64,000 bases of DNA. Source: Comamonadaceae bacterium. Lineage in GTDB: Bacteria > Pseudomonadota > Gammaproteobacteria > Burkholderiales > Burkholderiaceae_C. Below are positions 1 to 64,000 of this stretch, one piece after another (the first letter of the stretch is position 1; the number at the start of each line of letters is the position of its first letter). The notes beneath the pieces were generated by a model. It ran no database searches. It was not told the origin of the DNA and was given only the letters and a program-made list of their open reading frames with translations. The stretch covers positions 1 through 64,000 of the forward strand of contig CANFPJ010000004.1 of NCBI GenBank assembly GCA_947448885.1. The letters run 5' to 3'. The position numbers and the translations under genes are program-made.

Positions 1-141
1 CAGGCAGGAAAAAATGACAGCAATAATCCGCGTTTTCATACATCTCTATTCGACACCATTCAACTGTACTTTAAGCGGCATGACTTTTGCTATAAATCAA
101 TAAATTCAATATTTCACGGGCCCCCACTGGCCCGCTACCAT

Positions 142-813
142 GTGACCATGCGACTGCCCTTCCTTTTCTTTGCACTTTTCATGGGCTTGACCTGGTTTTC
201 AGGGGCTTGGGCGCAGGACAAACCTGCACCGAATTACAAGCCTTACCCCGAGAAAGCCAGCAAGGCCCCGGTGGAAAAGGTGCCTGAAGAAGCCGCACCC
301 AGTTTTTCCAAGCCGCTGAAAAAAGAGCCCCAAATGGCCTTGAAGGCGCGCCCGCCGACCTCGGGCAAGGAGCCCATGCTCAACCTCAATGAGCAAAACG
401 TACCGCTCAAAGAAATCATGCACCAAACGTCCAAATTGGACTTTTACGACTGCGATGGTGTGGTGGCCCCCTGGTTCAGGCAGTTGATCAGCGCCGAAAT
501 GAACTACTTTGCCGAAATGGTCGAAATGCCTTTCGTCAAAGGCGATTTTTGTGTGGTCAGTGTGGGCACCAGTCGCAGCTTGGCGCCTGGGCGTTTGAGC
601 ATCCACCTCTACACCAGCCGCGTCGCCATGCAAGAGTGTGTGGTGCGCGAGCGCTGCCCGGCCTTTCGCAGCGTCAACTTGCTGCCGCGCACCGGCAACG
701 GGGTTTACCGGTCGTACTTTTTGTCCGACATGGACCGCAAGATGATTGCCCAGCACTGTGTCACGTCCAAAGGCAAATGGCACCCCGACACCACCTGCTA
801 CACGGTGGACTGA
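142..813 (+). CDS. secreted six-cysteine hypothetical protein (paralog 1)
   Basis: ORF with N-terminal signal peptide (LPFLFFALFMGLTWFSGAWAQ), Pro/Lys-rich linker, C-terminal domain with six Cys; clear paralog of the next ORF. Confidence 0.8.
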   Translation: MTMRLPFLFFALFMGLTWFSGAWAQDKPAPNYKPYPEKASKAPVEKVPEEAAPSFSKPLKKEPQMALKARPPTSGKEPMLNLNEQNVPLKEIMHQTSKLDFYDCDGVVAPWFRQLISAEMNYFAEMVEMPFVKGDFCVVSVGTSRSLAPGRLSIHLYTSRVAMQECVVRERCPAFRSVNLLPRTGNGVYRSYFLSDMDRKMIAQHCVTSKGKWHPDTTCYTVD

Positions 814-897
814 TGAACTGGCCCGCTGCGCTGTCAACGCAGACCTCAAGTCCCGCAGCCTGAGGCCGATTCAAGGGTGTCACCCTGGTGTGAAACG

Positions 898-1509
898 ATG
901 ATTCAAAAAACTTTTTATTACATTTGCTGCGCGGTCATGTCACTCTCCTTGGGCTTTGCGCCCTCGGCATGGGCGTCCGACCCTGCGCCGGCCAAGCCGG
1001 CGGCCAAAGGCAAAGAAGCCCCCAAGGCGGTTGAACGCCCCACCCGCACCTTTGGCGAAGAGCCCATGTTTTATTTTGATGCGGAGCGCCGTCCTTTCAC
1101 CGAGCCTTTTCACAAAACCGACCTGGAGGACTACTACCTGTGCCGCGGCATCTTGGGCCAGTGGTACCGGGAATTGTTGGTCGAAGAGGTCAATGGTTTG
1201 CTGGAGTCCCTCGCCTTGGAAAAGGTCGATGGACACACCTGCGCCGTGCGCTTGATCAAAACCAAACTCGGCAAAAAGCGCCCCATCGTGGCGGTGGACC
1301 TCTACCCCACTTCAGACGCCATGCGCTCGTGCATCTTGGGCGATAAATGCAGCCACATGCGCAGTGCGGTGATGTATGTGTCCAAAGACAAAACCCTCTA
1401 CCGCTCTTACATCATCACCGATGGTGCCAAGCATGTGAACAAAAACTTTTGCTTGACCAACAAAGGTGAAGTGTTGGCCGAGCAACCCTGTTGGCGCCAC
1501 TTCAACTGA
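898..1509 (+). CDS. secreted six-cysteine hypothetical protein (paralog 2)
   Basis: ORF 877..1509; ATG at 898 (MIQKTFYYICCAVMSLSLGFAPSAWA) gives a better signal peptide; Cys spacing resembles paralog 1. Confidence 0.8.
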   Translation: MIQKTFYYICCAVMSLSLGFAPSAWASDPAPAKPAAKGKEAPKAVERPTRTFGEEPMFYFDAERRPFTEPFHKTDLEDYYLCRGILGQWYRELLVEEVNGLLESLALEKVDGHTCAVRLIKTKLGKKRPIVAVDLYPTSDAMRSCILGDKCSHMRSAVMYVSKDKTLYRSYIITDGAKHVNKNFCLTNKGEVLAEQPCWRHFN

Positions 1510-1695
1510 CGCCAAACCACGCCTGGTGCATGGCTGCATGCAGCGGCAAGCATTGACCGCAGTGACTGGGGTCCTGCCTTTCAAAGGGCTTCTCAGTGGC
1601 AAGGTATTGCCGCTCTCGATCATTGGGGTTCCATGGGGGACCAAGCGTGACGGTGGCTTGTTAATTGCTTCAGTGTTCCCATTTGCTGTGACAGC

Positions 1696-2280
1696 ATGTG
1701 GAGTGATGCCTTGAACAAAATGATTGCCGCCCTGTTGGGCCTTGTCGCAACAGCCCCCGCGCTGGCACAACTGAAGCCCCCTCCAGTCCCGGAGAAGGTG
1801 TTCTACATGGAGACATCCATCAGCACGGTCAAGTATGCCGAGCCTGGCTTGACCTTGGGCCCGACCGCTTTGCGCGTCTCCTTCGGCAAAAAAACCAGTG
1901 CCACGTTTGGCTATGAGGGCATGTTGGGTTTCAGTGTGCGCAATGCCGAGAACACCTATGTCAGCACCGCAGGCACCAGCAGCTCCGTGGCGGGAGAAAT
2001 CAACAACCTGTATGGCATCTACATCAAGGCACGGCGCAACCTCGGCAAAGACCTGGAGATTTTTGGCAAGCTGGGCATGGCCAGCGGCGAGAGAACGCTC
2101 AGCGCCTACCCCTCTGGCCTGACCGCTGCGGACAATAAGTTTCTGAGTTTTTCTTATGGCCTGGGTGCCAAGGCCGCGATTGAGAAAGACATGAGTGTGG
2201 TGTTTGACTACATGTCTTACTACCACAAGGGTTTGACCTCGGTGGATGCATTTGCTTTGGGTTTGGCGCTGGACTTTTAA
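1696..2280 (+). CDS. putative outer-membrane beta-barrel protein
   Basis: signal peptide ending APALAQ, alternating amphipathic strands, C-terminal Phe (LGLALDF); an alternative start lies a few codons downstream. Confidence 0.65.
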   Translation: MWSDALNKMIAALLGLVATAPALAQLKPPPVPEKVFYMETSISTVKYAEPGLTLGPTALRVSFGKKTSATFGYEGMLGFSVRNAENTYVSTAGTSSSVAGEINNLYGIYIKARRNLGKDLEIFGKLGMASGERTLSAYPSGLTAADNKFLSFSYGLGAKAAIEKDMSVVFDYMSYYHKGLTSVDAFALGLALDF

Positions 2281-2308
2281 AACCGCGATCCCCCGCAGCA
2301 TGTCCCAA

Positions 2309-2331
2309 TGGCCTGCCCGGAGGGGATCGAA
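2309..2331 (-). repeat. 23-bp copy of the tRNA-Arg 3' end (att-like)
   Basis: tggcctgcccggaggggatcgaa identical to 3434-3456, beginning exactly at the CCA terminus. Confidence 0.9.
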
Positions 2332-2353
2332 TGAAGGCTTGGGTCAAGCAGAA

Positions 2354-3319
2354 CTAGTTTTTCAGATCAATCAAACCCATGGTTTGCTTGAGCTGCTGGC
2401 TTTCCTTGACCCATGTTTTTTGAAATTCAGGGCCATCCTCATACGCCAAGGTCAGGCTTTGCTTGCGAACACTTTCTTGCATCTGGGGGTCATTGGCTGC
2501 TTTGGAGGCCAATAGGCGCAAGGCATCGACCGCTTCTTTGGGGGTGTTTTTGGCCACGGCCAAGCCACGCCAGACATCCACCGTCAAGTCGATTCCCTTT
2601 TCACGCAAGGTTGGCACACGGTCTAGGTTGGGATACCGCCGCTCTGACATCGAGGCCAGCACGCGCACCTTACCGCTGGTGATGTGCGCATTCAAAGCCG
2701 CAAAATTCACCGCCGTCGCGTCGACTTGCCCGCCCAACAAGCCCAATACCGCCGGCCCAGAGCCTTGGTAAGGCACATGGGTGAATTGCAATCCAGTTTT
2801 TTGAGCCAATGAGGCGGCCGCGATATGAGAAATCGAGCCATTGCCTGCATTTGAAAACGTCAGCTTGCCTGGGTTGGCTTTGGCGTGAGCCATGAAGTCT
2901 TCCAGGTTCTGCCACTGCGCATCTGCGCGCACAGCCACGGTGGACGGGTCAGCGGCCAGTTTTGCAATGGGAACGAAGTCCTCGTGTTGCACTTTGGAAA
3001 TTCCCATCAAGGGAATGGTCAGTAATTCGATGAAAACCATGGCTACTTTGTAACCATCGGCTGGTGCTTGAGCCACATGCGACAACCCCAAAGAGCCGCT
3101 CGCTCCGGGCCTGTTCACTACCACCAGCGGTTGCGGAAAATGAGGACGTGCTACTTCGGCAAACACGCGAGCCATGGTGTCAACACCACCGCCTGGCGCA
3201 AAAGACACCACCAGTTCAACTGGTTTGTTTGGATATCCAGAGCTGGTGACTTGAGCCCCAGTTGGCCCCCAAAGTAAGCCGAACATCAGTGCCGACAAAG
3301 AAGTTAAAAAACGTTTCAT
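2354..3319 (-). CDS. Bug/TctC-family tripartite tricarboxylate transporter substrate-binding protein
   Basis: ORF 2354..3421; probable start MKRFLTSLSALMFGLLWG at 3319; YPNKPVELVVSFAPGGGVDTMAR and VVNRPGASG motifs. Confidence 0.9.
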   Translation of the reverse strand: MKRFLTSLSALMFGLLWGPTGAQVTSSGYPNKPVELVVSFAPGGGVDTMARVFAEVARPHFPQPLVVVNRPGASGSLGLSHVAQAPADGYKVAMVFIELLTIPLMGISKVQHEDFVPIAKLAADPSTVAVRADAQWQNLEDFMAHAKANPGKLTFSNAGNGSISHIAAASLAQKTGLQFTHVPYQGSGPAVLGLLGGQVDATAVNFAALNAHITSGKVRVLASMSERRYPNLDRVPTLREKGIDLTVDVWRGLAVAKNTPKEAVDALRLLASKAANDPQMQESVRKQSLTLAYEDGPEFQKTWVKESQQLKQTMGLIDLKN

Positions 3320-3433
3320 ATGAGATCCTTCTAGGTAGAGACCTTGACGGTGAGCGCCATACCGTCCCTTGTGTTGGGCGGCTATGAGCAACGCAGCTTT
3401 TGAAGTGTTATGGGGTGACATGAAATGAGGCTT

Positions 3434-3510
3434 TGGCCTGCCCGGAGGGGATCGAACCCCCGACCCACAGCTTAGAAGGCTGTTGCTCTATCCAACTGAG
3501 CTACGGGCAG
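3434..3510 (-). tRNA. tRNA-Arg (TCT)
   Basis: cloverleaf read on minus strand: CTGCCCG acceptor, anticodon loop CTTCTAA, T-arm GGGGGTTCGATCCCCTC, encoded CCA. Confidence 0.95.
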
Positions 3511-3520
3511 ACGTATGAAA

Positions 3521-3544
3521 AAAAGGCCCTGTGAAGGGCCTTTT
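3521..3544 (-). terminator. hairpin with T-tract between the two tRNA genes
   Basis: aaaaggccct-gtga-agggcctttt inverted repeat followed on the minus strand by T residues. Confidence 0.6.
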
Positions 3545-3550
3545 GCTCAA

Positions 3551-3627
<77 letters not shown>

Positions 3628-3816
3628 ATGCGCACATTCTAATGCCTGCCAAGACTTTCCCCTCGTGAGCGCCATTCTTTATTTGCAGCCAAAACCACGC
3701 AGTGCTTCGAAATCCTCTCCTCGGATGGAATGACCACCCCCCAGTGAGGCTGCCAGGTTGGCCCATCCTTTTGAAGCACAATGTCATCTGGCATTCACAT
3801 TCACGAAGGATCGACC

Positions 3817-4857
3817 ATGAAAAACCCATCCGTCAAAGCCGCCCTCAGTGGCGCCGCAGCCATTGGCTTGTCGTTGTTGTTCTCCTCCAGCGCTTGGGCC
3901 GGCAAAACCCTCGACACCGTCAAGCAGCGTGACCAAATGGTCTGTGGCGTCAACACCGGTTTGGCCGGTTTCGGCGCGGCCGACAGCCAAGGCAAATGGA
4001 CGGGTTTGGACGTGGATGTGTGCCGTGCCGTGGCGGCTGCTGTTTTGGGCAGTGGCGACAAGGTTCGCTATGTGCCTTTGTCGGCCCCCCAACGCTTCAC
4101 CGCGCTGCAGTCGGGTGAGATCGATGTGCTGTCGCGCAACACCACGTTTACCTTGACCCGCGATGCATCTTTGGGCTTGCACCAAACTGCTGTGACCTTT
4201 TATGACGGCCAAGGTTTCATGGTGCCCGTCAAGGCCGGCATCAAAAGCGCCAAACAACTCAAAGGCGCCACGGTTTGCGTGCAGTCTGGCACCACCACCG
4301 AGAAAAACCTGACCGACTTCTCCAAAGCCAATAACCTGGCCATCAAGCCCGTGGTGTTCGAAAAGCTCGAAGCCGCCAATGCGGCCTACTTTGCAGGCCG
4401 CTGCAAGGCCTACACCACCGACGCCTCTGGTTTGGCGTCCATCCGCTCCAAAGAGGCCAAAGACCCGAAAGAGCATGCCATCCTGCCGGAATTGATTTCC
4501 AAAGAGCCCCTGGGCCCCTTGGTGCGCCGGGGTGATGACGAGTGGTTTGCCATTGTGAAGTGGGTCATCTACGGCCTGGTGGAAGCCGAGGAATATGGCA
4601 TCACCGCTGCCAACATCGAAAAACTCAAAGCGGAGAGCACCGACCCGGTGGTCATGCGCTTGCTGGGCAAGAGCGACGACACGGGCAAATTGTTGGGTCT
4701 GGACCGCGAATGGCTGGTGCGCGCCATCAGCACCAGCGGCAACTATGGTGAAATTTTTGAGCGCAACGTGGGTGAAAAAACCCCGCTGGCGCTCAAGCGC
4801 GGCCCCAACGCCCAGTGGGCCAAAGGCGGCTTGCAATACGCCCCGCCCATTCGCTGA
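3817..4857 (+). CDS. aapJ: general L-amino-acid ABC transporter substrate-binding protein
   Basis: ORF 3781..4857; start MKNPSVKAALSGAAAIG at 3817; first gene of an AapJQMP arrangement; KGATVCVQSGTTTE. Confidence 0.9.
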   Translation: MKNPSVKAALSGAAAIGLSLLFSSSAWAGKTLDTVKQRDQMVCGVNTGLAGFGAADSQGKWTGLDVDVCRAVAAAVLGSGDKVRYVPLSAPQRFTALQSGEIDVLSRNTTFTLTRDASLGLHQTAVTFYDGQGFMVPVKAGIKSAKQLKGATVCVQSGTTTEKNLTDFSKANNLAIKPVVFEKLEAANAAYFAGRCKAYTTDASGLASIRSKEAKDPKEHAILPELISKEPLGPLVRRGDDEWFAIVKWVIYGLVEAEEYGITAANIEKLKAESTDPVVMRLLGKSDDTGKLLGLDREWLVRAISTSGNYGEIFERNVGEKTPLALKRGPNAQWAKGGLQYAPPIR

Positions 4858-4868
4858 TCACCTGCTGA

Positions 4869-4898
4869 AGGATGGCCCCTGGTGGGGCCATCCTTTTT
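4869..4898 (+). terminator. intrinsic terminator/attenuator between aapJ and aapQ
   Basis: perfect 11-bp stem AGGATGGCCCC-TGGT-GGGGCCATCCT followed by TTTT. Confidence 0.8.
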
Positions 4899-4905
4899 AT
4901 TTGGC

Positions 4906-5898
4906 ATGAACAGATCTTTTTGGCACCAGAAACAAACGCGCCGCTGGCTCTACCAGTTGGCCTTGCTCTTGGGCTTGGGCTTGCTGTTGGCTTGGTTGCT
5001 CAGCAACACCTTGGCCAACATGAAAGCGCGTGGCATCCAAAGCGGCTTTGATTTTTTATGGGCCAATGCCGGGTTTGACATCGGCGAGTCGATGATTGAC
5101 TTCGACTCCAGCGAGCCTTATTGGCGTGCGTTTTGGGTGGGCCTGCTCAACACCTTGCGGGTGTCGGTGGTGGGCATCGCTTTTTGCACCATTTTGGGCA
5201 CCTTGATCGGTGTGGGGCGGGTGTCCCATAACGCTTTGGCCCGTGGTTTGGGCTATGCCTACACAGAGCTGTTTCGCAACGTGCCGATCCTGCTTCAGCT
5301 GCTGATTTGGTACGTGTTGCTGGTCGAGTTCATGCCAGACAGCCAAAGCCCCTTGCACTTCAACGATTGGTTTTTCCTGAGCAAAAACGGGTTTTCTTTT
5401 CCGGTTCCTGTGTGGGATACCAGCGTTCAAGGCCTGGTGTGGGATGTGCCCCTGTGGCTCGATGGCGAGATCACCCAAGGCATCAGCCTGACCCCGGAGT
5501 TTTTGGCCATCACCCTGGGCCTGAGTTTTTACACCTCGGCTTTTGTGGCAGAGGTGGTGCGCGCGGGCATTGTGTCGGTGCCGCGCGGCCAACTGGAGGC
5601 CGCCAAAAGCATAGGCTTGTCCAATTGGCAAACCACCCGCCAAGTGCTGTTGCCCCAGGCCATGCGGGTGATCATTCCGCCCCTGACCAACCAATACCTG
5701 AACCTGACCAAAAACTCCTCTTTGGCTGTCGCCATTGGTTACCCCGATTTGGTCAGCATTTCCAACACCGCCCTCAACCAAACAGGCCGGGCGGTGGAGT
5801 GCATTGCCCTGATCATGGCCGTGTATTTGTGCCTGTCTTTGGGCACCTCGGCGCTGATGAACGCCTTCAACCAACGCATGGCCATTCGGGAGCGTTGA
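4906..5898 (+). CDS. aapQ: amino-acid ABC transporter permease
   Basis: ORF 4882..5898, start MNRSFWHQK at 4906; HisM-type EAAKSIGLSNWQTTRQVLLPQAMR motif. Confidence 0.9.
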   Translation: MNRSFWHQKQTRRWLYQLALLLGLGLLLAWLLSNTLANMKARGIQSGFDFLWANAGFDIGESMIDFDSSEPYWRAFWVGLLNTLRVSVVGIAFCTILGTLIGVGRVSHNALARGLGYAYTELFRNVPILLQLLIWYVLLVEFMPDSQSPLHFNDWFFLSKNGFSFPVPVWDTSVQGLVWDVPLWLDGEITQGISLTPEFLAITLGLSFYTSAFVAEVVRAGIVSVPRGQLEAAKSIGLSNWQTTRQVLLPQAMRVIIPPLTNQYLNLTKNSSLAVAIGYPDLVSISNTALNQTGRAVECIALIMAVYLCLSLGTSALMNAFNQRMAIRER

Positions 5899-5900
5899 AG

Positions 5901-7016
5901 ATGGCCATTTCGCTGCACCACATTGCCCCCCGCACACCACCGGTGGGCCAAACCTCCTGGCGTTTGTGGCTGCGGCAAAACCTGTTTGCCAACCGCACCA
6001 GCACGGTGACCACGGTGTCCCTGTTGCTGTTGGGCTTGTGGCTGCTGCCCCAGCTGTGGTCTTGGGCGGTGTGGCACGCGCAATTCAAGCCTGACGCCGA
6101 CGCCTGCCAATCCATTCGCGGCATCGGCGCATGCTGGGGTGTGGTGAGCGAAAAATACCGATTGATCATTTTTGGTCGCTACCCGTTTGCCGAGCAATGG
6201 CGGCCCTTATTGGCCTGCGGCTTGTTGATGACTTTGTTGGTCGTCAGCTGCATGCGGGCTTTTTGGCGCATGGGCTTGGTGGGGGCTTGGGTGGTCGTGT
6301 GGCTGGCCTTTTTGGGTTTGATGGGTGGTCGCTTGTTCGGTTTTTCTCTGGGGTTGAGCCCCGTGCCCACCGATCAATGGGGCGGCTTGCCACTGACCCT
6401 CATGTTGTCGTCGCTGTCCATCGCCCTGGCCTTTCCGCTGGCTGTGTTGGTGGCGCTGGGTCGGCGCAGTGATTTGCCGGCCATCAAAACCATTTGCGTG
6501 ACTTATGTGGAATTGGTCCGGGGCGTGCCCTTGATTTCGGTGTTGTTCATGGCCAGCTTCATGTTTCCATTGCTCATGCCCGCTGGCACCACGCCCGATG
6601 TGTTGTTGCGCGTGTTGGTGGGCATCGCTTTGTTTTCGGCGGCCTACACCGCTGAAATTGTGCGCGGCGGCTTGCAAGCCATTCCCCGGGGTCAATACGA
6701 AGCGGCGGCCAGTTTGGGGCTGGGTTACTGGAAAACCCAACGCATCATCATCTTGCCCCAAGCCCTGGCCCATGTCGTGCCGGGCATCATGAACAACTTC
6801 ATCGCCATCTTCAAAGACACCTCTTTGGTCACCATCGTCAGTTTGTATGAGCTGTCTGGCGCTTTGGGCTTGGCCCTGAATGGCGACCCCCTGTGGCGCC
6901 CCTTCAAAATTGAAGGCTATTTGTTCATCACCCTCATTTATTTTGCGTTTTGTTTTGCCATGTCGCGCTACAGCCTGTGGGTAGAACACCGGCTGCAACG
7001 CAGCCAAGCACGCTGA
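5901..7016 (+). CDS. aapM: amino-acid ABC transporter permease
   Basis: 3' part of ORF 5307..7016; ATG at 5901; EAAASLGLGYWKTQRIIILPQA motif. Confidence 0.9.
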   Translation: MAISLHHIAPRTPPVGQTSWRLWLRQNLFANRTSTVTTVSLLLLGLWLLPQLWSWAVWHAQFKPDADACQSIRGIGACWGVVSEKYRLIIFGRYPFAEQWRPLLACGLLMTLLVVSCMRAFWRMGLVGAWVVVWLAFLGLMGGRLFGFSLGLSPVPTDQWGGLPLTLMLSSLSIALAFPLAVLVALGRRSDLPAIKTICVTYVELVRGVPLISVLFMASFMFPLLMPAGTTPDVLLRVLVGIALFSAAYTAEIVRGGLQAIPRGQYEAAASLGLGYWKTQRIIILPQALAHVVPGIMNNFIAIFKDTSLVTIVSLYELSGALGLALNGDPLWRPFKIEGYLFITLIYFAFCFAMSRYSLWVEHRLQRSQAR

Positions 7017-7043
7017 CCCCATTGCCACCAAGGACCCTTCCCC

Positions 7044-7787
7044 ATGAGCTCGGACATCATTGTCTCCTTTGAAAAAGTCAACAAATGGTTTGGCCCCTTC
7101 CATGTGCTGCGCGACATCGATTTGCAAGTGCGCAAAGGTGAGCGCATTGTCATTTGCGGCCCCTCGGGATCGGGCAAGTCCACCCTGATCCGTTGCATCA
7201 ACCGCTTGGAAGAGCACCAACAAGGCCGCATCACCGTGGCGGGCATCGAGTTGGGCGAAGATTTGCGCGCCATCGACCTGGTGCGCAAACAAGTCGGCAT
7301 GGTGTTTCAGCAGTTCAATTTGTTTCCGCACCTGACGGTGCTGGAAAACCTCACCCTGGCCCCGATCCAAGTGAGCAAGCTTTCCGTGGCAGACGCCACC
7401 GAGCGCGCCATGCAGCAACTCGAGCGGGTGCGCATTGCCGAGCAAGCCCACAAATACCCTTTGCAACTCTCTGGCGGCCAACAACAACGGGTGGCGATTG
7501 CCCGGGCCCTGTGCCTGACACCTCAGGTCATGTTGTTTGACGAACCCACCTCGGCGCTGGACCCAGAGATGATCAAAGAGGTGTTGGATGTGATGGTCGA
7601 GCTGGCCGAACAAGGCATCACCATGCTGTGCGTGACCCATGAAATGGGTTTTGCCAAAGCCGTGGCCGACCGGGTGATCTTCATGGACCAAGGCCAAATC
7701 GTGGAGCAGAACTCACCGCAAGCCTTTTTTGACAACCCCCAACACGAACGCACCCAAGACTTTTTGGCCAAGATCATTGGTCACTGA
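7044..7787 (+). CDS. aapP: amino-acid ABC transporter ATP-binding protein
   Basis: Walker [10 protein letters not shown], signature [15 protein letters not shown], Walker [15 protein letters not shown]. Confidence 0.95.
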
Positions 7788-7806
7788 CCGAATCATTTTT
7801 CACTGA

Positions 7807-9021
<1,215 letters not shown>

Positions 9022-9024
9022 ACG

Positions 9025-9972
9025 ATGGCCGCATCCAAAACCAGTTCAACCGAGGGGCTGACTTCCAACCCCCGTCAACAGCGCGTGTTGCGCGGCGTGC
9101 GCGTGCTCAGCCTGGCGTTGAACTTGCCAGGCCCTGCCGCATTGATGCGCTTGCAGGCCATGGGTGCGCATTGCACCAAACTCGAACCCCCTGCCCCACC
9201 GGGTGCCACCATCACCAGCGGCGACCCGATGGCCCAGTACCGACCCAAGGCCTACCAAACCATGCACCAAGGGGTGCTAGCGGTGCAAGCCGACCTCAAA
9301 ACCGCCCCCGGTCAAGCCCTGTTGCAGCGCTTGTTGCGCAACACCGATGTGCTCCTCACCTCTTTCAGGCCTTCGGCCTTGAACAAGCTGGGCTTGGGCT
9401 GGAAAAGCTTGCAACAGCAATACCCGACACTGAGTTGCGTGGCCATCGTCGGAGCCCCCGGTGCCCGCGCCGAAGAGCCCGGGCATGACCTGACCTATGT
9501 GGCCGAGCAAGGCTTGGTTGATGGCCTGCAATTGCCCGCGAGTTTGTTTGCCGACATGGGCGGCTCGCTGATGGCCAGCGAAGCGGTGCTCAAGGCCTTG
9601 ATGCTGCGCGCGCAACCCGGGCGAACCCAGGGCAAAGGCGTGCTGCTGGAAGTGGCTTTGAGCGATGCGGCCGCCTATCTGGCCTTGCCCAGACACTGGG
9701 GTTTGACCACGCCCAAGGGCGCTGTGGGTGGGGCCCATGCGGGCTACCAAATCTACCCCTGTCAAGACGGCCGTGTGGCGGTGGCAGCCCTGGAGCCGCA
9801 TTTCGCCAAGCGCTTGTTAACTGCCGCTGGAATGACCCAGGTGGGCCCCCATACGCCCCACACGCCGCAGGCGCATCAAGCGGTGGCCCAGTTTTTTGCC
9901 GGGCAAACGCGGCGTCAATTGGACCGCTTGGCCATCAGCCAAGACATTCCCCTGCACACCCTGTCTCGGTGA
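9025..9972 (+). CDS. CoA-transferase family III (CaiB/BaiF-type)
   Basis: VRVLSLALNLPGPAALMRL, GHDLTYVAEQGL, GSLMASEAVLKAL motifs. Confidence 0.8.
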   Translation: MAASKTSSTEGLTSNPRQQRVLRGVRVLSLALNLPGPAALMRLQAMGAHCTKLEPPAPPGATITSGDPMAQYRPKAYQTMHQGVLAVQADLKTAPGQALLQRLLRNTDVLLTSFRPSALNKLGLGWKSLQQQYPTLSCVAIVGAPGARAEEPGHDLTYVAEQGLVDGLQLPASLFADMGGSLMASEAVLKALMLRAQPGRTQGKGVLLEVALSDAAAYLALPRHWGLTTPKGAVGGAHAGYQIYPCQDGRVAVAALEPHFAKRLLTAAGMTQVGPHTPHTPQAHQAVAQFFAGQTRRQLDRLAISQDIPLHTLSR

Positions 9973-9977
9973 AGGGT

Positions 9978-9997
9978 CCGCCGAAACTTATCGGCGG
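9978..9997. terminator. hairpin between convergent genes
   Basis: CCGCCGA-AACTTA-TCGGCGG perfect 7-bp stem; no clear U-tract. Confidence 0.45.
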
Positions 9998-10012
9998 GTG
10001 CGGTTCAGCTTC

Positions 10013-11116
10013 TTAAATCAAGCCCCGCAAGGGGTGTGCATGGGCTGGCCAGGGATGGCTGAAGAAAGATTCGACTTCAGCGGCAACCACTTCTGAAACC
10101 TGCTGCGGCTTCCACTGGGGCTGTTTGTCTTTGTCCACCGCCAAAGCACGGATGCCTTCGACCGTTTCGCTGTCGGCCACGGGGCGCCCATGGAAACAAT
10201 GCCGGACCATGTCGCGCTCCATGCGCAAGTCATCTGCCAGCGACAAACCACGCGCACGGCGAATTTGCGCCAACACCACGCACAGCATCAGGGGCGAGCG
10301 GTGGTGCAGCACCGCCAAGGTGGTTTGCGCCCAATTGGCGTTGGGCCCAGGTCCTTGGCCCATAGCGGTCAAGGCATCCAGCATGGCCATCACCGTGGGC
10401 AGGGCAAAGACCTCTTGCATATCAACGTGCTGCCAAACGGGCGCTGCGGGCAACTGGGTGTCGACTTGGCTTCGCAGCCAGTTCAGCACAGCTTTACCGT
10501 CAGGCCACACTTGAGAGGTCAAGCCCGCCCACAAATGGGGCAATTGGCTGCTGGCCGCTTGTGCATCGGCCAATCCCACGGCCACGGCCTCGCTGCCACC
10601 CAAGGTTTGACCGGTCAATCCCAAATATTCGCCACAAGCCCCGGCCAATCGGCTGAGAAAGAAACCCCCGCCCACGTCAGGAAACAAGCCAATGTGGGTT
10701 TCGGGCATGGCCATTTGCGTGCGCTCGGTGACCAAGCGCAATGCCGCCCCCTGGGACAAGCCCATGCCGCCACCCATCACGATGCCGTCCATGAAGGCGA
10801 TATAGGGCTTGGGGTAGGTGTGTATCAAGTGGTTGAGGGTGTATTCCTCGGTGAAGAAGTCTTCCAAAGCCGGGTCACCGGCCAAAGCGGCTTGGTGAAA
10901 AAAACGGATGTCCCCGCCGGCGCAGAAATGGCCGAACACGCCCTCTTTGTGGCTGCCGCGGATGGCCACCGCCAGCACCTCGGTGTGGTCACGCCAAGCC
11001 AGCAGGCAAGCCGTCAGGTCGCGCACCATGGACAAGGTCAAGGCGTTCAAGGCCCGAGGCCGGTTCAGGGTGATCAGGCCCACCCCAGATTTGATTTCAC
11101 ACACCACGTCTGACAT
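10013..11116 (-). CDS. enoyl-CoA hydratase/isomerase family protein (3-hydroxyisobutyryl-CoA hydrolase type)
   Basis: FCAGGDIRFF, MDGIVMGGGMGLSQGAALRLVTERTQMAMPETHIGLFPDVGG. Confidence 0.88.
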   Translation of the reverse strand: MSDVVCEIKSGVGLITLNRPRALNALTLSMVRDLTACLLAWRDHTEVLAVAIRGSHKEGVFGHFCAGGDIRFFHQAALAGDPALEDFFTEEYTLNHLIHTYPKPYIAFMDGIVMGGGMGLSQGAALRLVTERTQMAMPETHIGLFPDVGGGFFLSRLAGACGEYLGLTGQTLGGSEAVAVGLADAQAASSQLPHLWAGLTSQVWPDGKAVLNWLRSQVDTQLPAAPVWQHVDMQEVFALPTVMAMLDALTAMGQGPGPNANWAQTTLAVLHHRSPLMLCVVLAQIRRARGLSLADDLRMERDMVRHCFHGRPVADSETVEGIRALAVDKDKQPQWKPQQVSEVVAAEVESFFSHPWPAHAHPLRGLI

Positions 11117-11125
11117 TTGCCGCTC

Positions 11126-12025
11126 CTAGTGATTTGAGTTGAGAGGGTTTAGGCGCTCGCGCCAAGCCAAACCTTGGTGTATCCCCAAAGCGCCCAACAC
11201 CATCGCACCACCCAAGATGACCGATGAGGAAGGGGCCTCGCCAGCACCCACCCAAGCCAAGAAAATGCCAAACACCACTTCAAGCAAGGCCAGCAGAGAG
11301 ACTTCGGGCGCTTTCAGCACCCGGGCACAAGCCACGGACAACAAGCACGGGATGGCCAGTTGCACCAGGCCCAGCAAGGCCAGCCACGCCACATCTGAGG
11401 CCACGGCCTGGAAAGGCAGGGACATGGGCCAGGTCACCAAGGTCGACAATGCCGCACCGATCAATACGCCCGGCGCCAAGTCCACCGCCAGACCGCGCAC
11501 CGCAGCACGCTGAACCACCGTCCAATTGACGGCAGCGGCCAGGGGCACGCACAAAGCCACGACAAAACCCAGCCAACCTTGGGTGGCCACTTCGGCGCCA
11601 AACATCCAAGCGATGCCCAAGGCCGCCATCACAATGGCAAGAGCAGTGCGTACATCGATGGGCTGGCCCAGCACCACGCGGGCCACCAGCGCGGTAAAGA
11701 AGGGGCCCATGGCCATGGTGATCAGCACATTGGCCACGGTGGTCATGGTCAGGGCCAGCATGAAGGCGGTGAACATCACCGACCAGCACACCCCCGACAA
11801 CCACAGTGACACGCCGCCTTGGCGCATGCCTTTGAACACATCGCGCCCTTGGGTCAAGGGCAACAACACCAACAGCGATAAAACGGTGAACAGGCTGCGC
11901 CAAAAAGTGATTTCAAAACTTTGGGCACTGTGCAATTGGCGCGTGACCACGCCCGCGATGGACCACATGGCGGCATTGGCCACCATCAAGCCCACCGCTT
12001 GCCCATGGCTGAGCCCGGCCAACAT
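11126..12025 (-). CDS. EamA/DMT-family transporter
   Basis: ten predicted TM segments, two EamA-like halves. Confidence 0.85.
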   Translation of the reverse strand: MLAGLSHGQAVGLMVANAAMWSIAGVVTRQLHSAQSFEITFWRSLFTVLSLLVLLPLTQGRDVFKGMRQGGVSLWLSGVCWSVMFTAFMLALTMTTVANVLITMAMGPFFTALVARVVLGQPIDVRTALAIVMAALGIAWMFGAEVATQGWLGFVVALCVPLAAAVNWTVVQRAAVRGLAVDLAPGVLIGAALSTLVTWPMSLPFQAVASDVAWLALLGLVQLAIPCLLSVACARVLKAPEVSLLALLEVVFGIFLAWVGAGEAPSSSVILGGAMVLGALGIHQGLAWRERLNPLNSNH

Positions 12026-12027
12026 GT

Positions 12028-13857
12028 TCAGGCTCCGGTGCGGCTGGCACGCTTGCGGTCGTGCTCCTTGAGGTGGCGCTTGCGCAAACGGATGCTTTTG
12101 GGGGTGATCTCGACCAATTCGTCGTCCTCAATGAACTCGACCGCGTATTCCAGGGTCAACTCAATCGGCGGCGTGATTTTGATCGCGTCTTCTTTCCCCG
12201 ACACGCGGAAGTTGGTCAATTGTTTTTGGCGCACGGCATTGACCACCAAATCGTTGTCACGGCTGTGGATGCCCACGATCATGCCCTCGTAAACGGGGTC
12301 GCCATGGCGCACAAACATGCGGCCACGGTCATCGAGTTTGCCCAAGGCATAGGTGACGATTTCACCGTCATCCATGCTGATCAGCACGCCGTTTTTGCGG
12401 CTGGCAATTTCACCCCGGTATGCCTCGTAACCATCAAAGATGTTGCTGGCCAAACCGGTGCCACGGGTCAAGTTGAGAAACTCATTTTGAAAACCAATCA
12501 AACCGCGCGCCGGGATGCGGTATTCCAAGCGCACCCGGCCTCGGCCATCGGGCTCCATGTTGACCAACTCGGCTTTGCGCTCGCCCAAGGCTTGCATCAC
12601 ACCGCCTTGGTGACCCTCTTCGATGTCAACGGTCAGCATTTCAATCGGTTCATGGCGCTCGCCATTCACTTCTTTGTACACCACACGGGGTTTGGACACG
12701 GCCAATTCATAGCCTTCACGGCGCATGTTTTCCAACAAAATGGTCAGGTGCAATTCGCCACGGCCAGACACCTCGTAAATACCGTCTTCATCGGTGTCTT
12801 GCACGCGCAAGGCCACGTTGGCTTGCAACTCTTTGTCCAAACGATCGCGCAATTGGCGGCTGGTCACGAACTTGCCTTCACGGCCTGCCAAGGGCGAGTT
12901 GTTGACGCAAAAATTCATGGTCAAGGTGGGCTCGTCAATTTTGAGCATGGGCAAGGGTGCGGGTGACTGGGGGTCGGTCAGCGTCACGCCAATATTGACT
13001 TGTTCAATGCCGTTGACCAACACAATGTCGCCAGGTCCTGCCTCGGTGGCTTGCACCCGCTCCAAGCCTTCAAATTTGAGCAGTTGCAGCAATTTGGCTT
13101 TGCCTAAAGAGCGCTCGGGCCCTTGCATCACCAACACCTCTTGGTTGGGACGGATGGTGCCGGCGTTGATGCGGCCCACGCCAATGCGGCCCACATAGCT
13201 CGAGTAATCCAGCGAGCTGATTTGCAGCTGCAAGGGGGCGTTGGGGTCGCCGGCATGGGCTGGCACGTGTTGCAGCACGGTGTCAAACAAGGCACCCAAA
13301 TCAGGCCCCCATTGCTCCCCAGGCGTTCCCTCGTTCATGCTGGCCCAGCCATTCAAACCAGAGGCGTAAACCACTGGGAAATCCAATTGGTCTTCACTGG
13401 CGCCGAGTTTGTCAAACAAATCAAACGCGGCATTGATCACGTAATCGGGGCGCGAGCCGGGGCGGTCCACTTTGTTGACCACCACAATCGGCTTCAAGCC
13501 CAACGCCAAGGCCTTTTTGGTGACGAAGCGGGTTTGCGGCATGGGGCCTTCCACCGCATCGATGAGCAACACCACACCATCGACCATGGACAAGGCCCGT
13601 TCAACCTCGCCGCCAAAGTCGGCGTGTCCAGGGGTGTCCACGATGTTGATGTGGGTGCCCTTCCAACTCACTGCGCAGTTTTTGGCCAAGATGGTGATGC
13701 CACGCTCTTTTTCCAAATCGTTGTTGTCCATCACCCGCTCGGTGATTTTTTCATTCGCGCGGAATGTGCCCGATTGCCGGAGCAATTGGTCCACCAAGGT
13801 GGTTTTGCCATGGTCGACGTGGGCGATGATGGCGATGTTGCGAATTTGTTGAGTCAT
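12028..13857 (-). CDS. typA: ribosome-associated GTPase TypA/BipA
   Basis: ORF 12028..13989; start [26 protein letters not shown] at 13857; GTPase motifs. Confidence 0.96.
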
Positions 13858-14804
13858 GCAGGGTTCTCCAAAAGGGATTTGATTTCTAGCGGGCTGAGCA
13901 GTCGCGTCGGGATGAGTTCGCCGGCTTTGACATGGGCCGTGCCCAAAAGGCTGTGGGGGTCTTGTCCGTAGACAGATACGTGTTCGCAATCAGGCCAAGC
14001 CCCTCGGCGGCGCAAGCCACTCAAGAAGCGCCCTGAATCATGCGGCTCCAATGTGATGGGTTGATGACCTTGCAACAAGCTGTCCACCGGGCGCAGTTGG
14101 GACTGGCGTTGGTCGTCGTCCATGGCCGCCAATTGTTCGAGCGTGATGCAATCGGCCACCCCAAAGGGGCCGCTGCGGGTGCGGCGCAGGCTGATCAAAT
14201 GCGCACCGCAACCCAGTGCTTTGCCCATGTCTTCGGCCAGCGTGCGGATGTAGGTGCCTTTGCTGCAATCCACCCACATGCGCACACAACGCAGGCCGTC
14301 TTGGGCCTCGATTTCTTGCAAGCGCAAGGAATGGATGGTGATGGCGCGCGACGCCCGCTCCACCGTCAAGCCCTCGCGGGCGTATTCGTACAAGGCTTTG
14401 CCATCTTTTTTCAAGGCGCTGTGCATGGGCGGGGTTTGCTGGATCGGACCGCTGAGGGTGCGTTCCACTTGGCGCAGATCATCGGATGAAAAAGTGGCCT
14501 CGCATTGGGCCAGCACCTCGCCTTCGGCGTCACCGGTGCTGGTGGTTTGGCCCATTTTGGCCACCGCCTCATAGGCTTTGTCGGCATCGAGGTGGATTTG
14601 CGAAAACTTGGTGGCTGCGCCAAAACACAAGGGCAATACACCACTGGCCAAGGGGTCGAGTGTGCCGGTGTGACCGGCTTTTTCAGCGCGCAACAGGAAT
14701 TTGGCTTTTTGCAAGGCGTGGTTGCTCGACATGCCCAATGGCTTGTCCAACAGCAGCAGCCCATGCACAGGGCGCCGCTGCACCCTGGTGCGTGGCGCGT
14801 TCAT
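13854..14804 (-). CDS. truB: tRNA pseudouridine(55) synthase
   Basis: GLLLLDKPLGMSSNHALQ, AGHTGTLDPLASGVLPLC. Confidence 0.96.
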   Translation of the reverse strand: MNAPRTRVQRRPVHGLLLLDKPLGMSSNHALQKAKFLLRAEKAGHTGTLDPLASGVLPLCFGAATKFSQIHLDADKAYEAVAKMGQTTSTGDAEGEVLAQCEATFSSDDLRQVERTLSGPIQQTPPMHSALKKDGKALYEYAREGLTVERASRAITIHSLRLQEIEAQDGLRCVRMWVDCSKGTYIRTLAEDMGKALGCGAHLISLRRTRSGPFGVADCITLEQLAAMDDDQRQSQLRPVDSLLQGHQPITLEPHDSGRFLSGLRRRGAWPDCEHVSVYGQDPHSLLGTAHVKAGELIPTRLLSPLEIKSLLENPA

Positions 14805-14806
14805 GG

Positions 14807-15178
14807 TCAGTCCTCTTTGGCCCGAGAGGAAACGGCCTTGGCAATCAAGGCGTTCATGTCGGCTGCTTTTTCGGTGGTTCGGTCGTACACAAAATGCAAG
14901 GTGGGCACCGTGTGGATGTGCAGTTTTTTGAACAAACCACTGCGCAAAAAACCGGCCGCTTGATTCAACCCCTCGGTGGCCAAAGTGGCGTCACCGCCCA
15001 GGCAACTGAAGAACACTTTGGCATGCGCGTAGTCGGGCGTGACTTCCACCGCATTGATGGTCACCATGCCCACCCGTGGGTCTTTGAGTTCACGGGCGAT
15101 CAGGCCCGTCAAATCGCGTTGGATTTGATCGGCCACCCGAAAACCACGGTGGGGCAAAGATGACTTTTTGGTTGCCAC
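14807..15178 (-). CDS. rbfA: 30S ribosome-binding factor A
   Basis: [45 protein letters not shown]. Confidence 0.95.
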
Positions 15179-15216
15179 AAGCTCAATACAACTTCATGTT
15201 CTGCGCCGCCAGGGCG

Positions 15217-18057
15217 TCACAGCACCCGGGCCACTTCTTTGATTTCGAAGAACTCAATCAAATCGCCCTTGGAAATGTCGTTGTAGCCCTTGATGTTCAA
15301 GCCGCACTCAAAGCCCTCTTTGACCTCGCGCGCATCATCCTTGAAGCGCTTGAGGCTTTCCAGCTCACCCGTGAAGATGACCACGTTGTCGCGCAACAAG
15401 CGTAAACGCGCACTGCGCCGCACCAAGCCCGCGGTGACCATGCAACCCGCGATCGAGCCGATCTTGCTGACCTTGAACACTTCGCGAATTTCGGCGGTGC
15501 CCAAAATTTCTTCTTTTTTGTCCGGGGTCAACATGCCCGACATGGCGGCTTTGAGGTCGTCGACCGCGTCGTAAATGATGTTGTAGTAGCGGATGTCCAC
15601 GCCATTGCCCTCGGCCACCTTGCGGGCGCCGGCGTCGGCTCGGGTGTTGAAACCAATCACCACCGCTTTGGACGCGATGGCCAAATTGATGTCGCTTTCG
15701 CTGATGCCACCCACCGCGGCATAGACCATTTGCACCTTGACCTCGTCGGTCGAGAGCTTGAGCAAGGATGAGGCCAAAGCCTCTTGCGAGCCTTGCACAT
15801 CGGCCTTGACGATGATGGGCAACATCTTGACGTCGCCAGCGGCCATGTCGGTGAACATGTTCTCCAATTTGGCAGCTTGTTGTTTGGCCAATTTGGTGTT
15901 GCGGAATTTGCCGGCCCGGTAGGTGGCGATTTCACGTGCCCGGCGCTCATCGGCCATGACCATGAACTCGTCACCTGCTTGGGGCACCTCGGTGAGGCCT
16001 TGGATTTCCACCGGGATGGAGGGGCCCGCCGATTTGATCGGTTTGCCGTTTTCGTCGAGCATGGCGCGAACACGGCCAAAGGTTTGACCTGCCAACACCA
16101 CATCGCCCACATTCAAGGTGCCCGATTGAACCAGGATGGTGGCCACGGGGCCGCGCCCTTTGTCGAGCTTGGCCTCGATCACCAGGCCCTTGGCCATGGC
16201 GTCGATGGGGGCCTTGAGCTCCAAAATTTCGGCTTGCAGCAACACTTGCTCTAAGAGCTGGTCGATGCCTTCACCGGTTTTGGCCGACACAGGCACAAAG
16301 GGTGAATCACCGCCAAACTCTTCTGGCACCACCTCTTCGGTGACCAACTCGCCCTTGACGCGATCGGGGTTGGCGTCGGGCTTGTCCATTTTGTTGAGCG
16401 CCACCACGATGGGCACACCGGCCGCTTTGGCGTGTTTGATGGCCTCACGGGTTTGCGGCATCACGCCGTCGTCGGCTGCCACCACCAAAATCACAATGTC
16501 GGTGGCTTGCGCACCACGGGCCCGCATGGCGGTGAACGCCTCGTGGCCAGGGGTGTCCAAAAAGGAGATCATGCCGCGCGGGGTTTCAACGTGGTAAGCA
16601 CCAATGTGCTGGGTGATGCCACCGGCCTCACCGGCAGCCACACGGGCTTGGCGGATGCGGTCGAGCAACGAAGTTTTGCCATGGTCAACGTGACCCATGA
16701 CCGTCACCACAGGGGCGCGGGGCAAGGACTCTGATTGGGTGGCTGAATCTTCTTCATCGGTGAAGGCCTCAGGATCATCCAGGGCTGCCACGATGGCTTT
16801 GTGGCCCATTTCTTCCACCACGATCATGGCCGTGTCTTGGTCCAGCGGTTGGTTGATGGTGACCATTTGGCCCAGTTTCATCAATTGTTTGATGACCTCT
16901 GAGGCTTTGATCGCCATTTTGTGCGCCAACTCGGCGACCGTGATGGTCTCTGGCACATGAACCTCAATGACGCGCTGCTCCACTGGGGCGCTGACTTGCG
17001 GTTGGTCATCGCGATCACGGTCTCGGTTGCGGGCCCGTGGTCCGCCACGCCAACTGTTGCGGCCCACACCGGTATTGCTGTCGCCACGGGTCTTGATTTC
17101 TTTTTTCTTGCTCTGGTCATCTGCCCAGCTAGACGACAGTTTGGCGCTTTTGAGCTCTTTTTGTCCTTCTTTGGGCGCGGTGGCATCGGTACCAGCCGTT
17201 TTCGCCACTGCGGGTTTGACCGTGCCTACGGCGGGCTTGTGCAAGGTGCCTTTTTTGGCACCGGCAACTTCAGCAGGTTTGGGCTCATCGGGCTTCTTGG
17301 CCACCAAGACCCGCTTGGGCGCATTCATCATGGTGCGAATGGCTTCGGCCTCGGCCAAGGCTTTGCTGCGTCGCTCGTCGCTGGATTTGCTCGCTTGCAG
17401 TGCCGAATCGGCAGCTTGCTTGGCCTTTTCGGCGGCGGTCAATTCCACTGGGGCTTCGGGCACAGCGTCAGCCTCGACCGCCGGTTCGACTGGCGCTTGG
17501 GCGGCAGGTTCAGCCACATGCGCTTCAGGTGTGGGTTCTTGCTGGGCTTGCTTGGCGGCCAATGCCCGGGCTTCAACGGCTTCGCGTTTGGCCAATATTT
17601 CGGCTTCTTGGCGGCGGATCAGTTCAGCTTGGCGCAACGCATCTTGTTCGCGGCGTTGCAATTCCGCTTCATCGATGGGCGCAGCCACGGGCGCAGGTGT
17701 CGGCGCGGGGCGAACCACTTCAACGGGGGCAGGTGCCTCTGCGGTCTCGGGACCATCATCACGCTTGATGAAAGTGCGTTTTTTGCGCACCTCGACTTGA
17801 ATGGTGCGGGCTTTGCCGGTGGCATCGGCTTGTTTGATCTCACTGGTGGATTTTTTGACCAAGGTGATTTTTTTGCGCTCAGGTGAATCGGTACCGTGGC
17901 TGGCTTTGAGGTGGTTCAATAGCTTTTGCTTGTCACCATCGGTGAGGGCATCGTTGGGGGTCGATTTATCAACACCGGCCAAGCGCAATTGCTCGATCAA
18001 TGTGCTGGTGGATTTTTTGAGTTCGTTGGCAAACTCGGCAACCGTCGTACTGGACAT
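15217..18057 (-). CDS. infB: translation initiation factor IF-2
   Basis: [19 protein letters not shown], long charged N-terminal region, 946 aa. Confidence 0.97.
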
Positions 18058-18081
18058 TTGTGGTATTCCTCTCCATGACCA

Positions 18082-19566
18082 TTACTCTTGACCTGCGAAC
18101 CAATGTTCGCGTGCCTTCAGGATCAGGGCCTTGGCCTCCTCCTCCGGTTGGCCGGTGATGGCGGTCAGCTCATCAACGGCCAGGTCTGCCAATTCGTCTC
18201 GGGTGTTCACGCCGTTTTGCGCCAAAGTGGCGATCAATTCAGCCTCCAGCCCTTCCAGGTCTCGCAGGTCTTGGGAGACCTCTTCAATGCTTTCTTCACG
18301 GGCAATTTCCATGGTCAGCAGCATGTCTTTGGCGCGGGTGCGCAGCTCGTTGACGGTGTCTTCGTCAAAGCCTTCAATTTCAAGCATTTCTTGCAAGGGG
18401 ACATAAGCCACCTCTTCCAAGCTGGTAAAGCCCTCGGCGATCAAGATGTCGGCAATCTCTTGGTCCACGTCGAGTTTTTCCATGAACAGGGTGCGCAGGT
18501 AATCGGTCTCATTGGCCTGCTTTTGCGCCGACTCATTGGCGTCCATGATGTTGATCTTCCAACCCGTGAGGTCGGAGGCCAAACGAACGTTTTGACCACC
18601 GCGGCCAATGGCGATGGCCAGGTTTTCTTCGTCAACCACCACATCCATGGCGTGCTTTTCTTCGTCCACCACGATGGAGCTGACATTGGCAGGTGCCAAA
18701 GCGCCAATCACGAACTGCGCTGGGTCTTCGCTCCACAAGACAATGTCCACGCGTTCGCCGGCCAATTCATTGGTGACGGCATTGACACGGGTGCCGCGCA
18801 CGCCCACACAAGTGCCGATAGGGTCGACACGTTTGTCGTGTGAAATCACGGCAATTTTGGCCCGCGAACCCGAGTCTCTGGCGCAAGATTTGATCTCCAG
18901 CAAACCTTGCTCGATCTCGGGCACCTCTTGGCGAAACAGCTCCATCATGAACTCAGGCGCTGAGCGCGACAAAATGATCGGGGCGCCGCGCAAGGTCAGG
19001 TCCACTTCCATGATCATGGCGCGCACGCGGTCGCCATTGCGCAAATTCTCTTTGGCAATCATTTCGCCACGTCTCAAACGCCCTTCCACCCGGCCGCTCT
19101 CGACAATGATGTCACCCTTGTCCATGCGCTTGACCGTGCCGACAAAGATTTTGTCGCCACGCGACAAAAAGTCGTTGAGCAGCATCTCACGCTCAGCGTC
19201 ACGGATTTTTTGCAAGATGACCTGTTTGGCCGCCATGGCGCCAATGCGGCCAATCGGCACCGATTCCACGCCTTCTTCGATGTACTCACCGACCTCGACG
19301 TCAGAGACACGATCTGTGGCATCCATGAGCAGCTCTTCAGCATCCGGGTTTTGCAGGCCGGCCTCATCGGGGACCACCATCCAGCGGCGAAAAGTTTCGT
19401 AATCACCGCTATCGCGGTCCACCGCCACGCGGATGTCCACGTCGCCTTGAAACAACTTTTTGGTGGCCTGGGCCAAGGCCAATTCGACCGCCCCAAACAC
19501 CACGTCGCGCTCGACATTTTTCTCTCGCGAGATGGCATCCACCAACATCAACATTTCGCGGTTCAT
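18082..19566 (-). CDS. nusA: transcription termination/antitermination factor NusA
   Basis: [29 protein letters not shown]1/KH regions, C-terminal acidic repeats. Confidence 0.97.
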
Positions 19567-19587
19567 GATCTCTGACTCCTCTCGTGC

Positions 19588-20157
19588 TCAAACTGAACGG
19601 GCCGAACGACCCTTGAAATCAACCAAAGGCGCAAGGCGTGCCTCGCGCAACTCTTCCAATGCAAACCCCAGCACCTGTGATGGCGGGACCGCCCTTTTCT
19701 GACTGATCCGCTGACCGGGCTTGGTGGGCGCCTCATCGCGCCAAACAATTTGCCAATGTCCGGGGGCCTCGCCTTTTTCCAACGCGCCTCTGAATTTTTT
19801 CCGCAGTGCCGATACCTGGCCACCGGCCGCAGCACCCATGGGTGCCTTCAAGGTGATGTCAATCACTTCACCTGCAAACCGCTCAAAGTCGGCTTGGTGG
19901 CGCAAAGGCCGGTCGATGCCCGGCGAAGACACCTCCAAGCGGCGGTACTCCACCTCTTCGGCTTCCAACACAAATTGCAATTGACGGGTGACTTTTTCAC
20001 AGTCTTCCACCGTCACAAACACGGGTTCTGCCCCCAAAGTCCAGGGGTGGTCAATGGTGATGCGCAGCAAACCACCGGCCGAGCGTTCCAGCTCCACCAG
20101 GTCGTAACCGAGACCGGTCACGGTTTGAACAACAACTTCTTGCAAGGCCACAGACAA
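19588..20157 (-). CDS. rimP: ribosome maturation factor RimP
   Basis: VSSPGIDRPLRHQADFERFAGE; directly upstream of nusA; probable TTG start at 20157 (or GTG at 20151). Confidence 0.93.
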   Translation of the reverse strand: MSVALQEVVVQTVTGLGYDLVELERSAGGLLRITIDHPWTLGAEPVFVTVEDCEKVTRQLQFVLEAEEVEYRRLEVSSPGIDRPLRHQADFERFAGEVIDITLKAPMGAAAGGQVSALRKKFRGALEKGEAPGHWQIVWRDEAPTKPGQRISQKRAVPPSQVLGFALEELREARLAPLVDFKGRSARSV

Positions 20158-20186
20158 TCACACCCCAAACCGAAAAGCGATTGACC

Positions 20187-20215
20187 AAAAAAAACGGGCG
20201 GTTGGTATCCGCCCG
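20187..20215 (-). terminator. intrinsic terminator in the rimP-nusA-infB leader / downstream of the yej operon
   Basis: minus strand CGGGCGG-ATACCAA-CCGCCCG-TTTTTTTT. Confidence 0.85.
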
Positions 20216-20233
20216 GTTGGTCGTCAAGCAAAT

Positions 20234-20261
20234 ATTATAACCGCTAAATATTTGATTTCAA
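20234..20261 (-). promoter_or_regulatory. sigma70-like promoter for rimP-nusA-infB
   Basis: minus strand TTGAAA - 16 nt - TATAAT, immediately downstream of the yejF-like stop codon. Confidence 0.7.
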
Positions 20262-20266
20262 TCGCT

Positions 20267-21880
20267 TTATGACCTGCCCATGCCTGGGGTTGAGGCCTGC
20301 ACCAAGGTTTGGGTGTAGGTGTGGCGGGGTTGGGCCAACACGGCTTGGGTTTCGCCCGCCTCCACCACCTGTCCGTCCTTCATCACCATCACCTGGTGGG
20401 CCATGGCTTGGATGACGTCCATGTCGTGGGTGATCAGCAAATAACTCAAGCCGCGCTCAGCTTGCAAGGTTTGAAGCAGTTGCAGCAATTGCTTTTGGAT
20501 CGATACATCCAAGGCGCTGGTGGGTTCATCCAAAACCAGCAATTGGGGCTGCAACACCAGCGCACGGGCCACCGCGATGCGCTGGCGCTGTCCGCCGGAA
20601 AACTCGTGGGGGTAGCGCTGCAACAAACCTGGAAATTCGCTCTCACGCATGCCCACCTCGGCCAAAACCCGCTTGACCAAATTTTGGCGCTCTTGAGCGG
20701 ACAGCTGCGGCTGATGCACCCTCAAACCCTCGCCCACCACGTCTTCGACCGTCATGCGCGGAGACAGTGAGGAAAACGGGTCTTGGAACACCACTTGAAC
20801 CACGCGGCGCAGGGGCAAATCAGCTTGGTGGTGGTGTTGCCAGCCTTGCCCCATCACTTGCAATTGACCTTGGAACGGCAACAGGCCCAGCAGTGCCAAG
20901 GCCAAGGTGGATTTGCCTGACCCCGATTCGCCCAAAATCCCCAAAGTTTCGCCTTGTCGGATGGAGAAATCGACCTGGTCAACGGCCACAAAAGCGCCCG
21001 CTTTGAACCAACCCCGCCAGCCAGGCAATCGGGTGGGGTAACTGACCTGCAGTTTGCTCGCTTGGGCCACCACAGGGGCAGCGTCTGGCACCGGCTTCAG
21101 GTGGCGCTGGGGTCGGCTGTCCACCAGTTTGCGGGTGTAGGGGTGTTGCGGTTGTTGAAGCACTTGCTGCACCGGGCCGTGTTCCACCACATGGCCCTGC
21201 TCCATCACCGCCACCCGATCGGCAAAGCGTTGCACCAGGTTCAGGTCGTGGGTGATCATCAAAACCGCCGTTCCGGTTTCGCGCTGCAAGGTGTCGAGCA
21301 AATCCAAAATTTGACCCCGCATCGAGACATCCAAGGCGGTGGTGGGTTCATCGGCCAACAACAATTTGGGGCGACAGGCCAAAGCCATGGCGATCATGGC
21401 GCGTTGGCGTTGACCGCCCGAGAGTTGATGCGGATAGGACTTCAAAAAACGCTCGGGCGGGTTCAAACCGGTTTGGCTGAGCATTTCTGCACTGCGCTCC
21501 CAGGCATCGCGGCGCGACAAGGCCATTTTGAGCAGCAATACTTCAGACAGTTGATCGCCGATGGTGAACAAGGGGTTGAGCGCGGTCATGGGCTCTTGGA
21601 ACACCATGGCGATGTCTTGTCCACGCAACTGCTGCATGCGCGCTTCGCTGGCTTGCATCAGGTCTTCACCATTGAACCAGCAGGTACCGGTCAATTGCGC
21701 GGCGCCCAGCAAGCGCAACACACCCAGCGCCGTCACGGTTTTGCCCGAGCCTGATTCCCCGACCAAGGCCAGGCGTTCGCCCGCCGCCAAGTCCAGGTCG
21801 ATGCCGTGCACCACTTCGTGCCCGGCAAAAGACACCCGCCATTGGCGCAACGACAACAAAGGGCTTGGGGCCTGGCTCAT
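20267..21880 (-). CDS. yejF: peptide ABC transporter ATP-binding protein (duplicated nucleotide-binding domains)
   Basis: two Walker A (GESGSGKT, GESGSGKST) and two LSGGQRQR/FSGGQRQR signatures. Confidence 0.93.
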   Translation of the reverse strand: MSQAPSPLLSLRQWRVSFAGHEVVHGIDLDLAAGERLALVGESGSGKTVTALGVLRLLGAAQLTGTCWFNGEDLMQASEARMQQLRGQDIAMVFQEPMTALNPLFTIGDQLSEVLLLKMALSRRDAWERSAEMLSQTGLNPPERFLKSYPHQLSGGQRQRAMIAMALACRPKLLLADEPTTALDVSMRGQILDLLDTLQRETGTAVLMITHDLNLVQRFADRVAVMEQGHVVEHGPVQQVLQQPQHPYTRKLVDSRPQRHLKPVPDAAPVVAQASKLQVSYPTRLPGWRGWFKAGAFVAVDQVDFSIRQGETLGILGESGSGKSTLALALLGLLPFQGQLQVMGQGWQHHHQADLPLRRVVQVVFQDPFSSLSPRMTVEDVVGEGLRVHQPQLSAQERQNLVKRVLAEVGMRESEFPGLLQRYPHEFSGGQRQRIAVARALVLQPQLLVLDEPTSALDVSIQKQLLQLLQTLQAERGLSYLLITHDMDVIQAMAHQVMVMKDGQVVEAGETQAVLAQPRHTYTQTLVQASTPGMGRS

Positions 21881-22932
21881 TGGTCGGCCTTGCGCGGGTC
21901 CAGGGCGTCACGCAAAGCGTCACCCATGAAGGTCAGCAACAACAAAGTGACCACCAAAACCAAAAACGTGGACAAGGAGATCCACCAGGCATCGATATTG
22001 GTTTTGCCCTGGGCCAGCAGTTCACCCAAACTGGGCGTGCCCGGCGGCACCCCCAAGCCGAGAAAATCCAAGCTGGTCAGGGCCAAGATCGCGGCACTCA
22101 TGCGAAAGGGCAAAAAAGTCACCACCGGCGTCATGCTGTTGGGCAACACATGGCGCCGGATGATGGCCCAGGAGCTCAAACCCAAGGCTTTGGCCGCCCG
22201 CACATAGTCGAGTTGCCGGTTGCGCAAAAACTCTGCCCGCACATAGTCGCTCAAGCCCATCCAACCAAACAAACTCAACAAGATCAGCAGCAAGCCCACG
22301 CTGGGGTCAAACACCGCGGCAAAAATGATCAGCAAATACAACTCGGGCATGGCCGACCAAATTTCGATGAAGCGTTGAAAGGCCAAATCGGTTTTGCCGC
22401 CAAAAAAACCTTGAATGGCACCTGTGACCACCCCCAAAATCGTGCCGACAATGGTCAAGGCCAAGGCAAACAGCACCGATACCCGAAAGCCATAGATCAA
22501 CCGGGCCAACACATCGCGGCCCCGGTCATCGGTGCCCAACCAGTTGTCTGCCGATGGGCCGCTGGGGTTGGGCTCTTTGGCAAAGTAATTCAAGGTGCTG
22601 TGGTGGTAGGGGTTGAGGGGGTAAATCGCCCAGTTGCCGGGCTTGGCGAATTGGGCCTGGATAAAGGGGTCTAAAAAGTCGGTGGGGGTGTCGAAGTCAC
22701 CGCCGAAAACCGTCTCCGGCAGGTTTTGCACCAAAGGCACATACCAGCGCCCGTCATGTCGAGCCAGCAAGGGCTTGTCGTTCGAGATCAGTTCGGCGCC
22801 CAAGCTGAGCAAGGTCATCGCCACAAAAATGACCAGGCTGGCAAACCCCAGTCGATGGCGCTTGAACCGCATCCAAGCGCGTTTGGCCGGTGTGGGCGAT
22901 GCCACCCAAGTGGATTCAATCGAATTTGACAC
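21877..22932 (-). CDS. yejE: peptide ABC transporter permease
   Basis: ORF 21877..22986; GTG at 22932 overlaps the yejB stop; GTDDRGRDVLARLIYGFRVSVLF motif. Confidence 0.9.
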   Translation of the reverse strand: MSNSIESTWVASPTPAKRAWMRFKRHRLGFASLVIFVAMTLLSLGAELISNDKPLLARHDGRWYVPLVQNLPETVFGGDFDTPTDFLDPFIQAQFAKPGNWAIYPLNPYHHSTLNYFAKEPNPSGPSADNWLGTDDRGRDVLARLIYGFRVSVLFALALTIVGTILGVVTGAIQGFFGGKTDLAFQRFIEIWSAMPELYLLIIFAAVFDPSVGLLLILLSLFGWMGLSDYVRAEFLRNRQLDYVRAAKALGLSSWAIIRRHVLPNSMTPVVTFLPFRMSAAILALTSLDFLGLGVPPGTPSLGELLAQGKTNIDAWWISLSTFLVLVVTLLLLTFMGDALRDALDPRKADQ

Positions 22933-23950
22933 GCGGATCCACCCACACATAACAAAGATCGCTGATGAGTTTGGTGAACAAACCAATCAGGGTGAACAAA
23001 TACAAAGTGCCCAAGACCACCGGGTAATCACGGCGCATCACACTTTCGTAGCTGAGCAAACCCAGCCCATCCAAAGAAAACAAAGTTTCGATCAACAAGG
23101 AGCCGGTAAAAAATGCACCGATGAACGCTGCTGGAAACCCGGTGACCAAGGGAATCAAGGCATTGCGCATCACATGTTTCCACAGCACGCGACCCTCGCT
23201 CATGCCCTTGGCCCGGGCGGTCAACACATATTGCTTTCGAATCTCTTCCAAAAATGCATTTTTGGTCAACATGGTGGTCACTGCAAAAGCCCCCAACACG
23301 CTGGCCGTGATCGGCAAGGCAATGTGCCACAGGTAATCCACCACCTTGGCGCCAAAGCTCAACTCAGCCCAGTTGCCAGAGGTCAGCCCACGCAAGGGAA
23401 ACCATTGCAACTGACCCCCAAAAATCACCAGCAAGGCCACGCCCAACACAAAGCCGGGTATGGCGTAACCGGTCAGCACCAACAAGCTGGTCAAGGTGTC
23501 AAAGCGGGTGCCTGCACGCACGGCTTTGGCGATGCCCAAAGGCACGGAGATCAAATAGCTGAGAAAGAAGGTCCACAGTCCCAAGCTGATCGACACCGGT
23601 AATTTTTCTCGCACCAATTCCCACACCGACTTGGGGTGGAAAAAGCTTTTGCCCAAATCAAACCGAGCAAACTGACCCAGCATTTGCACAAAGCGCTCGG
23701 TGGCAGGCTTGTCGAATCCATACAGTTGCTTGATCTCTTCGATGCGGGCTGCATCCACCCCTTGACGGCCACGGTAGCCAGCACCACTTTGCGCGGCCCC
23801 TTCGCCACCGCCATCGCGACCTTGCAGTTGCGACACCATTTGTTCCACGGGACCACCCGGCACAAACTGGATGACCGCAAAGGTCACCAACAACACACCG
23901 AACAAAGTGGGGATCATCAACAACAAACGCTTGACCACATACATCAACAT
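22916..23950 (-). CDS. yejB: peptide ABC transporter permease
   Basis: ORF 22916..24157; likely start MLMYVVKRLLLMIPTLFGVLLVTF at 23950. Confidence 0.9.
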   Translation of the reverse strand: MLMYVVKRLLLMIPTLFGVLLVTFAVIQFVPGGPVEQMVSQLQGRDGGGEGAAQSGAGYRGRQGVDAARIEEIKQLYGFDKPATERFVQMLGQFARFDLGKSFFHPKSVWELVREKLPVSISLGLWTFFLSYLISVPLGIAKAVRAGTRFDTLTSLLVLTGYAIPGFVLGVALLVIFGGQLQWFPLRGLTSGNWAELSFGAKVVDYLWHIALPITASVLGAFAVTTMLTKNAFLEEIRKQYVLTARAKGMSEGRVLWKHVMRNALIPLVTGFPAAFIGAFFTGSLLIETLFSLDGLGLLSYESVMRRDYPVVLGTLYLFTLIGLFTKLISDLCYVWVDPRVKFD

Positions 23951-23951
23951 C

Positions 23952-25808
23952 TCAGCGCACCCCCGCCCCTTGACTGCGGTTGGCCGCATTGGCCCACCAC
24001 GTCGAACTGATCCAAGCTTCGGGTTGGTAATAACGCGGCGTGACAGTGGGTTGCTCAAAGCGCCCACCCCGCCAGGCCACCCGGTGCACGCTGCCATACC
24101 AGTGCGGCACGCTGTAGTGACCATGGCGCAGCACCCGGTCCAAGGCGCGCAGGGCATCGGTCAACTGCGGCCGGGTTTGGGCGGTGATCACCCGATCGAG
24201 CAAGGCATCTACCGCCGGGTCTTTGAGCCCCAACACGTTGCTGGAGCCTTCGGTGTCGGCGGCTTTGGAGCCAAAGCGCTCGAGCAATTCAGTCCCCGGC
24301 GACTCGCTGCCCACATAGCGCGAGCTGATGATTTCAAAATCAAACACATCCATGCGTTTTTGCAAAATGGCGAAATCAATCACTTTGTAATTCACACTGA
24401 AGCCCAGCTTTTGCAAGTTTTTGGCAAACGGCGTCACCACCCGGCCCATGCTGCCAGAGTTGTCCAAAAACTCCAATGTGAAGGCCTGGCCCTGGGCATT
24501 GCGCAAAGCGCCATCGCGGTAGGTCCAGCCGGCATCTTGCAACAATTTTTTCGCCAGACGGAGGTTGTCGCGCAAGGTATTGCCCGATGCTGGATCCAAA
24601 GACGTCACCGGTGGCAAGGGAACCGGCTGATCGAACACCGCCGCATCGAGTTGGCGCCGCAAAGGCTCGAGCAAGGCCAATTCGCGCTCGGTGGGCATGC
24701 CTTTGGCTTCAAAGTCACTGCCCACAAAGTACCCCCGCACCCGGGTGTAGGCGTTGTAGAACAGCTGTCGATTCATCCACTCGTAGTCCATGGCCAGGGC
24801 AATGGCTTGGCGCACCCGCACGTCTTTGAACTTGGGCAGCCGGGTGTTGAACAAAAAACCTTGAAAGTCACCCGCATTGCCATGCTGCAGCTCACGCTTG
24901 ATGAGTTGGCCGCTGTCAAAGGCTTTACCAGAATAGGCCCGCGCCCATTCGCGGGCCACAAAAGCCTGGATGTATTCAAATTCCCCCGCTTTGAAGGCCT
25001 CCAACTGCGCCGTGCTGTCTTTGTATAGCCGGTAGGTGATGCGGTCAAAGTTGTACATGCCTTTGCGCACATGGATGTCCTGGGCCCAATACTTGGTATC
25101 GCGCTGGTAATGCACATCGCGGCCAAAATCCACCGACCCGATGGTGTATGGGCCAGAACCAATCGGGGTGTCGGTGATGATTTTGTCCAGCGGCTTGCCC
25201 TCGCCCCAACGGTGGCTGAAGACCGGCATGCCCCCCACGATCAAAGGCAACTCGGGGTTGACGCGTTTGAAATCAAACCGCACCAAACGCTCGCCGAGCA
25301 CCACCACGGCCTTGACCTCTGCAAAGTAGGTCCGATATTGGGGGGCGGCGGCGCGGCTGGTGAGTTGATCAAACGAGTGCTTCACATCCAAAGCCAGCAC
25401 CGGGTCGCCGTTGTGAAAACGGGCTTGCGATCGAATTTTGAAGGTCGCCGACAAGCGGTCTGCTGACACACTGATATCTTCTGCCAGCAAACCATAGGCG
25501 GTGGTGGGCTCGTCCATGGTGCCGGTCAACAAGCTTTCAAACAGCAAACTGCTCAATGCGGGCGGTGGGGTTCCCTTCAAGGTGAAGGGGTTGTACTTGT
25601 CGAAATTGGAGCCGCGGGTGGGGGCCACCATGGCGATGCTGCCGCCCTTGGGGGCTTGTGGATTCACATACTCAAAATGGCTGAAATCTGGCGGGTATTT
25701 GATGTCGCCAAATTGGGCATAGGCGTGCGCCGCCCAAGAAGGTGCAGCCACCCAACACATACACATGAACAAAAACCATCGCATGCGACAATTCTGCAAG
25801 ATTTTCAA
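23952..25808 (-). CDS. yejA: peptide ABC transporter substrate-binding protein (SBP family 5, YejA-like)
   Basis: signal peptide; YPPDFSHFEYVNPQAPKGGSIAMVAPTRGSNFDKYNPFTLKG. Confidence 0.88.
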   Translation of the reverse strand: MKILQNCRMRWFLFMCMCWVAAPSWAAHAYAQFGDIKYPPDFSHFEYVNPQAPKGGSIAMVAPTRGSNFDKYNPFTLKGTPPPALSSLLFESLLTGTMDEPTTAYGLLAEDISVSADRLSATFKIRSQARFHNGDPVLALDVKHSFDQLTSRAAAPQYRTYFAEVKAVVVLGERLVRFDFKRVNPELPLIVGGMPVFSHRWGEGKPLDKIITDTPIGSGPYTIGSVDFGRDVHYQRDTKYWAQDIHVRKGMYNFDRITYRLYKDSTAQLEAFKAGEFEYIQAFVAREWARAYSGKAFDSGQLIKRELQHGNAGDFQGFLFNTRLPKFKDVRVRQAIALAMDYEWMNRQLFYNAYTRVRGYFVGSDFEAKGMPTERELALLEPLRRQLDAAVFDQPVPLPPVTSLDPASGNTLRDNLRLAKKLLQDAGWTYRDGALRNAQGQAFTLEFLDNSGSMGRVVTPFAKNLQKLGFSVNYKVIDFAILQKRMDVFDFEIISSRYVGSESPGTELLERFGSKAADTEGSSNVLGLKDPAVDALLDRVITAQTRPQLTDALRALDRVLRHGHYSVPHWYGSVHRVAWRGGRFEQPTVTPRYYQPEAWISSTWWANAANRSQGAGVR

Positions 25809-25822
25809 TGGAGATGTGCGCC

Positions 25823-26632
25823 ATGTCGCAAATAAATGGGTTTTTGAGCGGGAAAAAACTGTTGATCACCGGGGTCTTGTCCAACCGCTCCATCGCTTAT
25901 GGCATCGCCCGTGCATGTCACCAGCAAGGCGCCGAGATCGCCTTGAGCTATGTGGGCGAGCGTTTCAAAGAGCGCACCGCCCAGTTTGCCAAAGCCTTTG
26001 ACAGCGAGCTGATTTTTGACTGCGATGTGGGTGACGACGGCCAAATTGAGCGGTTGATGTCGGACCTGAGCGCCCATTGGCCAAAGTTTGACGGCTTGGT
26101 TCACGCCATTGGATTTGCCCCCCGTGAAGCGATTGCCGGCGATTTCCTTGAGGGCTTGAGCCGTGAGGCTTTTCGCGTCGCACACGACATCAGTGCCTAC
26201 AGCTTTCCGGCCTTGGCCAAAGCGGCCCTGCCATACCTGAATGACAACGCGTCTGTGCTGACGCTGAGCTATTTGGGCGCATTGCGCACCGTGCCCAACT
26301 ACAACACCATGGGCCTGGCCAAAGCCTCATTGGAAGCCAGCGTGCGTTATTTGGCTGAGTCCCTGGGCAGCCAAGGCCGGGGATTGCGCGCCAATGGCAT
26401 CAGCGCGGGCCCGATCAAAACCTTGGCCGCCAGCGGCATCCAAGGGTTTGGCAAGATCCTCAAAGTGGTGGCCGAAGCCTCACCCATTCGGCGCAACGTC
26501 ACCATAGATGACGTGGGCCATGTGGCGGCTTTTTTGCTGAGCGACTTGGCAGCTGGTGTCACCGCTGAAATCACCTATGTGGATGGCGGCTTCAGCCAAG
26601 TGGTGGGCGGCATCGCCGAGCCCAGCGCTTGA
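25823..26632 (+). CDS. fabI: enoyl-[acyl-carrier-protein] reductase (NADH)
   Basis: ATG at 25823; KKLLITGVLSNRSIAYGIA, VPNYNTMGLAKASLEASVRYLAESLG. Confidence 0.95.
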   Translation: MSQINGFLSGKKLLITGVLSNRSIAYGIARACHQQGAEIALSYVGERFKERTAQFAKAFDSELIFDCDVGDDGQIERLMSDLSAHWPKFDGLVHAIGFAPREAIAGDFLEGLSREAFRVAHDISAYSFPALAKAALPYLNDNASVLTLSYLGALRTVPNYNTMGLAKASLEASVRYLAESLGSQGRGLRANGISAGPIKTLAASGIQGFGKILKVVAEASPIRRNVTIDDVGHVAAFLLSDLAAGVTAEITYVDGGFSQVVGGIAEPSA

Positions 26633-26650
26633 CACGGACACCACCCACGC

Positions 26651-26674
26651 AACGCCCCTGCCCAGGGGCGTTTT
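26651..26674. terminator. intrinsic terminator between fabI and the decarboxylase gene
   Basis: AACGCCCC-TGCCCA-GGGGCGTT followed by TT. Confidence 0.75.
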
Positions 26675-26677
26675 CAT

Positions 26678-28948
26678 TCAGGTGCCGGCTTTGACGCAAT
26701 CCGCGTAATAGTGCGTCACACCCTGGGCGTCTTTTTCTTCAACCAAGCCATGGATGTCGCTCTCGAACCCCGGGCATTGGGTGTTGAACTCGCGTGAAAA
26801 CTTCAAGTAGTCGATGATTTTTCGGTTGAACACCTCGCCGGGGATCAGCAAAGGGATGCCCGGGGGATAAGGGGTGACCAAACTGGTGGTGATGCGACCT
26901 TCGAGCGCATCAATGGGCACGCGCTCGGTATTGCGGTGCGCAATTTGCGCATAGGCGTCACTGGGCTTCATGGCCGGCGTGAGGTCACTCAGGTACATCT
27001 CGGTGGTCAAACGCGCCACGTCGTGTTTGGCATACAGGCTGTGCACATGCTGGCACAAGTCTTTGAGGCCCATGCGCTCGTAGGTCCGGTGCAGTTGGCA
27101 AAACTTGGGCAAAACGCGCCACAGCGGTTGGTTGCGGTCGTAATCGTCTTTGAACTGCTGCAAAGCAGTGAGCAATGAGTTCCATCGGCCCTTGGTGATG
27201 CCAATGGTGAACATGATGAAGAAACTGTAGAGGCCTGTTTTTTCCACAATCACACCATGCTCGGACAAAAACTTGGTCACGATGCTGGCTGGGATGCCCT
27301 GTTGGTCAAAGCGGCCATTGAGGTCCAGACCGGGGGTGACGATGGTGGCCTTGATGGGATCGAGCATGTTGAAGCCATCGGCCAACTTGCCAAACCCATG
27401 CCATTTGGCGGTGCGGCCTTCGGCCTTGATGATCCAGTCATCGGCGCGCCCGATGCCATCCTCGACCAATTGATCGGGGCCCCACACTTTGAACCACCAG
27501 TCTTTGCCGTACTCGTCATCGACCTTGCGCATGGCGCGGCGGAAATCCAGTGCTTCCAAGATGCTTTCTTCCACCAAGGCCGTGCCACCAGGGGGTTCCA
27601 TCATGGCCGCAGCCACGTCGCAGCTGGCGATGATGCTGTACTGCGGGCTGGTGCTGGTGTGCATCAAATAGGCTTCGTTGAACAAATGCCGATCCAGCTT
27701 GTTGTTTTGCGAGTCTTGCACCAACACATGGCTGGCTTGGCTGATGCCTGCGAGCAATTTGTGGATGGATTGGGTCGAATAGACCATCGACTCCAGCGGG
27801 CGCTCGCGCTTTTTGCCCATGGCGTGGTAGGTGCCATAAAACGGGTGAAACGCCGCATGCGGCAACCAAGCTTCGTCAAAATGCAAATTGGCCACATAGC
27901 CATCGAGCATCTTCTTGATGGTCTCGGTGTTGTACAGAACGCCGTCGTAGGTCGACTGTGTCAAGGTCAAAACCCGGGGTTTGACCTGTTTTTCATCCAC
28001 CCCTTTGAGCAAAGGGTTGGCCTTGATCTTGGCTTGGATGGCGGCGGGCTCGAATTCCGACTTGGGGATGGGACCAATGATGCCAAAGTGGTTGCGTGTG
28101 GGCTTGAGAAACACCGGCACAGCCCCGGTCATGATGATCGCGTGCAAGACCGATTTGTGGCAATTGCGGTCGACCACCACCACGTCGCCAGGGGCCACCG
28201 TGTGGTGCCACACCATTTTGTTGGAGGTGCTGGTGCCGTTGGTGACAAAAAAGCAGTGATCGGCATTGAAAATGCGCGCGGCATTGCGCTCGCTCTCACC
28301 AATGGCGCCATCGTGGTCGAGCAATTGACCCAGCTCTTCCACCGCATTGCACACGTCGGCGCGCAACATGTTTTCGCCAAAAAACTGATGAAACATTTGG
28401 CCCACGGGGCTTTTTAAAAATGCCACACCCCCCGAGTGACCTGGGCAATGCCAGGAATAAGAACCATCTTCGGCATAGTCGAGCAACGCCTTGAAAAATG
28501 GCGGTTGCACGCCCTCCAAATAGGTTTTTGCCTCGCGGATGATGTGACGGGCCACAAACTCTGGCGTGTCTTCGAACATGTGGATGAAACCATGCAGCTC
28601 GCGCAAGATGTCATTGGGCAAATGGCGCGATGTTTTGGTTTCGCCATACACATAAATCGGCACGTCCGCATTTTTTCGGCGAACTTCGTTGATGAAACTG
28701 CGCAGGTTCACCACCACCGGGTCCAAGTCAGGGCCGGGAGAAAACTCCTCATCGTCAATTGACAAGATGAAGGCGCTGGCCCGCGATTGTTGCTGGGCAA
28801 ATTGACTCAAGTCGCCGTAACTGGTCACACCCAGCACCTCAGATCCCTCGGATTCAATCGCGTCGGCCAAGGCACGAATGCCCAATCCCGATGTGTTTTC
28901 AGAGCGAAAATCTTCGTCGATGATGACGATGGGAAAACGAAACTTCAT
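26678..28948 (-). CDS. Orn/Lys/Arg decarboxylase (PLP-dependent, fold type I)
   Basis: 756 aa; SWHCPGHSGGVAFLKSPVGQMFHQFFGEN, STQSIHKLLAGISQASHV (PLP lysine). Confidence 0.94.
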   Translation of the reverse strand: MKFRFPIVIIDEDFRSENTSGLGIRALADAIESEGSEVLGVTSYGDLSQFAQQQSRASAFILSIDDEEFSPGPDLDPVVVNLRSFINEVRRKNADVPIYVYGETKTSRHLPNDILRELHGFIHMFEDTPEFVARHIIREAKTYLEGVQPPFFKALLDYAEDGSYSWHCPGHSGGVAFLKSPVGQMFHQFFGENMLRADVCNAVEELGQLLDHDGAIGESERNAARIFNADHCFFVTNGTSTSNKMVWHHTVAPGDVVVVDRNCHKSVLHAIIMTGAVPVFLKPTRNHFGIIGPIPKSEFEPAAIQAKIKANPLLKGVDEKQVKPRVLTLTQSTYDGVLYNTETIKKMLDGYVANLHFDEAWLPHAAFHPFYGTYHAMGKKRERPLESMVYSTQSIHKLLAGISQASHVLVQDSQNNKLDRHLFNEAYLMHTSTSPQYSIIASCDVAAAMMEPPGGTALVEESILEALDFRRAMRKVDDEYGKDWWFKVWGPDQLVEDGIGRADDWIIKAEGRTAKWHGFGKLADGFNMLDPIKATIVTPGLDLNGRFDQQGIPASIVTKFLSEHGVIVEKTGLYSFFIMFTIGITKGRWNSLLTALQQFKDDYDRNQPLWRVLPKFCQLHRTYERMGLKDLCQHVHSLYAKHDVARLTTEMYLSDLTPAMKPSDAYAQIAHRNTERVPIDALEGRITTSLVTPYPPGIPLLIPGEVFNRKIIDYLKFSREFNTQCPGFESDIHGLVEEKDAQGVTHYYADCVKAGT

Positions 28949-29033
28949 GCACGACTCCTGTCAAGCCGGGTGAGGGGCGGGTCAAATAGGCGCGAAGTGT
29001 ACCTGCATAGCACTGCTACAATTTGACGCTTCC

Positions 29034-29125
<92 letters not shown>

Positions 29126-29128
29126 ATG

Positions 29129-29152
29129 CCCCATTCATGGGGTTTTTTTTTG
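29129..29152 (+). terminator. terminator after tRNA-Ser
   Basis: CCCCATTCATGGGG followed by about ten T. Confidence 0.75.
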
Positions 29153-29195
29153 TCCGGACATGTACCCACATCAGGCGCGTTCACGCGACACAAGG

Positions 29196-29654
29196 CTAGC
29201 GCTTGGTGGCCTGCAGGCACGCGATGCGCACCCGATATTCAATTTGCTCCAGCGAACTGGTGTCTGAACTCGGTGGGTCTTTGGCCAAGTCTGGATAAGG
29301 TGGCTTGAAGCTCGACAACTGACAATGTTTTTCGTATGCAGATTGGCCTGGGCTCAAGTCGCCGCCGCCGCGCAAAAAGGCATGTTCTTTTCGATGCGGG
29401 GCACCCACCGGGCTGGCGTAAAAACTGTCACGGTCCATGCATTCCATCGGTCGCGTGGCCATGAACCTGTCCCAAGCCTGGGTGTTTTCTTGGCGTTGCC
29501 CTTCCCATTTGGTGAGCCGGATTCTTTGATCTTGTTGGGACTCGAGTTCGGCAGCCAAACCCGCCGCCACACATTGATCCACCTCGGAATGACAAGCGGC
29601 CAACAACCCCAGGCAAGCGGCCAAGCAAAGGTGGATGAAGTTGGGGCGTTGCAT
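29196..29654 (-). CDS. hypothetical lipoprotein
   Basis: MQRPNFIHLCLAACLGLLAACHSEVD, lipobox LLAAC. Confidence 0.7.
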   Translation of the reverse strand: MQRPNFIHLCLAACLGLLAACHSEVDQCVAAGLAAELESQQDQRIRLTKWEGQRQENTQAWDRFMATRPMECMDRDSFYASPVGAPHRKEHAFLRGGGDLSPGQSAYEKHCQLSSFKPPYPDLAKDPPSSDTSSLEQIEYRVRIACLQATKR

Positions 29655-29661
29655 CAACCCC

Positions 29662-30282
29662 TCAGACATCGATGGGCAAGCTGCTCGCAGGCCCGTGGCT
29701 TTGTCGCGCTTCCCAGGCTTCGATGAGCGACAACTGTTGCAAGGTCATGCCCACCTCGTCCAAACCCAACAGCAAAGCGGAGCGCTGGGCTGCGGGGATC
29801 TCAAAGGAAATGTGAAAGCCATCGGGCCCCGTGACTTGTTGATTTTGCAGATCAACGGTAAAAGCTGGTTGCCCTGCGCTCAACAAAGCCGCATGCATCC
29901 AGGCTGCCACCTGTGCAGCAGACAACTCCAGGGGCAAGACACCATTTTTATAGCAGTTGTCACGAAAAAATTCGGCCAACCGGTGTCCGACCACGCACCG
30001 AATGCCATAGGCTTGCATGGCCCAAACGGCATGCTCGCGTGAACTGCCGCAGCCAAAATTGGAACCCACCAACAAAATGGGCGCCCCTTGGTACGGGGCT
30101 TGCTCCAAGACGCAAGATTCAATCGGGCTGCCATCGGGTCGGCGCCGCGCATACGCCATGAAGCCATCGGCCATGGATGCGTTCAGGTCCTTCAAATAAG
30201 CCGATGGAATGATTTGATCTGTGTTGACATCCTCCAGCGGCATGGGGATGGCCGTGCCAGTGACTTTGACAAAAGCTTTCAT
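29662..30282 (-). CDS. leuD: 3-isopropylmalate dehydratase-like small subunit (LeuD family)
   Basis: PLEDVNTDQIIPSAYL, VGSNFGCGSSREHAVWAMQAYGI; start MKAFVKVTG at 30282. Confidence 0.88.
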   Translation of the reverse strand: MKAFVKVTGTAIPMPLEDVNTDQIIPSAYLKDLNASMADGFMAYARRRPDGSPIESCVLEQAPYQGAPILLVGSNFGCGSSREHAVWAMQAYGIRCVVGHRLAEFFRDNCYKNGVLPLELSAAQVAAWMHAALLSAGQPAFTVDLQNQQVTGPDGFHISFEIPAAQRSALLLGLDEVGMTLQQLSLIEAWEARQSHGPASSLPIDV

Positions 30283-31679
30283 GATGAGGCCTCGGGCTGC
30301 AACCAAGTTCGAAAGTCCACGATGTGGCCCGCCACCGCTGCTGCGGCCGCCATGGCTGGGCTGGCCAAATGGGTGCGCACGCCTCGACCTTGCCGATTTT
30401 CAAAATTGCGGTTGCTGGTGGCCACACACCGCTCGCCAGCGCGCCCCACTTCGCCATTGGCACCGGCACACATGGAGCAGCCTGACAGATGCCACTCAAA
30501 GCCAGCGGCCAGAAAGATTTGATCCAAGCCCTCTGACTCGGCTTGGCGTTTGACCGCGTTGGAGCCCGGCACGACCAAGGCCGTCACCCCCGGGGCGACT
30601 TTGCGCCCTTGAACAACCTGCGCCGCATGGCGCAAGTCGGTGATTCGGGCATTGGTGCACGAGCCAATGAAGACACGCTGGATGGGCAAGCCCACCAAGG
30701 CCTGTCCCGTTTGCAAGTCCATATAAGCCAAAGCACGCTGTTGGCGGTCAAATTCTTGGGCTTGAACCTTGGGGACATCGCCAATCGCTTCGTCGACATT
30801 CACGCTCTGACTGGGGTCGGTTCCCCAGGTGATTTGAGGCCCAATTTGGGCGCAATCAATGGTCACTTCGGTATCAAAAACCGCATCCGCATCGGTATGG
30901 AACACCTGCCACTGGCGAACGGCCTCGGCCCAAAGCGCCCCTTTGGGGGCGTGGGCTTGTTGCGCAATCCAATCAAACGTGCGCTGATCCGGGGCGATCA
31001 AACAGGTTCGGCCGCTCCATTCGATGGTCATGTTGCACAAGGTCATGCGCGACTCCAAGTCCATGGCGCTGACCACCGGGCCGGCATATTCCACCGCATG
31101 TCCGCGCCCAAAATCCACACCAACGGTGCGAATCAAGTGCAGGGCCACGTCTTTGGCGGTGACCCCGAACCCCAATGAGCCCTGCAAAACAATGCGCATT
31201 TGCTGGGGCTTTTCCATGGCAATGGTTTGGGTGGCCAAGACATGAACCATTTCGGTGGTGCCGCAACCAAAGGCCAAACACCCCAAAGCCCCCACCGTGG
31301 AGGAATGGCTGTCCGGGCATGCCAGCGTTCCCCCCGGAACCGCCCACCCTTGTTCTGGCGAAATCACATGGCTGATGCCGTGGCGCGAATCCTCCACCGA
31401 CAGTCGCTTGACGCCATGCTTGGCGGTGGCCAGGCCTGTGGCATCGATGTGCCCAGAGCGCAAGGGCACACCCACGCGCGTGGGCACCGTGTGATCCTGG
31501 ACCACCACCGTGATGTCTTTGCGGCGCACCGAGTGGGCATGCTTGTCCATGTCGGCAAAGGCGTGGGGCGCGTGCAGTTCGTGAACAATGTGGCGATCGA
31601 TGTAGAGCAGTTGTCGACCATCTTCTCGCTGCCCCACCCAGTGGGCCTCCCAAATTTTGTCAAACAGTGTTTTTTTCAT
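30279..31679 (-). CDS. leuC: 3-isopropylmalate dehydratase-like large subunit (LeuC family)
   Basis: MKKTLFDKIWEAHWVGQREDG, CPDSHSSTVGALGCLAFGCGTTEM, SCTNARITDLR. Confidence 0.9.
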   Translation of the reverse strand: MKKTLFDKIWEAHWVGQREDGRQLLYIDRHIVHELHAPHAFADMDKHAHSVRRKDITVVVQDHTVPTRVGVPLRSGHIDATGLATAKHGVKRLSVEDSRHGISHVISPEQGWAVPGGTLACPDSHSSTVGALGCLAFGCGTTEMVHVLATQTIAMEKPQQMRIVLQGSLGFGVTAKDVALHLIRTVGVDFGRGHAVEYAGPVVSAMDLESRMTLCNMTIEWSGRTCLIAPDQRTFDWIAQQAHAPKGALWAEAVRQWQVFHTDADAVFDTEVTIDCAQIGPQITWGTDPSQSVNVDEAIGDVPKVQAQEFDRQQRALAYMDLQTGQALVGLPIQRVFIGSCTNARITDLRHAAQVVQGRKVAPGVTALVVPGSNAVKRQAESEGLDQIFLAAGFEWHLSGCSMCAGANGEVGRAGERCVATSNRNFENRQGRGVRTHLASPAMAAAAAVAGHIVDFRTWLQPEASS

Positions 31680-31694
31680 GGCGTGGTTGGTGGG

Positions 31695-32569
31695 TTAATC
31701 CGGGCTGAATTGCTGTTCCAGTGCCATCCAATGGTCCAGGCCCAGCACTTGGTTGTAGGCTTCAAAGCTGGCCATGCGATCGCGCACGGCCAATGTGTGT
31801 TGATCGCGATGCAAAGCAGCATAAGCATCTTGCAAGGCCTTGACCACGGCGTAACGGGCGATGCCCGCATGCAATGCAAACACGCATCCCACGGCTTCCA
31901 ATTGGTCATTGGTCAGCAAGGTGGTGGGGCCCGCTTCTTGAATCACCGTGACCAAAGGCGCTCGCACTTGGTCTGCCACATAGCGCAGTTCCTCAGAGGT
32001 GTTGGCACCCATCACCAAAGCCGCATCGGCACCCGACTCGATGTATCGACGGGCACGCTCGGTGGCGTTCTCCAGGCCGTGCATGGATTTGGCATCGGTG
32101 CGGGCAATGATCAAAAAATGCGGATTGCGACGGGCACTCACGGCGGCTTTGATTTTGAAGCAGTGTTCATCCTCCGAAATCACCGGTATGCCCTGGGGCA
32201 AGATGCCGCAGCGTTTGGGCGTGACCTGGTCTTCCAAGTGAATGCCCGCCACCCCTGCCGCTTCAAACTCTTGCACGGTGCGGATGACATTCATCACACC
32301 ACCATAACCGGTGTCTGCATCACAAATCATGGGGATGTTCAGCCCCCGCGCAATGCGGCCCGCATGGCTGACGTTATCGGTCAAATTCAACACGCCAATG
32401 TCAGGCAAGCCCATCAAACTGGCCGACACCGCATTCCCGGAAAGGCCACACCTTGAAACCCGGCCATTTGGGCCATGCGCGCGGACAGCCCGTCGTAGGC
32501 ACCCGGCATGCGAATCAAACGGCCTTGGGCCATCAAGCTGTGAAGGGTGTCAGAGGCGTTTGAGAGCAT
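31695..32569 (-). pseudogene. isocitrate lyase/PEP-mutase (ICL/PEPM) family lyase, frameshifted
   Basis: 3' part is ORF 31695..32429; the 5' part starts at ATG 32569 (MLSNASDTLHSLMAQGRLIRMPGAYDGLSARMAQMAGFQGVAFPG) in another frame; 1 nt apparently missing near 32437-32441. Confidence 0.8.
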
Positions 32570-32608
32570 GCTTGTGTACCATGAGGTCAAAGAGGCATTA
32601 TGAAACCA

Positions 32609-32632
32609 AACTCAGGTGAGATGGCCTGAGTT
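32609..32632. promoter_or_regulatory. inverted repeat between divergent genes (possible operator)
   Basis: AACTCAGG-8 nt-CCTGAGTT perfect 8-bp arms. Confidence 0.45.
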
Positions 32633-32662
32633 CAGGTGCGGCTCCATCGCCAAAGGCTCCCC

Positions 32663-33655
32663 ATGCAAACAAGAAAGTTCTCAACCCTATCAGCTTGGCT
32701 GTTTTGCGCATTCACACTCTGGTCTGGGGCCGCATCTGCCGCAGAGCCCTGGCAAGACTACCCCAGCAAACCCGTTCGTTGGATCGTTCCCACCTCCCCA
32801 GGCGCTGGCACCGATGTGACCGCGCGTTTGTTTGGGCAAATGGCGGCGGAATCTTGGAAGCAAGCGGTGGTCGCTGACAACAAGCCCGGTGCATCGGGGA
32901 TGCTGGGGCTGGACGCTTTGGTCAATGCGCCAGCCGACGGGTACACCTTGATGTTCATGAGCGTGTCGCAATTCATCGACGCCACCTTGCTCAACAAATA
33001 CACGTTTGAGGCCAACAAAGACCTCACCCCCATCTCCTTGTTGGCTTCCACACCGCTGATTTTGTTGGCCCATGCCGATGTGCAGGTCCAAAATGTCGCG
33101 CAGTTGATCGCGCTGGCGAAAAGGCAACCTGAAGCATTGAACTACGGCTCTGGGGGGAGTGGCGGATTGACCCACTTGGCCATGGAAGTGTTTTTGAAAA
33201 AGGCTGGCATAGCGGCCACCCATATTCCCTACAAAGGCAGCGGACCCGCAGTGGTCGATTTGCTTGCCGGGCGCGTGCAATTGGCTTATTCCACCCCGCC
33301 GGCAGTTTTGCAGCACATCAAATCGGGGCGCTTGAAAGCCTTGGCGGTGACCACGGACACCCGCATGACCAGCCTGCCCGATGTGCCAACGATGAATGAG
33401 TTGGGCTACCCCGCTGCATCGATCAGCACCTGGTATGGCTTGTTTGGACCGGCCCACATGGCCCCCGACTTGGTGGACAAAATCAGCCGCACGGTCAGAA
33501 CCACCACCCGCACCAACGTCAACAAAGACAAAATCACCCTCAGCGGCATCGACCCGGTGGCCAACACCCCCGCAGAATTTGCCCAATTGCTGGCCCGCGA
33601 GCGGCAACAAATCAATGCCATCGTCAAAGCCATTGGGTTCAAAAAAGAGCAGTGA
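32663..33655 (+). CDS. Bug/TctC-family substrate-binding protein
   Basis: start MQTRKFSTLSAWLF at 32663; YPSKPVRWIVPTSPGAGTDVTARLF, NKPGASGMLG. Confidence 0.9.
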   Translation: MQTRKFSTLSAWLFCAFTLWSGAASAAEPWQDYPSKPVRWIVPTSPGAGTDVTARLFGQMAAESWKQAVVADNKPGASGMLGLDALVNAPADGYTLMFMSVSQFIDATLLNKYTFEANKDLTPISLLASTPLILLAHADVQVQNVAQLIALAKRQPEALNYGSGGSGGLTHLAMEVFLKKAGIAATHIPYKGSGPAVVDLLAGRVQLAYSTPPAVLQHIKSGRLKALAVTTDTRMTSLPDVPTMNELGYPAASISTWYGLFGPAHMAPDLVDKISRTVRTTTRTNVNKDKITLSGIDPVANTPAEFAQLLARERQQINAIVKAIGFKKEQ

Positions 33656-33708
33656 ACCCTGTGCCCGCGCTTTGCGCCATTGAGCCGGGCAAGACCCTCA
33701 GCCAAGAT

Positions 33709-34908
33709 TTAACTTTTCTTGGCCCGACTCAACCAAGTCAGCAATGAAAAGCAGGTGAATGCCAACAGGCTCAAGGCCATGAAGCCGGATCGGTAAGTGC
33801 CCGTGACATTGGAGATCCACCCCACCAAGGGGGAGCCAAACACCACCCCCAAAAACGTCACCGCCAGGGTGCCACCAGTGGCCACGCTGGCCATGCCCTT
33901 GGGCGCTTGGCGGGCCACTTCAGCCAGATACACCCCATTCCAACCAATGGCGGTGGCGCCAAACACCGCCAACACACCGTAAAACCACAGCGCTGAGGAG
34001 CCCACCTCAAACCAGGCGCAGGCCATGGCAGTGCCCGACATGGTGATGGCCAGCAAACTGAGCATGCGCAAGGGCTTGATCCAGCGATCGGCCACATAGC
34101 CCCACATCACCCGACCCATCACCCCGCCAAATTGGGTGAGGGTCATGGCCAGGCCCGCAGCCACCAAGGTCAACAGCAATTCATCATGCAAGTAGGTCAC
34201 CAAGTACGTCATCAGGGACATTTGCACCACTGAAAACATGAAGGAACAAACCGCCATGGTGGCCAAAGCACGGTGTGAAAAGACCAACCGAATGGGTTGC
34301 AAGATATTGCCCCAGCGCAAAGCTTGGTCTGGTTTTCGGTCGTCATCCAAGGCTTCGCGCTGGGGTTGCGCTGCCAGGGCGCACAGCAGGCAAGCCGCTG
34401 AAACGATCAACAGCGATGCCTGCCAATCCACCCACAACAACAGCGGTGGGACCACGGCCCCCGCCATCATCCCCCCCAGTGGCACACCGGTTTGTTTGAC
34501 GGAAAAAACCAAAGACAAGCGATGCGCTGGCGTGGAGCGGGCCAACAGATGCGAGCTCGCTGGGGTCATGGGGCCGTACCCCAACCCCACCAAAAAAGCA
34601 CCCAGCACCATGGCGGGAATCCAGGGCACCGCGCACATGGCCAAGCCCGCCGCACAAAACACCAAGCCCCACTGGCTGACGCGAATGGGGCCCATGCGAA
34701 TCACCGTGGCACCCGAGGCCAAACTGGCCAAAATCGCCCCGACATACGAAATGCCGATGTACACCCCCAACAACGTGGGAGAGACATCCATGGCTTTGGC
34801 CACCACCGGGGCCATCACGGGCAAGGTCAACAAAGCCATGGTGACCAAGGCTTGGATCAACAAGGTGATGAACAACGGCATCCAGGTGCGCCAAGGTGGA
34901 TTAGACAT
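33709..34908 (-). CDS. MFS transporter
   Basis: 12-TM hydrophobic pattern. Confidence 0.85.
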   Translation of the reverse strand: MSNPPWRTWMPLFITLLIQALVTMALLTLPVMAPVVAKAMDVSPTLLGVYIGISYVGAILASLASGATVIRMGPIRVSQWGLVFCAAGLAMCAVPWIPAMVLGAFLVGLGYGPMTPASSHLLARSTPAHRLSLVFSVKQTGVPLGGMMAGAVVPPLLLWVDWQASLLIVSAACLLCALAAQPQREALDDDRKPDQALRWGNILQPIRLVFSHRALATMAVCSFMFSVVQMSLMTYLVTYLHDELLLTLVAAGLAMTLTQFGGVMGRVMWGYVADRWIKPLRMLSLLAITMSGTAMACAWFEVGSSALWFYGVLAVFGATAIGWNGVYLAEVARQAPKGMASVATGGTLAVTFLGVVFGSPLVGWISNVTGTYRSGFMALSLLAFTCFSLLTWLSRAKKS

Positions 34909-36430
34909 GGAGAAGTTTTCTCAATTCGGTTTTCAAAACTTTGCCGGTCTCGTTTTTCGGCAGCTGATCGACCACCAGGTATTGTTTGGGACGTTTGAAG
35001 CGCGCCAAATTGGACAAACAATGTGCGTCCAATTGATGCAGGGTTTGGCTTTCACTCACCCGTGCTGGGGGCCGCAACACCACAAAAGCCACCACTTCCT
35101 CGCCCCATTCTGGGTGGGTGCGCCCCACCACCGATACCTCAGACACGCTCGGGTGCAAAAGCAATACTTCTTCCACTTCGCGGGGGTAGATGTTGCTGCC
35201 GCCGGAAATGATCAGGTCTTTGCTGCGGTCCTTGAGGGTTAAAAAACCCTCTTCATCCAAGCTGCCCATGTCACCAGTGTGCAGCCAACCGTTGCGCAAA
35301 GCCTGGTCCGAGGCGGCGGTGTTTTCCCAGTAGCCTTGCATCACCACCTCACCTCGCACGCAAACCTCGCCAATCTCATCCACCGGCACAGGCCGGTCTT
35401 CATCGTCCAACACCTGCACTTGCAATCCCTCAAAGGGCCTGCCCACCGAAGCCAAACGCAAGGCATGGCGTGGGTGATTGACATCGCGGTGCATGGCTTT
35501 GGAGGACACGGTGATGGTCATGGGCGACTCACCTTGACCATAAATTTGCACAAATCGCGGGCCAAATCGGGCCAAGGCCGCTTCGATATCGGCCACATAC
35601 ATGGGGCCACCGCCATAAATGATGGTTTTCAATCCGGGGAAAGGGTCATCGCTGGGGGCTTCCACCAGGCGCTTGAGCATGGTCGGTGCTGCAAACATGG
35701 AGATGCCTTGCCAATGGGCACCCAAGTCAAACAACTCTTGGGCATCAAAGCCGCCAGACTCTGGGATCACGTTGCACGCACCCCGCGCCAAATGCGGCAA
35801 TGAATACAAGCCAGATCCGTGTGACATGGGTGCGGCATGGATGATGCAGTCCTGGGCCTCAATGCCATCGACATCGGCAAAATAGTGCTGGCACATGGCC
35901 GTCAAGTTGTGGTGCGACAACATGACGCCCTTGGGTCTTCCCGTGGTGCCACTGGTGTAAAACAACCAAGCCAAATCATGTGCCGCTCGCGGGGCCAATG
36001 GCATCGCTGGCGCTTGGGCCATGCGCAGATAAGCCGTGCCATCGATATCCACCACATGGCGCACGCGGTGCGAGAGTGCGGCGCCCTGCTCACAATCGCT
36101 CAAGGTTTTGGGGTGGGCCAGCACCAAAGGGGTTCCGGCATCATCAAAGATGTAAGCCAATTCCTTGGGGTGCAATTGCGAATGGATGGGCACGGCCACC
36201 AAACCGGCATGCCAAATGGCCAGCAGTGACTCCCAATAAGCGGGGTGATTGCGCATCACCAACCCCACCCGGTCGCCGGGTTGAAGACCCAGGGCCCGCA
36301 TGCCGGCTGCCATGGCAGACACCTGCTTGAGCAAGTGCGCGTGGTCATGCAAAACCGTTTTTCCCCAGGCCAAGGCGGGGGCATGCGGGTGATCGCGGGC
36401 TGCGCGTTCGAGCAAAAGAGCCAAGTTCAT
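34901..36430 (-). CDS. AMP-dependent acyl-CoA synthetase/ligase
   Basis: LFYTSGTTGRPKGVMLSHHNL, GWLHTGDMGSLDEEGFLTLKDRSKDLIISGGSNIYPREVE. Confidence 0.92.
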   Translation of the reverse strand: MNLALLLERAARDHPHAPALAWGKTVLHDHAHLLKQVSAMAAGMRALGLQPGDRVGLVMRNHPAYWESLLAIWHAGLVAVPIHSQLHPKELAYIFDDAGTPLVLAHPKTLSDCEQGAALSHRVRHVVDIDGTAYLRMAQAPAMPLAPRAAHDLAWLFYTSGTTGRPKGVMLSHHNLTAMCQHYFADVDGIEAQDCIIHAAPMSHGSGLYSLPHLARGACNVIPESGGFDAQELFDLGAHWQGISMFAAPTMLKRLVEAPSDDPFPGLKTIIYGGGPMYVADIEAALARFGPRFVQIYGQGESPMTITVSSKAMHRDVNHPRHALRLASVGRPFEGLQVQVLDDEDRPVPVDEIGEVCVRGEVVMQGYWENTAASDQALRNGWLHTGDMGSLDEEGFLTLKDRSKDLIISGGSNIYPREVEEVLLLHPSVSEVSVVGRTHPEWGEEVVAFVVLRPPARVSESQTLHQLDAHCLSNLARFKRPKQYLVVDQLPKNETGKVLKTELRKLLHV

Positions 36431-36442
36431 GGATGCGTGCTC

Positions 36443-37735
36443 CTAGGCTTTGCGGGGGATGACCACGCCGTCAAATTCTTTCATCGCCATGCCCAGCGCT
36501 TGCGACGCCATCTCGCGCACGGGGGCCGGCTGCCCCGCTTGAAAAATATAAGACGTGTAAAACTGCTTCAACGTGGGATGGGCCAAAATTTCCGCCTGGG
36601 TGCGACTTTGGGTGATTTGATCCCCGTAGACCATGGGCAATGGCAACCGAACATGGCGCGTCGGATCGCGCAAGATGGCTTTGGGTTCACCCCCTTGGGC
36701 CACGGTGTCCATCTCCTCAAAGAAGCGGCGGCGCATGGCCACAATGCCCCTGTCACTGACACTCAAGTTTTCGCGGCTGCGGTCGGCAATGCGCCCTTGC
36801 CCCACCCAAGCCAAAAAATCTTGGTTCATCACGTGGGTGTCGATCCAGCGACCGTGCTCGTCTTTCACCGGGCCCCACCAAGTGGGAATGTGGGTCTGCA
36901 CATAAGGCTCGCGTTCACGCGGCACACGCGTGTATTTCCAAGTGACGCTCAAGGTGTTTTCGTCATCGATGGGCACACGCCATTCAAAGTGCTCCCCCAA
37001 AAAGAATCCATTGGGCCACAAGCAAACCCGGCCCACGGTCCAAGCTTGGTCCTGTTCGCTGGTGTCTTGCTTGACCCGGTGATAGGTGAAGCCATGTTCA
37101 AACTCTTTGAAGTCCAACTTCAAATGGGTGGCGCCAAAGCGCACCTCACCGGTGCGCTGACGGTTGCCCCAGTTCTCGTGCATCCATTCAAAATGCACCG
37201 GGTCGATCGAGTTTTCTTGGCATTGAAACCAATTGCACGGCACCTCTGAGAGCACCACTTGGGTGAAACCGTTGTCCCATGAAAACGCTTCCCAATCGGG
37301 CAGCAAGGGGGCCGGTTGTGGCCCCATATAAGCCCACAGCATGCCGCCCTTGGCTTGCACCGGATACGCCGTGAGCTTGACCCGTGCTTTGGCTGGGCGC
37401 TCGGGGTGCGCGGTGTCCTCAAACGGTTGATGGAGGCAAGCACCATGGTGATTGAATTGCCAGCCGTGGTAACTGCAGCGCAAGCCCTGCGCCTCCACCA
37501 TGCCAAAGCTCAAATCAGCGCGTCGGTGCGGACATTGGCGTTGCACCAATCCGTACGTACCGCTGAGATCTTTGTAAAGCACCAGGTCTTCGCCCATCAA
37601 GCGAATCGGTTTGGTGCTGGTGGTGTCCAATTCAGACACGCCCGCGATCGGCATCCAATAACGGCGCAACAAGTTGCCCATGGGGGTGCCGGGCCCCACC
37701 CGCACCAAGCGCTCGTTTTGTTCTGGGGTCAGCAT
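36443..37735 (-). CDS. Rieske aromatic ring-hydroxylating oxygenase/O-demethylase, oxygenase subunit (phthalate 4,5-dioxygenase/LigXa-like size)
   Basis: CPHRRADLSFGMVEAQGLRCSYHGW Rieske motif; ENSIDPVHFEWMH mononuclear iron motif. Confidence 0.9.
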   Translation of the reverse strand: MLTPEQNERLVRVGPGTPMGNLLRRYWMPIAGVSELDTTSTKPIRLMGEDLVLYKDLSGTYGLVQRQCPHRRADLSFGMVEAQGLRCSYHGWQFNHHGACLHQPFEDTAHPERPAKARVKLTAYPVQAKGGMLWAYMGPQPAPLLPDWEAFSWDNGFTQVVLSEVPCNWFQCQENSIDPVHFEWMHENWGNRQRTGEVRFGATHLKLDFKEFEHGFTYHRVKQDTSEQDQAWTVGRVCLWPNGFFLGEHFEWRVPIDDENTLSVTWKYTRVPREREPYVQTHIPTWWGPVKDEHGRWIDTHVMNQDFLAWVGQGRIADRSRENLSVSDRGIVAMRRRFFEEMDTVAQGGEPKAILRDPTRHVRLPLPMVYGDQITQSRTQAEILAHPTLKQFYTSYIFQAGQPAPVREMASQALGMAMKEFDGVVIPRKA

Positions 37736-37784
37736 CTGAACAGACCGCTCAGGCCAAAATTCAATGCATGTGCAGCCAGCCGCA

Positions 37785-38750
37785 TCACTCAGATTTGATG
37801 TTGGCCAATTTCACCGCGCGCTCGTATTTGCGAACGTTTTTCTTGATGATCTCGCCATACTCGTTGGCATTGCTGTAAATGATGGAGAAGCCAGTCTCTT
37901 TGAACTTGGCCAAAAAGTCTGGACTTTCTGTGGCTTGTTTGACCGCGGCTTGTAACTTGTTGACGATGGCCGGGGGAATGCCTGCGGGGCCCAAAACCCC
38001 GGTCTCGGCCTGGAAGTCGTAATCTTTGACCATTTCTGCCAATGAGGGCGTGTCCGGAAAACGCGACCAACGCTTACCGCCGGTGACGGCCAGCAAATTC
38101 AAGGTGCCGGCCCGAATGTGGGGTGCTGAGGCGGTGTAAGCGGTCAACAAGATCGGCACGTCACCCGCCAAAACGGCAGGTACCGACTGACCGCTGCCTT
38201 TGTAAGGAATGTGGGTGATGTCCAAACCCGCATCGGCTTTGAAGGCCTCCATCGAGATGTGGTGAATGCTGCCCACGCCAGAGGAGCCGTAGTTGACCTT
38301 GCCTGGGTTGGCTTTGACCTCTTTGACCAGGTCTTGCAGGGTTTTGAGGCCCGTTTTGGCATTGGCCACCAACAACAAAGGCTCATAGGTCAGGCCAGAG
38401 ATGGGGGTCAAGTCCTTGAAGGTGTCATAGGGCAAACTTTTGAAAATATGCGGCGCAATGCCCAGTTGGCTGGTGTCGCCCAGCATCAAGGTATAGCCAT
38501 CGGCGGGCAATTTCACCAATTGGGCCGTGGCCGTCAAACCGCCACCACCGGGTCGGTTTTCAACCACGAAGGGCTGGCCCAAGATGTCGCTGAGTTTTTG
38601 CGCCAAAGCTCGGGCCACAAAATCGGGGCTGCCCCCCGCCACATAACCGACCAAAATTTTCACCGGTTTGGTGGGGTAGTCCTGGGCCCAAGAGAAAACG
38701 GGCGACAGGATCACCCAGGCGATGGACAGGGTTTTGAGCAGAAAATTCAT
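37785..38750 (-). CDS. Bug/TctC-family substrate-binding protein
   Basis: YPTKPVKILVGYVAGGSPDFVARALAQ, VVENRPGGGG. Confidence 0.9.
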   Translation of the reverse strand: MNFLLKTLSIAWVILSPVFSWAQDYPTKPVKILVGYVAGGSPDFVARALAQKLSDILGQPFVVENRPGGGGLTATAQLVKLPADGYTLMLGDTSQLGIAPHIFKSLPYDTFKDLTPISGLTYEPLLLVANAKTGLKTLQDLVKEVKANPGKVNYGSSGVGSIHHISMEAFKADAGLDITHIPYKGSGQSVPAVLAGDVPILLTAYTASAPHIRAGTLNLLAVTGGKRWSRFPDTPSLAEMVKDYDFQAETGVLGPAGIPPAIVNKLQAAVKQATESPDFLAKFKETGFSIIYSNANEYGEIIKKNVRKYERAVKLANIKSE

Positions 38751-38952
38751 GGGTCATCCAGGGTGAAAAGTGGGGTCCCGTGGGCTGTGCCGGGGCGATG
38801 GGGTGTGAACAAAGACCGGCGCAGATTACACCAAATTGCATGGGCCCCTGGCAAAGCCCTTGGCCACCACAGTCGTGTGCATGACAGGCGCCGCGTGCGG
38901 TGAATCGGTGTTGGTTACAGTCTGGCTGCCCATCACACTGCCAGGAGATCTC

Positions 38953-39774
38953 ATGGTCCACAACCCTTCCAACAGCAAGACCGTCATCATGACCGGTGGC
39001 ACCCGCGGCCTGGGCTGGGAGATGGCCGAGGCCTTGATCGATGCGGGGCACCGAGTGGTCATCACCGGTCAACAACACGGCCCGCATCTGGGCGCTTTGC
39101 AAGCGCAACTGAATCAACGCGCTGGCGCGGCCCATGCGTTGGCTTTACAAGCCGATGTGGGTGAGTGGGCTGACTGCCAGCGGGTGGTTCAGCAAACCCT
39201 GGACACCTTTGGTCGGGTCGATGCGCTGGTGAACAACGCGGGCTTGGGCATGCGGGCCATCCGAGATGATTTTTTGCAAGATCCCCCCCTGTTTTGGCAA
39301 GCGGAACCACAGAGCTTTGCCCAGATCATCCACACCAATGTGGTGGGCCCTTTTTACATGGCGCGGGCTTGTGTACCTTTGATGGTGGCGCAAGGTTTTG
39401 GTCGGGTGGTGAATGTCTCCACCAGCCAGTCGACCATGGTGCGCACAGGCTACAGCCCATATGGTCCCAGCAAAGCCGGGTTGGAAGCCTTGAGCGTGGT
39501 GTGGGCCAAAGATTTGGCAGGCACCGGGGTCACGGTGAATGTGTTGCTGCCCGGCGGTGCCAGTGCCACCGACATGCTTCCGCCCAACACCCCCAAAGAC
39601 AAATTGCTGCCACCCCAACAAATGCGCGCGCCGATTGTTTGGTTGATCTCAGACGCCTCCAGCGCACACACGGGTGAGCGCTACAGCGCCAAAGATTGGC
39701 CCGCAGGTCTGAGCGATGAAGCGGCGTCAGGTCGCGCCCGATCGGCCCACCAAGAAGTGCCACACATCATGTGA
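38953..39774 (+). CDS. SDR-family oxidoreductase
   Basis: TGGTRGLG nucleotide-binding motif, NNAG, YGPSK catalytic motif; start at 38953. Confidence 0.88.
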   Translation: MVHNPSNSKTVIMTGGTRGLGWEMAEALIDAGHRVVITGQQHGPHLGALQAQLNQRAGAAHALALQADVGEWADCQRVVQQTLDTFGRVDALVNNAGLGMRAIRDDFLQDPPLFWQAEPQSFAQIIHTNVVGPFYMARACVPLMVAQGFGRVVNVSTSQSTMVRTGYSPYGPSKAGLEALSVVWAKDLAGTGVTVNVLLPGGASATDMLPPNTPKDKLLPPQQMRAPIVWLISDASSAHTGERYSAKDWPAGLSDEAASGRARSAHQEVPHIM

Positions 39775-39913
39775 TGACCATCTGAAAATTGATGAGCGAT
39801 CCAGCCGCACAAAGGCGACAAGCTTGCGGTTTACCCTGTTGAAGAAGGCCTGGGCTTGGGGTAACTTGGCCCATTCACAAATCACCCCTTTTTCAACCCA
39901 AGGACACCCCAGC

Positions 39914-40915
39914 ATGCCCACCTTGAGATGGCCCTTTCGGCAATTGGCGCAGATTTGGCTTGTGCTGATTGGCTTCCTGATCGTCCATCAGGCCAGCGCA
40001 CAAACCACAGCGGATACCAGCAACTACCCCAGCCAACCGGTGAAACTGGTTGTGCCTTATCCGCCTGGCGGTGGCGCTGATTTTTTGGCCCGTTTGATGG
40101 CTGAAAAGGCCCAGACCAAATGGGGGCAGACCGTGATCGTCGAAAACCGCTCAGGTGCGGGTGGCAATGTGGGCACCGAATCTGTCTTTCGTGCCAACCC
40201 CGATGGCTACACCTTGTTGTTCACGGCGCAGCCCCCATTGGTGGCCAATAAAAGTCTGTACGCCAAACTCAATTTTGACCCCGACATCATGACGCCGGTG
40301 TCACTCATGACCACCGGTTACAGCGTGTTGTTGGTGCACCCTAAACTGCCCGTCAACAACGTTGCCGAATTGATCGCCTACGCCAAAGCCAACCCCAACA
40401 AACTCAATTACGCCTCACAAGGCATCGGCAACGCCGCCCACTTGAGTGCCGAACTTTTTTGCTCCATGGCTGGCATCAAAATGACCCACATCCCCTACAA
40501 AGGCACGGGTCCCGCCTTGGCCGATGCCTTGTCGGGCCAGGTCGAGGTCTATTTTGGTGAGCTGGCCACCTCCGGCGTGCATGTGCGGGCGGGCAAGCTC
40601 AAACTACTGGCTGTGGGTGGCGAAAAGCGTTTGCCCGACTACCCGCAAGTGCCCACGTTGTCAGAGACTTTGCCCAAATACCTCGCCACGGTGTGGCAAG
40701 GCATGGTGGGCCCGCCCGGCATGTCCATGGCCATTTCACGCAAGTGGGCAGGCTTGGTCAATGAGGTGCTCAAAAACCCCGATGTGCTGAAAAAATTGCA
40801 AGACATGAGCATGATCCCCGCCGGCGGAAGCCCTGAAGACATGGCGCAATTCATGCGCGAAGACCGCGAACGCTGGAGCGCCGTCATCAAGGCCTCTGGC
40901 GCCAGAGCCGACTGA
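39914..40915 (+). CDS. Bug/TctC-family substrate-binding protein
   Basis: ATG at 39914; YPSQPVKLVVPYPPGGGADFLARLMAE, VENRSGAGGNVG. Confidence 0.9.
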   Translation: MPTLRWPFRQLAQIWLVLIGFLIVHQASAQTTADTSNYPSQPVKLVVPYPPGGGADFLARLMAEKAQTKWGQTVIVENRSGAGGNVGTESVFRANPDGYTLLFTAQPPLVANKSLYAKLNFDPDIMTPVSLMTTGYSVLLVHPKLPVNNVAELIAYAKANPNKLNYASQGIGNAAHLSAELFCSMAGIKMTHIPYKGTGPALADALSGQVEVYFGELATSGVHVRAGKLKLLAVGGEKRLPDYPQVPTLSETLPKYLATVWQGMVGPPGMSMAISRKWAGLVNEVLKNPDVLKKLQDMSMIPAGGSPEDMAQFMREDRERWSAVIKASGARAD

Positions 40916-40947
40916 ACCTGAACCACTGACCCCTCAGATCCACCACC

Positions 40948-42234
40948 ATGATCACCGCAGAACAAAACAAAAAACTCACTGGCGTGAGCGCTGGAACCCC
41001 CTTGCACGAGCCCTTATCCCGTTTTTGGTACCCCGTGCTCCACGCGGCCCAATTGAAAGACCGTTGCACCCGAAAAATTCGCTTGCTTGGCGAGGACTTT
41101 GTCATTGCCAGAAATGGGGAGAACTTGCTGGCGATGGAAGAAAAGTGTCCGCACCGCCAATGCTCGCTCATTTTGGCCCGCGTCGAAGACCAAGGCTTGC
41201 GTTGCATCTACCATGGTTGGCTGATGAGCCCGTTGGGCAAGGTGATCGAAGCCCCCAACGAGCGTGAGCAAGGGGGCCGCCAACGCATTCAAATGCGCAC
41301 CGCTGCATTGCGCGAGGCGGGTGGCCTGATTTGGATGAACATCTGCGCCGATGAAGCACAGCGTGCGCCCTTCCCCGACCTGCCCTGGTTCCACCTCCCC
41401 GCCGATCAGGTGGTGGTGGTCGATGCCATCTGCCATTCCAATTGGGTGCAATCCTTGGAAGGGGCGATTGACTCTTCCCATTCATCGCATTTGCATTCAG
41501 ATGAGATCGTCAGCAAAAAAGCCGGGGACGTGAGCACCGCTGTGGGCGCGGGCATGCAACTGCAGTTCACCCGCCCTTCGACCGACAAGCATCCCCGCAT
41601 TCAGGTGCGCAACACCGACTTTGGCTTCATTTACGGCGCCTTGCGCATCCCCACCGTGGACCCCGACAAATGGGTCTACATTCGCGCCTCGGCATTCGCC
41701 TATCCCTCTTATGTGACGTTTCCATCGGCGGATACCTTGGGCGATCTGCAGGTGTTTGTGCCGGTCGATGAAGACCACACCCATTTTTTCTACATCCGCT
41801 TTTCGACCCGTGACCCGCTGAATCAACTCAATTTGCCGGCTTGGTCGGGCATGGAGCCGGGTAAAGATGTGGATGAAAACGGTTTCTTGCGCGCTGCCGC
41901 CCTGCCCCTGTGGGGCCAAGACCGCGATGCCATGGCGCAGGGAAAATCTTTCACCGGGCTCAAAGGCGTGAACTTGCAAGACATCGTGGTGCAAGAGAGC
42001 ATGGGGCCCATCGTCGACCGCACCAAAGAGAACCTGGGCCCGGCCGATTTGGCCATTGTTCACTTTCGCCGCCTGTTGCTGGAGACGGCGGACGGCCAGG
42101 CCGCCGCCCAACCGGGCTTTGCCCCGCAGCTTTCCTACCAAGGCCTGAAGGCCCGAGACGGGTTGTTGCCGATTGACCAAGATTGGACTGCGCTTTACCC
42201 CAAAGACAGCGTTCATTGGCAAGCCACGCCATGA
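40948..42234 (+). CDS. Rieske oxygenase, oxygenase subunit
   Basis: CPHRQCSLILARVEDQGLRCIYHGW; EGAIDSSHSSHLH iron-binding motif. Confidence 0.9.
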   Translation: MITAEQNKKLTGVSAGTPLHEPLSRFWYPVLHAAQLKDRCTRKIRLLGEDFVIARNGENLLAMEEKCPHRQCSLILARVEDQGLRCIYHGWLMSPLGKVIEAPNEREQGGRQRIQMRTAALREAGGLIWMNICADEAQRAPFPDLPWFHLPADQVVVVDAICHSNWVQSLEGAIDSSHSSHLHSDEIVSKKAGDVSTAVGAGMQLQFTRPSTDKHPRIQVRNTDFGFIYGALRIPTVDPDKWVYIRASAFAYPSYVTFPSADTLGDLQVFVPVDEDHTHFFYIRFSTRDPLNQLNLPAWSGMEPGKDVDENGFLRAAALPLWGQDRDAMAQGKSFTGLKGVNLQDIVVQESMGPIVDRTKENLGPADLAIVHFRRLLLETADGQAAAQPGFAPQLSYQGLKARDGLLPIDQDWTALYPKDSVHWQATP

Positions 42235-43283
42235 GTCCAACCCAGGGCTTGGCCCAGCGCCCCATTGGCAACACAGGTCTGCACGCATCGGTGCTGGGTT
42301 TTGGCACGGGTGACAACGCAGGTTTGATGGTTTTGGGCAGCGTGGCCGACCAGCGTGAAGCCGTCGCCCAAGCCATTGGCGCGGGGGTGAATTATTTCGA
42401 TACCTCGCCCGACTATGGGCGTGGCCGCGCCGAAGAAAACCTGGGCCGCGCCCTCAAGGGGCGGCGCCAGGAAGTGCTGATCACCACCAAGGTGGAGGTC
42501 ATGCCTGCTGACCAACATCGATTGTCCAAAAAAGTTCACGAGTCGCTCAACGATTCATTGCGCCGCTTGGGCACCGACCATGTGGACATATTGATGATCC
42601 ACAACCCACCCTCGCGGCACCACGATTGGCAACGCACCACTTGGGCCCCGTTGGTGGTGGATGACTATTTGCGCCCAGACGGCGCTTTGGCGGGTTTGAG
42701 CGAGGTCATTGCGGCAGGCAAGGTGCGCATCGGTGGCATTGCCTGCGAAGAGGCCCACCCTGAAGCGCTGGCCCCCTTGGTCGGGCATCCAGCGGTGTCC
42801 ATTCTCAACATCTGGCTCAACATGCTCAACCCATCCTCTTTGCTGGACCCCAGCCCGACGCAAGTCAATGGGCCGGCGGACTACCGGGGCATGGCGCGCA
42901 TGGCGGCCGACAACGGTGTGGCCATCGCCGGTTTTCGCGCCCTGGGTGGGGGCGCCTTGATGTCGGCGGCAGCCAACACCCTGACCCGACACCCCATCGC
43001 TGGGGGTGGTTTTACCCGCAATGCCGCGCAATACAAGCGCGAAGTGGAATTGGCCGCCCGCTTGGTGACGCGCTTGGGCATCCAAGGCACCAACGCCATG
43101 GCCGCCTTGGCCTATCGTTTCAACATCACCGACCCGCGCATCACCACCACGGTGGCTGGTTTTTCTGAGTTGTCGCATTTGCACGGTGCCATTGATGGCC
43201 TGCGCAAGGGTGCTTTGTCAGCCGATGAAATGCAAGCCATCATGGCCGCCTGGCACGAATTGTTTGCCCTGGAACCCGCCTGA
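42231..43283 (+). CDS. aldo/keto reductase
   Basis: YFDTSPDYGRGRAEENLGRAL; start overlaps the upstream stop (ATGA). Confidence 0.88.
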   Translation: MSPTQGLAQRPIGNTGLHASVLGFGTGDNAGLMVLGSVADQREAVAQAIGAGVNYFDTSPDYGRGRAEENLGRALKGRRQEVLITTKVEVMPADQHRLSKKVHESLNDSLRRLGTDHVDILMIHNPPSRHHDWQRTTWAPLVVDDYLRPDGALAGLSEVIAAGKVRIGGIACEEAHPEALAPLVGHPAVSILNIWLNMLNPSSLLDPSPTQVNGPADYRGMARMAADNGVAIAGFRALGGGALMSAAANTLTRHPIAGGGFTRNAAQYKREVELAARLVTRLGIQGTNAMAALAYRFNITDPRITTTVAGFSELSHLHGAIDGLRKGALSADEMQAIMAAWHELFALEPA

Positions 43284-43309
43284 TTTGACTTTCTCAACCA
43301 AACATCACC

Positions 43310-43903
43310 ATGTCACTGCACACCACCATCAGCGGATTTCACCCCGTTCACTCATTCGCCCAGCTCTCCACCCCTGTGATCAGCGACGCGCTGGATGCCC
43401 TGGGCGTGCACGGCCAATGCACCGGTCTTCAGGTCCAAGAAGCCGGCACCTTCAAACCTTTTTGTGGGCGCGCTTTCACGGTGCAATTCATGCCCTGCGG
43501 CACCCCCGATGAACGCACACCCTCGGGTGGTATTGGCGACTACATCGACGATGTTCCCGAGGGTTATGTCATTGCCATCGACAACCGCGAGCGGCTCGAC
43601 TGTTGTGTTTGGGATGAGCACGTCCATCAGCGCGCCCTGGCCCGGGGCGTGGCGGGTGTGGTGATCGATGGCGCTTGCCGCCTGCCCCCCACTGACAAGG
43701 CCCCACTGCCGGTGCTGGCCCGGGGTCGACAAGCCCAGCATGGGGCCAAACGGGTGCGGGTCGAAGCCTTCAACTTGGCGATCGTGATGGGCGGGGTTCG
43801 GGTGGAATGCGATGATTTGATCATTTCAGATCACAACGGCTTGGTGGTCGTCCCGCGTGACTACATCCAATTGGTTTGGAAACACATCCAAGCTGCCCGT
43901 TGA
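43310..43903 (+). CDS. RraA-family protein (CHA/HMG aldolase-like), R-L at the catalytic RD position
   Basis: STPVISDALDALGVHGQ, GDYIDDVPEGYVIAIDN, GVVIDGACRLPPT. Confidence 0.82.
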   Translation: MSLHTTISGFHPVHSFAQLSTPVISDALDALGVHGQCTGLQVQEAGTFKPFCGRAFTVQFMPCGTPDERTPSGGIGDYIDDVPEGYVIAIDNRERLDCCVWDEHVHQRALARGVAGVVIDGACRLPPTDKAPLPVLARGRQAQHGAKRVRVEAFNLAIVMGGVRVECDDLIISDHNGLVVVPRDYIQLVWKHIQAAR

Positions 43904-43905
43904 AT

Positions 43906-43929
43906 CTCAGCGCGGCCCCTCGCGCTGAG
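43906..43929. repeat. inverted repeat/hairpin after the RraA-like gene
   Basis: CTCAGCGCG-GCCCCT-CGCGCTGAG perfect 9-bp stem. Confidence 0.6.
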
Positions 43930-43964
43930 GTTGGATACCGGCCCCATTTTTTCACCGCCTTTTC

Positions 43965-44894
43965 ATGAGCTTTTGGGCCGACATCATCGCCTTGCTGGCC
44001 GCCACTTGTTGGGCCGGTGCCAACACCTGCATCGCGCGGGGGTCTTCTCACCAAGGGGGTGAGAACGGGGCTTTTTTATCCATTTTGCTGACTGCCTTCA
44101 TTGCCGGTGTGGTGTGGGTCATCGGTGGTGGCACCGACGGTCAGGCGCTGAACCTGACCGGCCTGGCTTGGTTTGCTGCAGCGGGGGCATTGACCATTTT
44201 TGTGGGCCGGGTGTTTTTCCATTCCAGTGTGCAATACATGGGCGCCGTGCGCAGCTCTTCGGTCAAACGCTTGGTGCCCTTGTTCTCGGTGTTGCTGGGC
44301 GTGGTTTACCTGGATGAAAGCCTGAGTTGGTCTGCGTTGACCGGCATGGTTTTGATTTTTACTGGCTTTGGTGTGTTGGTGTGGGAGTCCAAGCAAAAAA
44401 CAGCCCCCAAGGGGCCTGATGACGCCGCTCACCAGGGGCCCAGTCGCCAAACCTTGCGCATGGGCATGGTCTATGGCGTGGTCTCGGCCGGCGCCTATGC
44501 CACTGGCAACATGTCGCGCAAGTTTGGCCTCTTGCACATTTCTGAACCCGCGTTCGGTGCGATGTTGGGGGCCTTGGTCGGGGCGATCCTGTTTGTGGCT
44601 TCGGCGGTGTTTTTGCAAAGTTACCGCGAGGCGGTGAAAAACACCTTGAAAAAACCCAATCCTTGGCTGCTCAGCGCCGGGATTTTGGCGTCCGCAGGAC
44701 AACTGCTTTATTTTGTGGCGATTGACTGGAGTTCTTTGTCGCGGGCCACCCTGATCGTTTCGATGGATGTTTTTTTGACCATCTTGGTCGCCTTGGTGTT
44801 TTTTCAAAAGCGCGAGGCGGTCAATCGGTATGCCGTGGTGGCAGCCGCCCTGGGGGTGTTGGGCACCGGCGTGATCATTGGGGGCGCGGCCTGA
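43965..44894 (+). CDS. EamA/DMT-family transporter
   Basis: multi-TM, EamA-like repeats. Confidence 0.85.
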   Translation: MSFWADIIALLAATCWAGANTCIARGSSHQGGENGAFLSILLTAFIAGVVWVIGGGTDGQALNLTGLAWFAAAGALTIFVGRVFFHSSVQYMGAVRSSSVKRLVPLFSVLLGVVYLDESLSWSALTGMVLIFTGFGVLVWESKQKTAPKGPDDAAHQGPSRQTLRMGMVYGVVSAGAYATGNMSRKFGLLHISEPAFGAMLGALVGAILFVASAVFLQSYREAVKNTLKKPNPWLLSAGILASAGQLLYFVAIDWSSLSRATLIVSMDVFLTILVALVFFQKREAVNRYAVVAAALGVLGTGVIIGGAA

Positions 44895-44945
44895 TCGGCT
44901 GCGCGCCGTGTCGGGCTTGGGTTGAAAACGGTTGAAACCGGCGCT

Positions 44946-46253
44946 TCACATGCCCGCTTTTTCAGTGCTGCGCGGCAACACGATGCCGTCATAGGGTTTG
45001 GCATCGATGCCCATGGCTTGTGAAAAAGCCTGGCGCACCGCCTCGGGTTGACCGGCTTGAAACGGATAAGTGGCGTACAAGAGTTTCAAACGTGGATTGG
45101 CCATGATTTGTTCCACCGTGTGGGCTTGCAGCAACTCATCACGGTCCATCATGGGCAAAACCACGCGTTGGTTTTGGGCAGGGTCACGCAAGATGCCTTT
45201 GGCTTCCTCGCCCTTGGCGATGCGGGCCATTTCATCAAAAAAGCGCCGTCGAATGGCCACCACACCGCCATCACTGGCACCCAGTGACTCTTGGCTGCGG
45301 TCTGCAACCACACCCTGCCCAACCCAGGCAATGAAATCTTGGTTCATCACGTGGGTGTCGATCCAGCGGCCCTGTGCATCTTTGAGCGGCCCATGCCAGG
45401 TGGGGATGTGGTCTTGCACGTAGGGCTCGTGCCCGGCCGGCACGCGGGTGTATTTCCAAGTGATGCTCAGGGTGTTGTGGTCATCGATGGGCACACGCCA
45501 CTCAAAATGCTCGCCCAAGAAAAACCCATTCGGCCACAGGCACACACGGCCCACCGTCCAAGCCTGGTTGTGCTCGTCGCTGTCTTGTTTGGTGCGGCGA
45601 TAGGTGAAGCCAAATTCAAATTCATCAAAGGCCAATTTCAAATGCGTCGGGCCCAACTTGGTGCTGCCGGTGCGCAGGCGGTTGCCCCAGTTCTCGTGCA
45701 TCCATTCGAAGTGCACGGGGTCGATGGAGTTTTCTTGGCACTGGAACCAATTGCAGGGCACTTCAGAGATGACCACCTGGCTGAAGCCATTGGGCCATGA
45801 AAAGGCTTCCCAATCGGGCAACAACGGTGCCGGTTGCGGCCCCATGTACGTCCACAACATGCCACCCTGGGATTGCACCGGGTAGGACTTGATGCGGATG
45901 CGATCCTTGACGTTGCGCTCGGGGTAAACGGTGTCTTCATAGGGTTGTGCAATGCAGCGCCCGGTTTCATCAAAATTCCAACCGTGGTAGTTGCAGCGCA
46001 GGCCTTTGGCCTCGACCATGCCGTAACTCAGGTCGGCGCGCCGATGGGCGCATTGGCGATCCACCAGGCCATGGGTGCCGCTCAAATCTTTGTACAGCAC
46101 CAAGTCTTCACCCAACAAACGAATGGCTTTGGTGGCTTGGTGGTCAAACTCTGACACGCCGGCGATCGGCATCCAATAGCGGCGCAGCAATTCGCCCATG
46201 GGGGTGCCCGCCCCCACTTGGGTCAGTTGTTGGTTTTGTTCAGGGCTGAGCAT
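44946..46253 (-). CDS. Rieske oxygenase, oxygenase subunit (close paralog of 36443..37735)
   Basis: CAHRRADLSYGMVEAKGLRCNYHGW; ENSIDPVHFEWMHENWGNR shared with paralog. Confidence 0.9.
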   Translation of the reverse strand: MLSPEQNQQLTQVGAGTPMGELLRRYWMPIAGVSEFDHQATKAIRLLGEDLVLYKDLSGTHGLVDRQCAHRRADLSYGMVEAKGLRCNYHGWNFDETGRCIAQPYEDTVYPERNVKDRIRIKSYPVQSQGGMLWTYMGPQPAPLLPDWEAFSWPNGFSQVVISEVPCNWFQCQENSIDPVHFEWMHENWGNRLRTGSTKLGPTHLKLAFDEFEFGFTYRRTKQDSDEHNQAWTVGRVCLWPNGFFLGEHFEWRVPIDDHNTLSITWKYTRVPAGHEPYVQDHIPTWHGPLKDAQGRWIDTHVMNQDFIAWVGQGVVADRSQESLGASDGGVVAIRRRFFDEMARIAKGEEAKGILRDPAQNQRVVLPMMDRDELLQAHTVEQIMANPRLKLLYATYPFQAGQPEAVRQAFSQAMGIDAKPYDGIVLPRSTEKAGM

Positions 46254-46314
46254 GAAGGTTCTCCTGCCATGGGGCCTAAGCCCATGAAAAATTCAGATGT
46301 CCCTGGGCGGTGAA

Positions 46315-47310
46315 TCAAGCCTGCCACACGGCAAAGGCCGCGCCCACCCCGGTTCCAGCGGGTGTGCGCCGCAAGGTGTGATAACTGTGCCAAGTCAACG
46401 GCAGGGCTTTCACGGCACCCGCGGTCACCACCCAATTGAGGATTTCAGACGAGCCAGAATTCAATGCCCCACGCGGCAGATCGCGCAAAGCTTGATGATC
46501 GCCGCTTTGCAAGGCGGTCAGAATGGTTTGATCCAGGGTTTCATCGACGATGAAATGGCTCAATCCTCCCGAGGCCACCACCGCGACCCGCAAGTTTTGT
46601 GGACAGTCGCGCAAGGCCTGTCCCAAGGCCAAACCAAAATCATGGCAACGGCGGGCGCTGGGGACGTTGGGACCATAGTAGGTGTTGAGCAAAACGGGCA
46701 GCACCGGAATGGCTTTGCCCCTGAACAAGCGCTTGATGATGAAGCCATAGGCGTGGCCAAAACCCGCGTTCTCGGGATGGGCCACATGCGAGCAGGCGCC
46801 AATGTCAAAGTCGGCATTGATCAGGCGCTCGATCAAGGCCAAGGCCAATTCGCTGCTGGCCGCCACGGTGTGCAAGTCGTCCATCAAATAGCCACGGCCC
46901 ATTTGTTGAATCCATTCGGGGCTGTCGGGGTGGCCGTATTTGTTGCTGGTGATGAAGCGTTCACCGTGGTAGATGGCGATGGCCGGTTGATTGGCGGATG
47001 TGAACAACTCGCGTTGATCGTCGCCCACGATCACCACCACATCGGGCGCGACTTGCGCCAACACATCACCCAAGTGGTCCAAAGCCTGGTCACAGGCCTT
47101 GGATTTTTGGCTGAAGGTTTCGAAGTTCACTTCATCGGCATAGCGTGGACCGACCTCGGCCAGCAATTGCTCATAGGTGACCAAGCGGCCGTCCGAGTGG
47201 TTCAAGCCGGTATTGGCATAGTCCACTTCGGAACGGCGTTGCCATTGATCGACCGTGAGCGCCAACAGGGGTGTGTGCGACACCCCCATGCCCAAAACGA
47301 TGGATGCCAT
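46315..47310 (-). CDS. LigB-type (type II) extradiol ring-cleavage dioxygenase
   Basis: IVLGMGVSHTPLL, VVIVGDDQRE, VAVVASGGLSHFIVDE. Confidence 0.85.
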   Translation of the reverse strand: MASIVLGMGVSHTPLLALTVDQWQRRSEVDYANTGLNHSDGRLVTYEQLLAEVGPRYADEVNFETFSQKSKACDQALDHLGDVLAQVAPDVVVIVGDDQRELFTSANQPAIAIYHGERFITSNKYGHPDSPEWIQQMGRGYLMDDLHTVAASSELALALIERLINADFDIGACSHVAHPENAGFGHAYGFIIKRLFRGKAIPVLPVLLNTYYGPNVPSARRCHDFGLALGQALRDCPQNLRVAVVASGGLSHFIVDETLDQTILTALQSGDHQALRDLPRGALNSGSSEILNWVVTAGAVKALPLTWHSYHTLRRTPAGTGVGAAFAVWQA

Positions 47311-47316
47311 GGCGGG

Positions 47317-48300
47317 TCAGAACTTGAAACGGCTGTACAAGCGGGTGCAGTTGCACTCAAACACATTGCGCTTGTCTTGTTCGGTCAAGAAATCAATGCT
47401 TTCGATCACCGGTTTGAGGTCATCAAAGTCCAAACCGGTGGTCGGGTCCACAGCACTGCCGGTGCCTGGCTTTTCAGTGGCGAACAACACCCGATCGGGG
47501 CCCACCACTTTGAACAGCAACTCCAGCGCATGCTTGTCGTAGGTGGTGGTGTCAAAGTGCAAACGCTTGAGTTGGTCGTCGAAATACTCGCCGCCATTGC
47601 GCACCGTCCACGCCCGAAAACGCCCCATTTGATAGGGGATCGCACCGCCACCATGGGGCACGATGAGCTTGAGCTTGGGGAACTTTTTGAACACTGGCGA
47701 ATTCAAAATCGAGTGAATGGCAATGCTTTCCTCATTGATGAACTTCAGGGTATAGCTTTCGCGCGCCTGGCAACTGCCGGCCGAGTGAATCAAGGCGGGG
47801 ATGTCGAGTTCGCACAGCTTGTCATACAAGGGGTACCAAAACTCATCGCCCAATCCCGGCGGGGGCAAGGTGTCTCCCTCGGTGGGGTCGGGGTTGAGCA
47901 AGCAGCCGATGAAGCCCTGCTCTTTGACACGAAACTCCAATTCGTCAAAACAATTGACGGGGCTGGTGTCGCGGTATTGCGGCAAGCCAGCGACCGCGCG
48001 AAAACGCGTGGGGAACATGGTGACCGTGCGAAAGACCAAATCGTTCATGTGCTGGGTCCACAGCGCGGTGACCCGGGCTGGTTTGACCGAGTGCATTTGC
48101 ATGTACGGGCGCGGCGACAAAAACTGGATGTCGGTGCCCACCCGGTCCATCAAATCAATGATGGTCTGACCGGCAACGCGCACCGCGTCATCGGTGAGCT
48201 TGGGCGGAAACGATGGGTTGGAGCGGCTGGCCACCAACTCGGCCATGAATTTGTAGCTCTCGGGCGGCACCACGACGTGGGCATGTGAATCGATGATCAA
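47317..48300 (-). CDS. amidohydrolase-superfamily protein (LigY meta-cleavage hydrolase / LigJ hydratase type)
   Basis: IIDSHAHVV, SPRPYMQMHSVKPARV, LKLIVPHGGGAIPYQMGRF; likely TTG start at 48300 preceded by AGGAG. Confidence 0.85.
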   Translation of the reverse strand: MIIDSHAHVVVPPESYKFMAELVASRSNPSFPPKLTDDAVRVAGQTIIDLMDRVGTDIQFLSPRPYMQMHSVKPARVTALWTQHMNDLVFRTVTMFPTRFRAVAGLPQYRDTSPVNCFDELEFRVKEQGFIGCLLNPDPTEGDTLPPPGLGDEFWYPLYDKLCELDIPALIHSAGSCQARESYTLKFINEESIAIHSILNSPVFKKFPKLKLIVPHGGGAIPYQMGRFRAWTVRNGGEYFDDQLKRLHFDTTTYDKHALELLFKVVGPDRVLFATEKPGTGSAVDPTTGLDFDDLKPVIESIDFLTEQDKRNVFECNCTRLYSRFKF

Positions 48301-48360
48301 AGGGGTTCTCCTGTGGGGTGGCTGAAAAAGTCTGAATGGGAATGCGTCAACAAAGCGCAC

Positions 48361-49011
48361 TCAAGTGCGGGTCTGCAACTGGTGATAGCGGTGCTTTTCC
48401 CGCGCTTGGCGCAGGCTCATGCCCTCGCGCACCGACTGTCGAATCGCATCTTCGGCCGCTTGAATGGCCTCGGCCGCGTCCAACACCTCGTTTTCGCGGT
48501 CTTGGGGAATCACCACCACACCGTCAGCGTCGCCGCGCATCAAGTCGCCTGGGCAAACGCGCACGTCACCAATGTTGACGGGTGTGCCAGTGGTTTCCAC
48601 CTGCACCCGGTCTTTGCCGGTGCGCATCCAATGGTCGCGGCTGTAAATGGGGTAGCCCAGTTCCAGGCACAGCGACACATCGCGGTTGATGCCATCGATC
48701 ACCGTGCCCGCAATGCCTTTGCGGTGGGCAATTTCGGTCAAGATGTCGCCCCACACCGTGGCGTTGTCGCGCCCACCGTTGTCGAGCACGATGACACTGC
48801 CGGGGGCCACGTCGTCGATGTAGTCACCCACGGTACCGGGCACAGAACCCGCAGGGCCATACAGCAGGGTCCAAGCGCGACCGGTCATGCGAAAGTCGCT
48901 GGAGCGGGGTTTGATTTTGTAGCACTGCCCGTTCAGGCCATGGCGATCCAAAGCATCGCTGAGGGTGGCGGTGTCGAGCTGGGAAGCGCGTTGCACGTTG
49001 GCGTCGGTCAT
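48361..49011 (-). CDS. RraA-family protein, probable 4-carboxy-4-hydroxy-2-oxoadipate / HMG-type aldolase
   Basis: GDYIDDVAPGSVIVLDNGGRDNATVWGDILTEIAHRKGIAGTVIDGINRD. Confidence 0.85.
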   Translation of the reverse strand: MTDANVQRASQLDTATLSDALDRHGLNGQCYKIKPRSSDFRMTGRAWTLLYGPAGSVPGTVGDYIDDVAPGSVIVLDNGGRDNATVWGDILTEIAHRKGIAGTVIDGINRDVSLCLELGYPIYSRDHWMRTGKDRVQVETTGTPVNIGDVRVCPGDLMRGDADGVVVIPQDRENEVLDAAEAIQAAEDAIRQSVREGMSLRQAREKHRYHQLQTRT

Positions 49012-49039
49012 GGCGGGTCTTTCCTAAAAGCGGGGCTGA

Positions 49040-49699
49040 TCATTTCAGCATGTGTTCGTAATCCGCACCCATCACTTGGCTGACGGGTTGACCCGCCCGC
49101 AGGGCTTGGGCCATGGCGGCTTCGCGTCCAACGATCATTTCAGCGGCCTTCAAAACGCGATCAATGTCGGCGGCGGCAATGAACACCGCCCCGCTGGCAT
49201 CGGCAATCACGTAGTCACCCGGGCAAACAGTGACCTCCCCGATGCGCACCGGTTGGTTGGTGAAGGCTTCAGCCACCCGAGAACGAGCGGTGCGGGCCGT
49301 CAGGCCACGGGCATACACCGGAAATTCATAGGCGCGGGCCTCGTCGATATCGCGCACTGGGCCATCCACCACCACCCCTGCCACTTGCCGCAGTTTGGCG
49401 GCCAAGGACAAAATGCCGCCCCAGGAGCCTGCGTCCAAACCGGTGCGTTGCTCGATCACGATCACGTCCCCAGGTTGCGCGGCTTCAATCGCGGTGGTGC
49501 CCAGGTGTCGCGGCGCACCTTCATGGGGCGGTACTTGCGCAGCCGGCACCAATTTGTAGGTCACCACTTTTCCCGCTATGCGTTGTTGGGTCGACTGTTG
49601 GGTCAGGCCGCTGACGCTGGGGGGCAGGCCCAATTTGTCCATGGCGTCGGACACCGCACACACATCCAGGCGCTGCAAGCGCTTGACCGGGTCATCCAT
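49040..49699 (-). CDS. RraA-family protein
   Basis: ORF 49040..49825; likely start MDDPVKRLQRLDVCAVSDAMDKLGL at 49699; GVVVDGPVRDIDEA. Confidence 0.85.
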   Translation of the reverse strand: MDDPVKRLQRLDVCAVSDAMDKLGLPPSVSGLTQQSTQQRIAGKVVTYKLVPAAQVPPHEGAPRHLGTTAIEAAQPGDVIVIEQRTGLDAGSWGGILSLAAKLRQVAGVVVDGPVRDIDEARAYEFPVYARGLTARTARSRVAEAFTNQPVRIGEVTVCPGDYVIADASGAVFIAAADIDRVLKAAEMIVGREAAMAQALRAGQPVSQVMGADYEHMLK

Positions 49700-50111
49700 G
49701 CTGACCGTCCTTGACCACCGCAACGACCTCGATTTGCACCAACATGCCGCCGGGCAGGTCGGCCACCATGGTGTGGCGAGCGGGTCGGTCATGCGGATCA
49801 GGGAAGCATTGGAGCCACTCTGCATTCAGCGCATCGCGATGGCTGTTGTCTTTCACGTAGGCTTTGACATGCACCACATCACCCAGATCGGCCCCACCCT
49901 GGGCCAACAAACTGCGCAAATTCATGAACATGAACTTGGCTTGGCTGGGGCTATCGGCGGGCAAGGTGTCGGTGGCAGGGTCTTTCCCCATGATGCCGGA
50001 TGAATAAATCATGTTGCCCACGCGGGCTCCCATGGGAATCGGGGCATTGCCGTGGCTGACGCCAGGCACTTCGATCGATCTGCGGCCTCGGTTGGGCATG
50101 CTTGAACTCAT
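49692..50111 (-). CDS. RidA-family protein
   Basis: YSSGIMGKDPATDTLPADSPSQAKFMFMNLRSLLAQGGADLGDVVHVKAYV. Confidence 0.85.
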   Translation of the reverse strand: MSSSMPNRGRRSIEVPGVSHGNAPIPMGARVGNMIYSSGIMGKDPATDTLPADSPSQAKFMFMNLRSLLAQGGADLGDVVHVKAYVKDNSHRDALNAEWLQCFPDPHDRPARHTMVADLPGGMLVQIEVVAVVKDGQHG

Positions 50112-50209
50112 TGAATATCCTTGTGATTCATCAACTTATGGGGGTTTGATCAGCCTCTGAGCGACTTTTCGCCTGGCAACCATTTCCAGAGGCGGGCTTC
50201 ACCCATGCT

Positions 50210-50221
50210 ATTGAATTCAAT
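50210..50221. promoter_or_regulatory. palindrome in ridA-like/gntR-like divergent intergenic region (candidate operator)
   Basis: ATTGAATTCAAT perfect 12-bp palindrome. Confidence 0.45.
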
Positions 50222-50275
50222 TTTGCATGCCATCAGGGGAATCCCTCATGACTGGTGAAGCCGCCCTCACGTCAA

Positions 50276-50992
50276 ATGCCAAACAAGATGGCGCTTGAAC
50301 AATCCCCAGAATCCAAAAACCGCAGCCGCAAGGCCCAAGGGGCGATGGGGCGTGCGCTGAGCCAGATCAAAGACATGATCGTCAATGGCGAGCTCAACCC
50401 GGGCGAGCAAATTCGACAAGAAGAAATGGCGCTGAAACTCGCTGTCAGCCGCGTCCCCTTGCGCGAAGCATTGAATGTGTTGGCCGACCAAGGCCTGCTG
50501 TACCACCGCCCCCACCAGGGCTACTTTGTGACCAAACGCGACCCGGGTCAATATGCGCAAATCCGGCGCATGCTGCATTTGCTGGAAAACGAATTGATGG
50601 CCACCATCGCTTGGCCTGGGCCAGAAGATTTACAGCGCTTGAACGATTTGAACGCGCAAATGCAACGTTGCGTGGACGCCGCCGACACCCAGCAACTCAT
50701 TGAATTGAATCAACAATTTCATTTCGCCATCTTTGGCTTGTCACCCAACCGGCTGATCATGGACGAGGTCGCCCGTTTGTGGGCCTTGATCGAACCCGGC
50801 ATGTGGGACAAGTTCGACACCCATCAGCAGCGAATCCAAACCCTGCTGGAACATGAACGCCTGATCCAGACCCTGGCCGAGCAGGACCGTGCCGCCTGTG
50901 TCGCGCAAATGGAACAACACCGCTACAGCCCAGAAGACGGCATGCCCATCGAGTTGCCCGGGGTGGTGATCGAACCCACACCGCTGGTTTGA
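50276..50992 (+). CDS. GntR-family (FCD domain) transcriptional regulator
   Basis: LNPGEQIRQEEMALKLAVSRVPLREALNVLADQGLLYHRPHQGYFV wHTH. Confidence 0.9.
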   Translation: MPNKMALEQSPESKNRSRKAQGAMGRALSQIKDMIVNGELNPGEQIRQEEMALKLAVSRVPLREALNVLADQGLLYHRPHQGYFVTKRDPGQYAQIRRMLHLLENELMATIAWPGPEDLQRLNDLNAQMQRCVDAADTQQLIELNQQFHFAIFGLSPNRLIMDEVARLWALIEPGMWDKFDTHQQRIQTLLEHERLIQTLAEQDRAACVAQMEQHRYSPEDGMPIELPGVVIEPTPLV

Positions 50993-51106
50993 ACGGGGCA
51001 CCCGTCGGCAGACGGCCCATCTGGCGACTTTGGTAAAACTCACGGGCAGCGTCATGCACACCTGGGCGTGCGGTGATAGACTCCCACCCCCTTTAAGGAG
51101 TGCCCC

Positions 51107-52258
51107 ATGCCTGGATTGTTGCCCCACGTCGACCCCCATGGACTGCTGGAATATTCGGTGGTGTACACCGACCGTTCGCTCAACCACATGTCGAAAGACT
51201 TTCAAAGCGTCATGCGCGATATTTCGCGCTTGATCAAGGAGGTGTACCACGCCCACAGTGCGGTCTTGGTCCCCGGCAGCGGCACCTTCGGCATGGAAGC
51301 CGTGGCCCGTCAATTTGCGACTGACAAAAATGTGCTGGTGCTGCGCAATGGCTGGTTCAGTTACCGCTGGACGCAAATTTTTGACATGGGTCGCATCCCA
51401 TCGGCGTGCACCGTGCTCAAAGCGCGGCGCATGAAGCCGGGCGCCCAAGAGCCCTTCTCGCCCGCCCCCATTGACGAAGTCGTGCGCACCATTGCCGCCG
51501 AAAAACCCGCTGTGGTGTTTGCCCCGCATGTCGAAACCTCTTGCGGCATGATGTTGCCGGCTGGCTATTTGCGCCAAGTCGCCGATGCGGTGCACGCGGT
51601 AGGTGGTCTGTTTGTGTTGGATTGCATTGCCTCGGGCGCGATGTGGGTGGACATGCAAGCCTGTGGCATCGACGTGCTGGTGACGGCCCCCCAAAAGGGC
51701 TGGAGCAGCTCGCCTTGTTGCGCCATGGTGGCCATGAGCGAGCGCGCGCGCCAAGCCATTGATGCCACCACCAGCACCAGCTTTGCCTGTGACCTGAAAA
51801 AATGGCTGCAAATCATGGAAGCCTATGAAGCCGGCGGTCATGCCTACCACGCCACCATGCCCACCGATGCGCTCAAGCGTTTGTGCGCTGTGATGTTGGA
51901 ATCGCAAGCGCTGGGCTTTGACCGTTTGCGTTTGGGCCAAGAAGAGCTCGGGCGCAAAGCCCGCGAAATGCTCAGCCGCCATGGCATTGCCAGTGTGGCC
52001 GCGCATGGCTTTGAGGCACCTGGCGTGGTGGTCAGCTACACCCAAGACCCGGAAGTGCAATCGAGCAAAAAGTTTTTGGCCCAAGGCCTGCAAACCGCTG
52101 CCGGTGTGCCCTTGCAATGCGATGAGGGCAGCGACTTCATGACTTTCCGCATTGGCTTGTTTGGCTTGGAAAAGCTCCTCAATGTGGACCGAACCGTTGA
52201 GTTGCTCGAAGGCGCCTTGGACCAAGTTTTGCCACAGGCCTTGGCCCACACGGCTTAG
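51107..52258 (+). CDS. class V aminotransferase (alanine/serine-glyoxylate type)
   Basis: VPGSGTFGMEAVARQF, VLDCIASGAMWVDMQACGIDVLVTAPQKGWSS (PLP Lys). Confidence 0.87.
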   Translation: MPGLLPHVDPHGLLEYSVVYTDRSLNHMSKDFQSVMRDISRLIKEVYHAHSAVLVPGSGTFGMEAVARQFATDKNVLVLRNGWFSYRWTQIFDMGRIPSACTVLKARRMKPGAQEPFSPAPIDEVVRTIAAEKPAVVFAPHVETSCGMMLPAGYLRQVADAVHAVGGLFVLDCIASGAMWVDMQACGIDVLVTAPQKGWSSSPCCAMVAMSERARQAIDATTSTSFACDLKKWLQIMEAYEAGGHAYHATMPTDALKRLCAVMLESQALGFDRLRLGQEELGRKAREMLSRHGIASVAAHGFEAPGVVVSYTQDPEVQSSKKFLAQGLQTAAGVPLQCDEGSDFMTFRIGLFGLEKLLNVDRTVELLEGALDQVLPQALAHTA

Positions 52259-52307
52259 ACACCCCCCTCCTCGCTCAACGGGCCCTCCAGCCTGCGCACC
52301 AACCCCA

Positions 52308-52338
52308 CAAAAAAAGGCCCCTCATGGGGCCTTTTTTA
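52308..52338. terminator. bidirectional intrinsic terminator
   Basis: AAAAAAAGGCCCC-TCAT-GGGGCCTTTTTT. Confidence 0.85.
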
Positions 52339-52361
52339 TAGGGTGCGGGATCAGTTGCTGA

Positions 52362-53495
52362 TCAGCGCACCACCGACAACACGTCGCGCTTGCCACCTTT
52401 GTAGGTGTACAGGGTCAATGCACCGTTTTTGACGTCGCCTTTGTCATCAAAAGAGATGGTGCCGGTCACGCCTTTGTAGCCCGTGGTTTTGGCCAAAACA
52501 GGCAGGTATTTTTCCGGGTCGCTGGATTTGGCCTTGACCATGGCGTCCACCATCAAATTGACCGCATCGTAAACATAGGGCGCGTACAGCTTGACGTCGT
52601 CATTGAAACGTTTTTGGTAGCGCACACCAAAATCGTCCATGGCTTTTTTCTGTGCCCCTTCGACGCCGCCCGCTTCGGCGCACACCACTTGGTTATCGGC
52701 CATCGCATCACCAGCCAATTTGGACAATTCGGCGGTGCAAATGCCGTCGCCGCCCATGAACTTGGCATTCACGCCCAAGGACTTCATTTGCTTGAGCATG
52801 GGGCCGGCCACGGCATCCATGCCACCAAAGAACACCACATCGGGCTTTTTGCCTTTGAGGGTGGTCAAGATGGGCATGAAGTCAGTGGCCTTGTCGTTGG
52901 TGAACTCTCGTCCCACGATGGTGCCGCCAGCGGCCTTGACAGCTTTTTCAAACTCATCGGCCACGCCCTGGCCATAAGCGGTGCGGTCGTCAATCACGGC
53001 GATGTTTTTGCCCTTCATGGTTTTGATCGCATAGCGGCCCAAGGTGCCGCCCAGGTGAACGTCGTCGGCCACCACCCGGAAGGTGGTTTTGTAACCCTGG
53101 CGGGTGAATTTGGGGTTGGTGGCGGAGGGGGAAATTTGGGGAATGCCGGCATCGCTGTAAATTTTGGACGCCGGGATGGAGGTGCCCGAGTTGAGGTGGC
53201 CAATCACGCCGTTGACCTTGCCATCGACCAATTTTTGCGCCGCTGCTGCGCCTTGTTTGGGATCGGCCGCATCGTCTTCGGCGACCAATTCAAATTTCAC
53301 CTTGGCGCCACCAATGCTGATGCCCTTGGCATTCAAGTCTTCAATGGCCAAACGCGCACCGTTCTCGTTGTCTTTGCCCAGGTGGGCAATGGCGCCACTG
53401 ATGGGGCCCACATGGCCAATTTTCACCACGGTTTGGGCTTGTGCAGAAAAGGCCATCAAAGCGGCCGAAGCCAGGAGCGAGTACTTGATCAACAT
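52362..53495 (-). CDS. branched-chain amino-acid ABC transporter substrate-binding protein (LivJ/K type)
   Basis: start MLIKYSLLASAALMAFSAQAQ at 53495; VVKIGHVGPISGAIAHLGKDNENGARLAIEDLN. Confidence 0.9.
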   Translation of the reverse strand: MLIKYSLLASAALMAFSAQAQTVVKIGHVGPISGAIAHLGKDNENGARLAIEDLNAKGISIGGAKVKFELVAEDDAADPKQGAAAAQKLVDGKVNGVIGHLNSGTSIPASKIYSDAGIPQISPSATNPKFTRQGYKTTFRVVADDVHLGGTLGRYAIKTMKGKNIAVIDDRTAYGQGVADEFEKAVKAAGGTIVGREFTNDKATDFMPILTTLKGKKPDVVFFGGMDAVAGPMLKQMKSLGVNAKFMGGDGICTAELSKLAGDAMADNQVVCAEAGGVEGAQKKAMDDFGVRYQKRFNDDVKLYAPYVYDAVNLMVDAMVKAKSSDPEKYLPVLAKTTGYKGVTGTISFDDKGDVKNGALTLYTYKGGKRDVLSVVR

Positions 53496-53603
53496 GGGGA
53501 TCCTTTCAAAGGTTGAGACCGAATGGGCGATGAACAAAATATAACCCATGCTGGGTTGGGCTTGAGCCCAGCTGGGCCCAAGCTTGGGGTCATGACCTTG
53601 CCT

Positions 53604-53897
53604 TCAATCTGGGATTTTGGCGTTGGGAAAAGTGGATTGATCAGGGCCCAGGGTGTCAGGGTCCCCTGGCGATTGCAGGCTTTGCTGCAAATGTTCGCGC
53701 ACCGTGGCGCGAATCAAGTCGGGCAATTGGGCCAGCAGCTTGTCGGTCACCATCATGCACAAGCGTGCTTCGTCCAGTGTGCTGGGCAATGGGTTCACCG
53801 CGGACTGCAACGCTGGCGTTTGGGCGGTGACCGGGTCGAGGATGATTTCTTGGGTCAAGGTGGGCACCCAGGAGGGTGGGTGGTCATGGGTGCTCAT
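53604..53897 (-). CDS. hypothetical protein downstream of holC
   Basis: 97-aa ORF overlapping the holC stop by 4 nt. Confidence 0.55.
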   Translation of the reverse strand: MSTHDHPPSWVPTLTQEIILDPVTAQTPALQSAVNPLPSTLDEARLCMMVTDKLLAQLPDLIRATVREHLQQSLQSPGDPDTLGPDQSTFPNAKIPD

Positions 53898-54337
53898 GTG
53901 GGCGCTGTCGTTTGGGCTGCATCGTGCCGGGTCAACCGGTGCTGGGCTTGGTCATAGGCACGCCAGCGTTGGCGCGCTTGGGCCCGCTCGTCGTCACCCA
54001 AGCCCACGACTTCGATCACCCGCTCGAATTGGGTGTAAGCCGCAGGAATTTGTGCTGACAGGTTGAGCAGCATGGGGGCAGCCTGGCCTGGTTCGGGAGG
54101 TGTCAAGGTTTCGCACAACACGATGGGGCTGCACATCAGCACTTCGGCCGGCGCATCGGCCCAAGCGTGGGGCACGAATTCGGTGGCCGACAAGGCCCAC
54201 AGTTGCTGGTCGATGTCGAGCAAACGGTGGTGGGGCCCGGTGACCGTGACCCGCGCACCCCGGGCATGGGCTTTGCGCAACAAACGGCAACAGTAGGCCG
54301 TGGGTTGGCTGACATTGAAGTGGAATGCCACTTCCAT
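53894..54337 (-). CDS. holC: DNA polymerase III chi subunit
   Basis: 3' part of ORF 53894..54769; MEVAFHFNVSQPTAYCCRLLRKAHARGARVTVTG; coupled to pepA. Confidence 0.85.
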   Translation of the reverse strand: MEVAFHFNVSQPTAYCCRLLRKAHARGARVTVTGPHHRLLDIDQQLWALSATEFVPHAWADAPAEVLMCSPIVLCETLTPPEPGQAAPMLLNLSAQIPAAYTQFERVIEVVGLGDDERAQARQRWRAYDQAQHRLTRHDAAQTTAPT

Positions 54338-55785
54338 CAGCGCTTGCCAGCCTCGGATTGCGACAGCAAGTAATGCAGCAGCAAGCCCACCGGCCGACCC
54401 GTGGCACCTTTGGCCGCGCCACTTTTCCAGGCCGTGCCGGCAATGTCCAAATGGGCCCAGGGAAAGTCTGTGGCAAAACGCTGCAAAAATTTCGCAGCCG
54501 TGACCGAGCCCGCAGCCCGATCTGCCACATTGGCCACATCGGCAAAGTTGGATTTCAAGCCCTCGGCATAGGCCTCGTCCAAAGGCATGCGCCAACACAA
54601 GTCTTGCGCCGCTTCGCCCGCCGTTTCCAGGGCTTTGGCCAGGCCATCGTCGGTGGCATACAGGCCGCTGCGGACATGGCCCAAGGCAATCACACAGGCG
54701 CCCGTGAGGGTGGCAATGTCGATCACCGCCCTGGGCTTGAAGCGCTTGGCATAGGTCAAGGCATCGCACAAAATCAAGCGGCCTTCGGCGTCGGTGTTGA
54801 GAATTTCAATGGTTTGCCCACTCATGCTGGTGACCACATCACCGGGCTTCAAGGCGCGGCCGTCGGGCATGTTCTCGCAGGCGGGGATCAAGCCCACCAC
54901 GTTGATGGCCGGTTGCAATTTGGCCAGGGCCATGAAGGTACCCATCACGCTGGCGGCGCCGCACATGTCAAATTTCATTTCGTCCATGCCGGCGCCGGGC
55001 TTGAGCGAGATGCCGCCGGTGTCAAAGGTGATGCCCTTGCCCACCAACACCACTGGCGACTTGGACTTGGCCGCCCCGTTGTAGTGCAACACAATGAAGC
55101 GCAAGGGCTCTGTGGAGGCTTGGGCCACGGCGGCGAAGGAGCCCATGCCCAACTTGGCCACTTCTTTGGGACCCAATACTTGGACTCGCATGCGCCGCTG
55201 CTTGCCCAAGCTTTGTGCCGCTTTGGCCAGCATGCTAGGGGTGGCATGGTTGGCGGGTCGGTTGCCCCATTCTTTGGCCCACTCCACACCTTCAACCAGG
55301 GCTTGCTGGCGGGCAAACTCGGTTTTGTGCTTCACCGCATCGGGCATCGCCACAGTGATCCGTTTGAGGGTGCGGGGTTTGGCGCTGGGTTTGGTGGTGG
55401 TGAACACATAACTGGCATCGGCCAAAGTCTGCATGGCGGGCCCGGCCAAGCTCGTGGTCGACTCCGGCAACCAAACGGTGATGGCCTCGGGTTTGGCCCC
55501 CTTCAAGGCCCCCCAAGCGGCCGTCAGGGCTTGGCGCACTTGAGCGGCCCCGCCAGGGCCGATGCCGATCAAGCAAACCCGCTTGGCAGACCAGCCAGGG
55601 GCGTCAAACAAAGACACTTGAAAACCCACTTGGGTGGAAAAATCCCCACTTTTGAGTTGCTTGGTCAACCAGTCGGCCAAAGGCCCCCGAGCGGGCTTGA
55701 GCCCCTCCGGTATCAAGATGACCAACGCATCGGCTTTGTGGCTGTGGACGGCGTTGGACGAAAGGGTGAGCAAGCTGAAGTTCAT
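54337..55785 (-). CDS. pepA: leucyl aminopeptidase
   Basis: VLVGKGITFDTGGISLKPGAGMDEMKFDMCGAASV, NTDAEGRLILCDALTYA. Confidence 0.95.
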   Translation of the reverse strand: MNFSLLTLSSNAVHSHKADALVILIPEGLKPARGPLADWLTKQLKSGDFSTQVGFQVSLFDAPGWSAKRVCLIGIGPGGAAQVRQALTAAWGALKGAKPEAITVWLPESTTSLAGPAMQTLADASYVFTTTKPSAKPRTLKRITVAMPDAVKHKTEFARQQALVEGVEWAKEWGNRPANHATPSMLAKAAQSLGKQRRMRVQVLGPKEVAKLGMGSFAAVAQASTEPLRFIVLHYNGAAKSKSPVVLVGKGITFDTGGISLKPGAGMDEMKFDMCGAASVMGTFMALAKLQPAINVVGLIPACENMPDGRALKPGDVVTSMSGQTIEILNTDAEGRLILCDALTYAKRFKPRAVIDIATLTGACVIALGHVRSGLYATDDGLAKALETAGEAAQDLCWRMPLDEAYAEGLKSNFADVANVADRAAGSVTAAKFLQRFATDFPWAHLDIAGTAWKSGAAKGATGRPVGLLLHYLLSQSEAGKR

Positions 55786-55808
55786 AATCGGGTTTTCCTC
55801 TGCACGGT

Positions 55809-56912
55809 ATGTTATTCGATTCCAGTCTCAAACAAGAGCTCAACCGCAGCTTTGGCGCCACCTTGGTGGTGTTGGTCACGGTGGTGATGACCATGGTGTT
55901 GATCCGCACCCTGGGTCTGGCATCCAATGGCAACGTCAACCCGGCCGAGGTCAGCCTGGTGCTGGGCTTCACCGTGCTGGGCTATTTACCCACCATCTTC
56001 ACACTCAGCCTGTTTGTGGCCATGGTCAGCACCCTGTCGCGGCTTTACCGCGACAGCGAAATGGTGATTTGGCTCACCAGCGGCCAAGGCTTGTTGCAAT
56101 GGCTGCGGCCCTTGTGGCAATTTGTTTGGCCGCTGATTTTGATCGTGGCCACCCTCATTTTGTGGGTCTGGCCGTGGAGCAACCAACAGGTTCAAGAGCT
56201 GCGCGAGCGCTATGAAAAACGCGGCGACTTGGAGCGGGTGACCCCGGGTCAATTCCAATCATCGGCGTCTGGACAGCGGGTGTTTTTCATCGAAAAAGAC
56301 CAAGCCGGTGACTTGCAAGGCAAAAACGTTTTCATCTCCATCACCGATGCCGACAAAACCGTGATCGCCACGGCGCGCACCGGCCGCATCGATGTGCGTG
56401 ACGACGAGCGTTTTTTGGTGCTGGAGAATGGCCAGCGCCTGGAACGCCGCCATGCCAACCAAGAGCTCACCCTGGCCGAGTTTGAAACCTATGCCACCCG
56501 CATCAGCCGCACCCTGATTGATCCCAGCCAACTGTCGGCCAAGATGTTGGGCATGAATGAATTGCTGACCCAACCCAGTTTGGAAAATCAAGCCGAATTG
56601 GTTTGGCGCTTGGGCAGCGTCGTGGCTTGTCTCAATTTCGTCTTGTTGGCTTTGCTGATGGCGCAGTTCAACCCGCGATCAGGCCGCAGCTTGCAATTGA
56701 TGCTGGCCTTGTTTTCATTTTTGGTCTACACCAACATGATCAACATTGGCAAAACCTGGATGGTCAACCACAAAGTCACCCCTTGGGGATTTGCGCTGGC
56801 ATTGCATGGCGGGGTGATGGTGTTGGCCCTGCTGGGGGTGTGGATGCGACACCAGCAATGGACATGGCGCCACTGGTTGCCGGCACCTGCGGTTGAAGGT
56901 GGCCAGCCATGA
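55809..56912 (+). CDS. lptF: LPS export ABC transporter permease LptF
   Basis: LFDSSLKQELNRSFGATLVVLVTVVMTMVLIRTLG; next to lptG and divergent to pepA. Confidence 0.92.
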   Translation: MLFDSSLKQELNRSFGATLVVLVTVVMTMVLIRTLGLASNGNVNPAEVSLVLGFTVLGYLPTIFTLSLFVAMVSTLSRLYRDSEMVIWLTSGQGLLQWLRPLWQFVWPLILIVATLILWVWPWSNQQVQELRERYEKRGDLERVTPGQFQSSASGQRVFFIEKDQAGDLQGKNVFISITDADKTVIATARTGRIDVRDDERFLVLENGQRLERRHANQELTLAEFETYATRISRTLIDPSQLSAKMLGMNELLTQPSLENQAELVWRLGSVVACLNFVLLALLMAQFNPRSGRSLQLMLALFSFLVYTNMINIGKTWMVNHKVTPWGFALALHGGVMVLALLGVWMRHQQWTWRHWLPAPAVEGGQP

Positions 56913-58018
56913 AAACCATGCGCCGATTGATCTACAAAGAGGTCTTGACCGCCGTGGCTTTTGTGACCTTGGCGTTTTTGGGGTTGTTTTTCTTCTTTGA
57001 CCTGGTTGAAGACCTGCAAAACGTGGCTGGCCGTTACACCCCCCACTACCAACTGAACCATGCCTTGATGTATGTGGCGCTGCTGATCCCCATCCACATT
57101 TATGAGTTGATGCCCATCACCGTGCTGATCGGCTGCATTTTTGTGATGGCACGCATGGCCCAATCTTCGGAGTTCACCATTTTGCGCACCAGTGGCATGG
57201 GCCCGGGCTTGGCGTTGCGGCACTTGCTGCTGCTGGGTTTGTTGTTTGCCTGGTTGACCTTTGTCATTGGCGACCACATCGCGCCCTGGTGTGAACGCGA
57301 GGGACGCTTGCTCAAGTCGCGGTTTGAAGGCGGTGTCTTGCACATTGGCCAAAACGGGGCCTGGCTCAAAGAAAAACAAAAATACAGCCAGTTTGCCGTC
57401 AATGTGGGGGCCATCAATGGCGAAGGCCAGATGAGCGACATCCGCCTGTACGAGTTCTCACCCAGCGGGCGTTTGATTTCGCTCACTTTGGCCCAAAAGG
57501 GCCGCATTGCCGATGCGGGGGGCTGGGTATTGAGCGCGGTCGCGCGCAGTGAGTTCAGCCCCACCCCCGAGGTCCCTCAAACGATGGCACAAAGCCAACT
57601 GAAGGAAATGCTCTGGCCGTCTGAGATCAGCCAAGACATGGTCACCGTGGCCTTGATCAAACCCGAGCGCATGGGCATTTGGGACCTGTTCCATTACGTG
57701 CGCCACTTAGAGAACAATGCCCAAACCGCTCAACTGTATGAAATTGAGTTTTGGAAGAAGGTGTTTTACCCCTTGAGTTGTTTGGTCATGGTGGTGCTCG
57801 CCCTGCCCTTTGCCTACCTGCACATGCGCAATGTCAACATCGCCACCTTTGTGTTCACCGGGGTGATGTTTGGGGTGAGCTTCTTTTTGTTGAACAACAT
57901 GTTTGGCCACATCGGCAATTTGAACCAATGGACCCCTTGGCTGGCTGCGGCCTTGCCGGGCATGATTTATTCTTTGATTTCGCTGGGCGCATTTGCCTGG
58001 CTGGTGTTGCGCCAATGA
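56909..58018 (+). CDS. lptG: LPS export ABC transporter permease LptG
   Basis: RRLIYKEVLTAVAFVTLAFLGLFFFFDLVEDLQ; ATGA overlap with lptF. Confidence 0.92.
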   Translation: MKTMRRLIYKEVLTAVAFVTLAFLGLFFFFDLVEDLQNVAGRYTPHYQLNHALMYVALLIPIHIYELMPITVLIGCIFVMARMAQSSEFTILRTSGMGPGLALRHLLLLGLLFAWLTFVIGDHIAPWCEREGRLLKSRFEGGVLHIGQNGAWLKEKQKYSQFAVNVGAINGEGQMSDIRLYEFSPSGRLISLTLAQKGRIADAGGWVLSAVARSEFSPTPEVPQTMAQSQLKEMLWPSEISQDMVTVALIKPERMGIWDLFHYVRHLENNAQTAQLYEIEFWKKVFYPLSCLVMVVLALPFAYLHMRNVNIATFVFTGVMFGVSFFLLNNMFGHIGNLNQWTPWLAAALPGMIYSLISLGAFAWLVLRQ

Positions 58019-58419
58019 CCGCCATTGTTTTATTTGCCCATGGTTCCCGCGACCCCGCTTGGCAGCGCCCGATGTTGGCCGTGGCCCAGCGCATACGCGA
58101 CCGCACGCCCCAGATGTGGGTGGCTTGCGCCTACCTGGAGTTGACCGAACCCAGCCTGCCACAAGCCGTGGCCCAAGCGGTCGCCGAAGGGCATCGGCAG
58201 ATCCGGGTATTGCCCATGTTCTTGGGCGTGGGCAAGCATGTGCGCGAAGACCTGCCGGTTTTGATGGCCCAATTGAAAGCCAACCACCCTGGCGTGGCAT
58301 TTGACTTGCAAGCCGCCGTTGGCGAACAAGCTGCCGTCCTCGACGCCTTGGCCCAGGCCGCACTGGACCCTGTCCACACCCAGCCCACCGCACCTGGGCG
58401 TGCCGACCTGCCCCCATGA
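58015..58419 (+). CDS. cbiX: single-domain sirohydrochlorin chelatase (CbiX/SirB type)
   Basis: MTAIVLFAHGSRDPAWQRPM, RVLPMFLGVGKHVREDLP; start at 58015. Confidence 0.87.
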   Translation: MTAIVLFAHGSRDPAWQRPMLAVAQRIRDRTPQMWVACAYLELTEPSLPQAVAQAVAEGHRQIRVLPMFLGVGKHVREDLPVLMAQLKANHPGVAFDLQAAVGEQAAVLDALAQAALDPVHTQPTAPGRADLPP

Positions 58420-59363
58420 ACCTGCACCAATTCAAATTTGTCCAAGAGGCGGTGCGCCGCAACCTCAATTTGACCGAGGCGGCCAAAGCTTTGCACACCT
58501 CGCAACCTGGCGTCTCCAAAGCCATTTTGGAGTTGGAACAAGAGCTGGGCATTGACATCTTCACCCGCCATGGCAAACGCCTCAAACGCGTCACCGAACC
58601 GGGTCAAGAGGTGTTGCACAGCATTGAGCGCATCTTGGCCGAGGTGAACAACCTCAAGCGCATTGGCGAGCAATACAGCCAGCAAGACCGTGGCACCTTG
58701 TCCATCGCGGCCACCCACACCCAAGCCCGCTATGTGTTGCCCAAACCGGTGGCACAACTGCGCACCACCTACCCGCTGGTCAATGTCAGCATGCACCAAG
58801 GTGCGCCCGGCCAAGTGGCCCAAATGGTTCTCGACGAAGTGGCCGAGTTGGGCATGGCCACGGAGTCCCTGGCCGATTACCCCGATTTGGTCACCTTGCC
58901 TTGTTATGCCTGGGAACATGTGTTGGTGTTGCCCTTGGGCCATCCCTTGGTGAACCAACCCCTGAGTTTGGCCGCCTTGGCCGACCAGCCCTTGGTCACT
59001 TACCACCCGTCGTTCACAGGGCGCACCCGCATTGACAACGCCTTTGCCAAAGCCCATTTGCAGCCCCGTGTGGCCTTGGAAGCCATCGACTCGGACGTGA
59101 TCAAAACCTATGTCCGGCTGGGCATGGGGGTGGGCATCGTGGCTGAAATGGCCATGAACGAGAAAAACGAAGAAGACCTGGTGTCTCGACCCCTGGGGCA
59201 TTTGCTCGGCCACAATGTGGCCCGTGTGGCCTTCAAGCGCGGCGCTTATTTGCGGAATTTTGTCTATGAATTTGCCCAAATGCTCAACCCCGCCTTGACC
59301 CAGAAAGTCCTGCAAGAAGCCATGCAAACGCCTTGGATGGCCCACGCCAGCAACCCACCTTGA
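58416..59363 (+). CDS. LysR-family regulator, CysB/Cbl type
   Basis: MNLHQFKFVQEAVRRNLNLTEAAKALHTSQPGVSKAILELEQELGIDIFTRHGKR. Confidence 0.92.
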   Translation: MNLHQFKFVQEAVRRNLNLTEAAKALHTSQPGVSKAILELEQELGIDIFTRHGKRLKRVTEPGQEVLHSIERILAEVNNLKRIGEQYSQQDRGTLSIAATHTQARYVLPKPVAQLRTTYPLVNVSMHQGAPGQVAQMVLDEVAELGMATESLADYPDLVTLPCYAWEHVLVLPLGHPLVNQPLSLAALADQPLVTYHPSFTGRTRIDNAFAKAHLQPRVALEAIDSDVIKTYVRLGMGVGIVAEMAMNEKNEEDLVSRPLGHLLGHNVARVAFKRGAYLRNFVYEFAQMLNPALTQKVLQEAMQTPWMAHASNPP

Positions 59364-59378
59364 TCTTTGTTTTTGACC

Positions 59379-60539
59379 ATGACACCGATTCTTGACACCA
59401 AATTGCCCAACGTCGGCACCACCATCTTCACCGTCATGTCGGCCCTGGCCACCGAACACCAAGCGGTCAATCTGGGCCAAGGTTTCCCCGACTTTGGCTG
59501 CGACCCGGCCTTGATCGATGCGGTGAGCGACGCCATGCGCGAAGGCCTGAACCAATATCCGTCGATGTTGGGTGTGCTGGAGTTGCGCCAAGCCATCGCC
59601 CAAAAAATCCACACCCTGTATCAGAAGACATACGACCCGAACACAGAAATCACCGTCACCGCCGGGGCCACCCAAGCCATCATCAATGCCATCTTGGCGG
59701 TGGTGCGCGCGGGTGACGAGGTGATCGTGCTGGAACCCTGCTACGACAGTTACATCCCCAACATTGAACTGGCCGGCGGCACCGTGGTGCGCGTACCGCT
59801 CACCCCGGGGAGTTTTCGGCCCGACTTTGACCGCATCAGCGCTGCCGTCACCCCGCGCACCCGCGCCATGCTGATCAACTCACCGCACAACCCCAGCGCC
59901 ACGGTGTGGAGCGATGCCGACATGCTGCGGCTGCAAGAAATTTTGGCCCCCACCCAGGTGCTGCTGATCAGTGACGAGGTGTATGAACACATGGTCTACG
60001 CCCCGCTGGTGCACCGCAGCGCCGCCTCTTATCCGGGCTTGGCCGAGCGCGCTTTCATCATCTCCAGCTTTGGCAAAACATACCATGTCACCGGCTGGAA
60101 AGTGGCCTATTGCGCCGCACCGCCCAGCCTCACCGCCGAGTTTCGCAAGGTGCACCAGTTCAATGTGTTCACCGTCAACACGCCGGTGCAGCATGGTTTG
60201 GCGCGCTTCATGGCGAACACAGAGCCCTACATGGGCTTGCCCGCTTTCTATGCCCGCAAGCGCGACCTGTTCCGCGCCGGATTGGAACGCACTGCCTTCA
60301 AGCTGCTGCCCAGCGAGGGCAGCTACTTTCAATGTGCGCGCATTGACGAGCTGAAAGTGGCCGAAAAAAACCTGAGTGAGAGCGACTTCTGCCAGTGGCT
60401 GACGCGTGAAGTGGGGGTGGCTGCCATTCCCTTATCGGCCTTTTATGCCGATGGTTTTGACCAGCGGGTGGTTCGCTTTTGCTTTGCCAAAAAAGACGAG
60501 ACCTTGAACCTGGCCTTGGAGCGCTTGGCCCGCCTCTGA
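59379..60539 (+). CDS. methionine aminotransferase-like PLP enzyme (class I/II)
   Basis: NLGQGFPDFGCDPALIDAV, INSPHNPSATVW, ISSFGKTYHVTGWKVAY. Confidence 0.9.
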   Translation: MTPILDTKLPNVGTTIFTVMSALATEHQAVNLGQGFPDFGCDPALIDAVSDAMREGLNQYPSMLGVLELRQAIAQKIHTLYQKTYDPNTEITVTAGATQAIINAILAVVRAGDEVIVLEPCYDSYIPNIELAGGTVVRVPLTPGSFRPDFDRISAAVTPRTRAMLINSPHNPSATVWSDADMLRLQEILAPTQVLLISDEVYEHMVYAPLVHRSAASYPGLAERAFIISSFGKTYHVTGWKVAYCAAPPSLTAEFRKVHQFNVFTVNTPVQHGLARFMANTEPYMGLPAFYARKRDLFRAGLERTAFKLLPSEGSYFQCARIDELKVAEKNLSESDFCQWLTREVGVAAIPLSAFYADGFDQRVVRFCFAKKDETLNLALERLARL

Positions 60540-60549
60540 ACTTGGCTCC

Positions 60550-60574
60550 CCACTGAGCTTGAAGGGCTCAGTGG
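60550..60574. repeat. hairpin overlapping the hrpA stop codon
   Basis: CCACTGAGC-TTGAAGG-GCTCAGTGG perfect 9-bp stem; no U-tract. Confidence 0.55.
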
Positions 60575-63500
60575 TTGAGCTGGGCCCAGGCTTTGTCCAA
60601 ACGCTTGCTGCTGACCGGTTGCGGGGTGCGCAACTCCTGGGCAAAAAAACTCACCCTCAGCTCCTCGAGCAGCCAACGAAACTCCAGCATGCGCTCATCG
60701 GCCACGCCTTTGCGCTCGGCCACCAAGCGCCAATAGCGCTGTTCTTGGGGTTTCAACTCGCCCAAGCGCTGGGCATCCCGGGCCGGGTCGGCGCGCCATT
60801 TGTCCAAGCGCAACACCACCGCTTTGAGGTAGCGCGCAAAGTGCTGCAGCTGTGGCCAGGGGGTGGCAGCGACAAAGTTTTTGGGCATCAAGCGCTGCAA
60901 CTGCTGGGCGCAGTCGGCCGTGGCCTCGGGGGCGTTTTTGGTGTCTTTGATCTTGCGCACCGCCAAGGCGTATTCAGCCAACACCGCCCCCACCAAGCGT
61001 GCCACCTCTTGGGCGATCAGGGTCAGGCGGCCACGCCCGTCGGTCAGACGGCGTTGAAAAGCGGCGGCATCGCTGGGCAAGGGGTCGAGCAAAAAGGCCC
61101 GGTCCAAAGCCACATCCAAAATTTGACCGCGCAGCGCTTCGACGCTGCCCAGGGGCATGTAAGCCACCGCCATTTTTTGCAAGTCGGGGATGTTTTTTTC
61201 CAGGTACTTCAGCGCATCTTTGATTTGCAAGGCAAACAAACGCCGCAGGCCGGCACGGTGTTTGGCGGCGGCCATTTCGGGCTCATCAAACACCTCGATG
61301 CACACGCCGTCCCCCGCATCGACCAAGGCCGGAAAGCCCACCAACACTTGCCCAGACTTGCGAATTTCCATCAATTCGGGCAATTCGCCAAAGTCCCAGC
61401 CGGTGTACTTTTGATCGCTGGACGCGGCCCCGTTGGATCGGCCTGCGACGGGTTTGGCCTGCGTTGGCGGGAGGCTTGGCCCCGATGTGGCGTTCAACGC
61501 GGGCTTGGCATCTGAGGCCGTGGTGGACTGATCACCAGGCGTTGCCGGGGCCAGGGTTTTGAGTTGGGCCAAAGCCTGAAACGCCCCACGGGCTTGGCTG
61601 CCCCATTCGGCCTTGAGCGCACCCAGGTTGCGACCCATGCCCAGCTGCCGACCATGCTCGTCGATGACCCGCAGGTTCATGAAAAAGTGCGGGCTGAGCA
61701 TGTCCAGCTTGAAATCCGCGCGTTTGACATCCAGGCTGGTTTCGCTGCGCACCCGGGCCAACAAGGCTTCGGTCAAAGAACCCAGGCCAAAGGCTTCGTT
61801 CTCGCCCATGGTTTGTGCCAGCCTGGCAGCGGCCTCTGGCAGGGGCACAAAGCGCGAACGCGGCTTTTGCGGCAGGCTTTTGAGCAAGGCTTGAATCTTG
61901 TCTTTGAGCATGCCCGGCACCAACCATTCGGTGCGCTCTTCGCTCACTTGGTTCAGCACAAACAAGGGCACGCTGACGGTGATGCCGTCACGCGCGTCCC
62001 CCGGTGCATGCAAATACTCGGCGCGACAGTCCACGCCACCCAAACGCAGGGCATTGGGAAAGGCCTGTGCGGTGACACTTTGGGCGCTGTGGCGCATCAG
62101 GTCTTCGCGCCCCATGCACAAGAGCTCGGGCTGGGCGACGCGGGCTTTGTCAAACCACTGCTGCAAGCTGCGCCGGCTGTTGACATGGGCCGGGAGCTGG
62201 GCCTCGTAAAAAGCCTCGATGATGGCGTCATCCACCAACACGTCTTGGCGGCGCGACTTGTGCTCCAAGGCCTCGACCTGGGCCAACAAGCGCTGGTTGG
62301 CGCGCAAAAAAGGCCAATCCCCATCGAGTTGGCCATCGACCAAGGCTTCGCGGATGAAGATTTGCCGCGCCCCTGCCTCGTCCACCCGGGCATAGGGTTT
62401 GCGACGACCGCTGTAAACCACCAAACCATACAAGGTGGCACGCTCCATGGCCAGCACGTCCCCACTGCGTTTGTCCCAATGCGGGTCCAGCATTTGGCGC
62501 CGCAGCAAATGCTCGGACACCTGCTCCAGCCACGTGGGGTCCAGCTGCGCCAAACCACGGCCAAACAAGCGCGAGGTCTCCACCAGTTCGGCGCACACCA
62601 CCCAGCGACCCGGTTTTTTCTTCAGCCGGTTGCCGGGGTGGGGGTAAAAGCGGATTCCCCTGGCCCCCAAGTAGGCCTCATCGTCATCGGGTTTGAAGCC
62701 GATGTTGCCGAGCAAGCCCGACAGCAAGGACAGGTGCAATTGCTCGTGGCTGGCCGGTGCGCTGTTGCGCGTCCAGCGCTGCTCGGTGACCACCGACACC
62801 AATTGCGCATGCACATCGCGCCACTCGCGCCAACGCCGCACATGAATGAAGCTTTGTTTGAGCAGGTTTTCCAGCTTGCGCTGGCTCAATTTGTCTTCGC
62901 CCACCCGGTGCGATTCGATCCAGTCCCACAAGCGCAGGTAGCTGACAAATTCGCTTTTGTCGTCGTCAAAACGGGCATGGGCTTGGTCGGCTGCCGCGCG
63001 CGACTCGGGCGGGCGTTCGCGCACGTCCTGGATGCCCATGGCCGACGCGATGATCAGCACTTCACTCAAAGACTGGCGTTGGCGCGCTTCCAGCACCATG
63101 CGCCCCACCCGCGGGTCCAGCGGCAAACGCGCCAAGGCACGGCCCAATTCCGTGAGTTGGTTTTGCTCATCCACCGCCGCCAGCTCTGACAGCAGTTGAT
63201 AACCATCGGCAATGGCCTTGGGCCGCGGCGCCTCTAAAAAGGGGAATTCGGCGACCTCGCCCAGGTGCAGGGACTTCATGCGCAAAATCACACCCGCCAA
63301 AGAGCTGCGCAGGATTTCCGGCTCGGTGAAGGCCGGTCGGGTGGTCAGGTCTTTCTCTTCGTACAGGCGGATGCACACGCCTTCGGCCACCCGGCCACAG
63401 CGGCCGCTGCGCTGGTTGGCGGCGGCTTGGCTGATGGGCTCGATCAACAACTGCTCGACCTTGCTGCGAAAGCTGTAGCGCTTGATGCGGGCGGTGCCCG

Positions 63501-63996
63501 CGTCGATCACACAGCGGATGCCCGGCACCGTCAGTGAAGTTTCGGCCACATTGGTGGCCAACACCACCCGGCGTTCATGGTGCGGGGCAAACACGCGTTC
63601 TTGGTCGGCCTGTGACAAGCGCGAGTACAAGGGCAAGACCTCGCTGCCGCGCAAGGCCGGCTGGCGAGTCAAATGGCCGCGCAAATGGTCGGCCGCATCG
63701 CGAATTTCGCGCTCACCGGGCAAAAATACCAGTACATCACCCTGACCACGTGGGTCGCGCCACAGCTCGTCCAAGGCATCGGCAATCGCCTCGTTCAACC
63801 CATATTCGCGGCTGTCTTCAAAGGGGCGGTAGCGCAACTCCACCGGGTAGGTGCGACCCGACACCATGATCACGGGTGCAGGGCCCTGGGCCGAGGCAAA
63901 GTGCTTGGCAAACCGGTCGGCGTCGATGGTGGCCGAGGTGACGATGATTTTCAAATCGGGACGGCGCGGCAAAATTTGACGCAAATAGCCGAGCAA
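60568..63996 (-). CDS. hrpA: ATP-dependent RNA helicase HrpA, truncated at window edge (N-terminus missing)
   Basis: VLVFLPGEREIRDAADHL, ATNVAETSLTVPGIRCVIDAGTARIKRYS, QRSGRCGR; DUF3418-like C-terminus. Confidence 0.94.
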   Translation of the reverse strand: MLGYLRQILPRRPDLKIIVTSATIDADRFAKHFASAQGPAPVIMVSGRTYPVELRYRPFEDSREYGLNEAIADALDELWRDPRGQGDVLVFLPGEREIRDAADHLRGHLTRQPALRGSEVLPLYSRLSQADQERVFAPHHERRVVLATNVAETSLTVPGIRCVIDAGTARIKRYSFRSKVEQLLIEPISQAAANQRSGRCGRVAEGVCIRLYEEKDLTTRPAFTEPEILRSSLAGVILRMKSLHLGEVAEFPFLEAPRPKAIADGYQLLSELAAVDEQNQLTELGRALARLPLDPRVGRMVLEARQRQSLSEVLIIASAMGIQDVRERPPESRAAADQAHARFDDDKSEFVSYLRLWDWIESHRVGEDKLSQRKLENLLKQSFIHVRRWREWRDVHAQLVSVVTEQRWTRNSAPASHEQLHLSLLSGLLGNIGFKPDDDEAYLGARGIRFYPHPGNRLKKKPGRWVVCAELVETSRLFGRGLAQLDPTWLEQVSEHLLRRQMLDPHWDKRSGDVLAMERATLYGLVVYSGRRKPYARVDEAGARQIFIREALVDGQLDGDWPFLRANQRLLAQVEALEHKSRRQDVLVDDAIIEAFYEAQLPAHVNSRRSLQQWFDKARVAQPELLCMGREDLMRHSAQSVTAQAFPNALRLGGVDCRAEYLHAPGDARDGITVSVPLFVLNQVSEERTEWLVPGMLKDKIQALLKSLPQKPRSRFVPLPEAAARLAQTMGENEAFGLGSLTEALLARVRSETSLDVKRADFKLDMLSPHFFMNLRVIDEHGRQLGMGRNLGALKAEWGSQARGAFQALAQLKTLAPATPGDQSTTASDAKPALNATSGPSLPPTQAKPVAGRSNGAASSDQKYTGWDFGELPELMEIRKSGQVLVGFPALVDAGDGVCIEVFDEPEMAAAKHRAGLRRLFALQIKDALKYLEKNIPDLQKMAVAYMPLGSVEALRGQILDVALDRAFLLDPLPSDAAAFQRRLTDGRGRLTLIAQEVARLVGAVLAEYALAVRKIKDTKNAPEATADCAQQLQRLMPKNFVAATPWPQLQHFARYLKAVVLRLDKWRADPARDAQRLGELKPQEQRYWRLVAERKGVADERMLEFRWLLEELRVSFFAQELRTPQPVSSKRLDKAWAQLNH

Positions 63997-64000
63997 GAAA

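Follow-up and report, generated by a model that had tools for sequence, protein, structure and literature searches.

What does the minus-strand gene set at 44946–50111 of the window (the whole 64,000-nucleotide stretch of the Comamonadaceae contig CANFPJ010000004.1 analysed here) encode, and which known pathway is it most like? The first-pass annotation had described a ring-cleavage module with LigY as the model for its amidohydrolase, and had named a LigJ/gallate and an aminophenol/2-aminomuconate-type route as alternatives. The module itself is supported: Pfam confirmed the families, and the core is conserved across lineages. On balance, the unit is best read as an inducible module for catabolism along the lines of the LigX-LigZ-LigY meta-cleavage route.

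Organization of the gene unit

All six genes (RidA, RraA2, RraA1, amidohydrolase, LigB-type dioxygenase, and Rieske oxygenase) are present and intact and make up one operon-like unit (Table 1), in agreement with the near-contiguous arrangement reported earlier. At ATGGATGA, the stop codon of RidA and the start codon of RraA2 overlap, and the gaps are small: 28 bp between RraA2 and RraA1, 6 bp between the amidohydrolase and LigB, and 61 bp between LigB and the Rieske gene. Two starts were corrected. The amidohydrolase begins at a TTG (48300) that is preceded by AGGAGA and aligns in register with LigY Met1, giving a length of 327 residues, and RraA2 begins at ATG 49699, not 49825. As had been claimed, neither LigA nor LigC is found in the cluster; LigI, LigU, and a LigU/GalD-type tautomerase were likewise not seen in the unit. 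The unit itself lies within a longer catabolic region (~29.6–52.3 kb of the window).

Table 1. Positions of the unit and neighbouring features in the window, with the supporting evidence.
Feature	Position	Strand	Evidence and remarks
Rieske3	36443..37735	-	71% identical paralog of Rieske2; adjoins AMP-ligase and MFS transporter
Bug/TTT-type solute-binding protein, neighbouring plus-strand operon	39911..40915	+	Conserved in Hylemonella MAG L007, dN/dS 0.061
Rieske1 oxygenase, LigXa_C type	40948..42234	+	29% identical to Rieske2; 91% in L007
Aldo/keto reductase (AKR)	42225..43283	+	PF00248
RraA3	43310..43903	+	PF03737; motif; catalytic Asp of R-D motif missing (CRLPP)
EamA transporter	43965..44894	+	PF00892
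Rieske2 oxygenase, LigXa_C type	44946..46253	-	PF00355 and PF19301 above cut-off
LigB-type (class III) dioxygenase-like protein, 331 aa	46315..47310	-	PF02900; alignment; tree
LigY-type amidohydrolase, 327 aa	47317..48300	-	PF04909; bit scores, tree, diagnostic residues
RraA1, 216 aa	48361..49011	-	PF03737; orthologs 47–77%; motif alignment
RraA2, 219 aa	49040..49699	-	PF03737; junction; orthologs 45–73%; motif alignment
RidA family protein, 139 aa, first gene of unit	49692..50111	-	PF01042; orthologs 34–62% in related modules; alignment
Perfect 12-bp palindrome ATTGAATTCAAT, candidate GntR operator	50210..50221		Inside divergent GntR/RidA promoter
GntR-family regulator, divergent from RidA	50255..50992	+	Orthologs 50% in L005 and 41% in L016 modules

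Assignment of the amidohydrolase

The best PDB match of the amidohydrolase is LigY, the Sphingobium C-C hydrolase (300 bits, ~45% identity), against 220 bits for LigJ and at best 67 for ACMSD. The phylogeny that the first-pass annotation had proposed for the protein encoded at 47317 places it outside the LigJ clade (support 100/100) and groups it with LigY, in a tree with three LigY-type subclades whose order is not fixed. All nine alignment columns that discriminate the two types are Y-type in the window protein, with the metal ligands kept. Tyr190, found in 11/11 Y-type sequences and replaced by Thr in 7/7 J-type ones, is conserved alongside His6, His8, His179, and Glu282; we take these four to be the metal ligands and Tyr190 to be a LigY-type residue. 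The amidohydrolase thus belongs with LigY, not LigJ. It is predicted to hydrolyse a meta-cleavage product. Among five amidohydrolase matches from Burkholderiales, two (G059, G293) are LigJ-type by tree.

LigY shares 70% identity with the amidohydrolase of a Polymorphobacter module and 53% with that of an Aminobacter module, so an experimentally characterized enzyme lies inside the module family, and the choice of LigY as the model holds. To our knowledge, LigY has so far stood almost alone among amidohydrolases in performing meta-cleavage C-C hydrolysis.

These results bear on both alternatives named earlier. Tree and residues led us to drop the gallate/LigJ and ACMSD identities for the amidohydrolase, and a gallate/4-oxalomesaconate route (gallate-like cleavage by LigB, a LigJ-type hydratase, an RraA CHA aldolase yielding pyruvate and oxaloacetate, and RidA as tautomerase) is improbable. 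The RraA proteins do resemble CHA aldolases, at 81.7 and 78.1 bits to the HMG/CHA aldolase equivalog TIGR02798, far under its cut-off of 304.5, and in a Bordetella locus (L006) a LigJ-type protein and an HpaI-type aldolase occur alongside RidA and a close LigB relative. However, LigJ, LigK, and a protocatechuate dioxygenase are encoded elsewhere in this genome, at G000:C26, and the missing tautomerase and LigC add to the Y-type character of the hydrolase in arguing against this route.

RidA raises a second option, an aminophenol/aminomuconate or N-heteroaromatic route in which an aminated or pyridine-type ring is cleaved and RidA then works as an imine/enamine deaminase. RidA-family proteins have been proposed as deaminases of aminomuconate-type products (PMC9420511), PydA, a LigB-family dioxygenase, is annotated for 3,4-dihydroxypyridine cleavage (PMC7356986), and a class V aminotransferase gene is located at 51107–52258. 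Nevertheless, the low ACMSD score, the lack of an aminomuconate semialdehyde dehydrogenase in the unit or nearby, and the Polymorphobacter and Aminobacter modules, which are closest to LigY and have no RidA, leave little probability for such a route.

Recurrence of the module and its variable parts

The LigY-like reading gains from the distribution of the core. Amidohydrolase, RraA2, and RraA1 recur together in Alphaproteobacteria, Betaproteobacteria, and Rhodococcus, and because they do so with ordered neighbours in unrelated lineages, the unit is not a chance assembly. Polymorphobacter, Aminobacter, and Rhodococcus koreensis R85 are cultured carriers. RraA2 and RraA1 are adjacent in the window and in nine other loci (L014–L017, L019–L021, L038, L063). 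Across 72,556 plasmid records, a LigY-type amidohydrolase occurs in 23, and an RraA2 ortholog (threshold of at least 45%) in exactly those 23; phylum-wide samples yielded few modules. RidA (present in most modules) and LigB usually accompany the core, while no LigB adjoins it on the sphingomonad plasmids. The ring-hydroxylating oxygenase varies between Rieske, P450, and flavin types (FAD_binding_3/Rng_hyd_C), and beta-oxidation-type genes lie next to the G294 module. The module shows LigY-type hydrolases to be a broader family whose members share one RraA pair and, in most cases, RidA and a LigB-type dioxygenase, with interchangeable oxygenases ahead of them.

The earlier description of two RraA aldolases is too simple, as RraA1 and RraA2 are distinct orthologs that form a constant pair, joined in five related modules by a third, canonical HMG/CHA-type aldolase. 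The Arg123-Asp124 motif of HMG/CHA aldolases (LigK/GalC) is found in both RraA1 and RraA2 and is absent from RraA3. In RraA2 it is followed by a Glu at +3 (RDIDE); in RraA1 this acidic residue is absent and a C-terminal YHxLQ is conserved. RidA belongs to a module-specific subfamily with a conserved RPARH in the alignment.

Rieske2 has an intact CxH/CxxH cluster motif, with orthologs (58–62%) in the G294, G175, G790, and Polymorphobacter modules, and scores 49 bits against PF19301 (LigXa_C; cut-off 27 bits), where Rieske1 scores 195. The dioxygenase matches the LigB Pfam domain and the His195 position, and has Gln at the second Fe-ligand position (GDDQRE). Alignment of its subgroup shows an incomplete 2-His-1-Glu iron site (LigB His12, His61, Glu242): each of the 15 DQxE-group members has Gln at the His61 position, with His12 and Glu242 kept. 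The protocatechuate LigB of the host genome has His there. An AlphaFold model of the LigB-type protein (four sequences, mean pLDDT 56) was too poor to judge Gln61. The module points to a subgroup of LigB-type proteins in which one iron ligand is altered.

The Hylemonella MAG L007 suggests a different boundary for the unit. It has lost RidA-RraA2-RraA1-amidohydrolase by clean deletion and lacks Rieske2, while LigB and Rieske1 are under purifying selection (dN/dS ~0.06 in 4/4 genes tested); LigB may therefore also act without the hydrolase. Since L007 retains exactly the Bug-Rieske1-AKR-RraA3-EamA operon plus LigB, the true unit could be that plus-strand operon with LigB, and hydrolase, RraA pair, and RidA a losable accessory branch. 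We regard this as unlikely, as L007 is an incomplete 1.9-Mb MAG and, elsewhere among the examined loci, LigB is mostly found with the hydrolase or with a LigJ-type protein in its place, and not with Rieske1, AKR, or RraA3.

Proposed pathway and regulation

In the LigY-like route that we prefer, Rieske2, perhaps along with Rieske1 or Rieske3, would hydroxylate or O-demethylate the substrate to a catechol-type ring, as expected from its family. The LigB-type dioxygenase, despite its altered iron site, would cleave beside the diol to give a vinylogous 1,5-diketone, in which the amidohydrolase, by analogy with LigY, would cut a C-C bond to release R-COOH and 2-hydroxy-penta-2,4-dienoate. The dienoate is probably 4-carboxylated (CHPD), assuming a carboxylated substrate ring. 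Judging by their co-occurrence, RidA and RraA1/RraA2 would carry out tautomerization, hydration, and retro-aldol cleavage to pyruvate-level products, helped by the canonical HMG/CHA aldolase where present and here possibly by LigK at G000:C26. The variable R-COOH may pass to equally variable partners, namely acyl-CoA ligases and acyl-CoA dehydrogenases.

LigY yields CHPD (PMC6874591), for whose hydration in 5,5'-dehydrodivanillate (DDVA) catabolism PMC12673573 gives no assigned enzyme. The dienoate released by LigY-type enzymes is probably processed by RidA and the constant RraA pair, which make up a short candidate list for this step in the catabolism of a lignin dimer. More tentatively, RraA1 and RraA2 might form a heteromer that acts with RidA as a CHPD-consuming hydratase/aldolase branch, next to a dioxygenase whose unusual iron site has Gln, or a nearby Glu, in place of the ligand His.

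As in the DDVA gene set of Sphingobium sp. SYK-6 (LigXa-LigZ-LigY), a LigY-type amidohydrolase in the window has as neighbours a class III-type dioxygenase and a Rieske oxygenase, the latter a putative LigXa type by its LigXa_C domain match. In SYK-6, the numbering of locus tags puts SLG_07730 and SLG_07740 between ligZ and ligY. Among the module amidohydrolases, to which LigY belongs by sequence, the window hydrolase resembles LigY only moderately; the regulator is GntR instead of the MarR-type DdvR, and uptake probably relies on Bug-type binding proteins instead of a TonB receptor. Two papers on the SYK-6 pathway do not describe RraA1, RraA2, or RidA as components of it (PMC6874591, PMC12997858). 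The protocatechuate 4,5-cleavage/gallate pathway (LigABCIUJK, GalABCD) has in common the LigB fold, an Amidohydro_2 member, and an RraA-fold aldolase, whereas the unit lacks the LigJ-type hydratase along with the Lig proteins noted above. The mhqPOD DDVA cluster of Paenibacillus sp. B2 combines extradiol cleavage, C-C hydrolysis, a proposed hydration, and an HMG aldolase (RraA), but MhqD is a Ser-His-Asp hydrolase, MhqO is unrelated to LigZ, and an azoreductase takes the place of the Rieske enzyme (PMC12673573). Likeness to the lumichrome lower pathway (LumE-LumW-LumY-LumX) is one of chemical logic, from Rieske oxygenation through extradiol cleavage, hydrolysis, and hydration to retro-aldol release of pyruvate; its ring-cleavage product is a pyrone, and LumY, annotated as a cupin, was ruled out as a RidA counterpart (PMC12746152). 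A link to the flavonoid fde/ifc genes was rejected because FdeC/IfcB is a glyoxalase-type protein (PMC11069340).

The divergent GntR regulator probably controls the operon by acting at the palindrome ATTGAATTCAAT, its candidate operator. The sequence ATTGAATKCAAT occurs once in the genome, at this site, and a close variant, ATTGNATNCAAT, lies upstream of module genes in L005 and L016, both GntR-linked, and is absent from 45 other loci. The genome-unique palindrome was preferred over an inverted repeat whose arms lie at 50189–50203 and 50254–50268. This candidate GntR-palindrome pair offers a handle for finding inducers.

The amidohydrolase and its catabolic setting

The host is known from a Burkholderiales draft genome, G000, which totals 3.35 Mb in 215 contigs and is 88% complete; a Hylemonella (Comamonadaceae) MAG is a nearby relative. 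In the minus-strand unit, the RidA and RraA2 reading frames overlap at ATGGATGA, and gaps of 28 bp and 6 bp separate RraA2 from RraA1 and the amidohydrolase from LigB. The true amidohydrolase start is TTG 48300, preceded by AGGAGA, which places the protein in register with LigY, the Sphingobium SYK-6 C–C hydrolase. With the plus-strand operon and the Rieske3 region nearby, the unit thus forms part of some 23 kb of catabolic genes.

Coordinates of the features discussed (window positions unless a relative's locus is named)
Feature	Position	Strand	Content
Minus-strand unit	44946–50111	−	RidA, RraA2, RraA1, amidohydrolase, LigB-type dioxygenase, Rieske oxygenase (Rieske2), in transcription order; 6/6 intact
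Plus-strand operon	39.9–44.9 kb	+	Bug, Rieske1, AKR, RraA3, EamA; just beyond the minus-strand unit
RraA3	43310–43903	+	Asp of Arg-Asp motif missing
Outer region	29.6–37.7 kb		Rieske3, AMP-ligase, MFS transporter, LeuC/LeuD-like and methylisocitrate-lyase-like genes; farther out than the operon
Rieske3	36443–37735		71% identical to Rieske2; adjoins AMP-ligase, MFS and Bug genes
LeuC/LeuD-like pair, methylisocitrate-lyase-like protein	29662–32429
L007 (Hylemonella MAG)	1158–1335		Deletion scar
L045 (host contig G000:C67)	7544–10873		LigB-family protein (GDDQYE), another amidohydrolase-family protein, Bug gene
L006	10001–13368		Relative of the Gln-site LigB, LigJ-type amidohydrolase, HpcH/HpaI-type aldolase
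L018	7070–11861		As L006
L020 (PAH plasmid)	10001–12833		Amidohydrolase-RidA-RraA2-RraA1
L021 (PAH plasmid)	8010–10834		As L020

Judged by sequence, the amidohydrolase is best read as a LigY-type C–C hydrolase, since phmmer against the PDB gave 300 bits for LigY, 214–221 for LigJ (4-oxalomesaconate hydratase) and at most 67 for ACMSD, and IQ-TREE placed the LigJ proteins, among them the one encoded by the host, in a clade (100/100) without it. Outside that clade lie three subgroups, made up of LigY, the window protein and the module amidohydrolases, with no resolved branching order among them. Nine alignment columns are fixed in each of the LigY and LigJ groups but differ from one group to the other; at all nine the window protein matches LigY, including at Tyr190, which we take to be catalytic in LigY-type enzymes. 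The Polymorphobacter module amidohydrolase, moreover, is 70% identical to LigY.

A conserved core and a predicted constant fragment

The Y-type (LigY-like) amidohydrolase is rare, occurring in three of 399 Burkholderiales genomes, G000 included. Among plasmid records, the 23 carrying it (at least 43% identity) are the same 23 that carry RraA2 (at least 45%), representing about seven lineages rather than 23 independent events. The window and G790 share LigB, amidohydrolase, RraA2, RraA1, RidA, Rieske2 and GntR, spread over two contigs in G790. In G294, whose LigB is more distant, this core is joined by Rieske2, CoA-thioester enzymes and a VanB-type reductase, and G175 holds LigB, RraA2, Rieske2 and the amidohydrolase within one region. 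Polymorphobacter and Aminobacter plasmids carry the module with a third RraA and without RidA nearby, a Rhodococcus koreensis plasmid adds a flavin monooxygenase, an acyl-CoA synthetase, GntR and a third RraA, and Bradyrhizobium plasmids add two P450s. On sphingomonad PAH plasmids, amidohydrolase-RidA-RraA2-RraA1 follows a Rieske alpha/beta pair without an adjacent LigB. At L020 and L021 one RraA is annotated as a diguanylate cyclase, and the L021 amidohydrolase is in two overlapping frames.

Across modules, the amidohydrolase and RraA2/RraA1, usually with RidA, are constant, and the oxygenase and acid-activation genes vary. From the observed gene content, orthology, residue patterns and linkage we infer all reactions, the substrate class and regulation. 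A LigY-type hydrolase would release an acid that varies with the substrate and a dienoate that does not, and the constant partners RraA2/RraA1 (usually with RidA) are therefore best explained as enzymes of that constant fragment. For LigY the dienoate is CHPD (PMC6874591), and the SYK-6 hydration step for it is listed as “not identified” in a DDVA comparison (PMC12673573, Table 2).

RraA1 and RraA2 are distinct ortholog groups that sit side by side in an unvarying order. The Arg-Asp motif known from HMG/CHA aldolases (Arg123, Asp124; PMC5065237) is retained in each, and RraA2 has an additional Glu at +3 that RraA1 lacks. A third, canonical HMG/CHA-type aldolase adjoins the pair or shares its operon in five modules (L016, L017, L019, L038, L063), so RraA1 and RraA2 probably have a role beyond the standard aldolase step. 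RraA3 is kept in L007 at 82% despite its missing motif.

The dioxygenase and a natural deletion

The dioxygenase and Rieske oxygenase are likened to LigZ and LigXa by family and neighbourhood only. The dioxygenase belongs to a LigB subgroup with Gln at the His61 position, normally an iron ligand, in 15/15 members ([DNK]DQxE), whereas the host protocatechuate LigB has His; the His12, His127, His195 and Glu242 positions are retained. The Gln or the nearby Glu may bind iron in this subgroup. The subgroup includes the paralog at G000:C67 (L045), which with its amidohydrolase-family neighbour is a further, putative ring-cleavage pair. At L006 and L018, this dioxygenase type would feed a different lower pathway.

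At L007, a clean deletion joins the RidA start directly to the last amidohydrolase codons: RraA2 and RraA1 are gone, Rieske2 is absent and an intact LigB (88%) lies downstream. The rest of this incomplete MAG yielded neither a Y-type amidohydrolase nor an RraA2 ortholog. Because the hydrolase was lost while LigB stayed intact, with a dN/dS of about 0.06 (as for Rieske1, EamA and Bug), LigB may be useful even where the hydrolase is missing.

Promoter palindrome and accessory genes

The region separating the divergently transcribed GntR and RidA genes contains ATTGAATTCAAT; ATTGAATKCAAT is single-copy in the host genome. Of 47 loci examined, only two contain the form ATTGNATNCAAT, and both have orthologs of the window GntR: it lies in L005 ahead of Bug-amidohydrolase-LigB, and in L016 as two copies ahead of an aldolase-LigB-RraA operon (expected from simple composition, 0.005 and 0.002). 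GntR is a candidate regulator of the operon.

Rieske3 is a duplication, perhaps serving the second of two similar oxidations. The LeuC/LeuD-like pair and the methylisocitrate-lyase-like protein (209 bits, under the cut-off of 354) resemble a set of dehydratase and lyase enzymes acting on a methylmalate-type acid. Outside the window, a VanB-type reductase at G000:C7 (52% to the G294 copy) could partner the Rieske enzymes.
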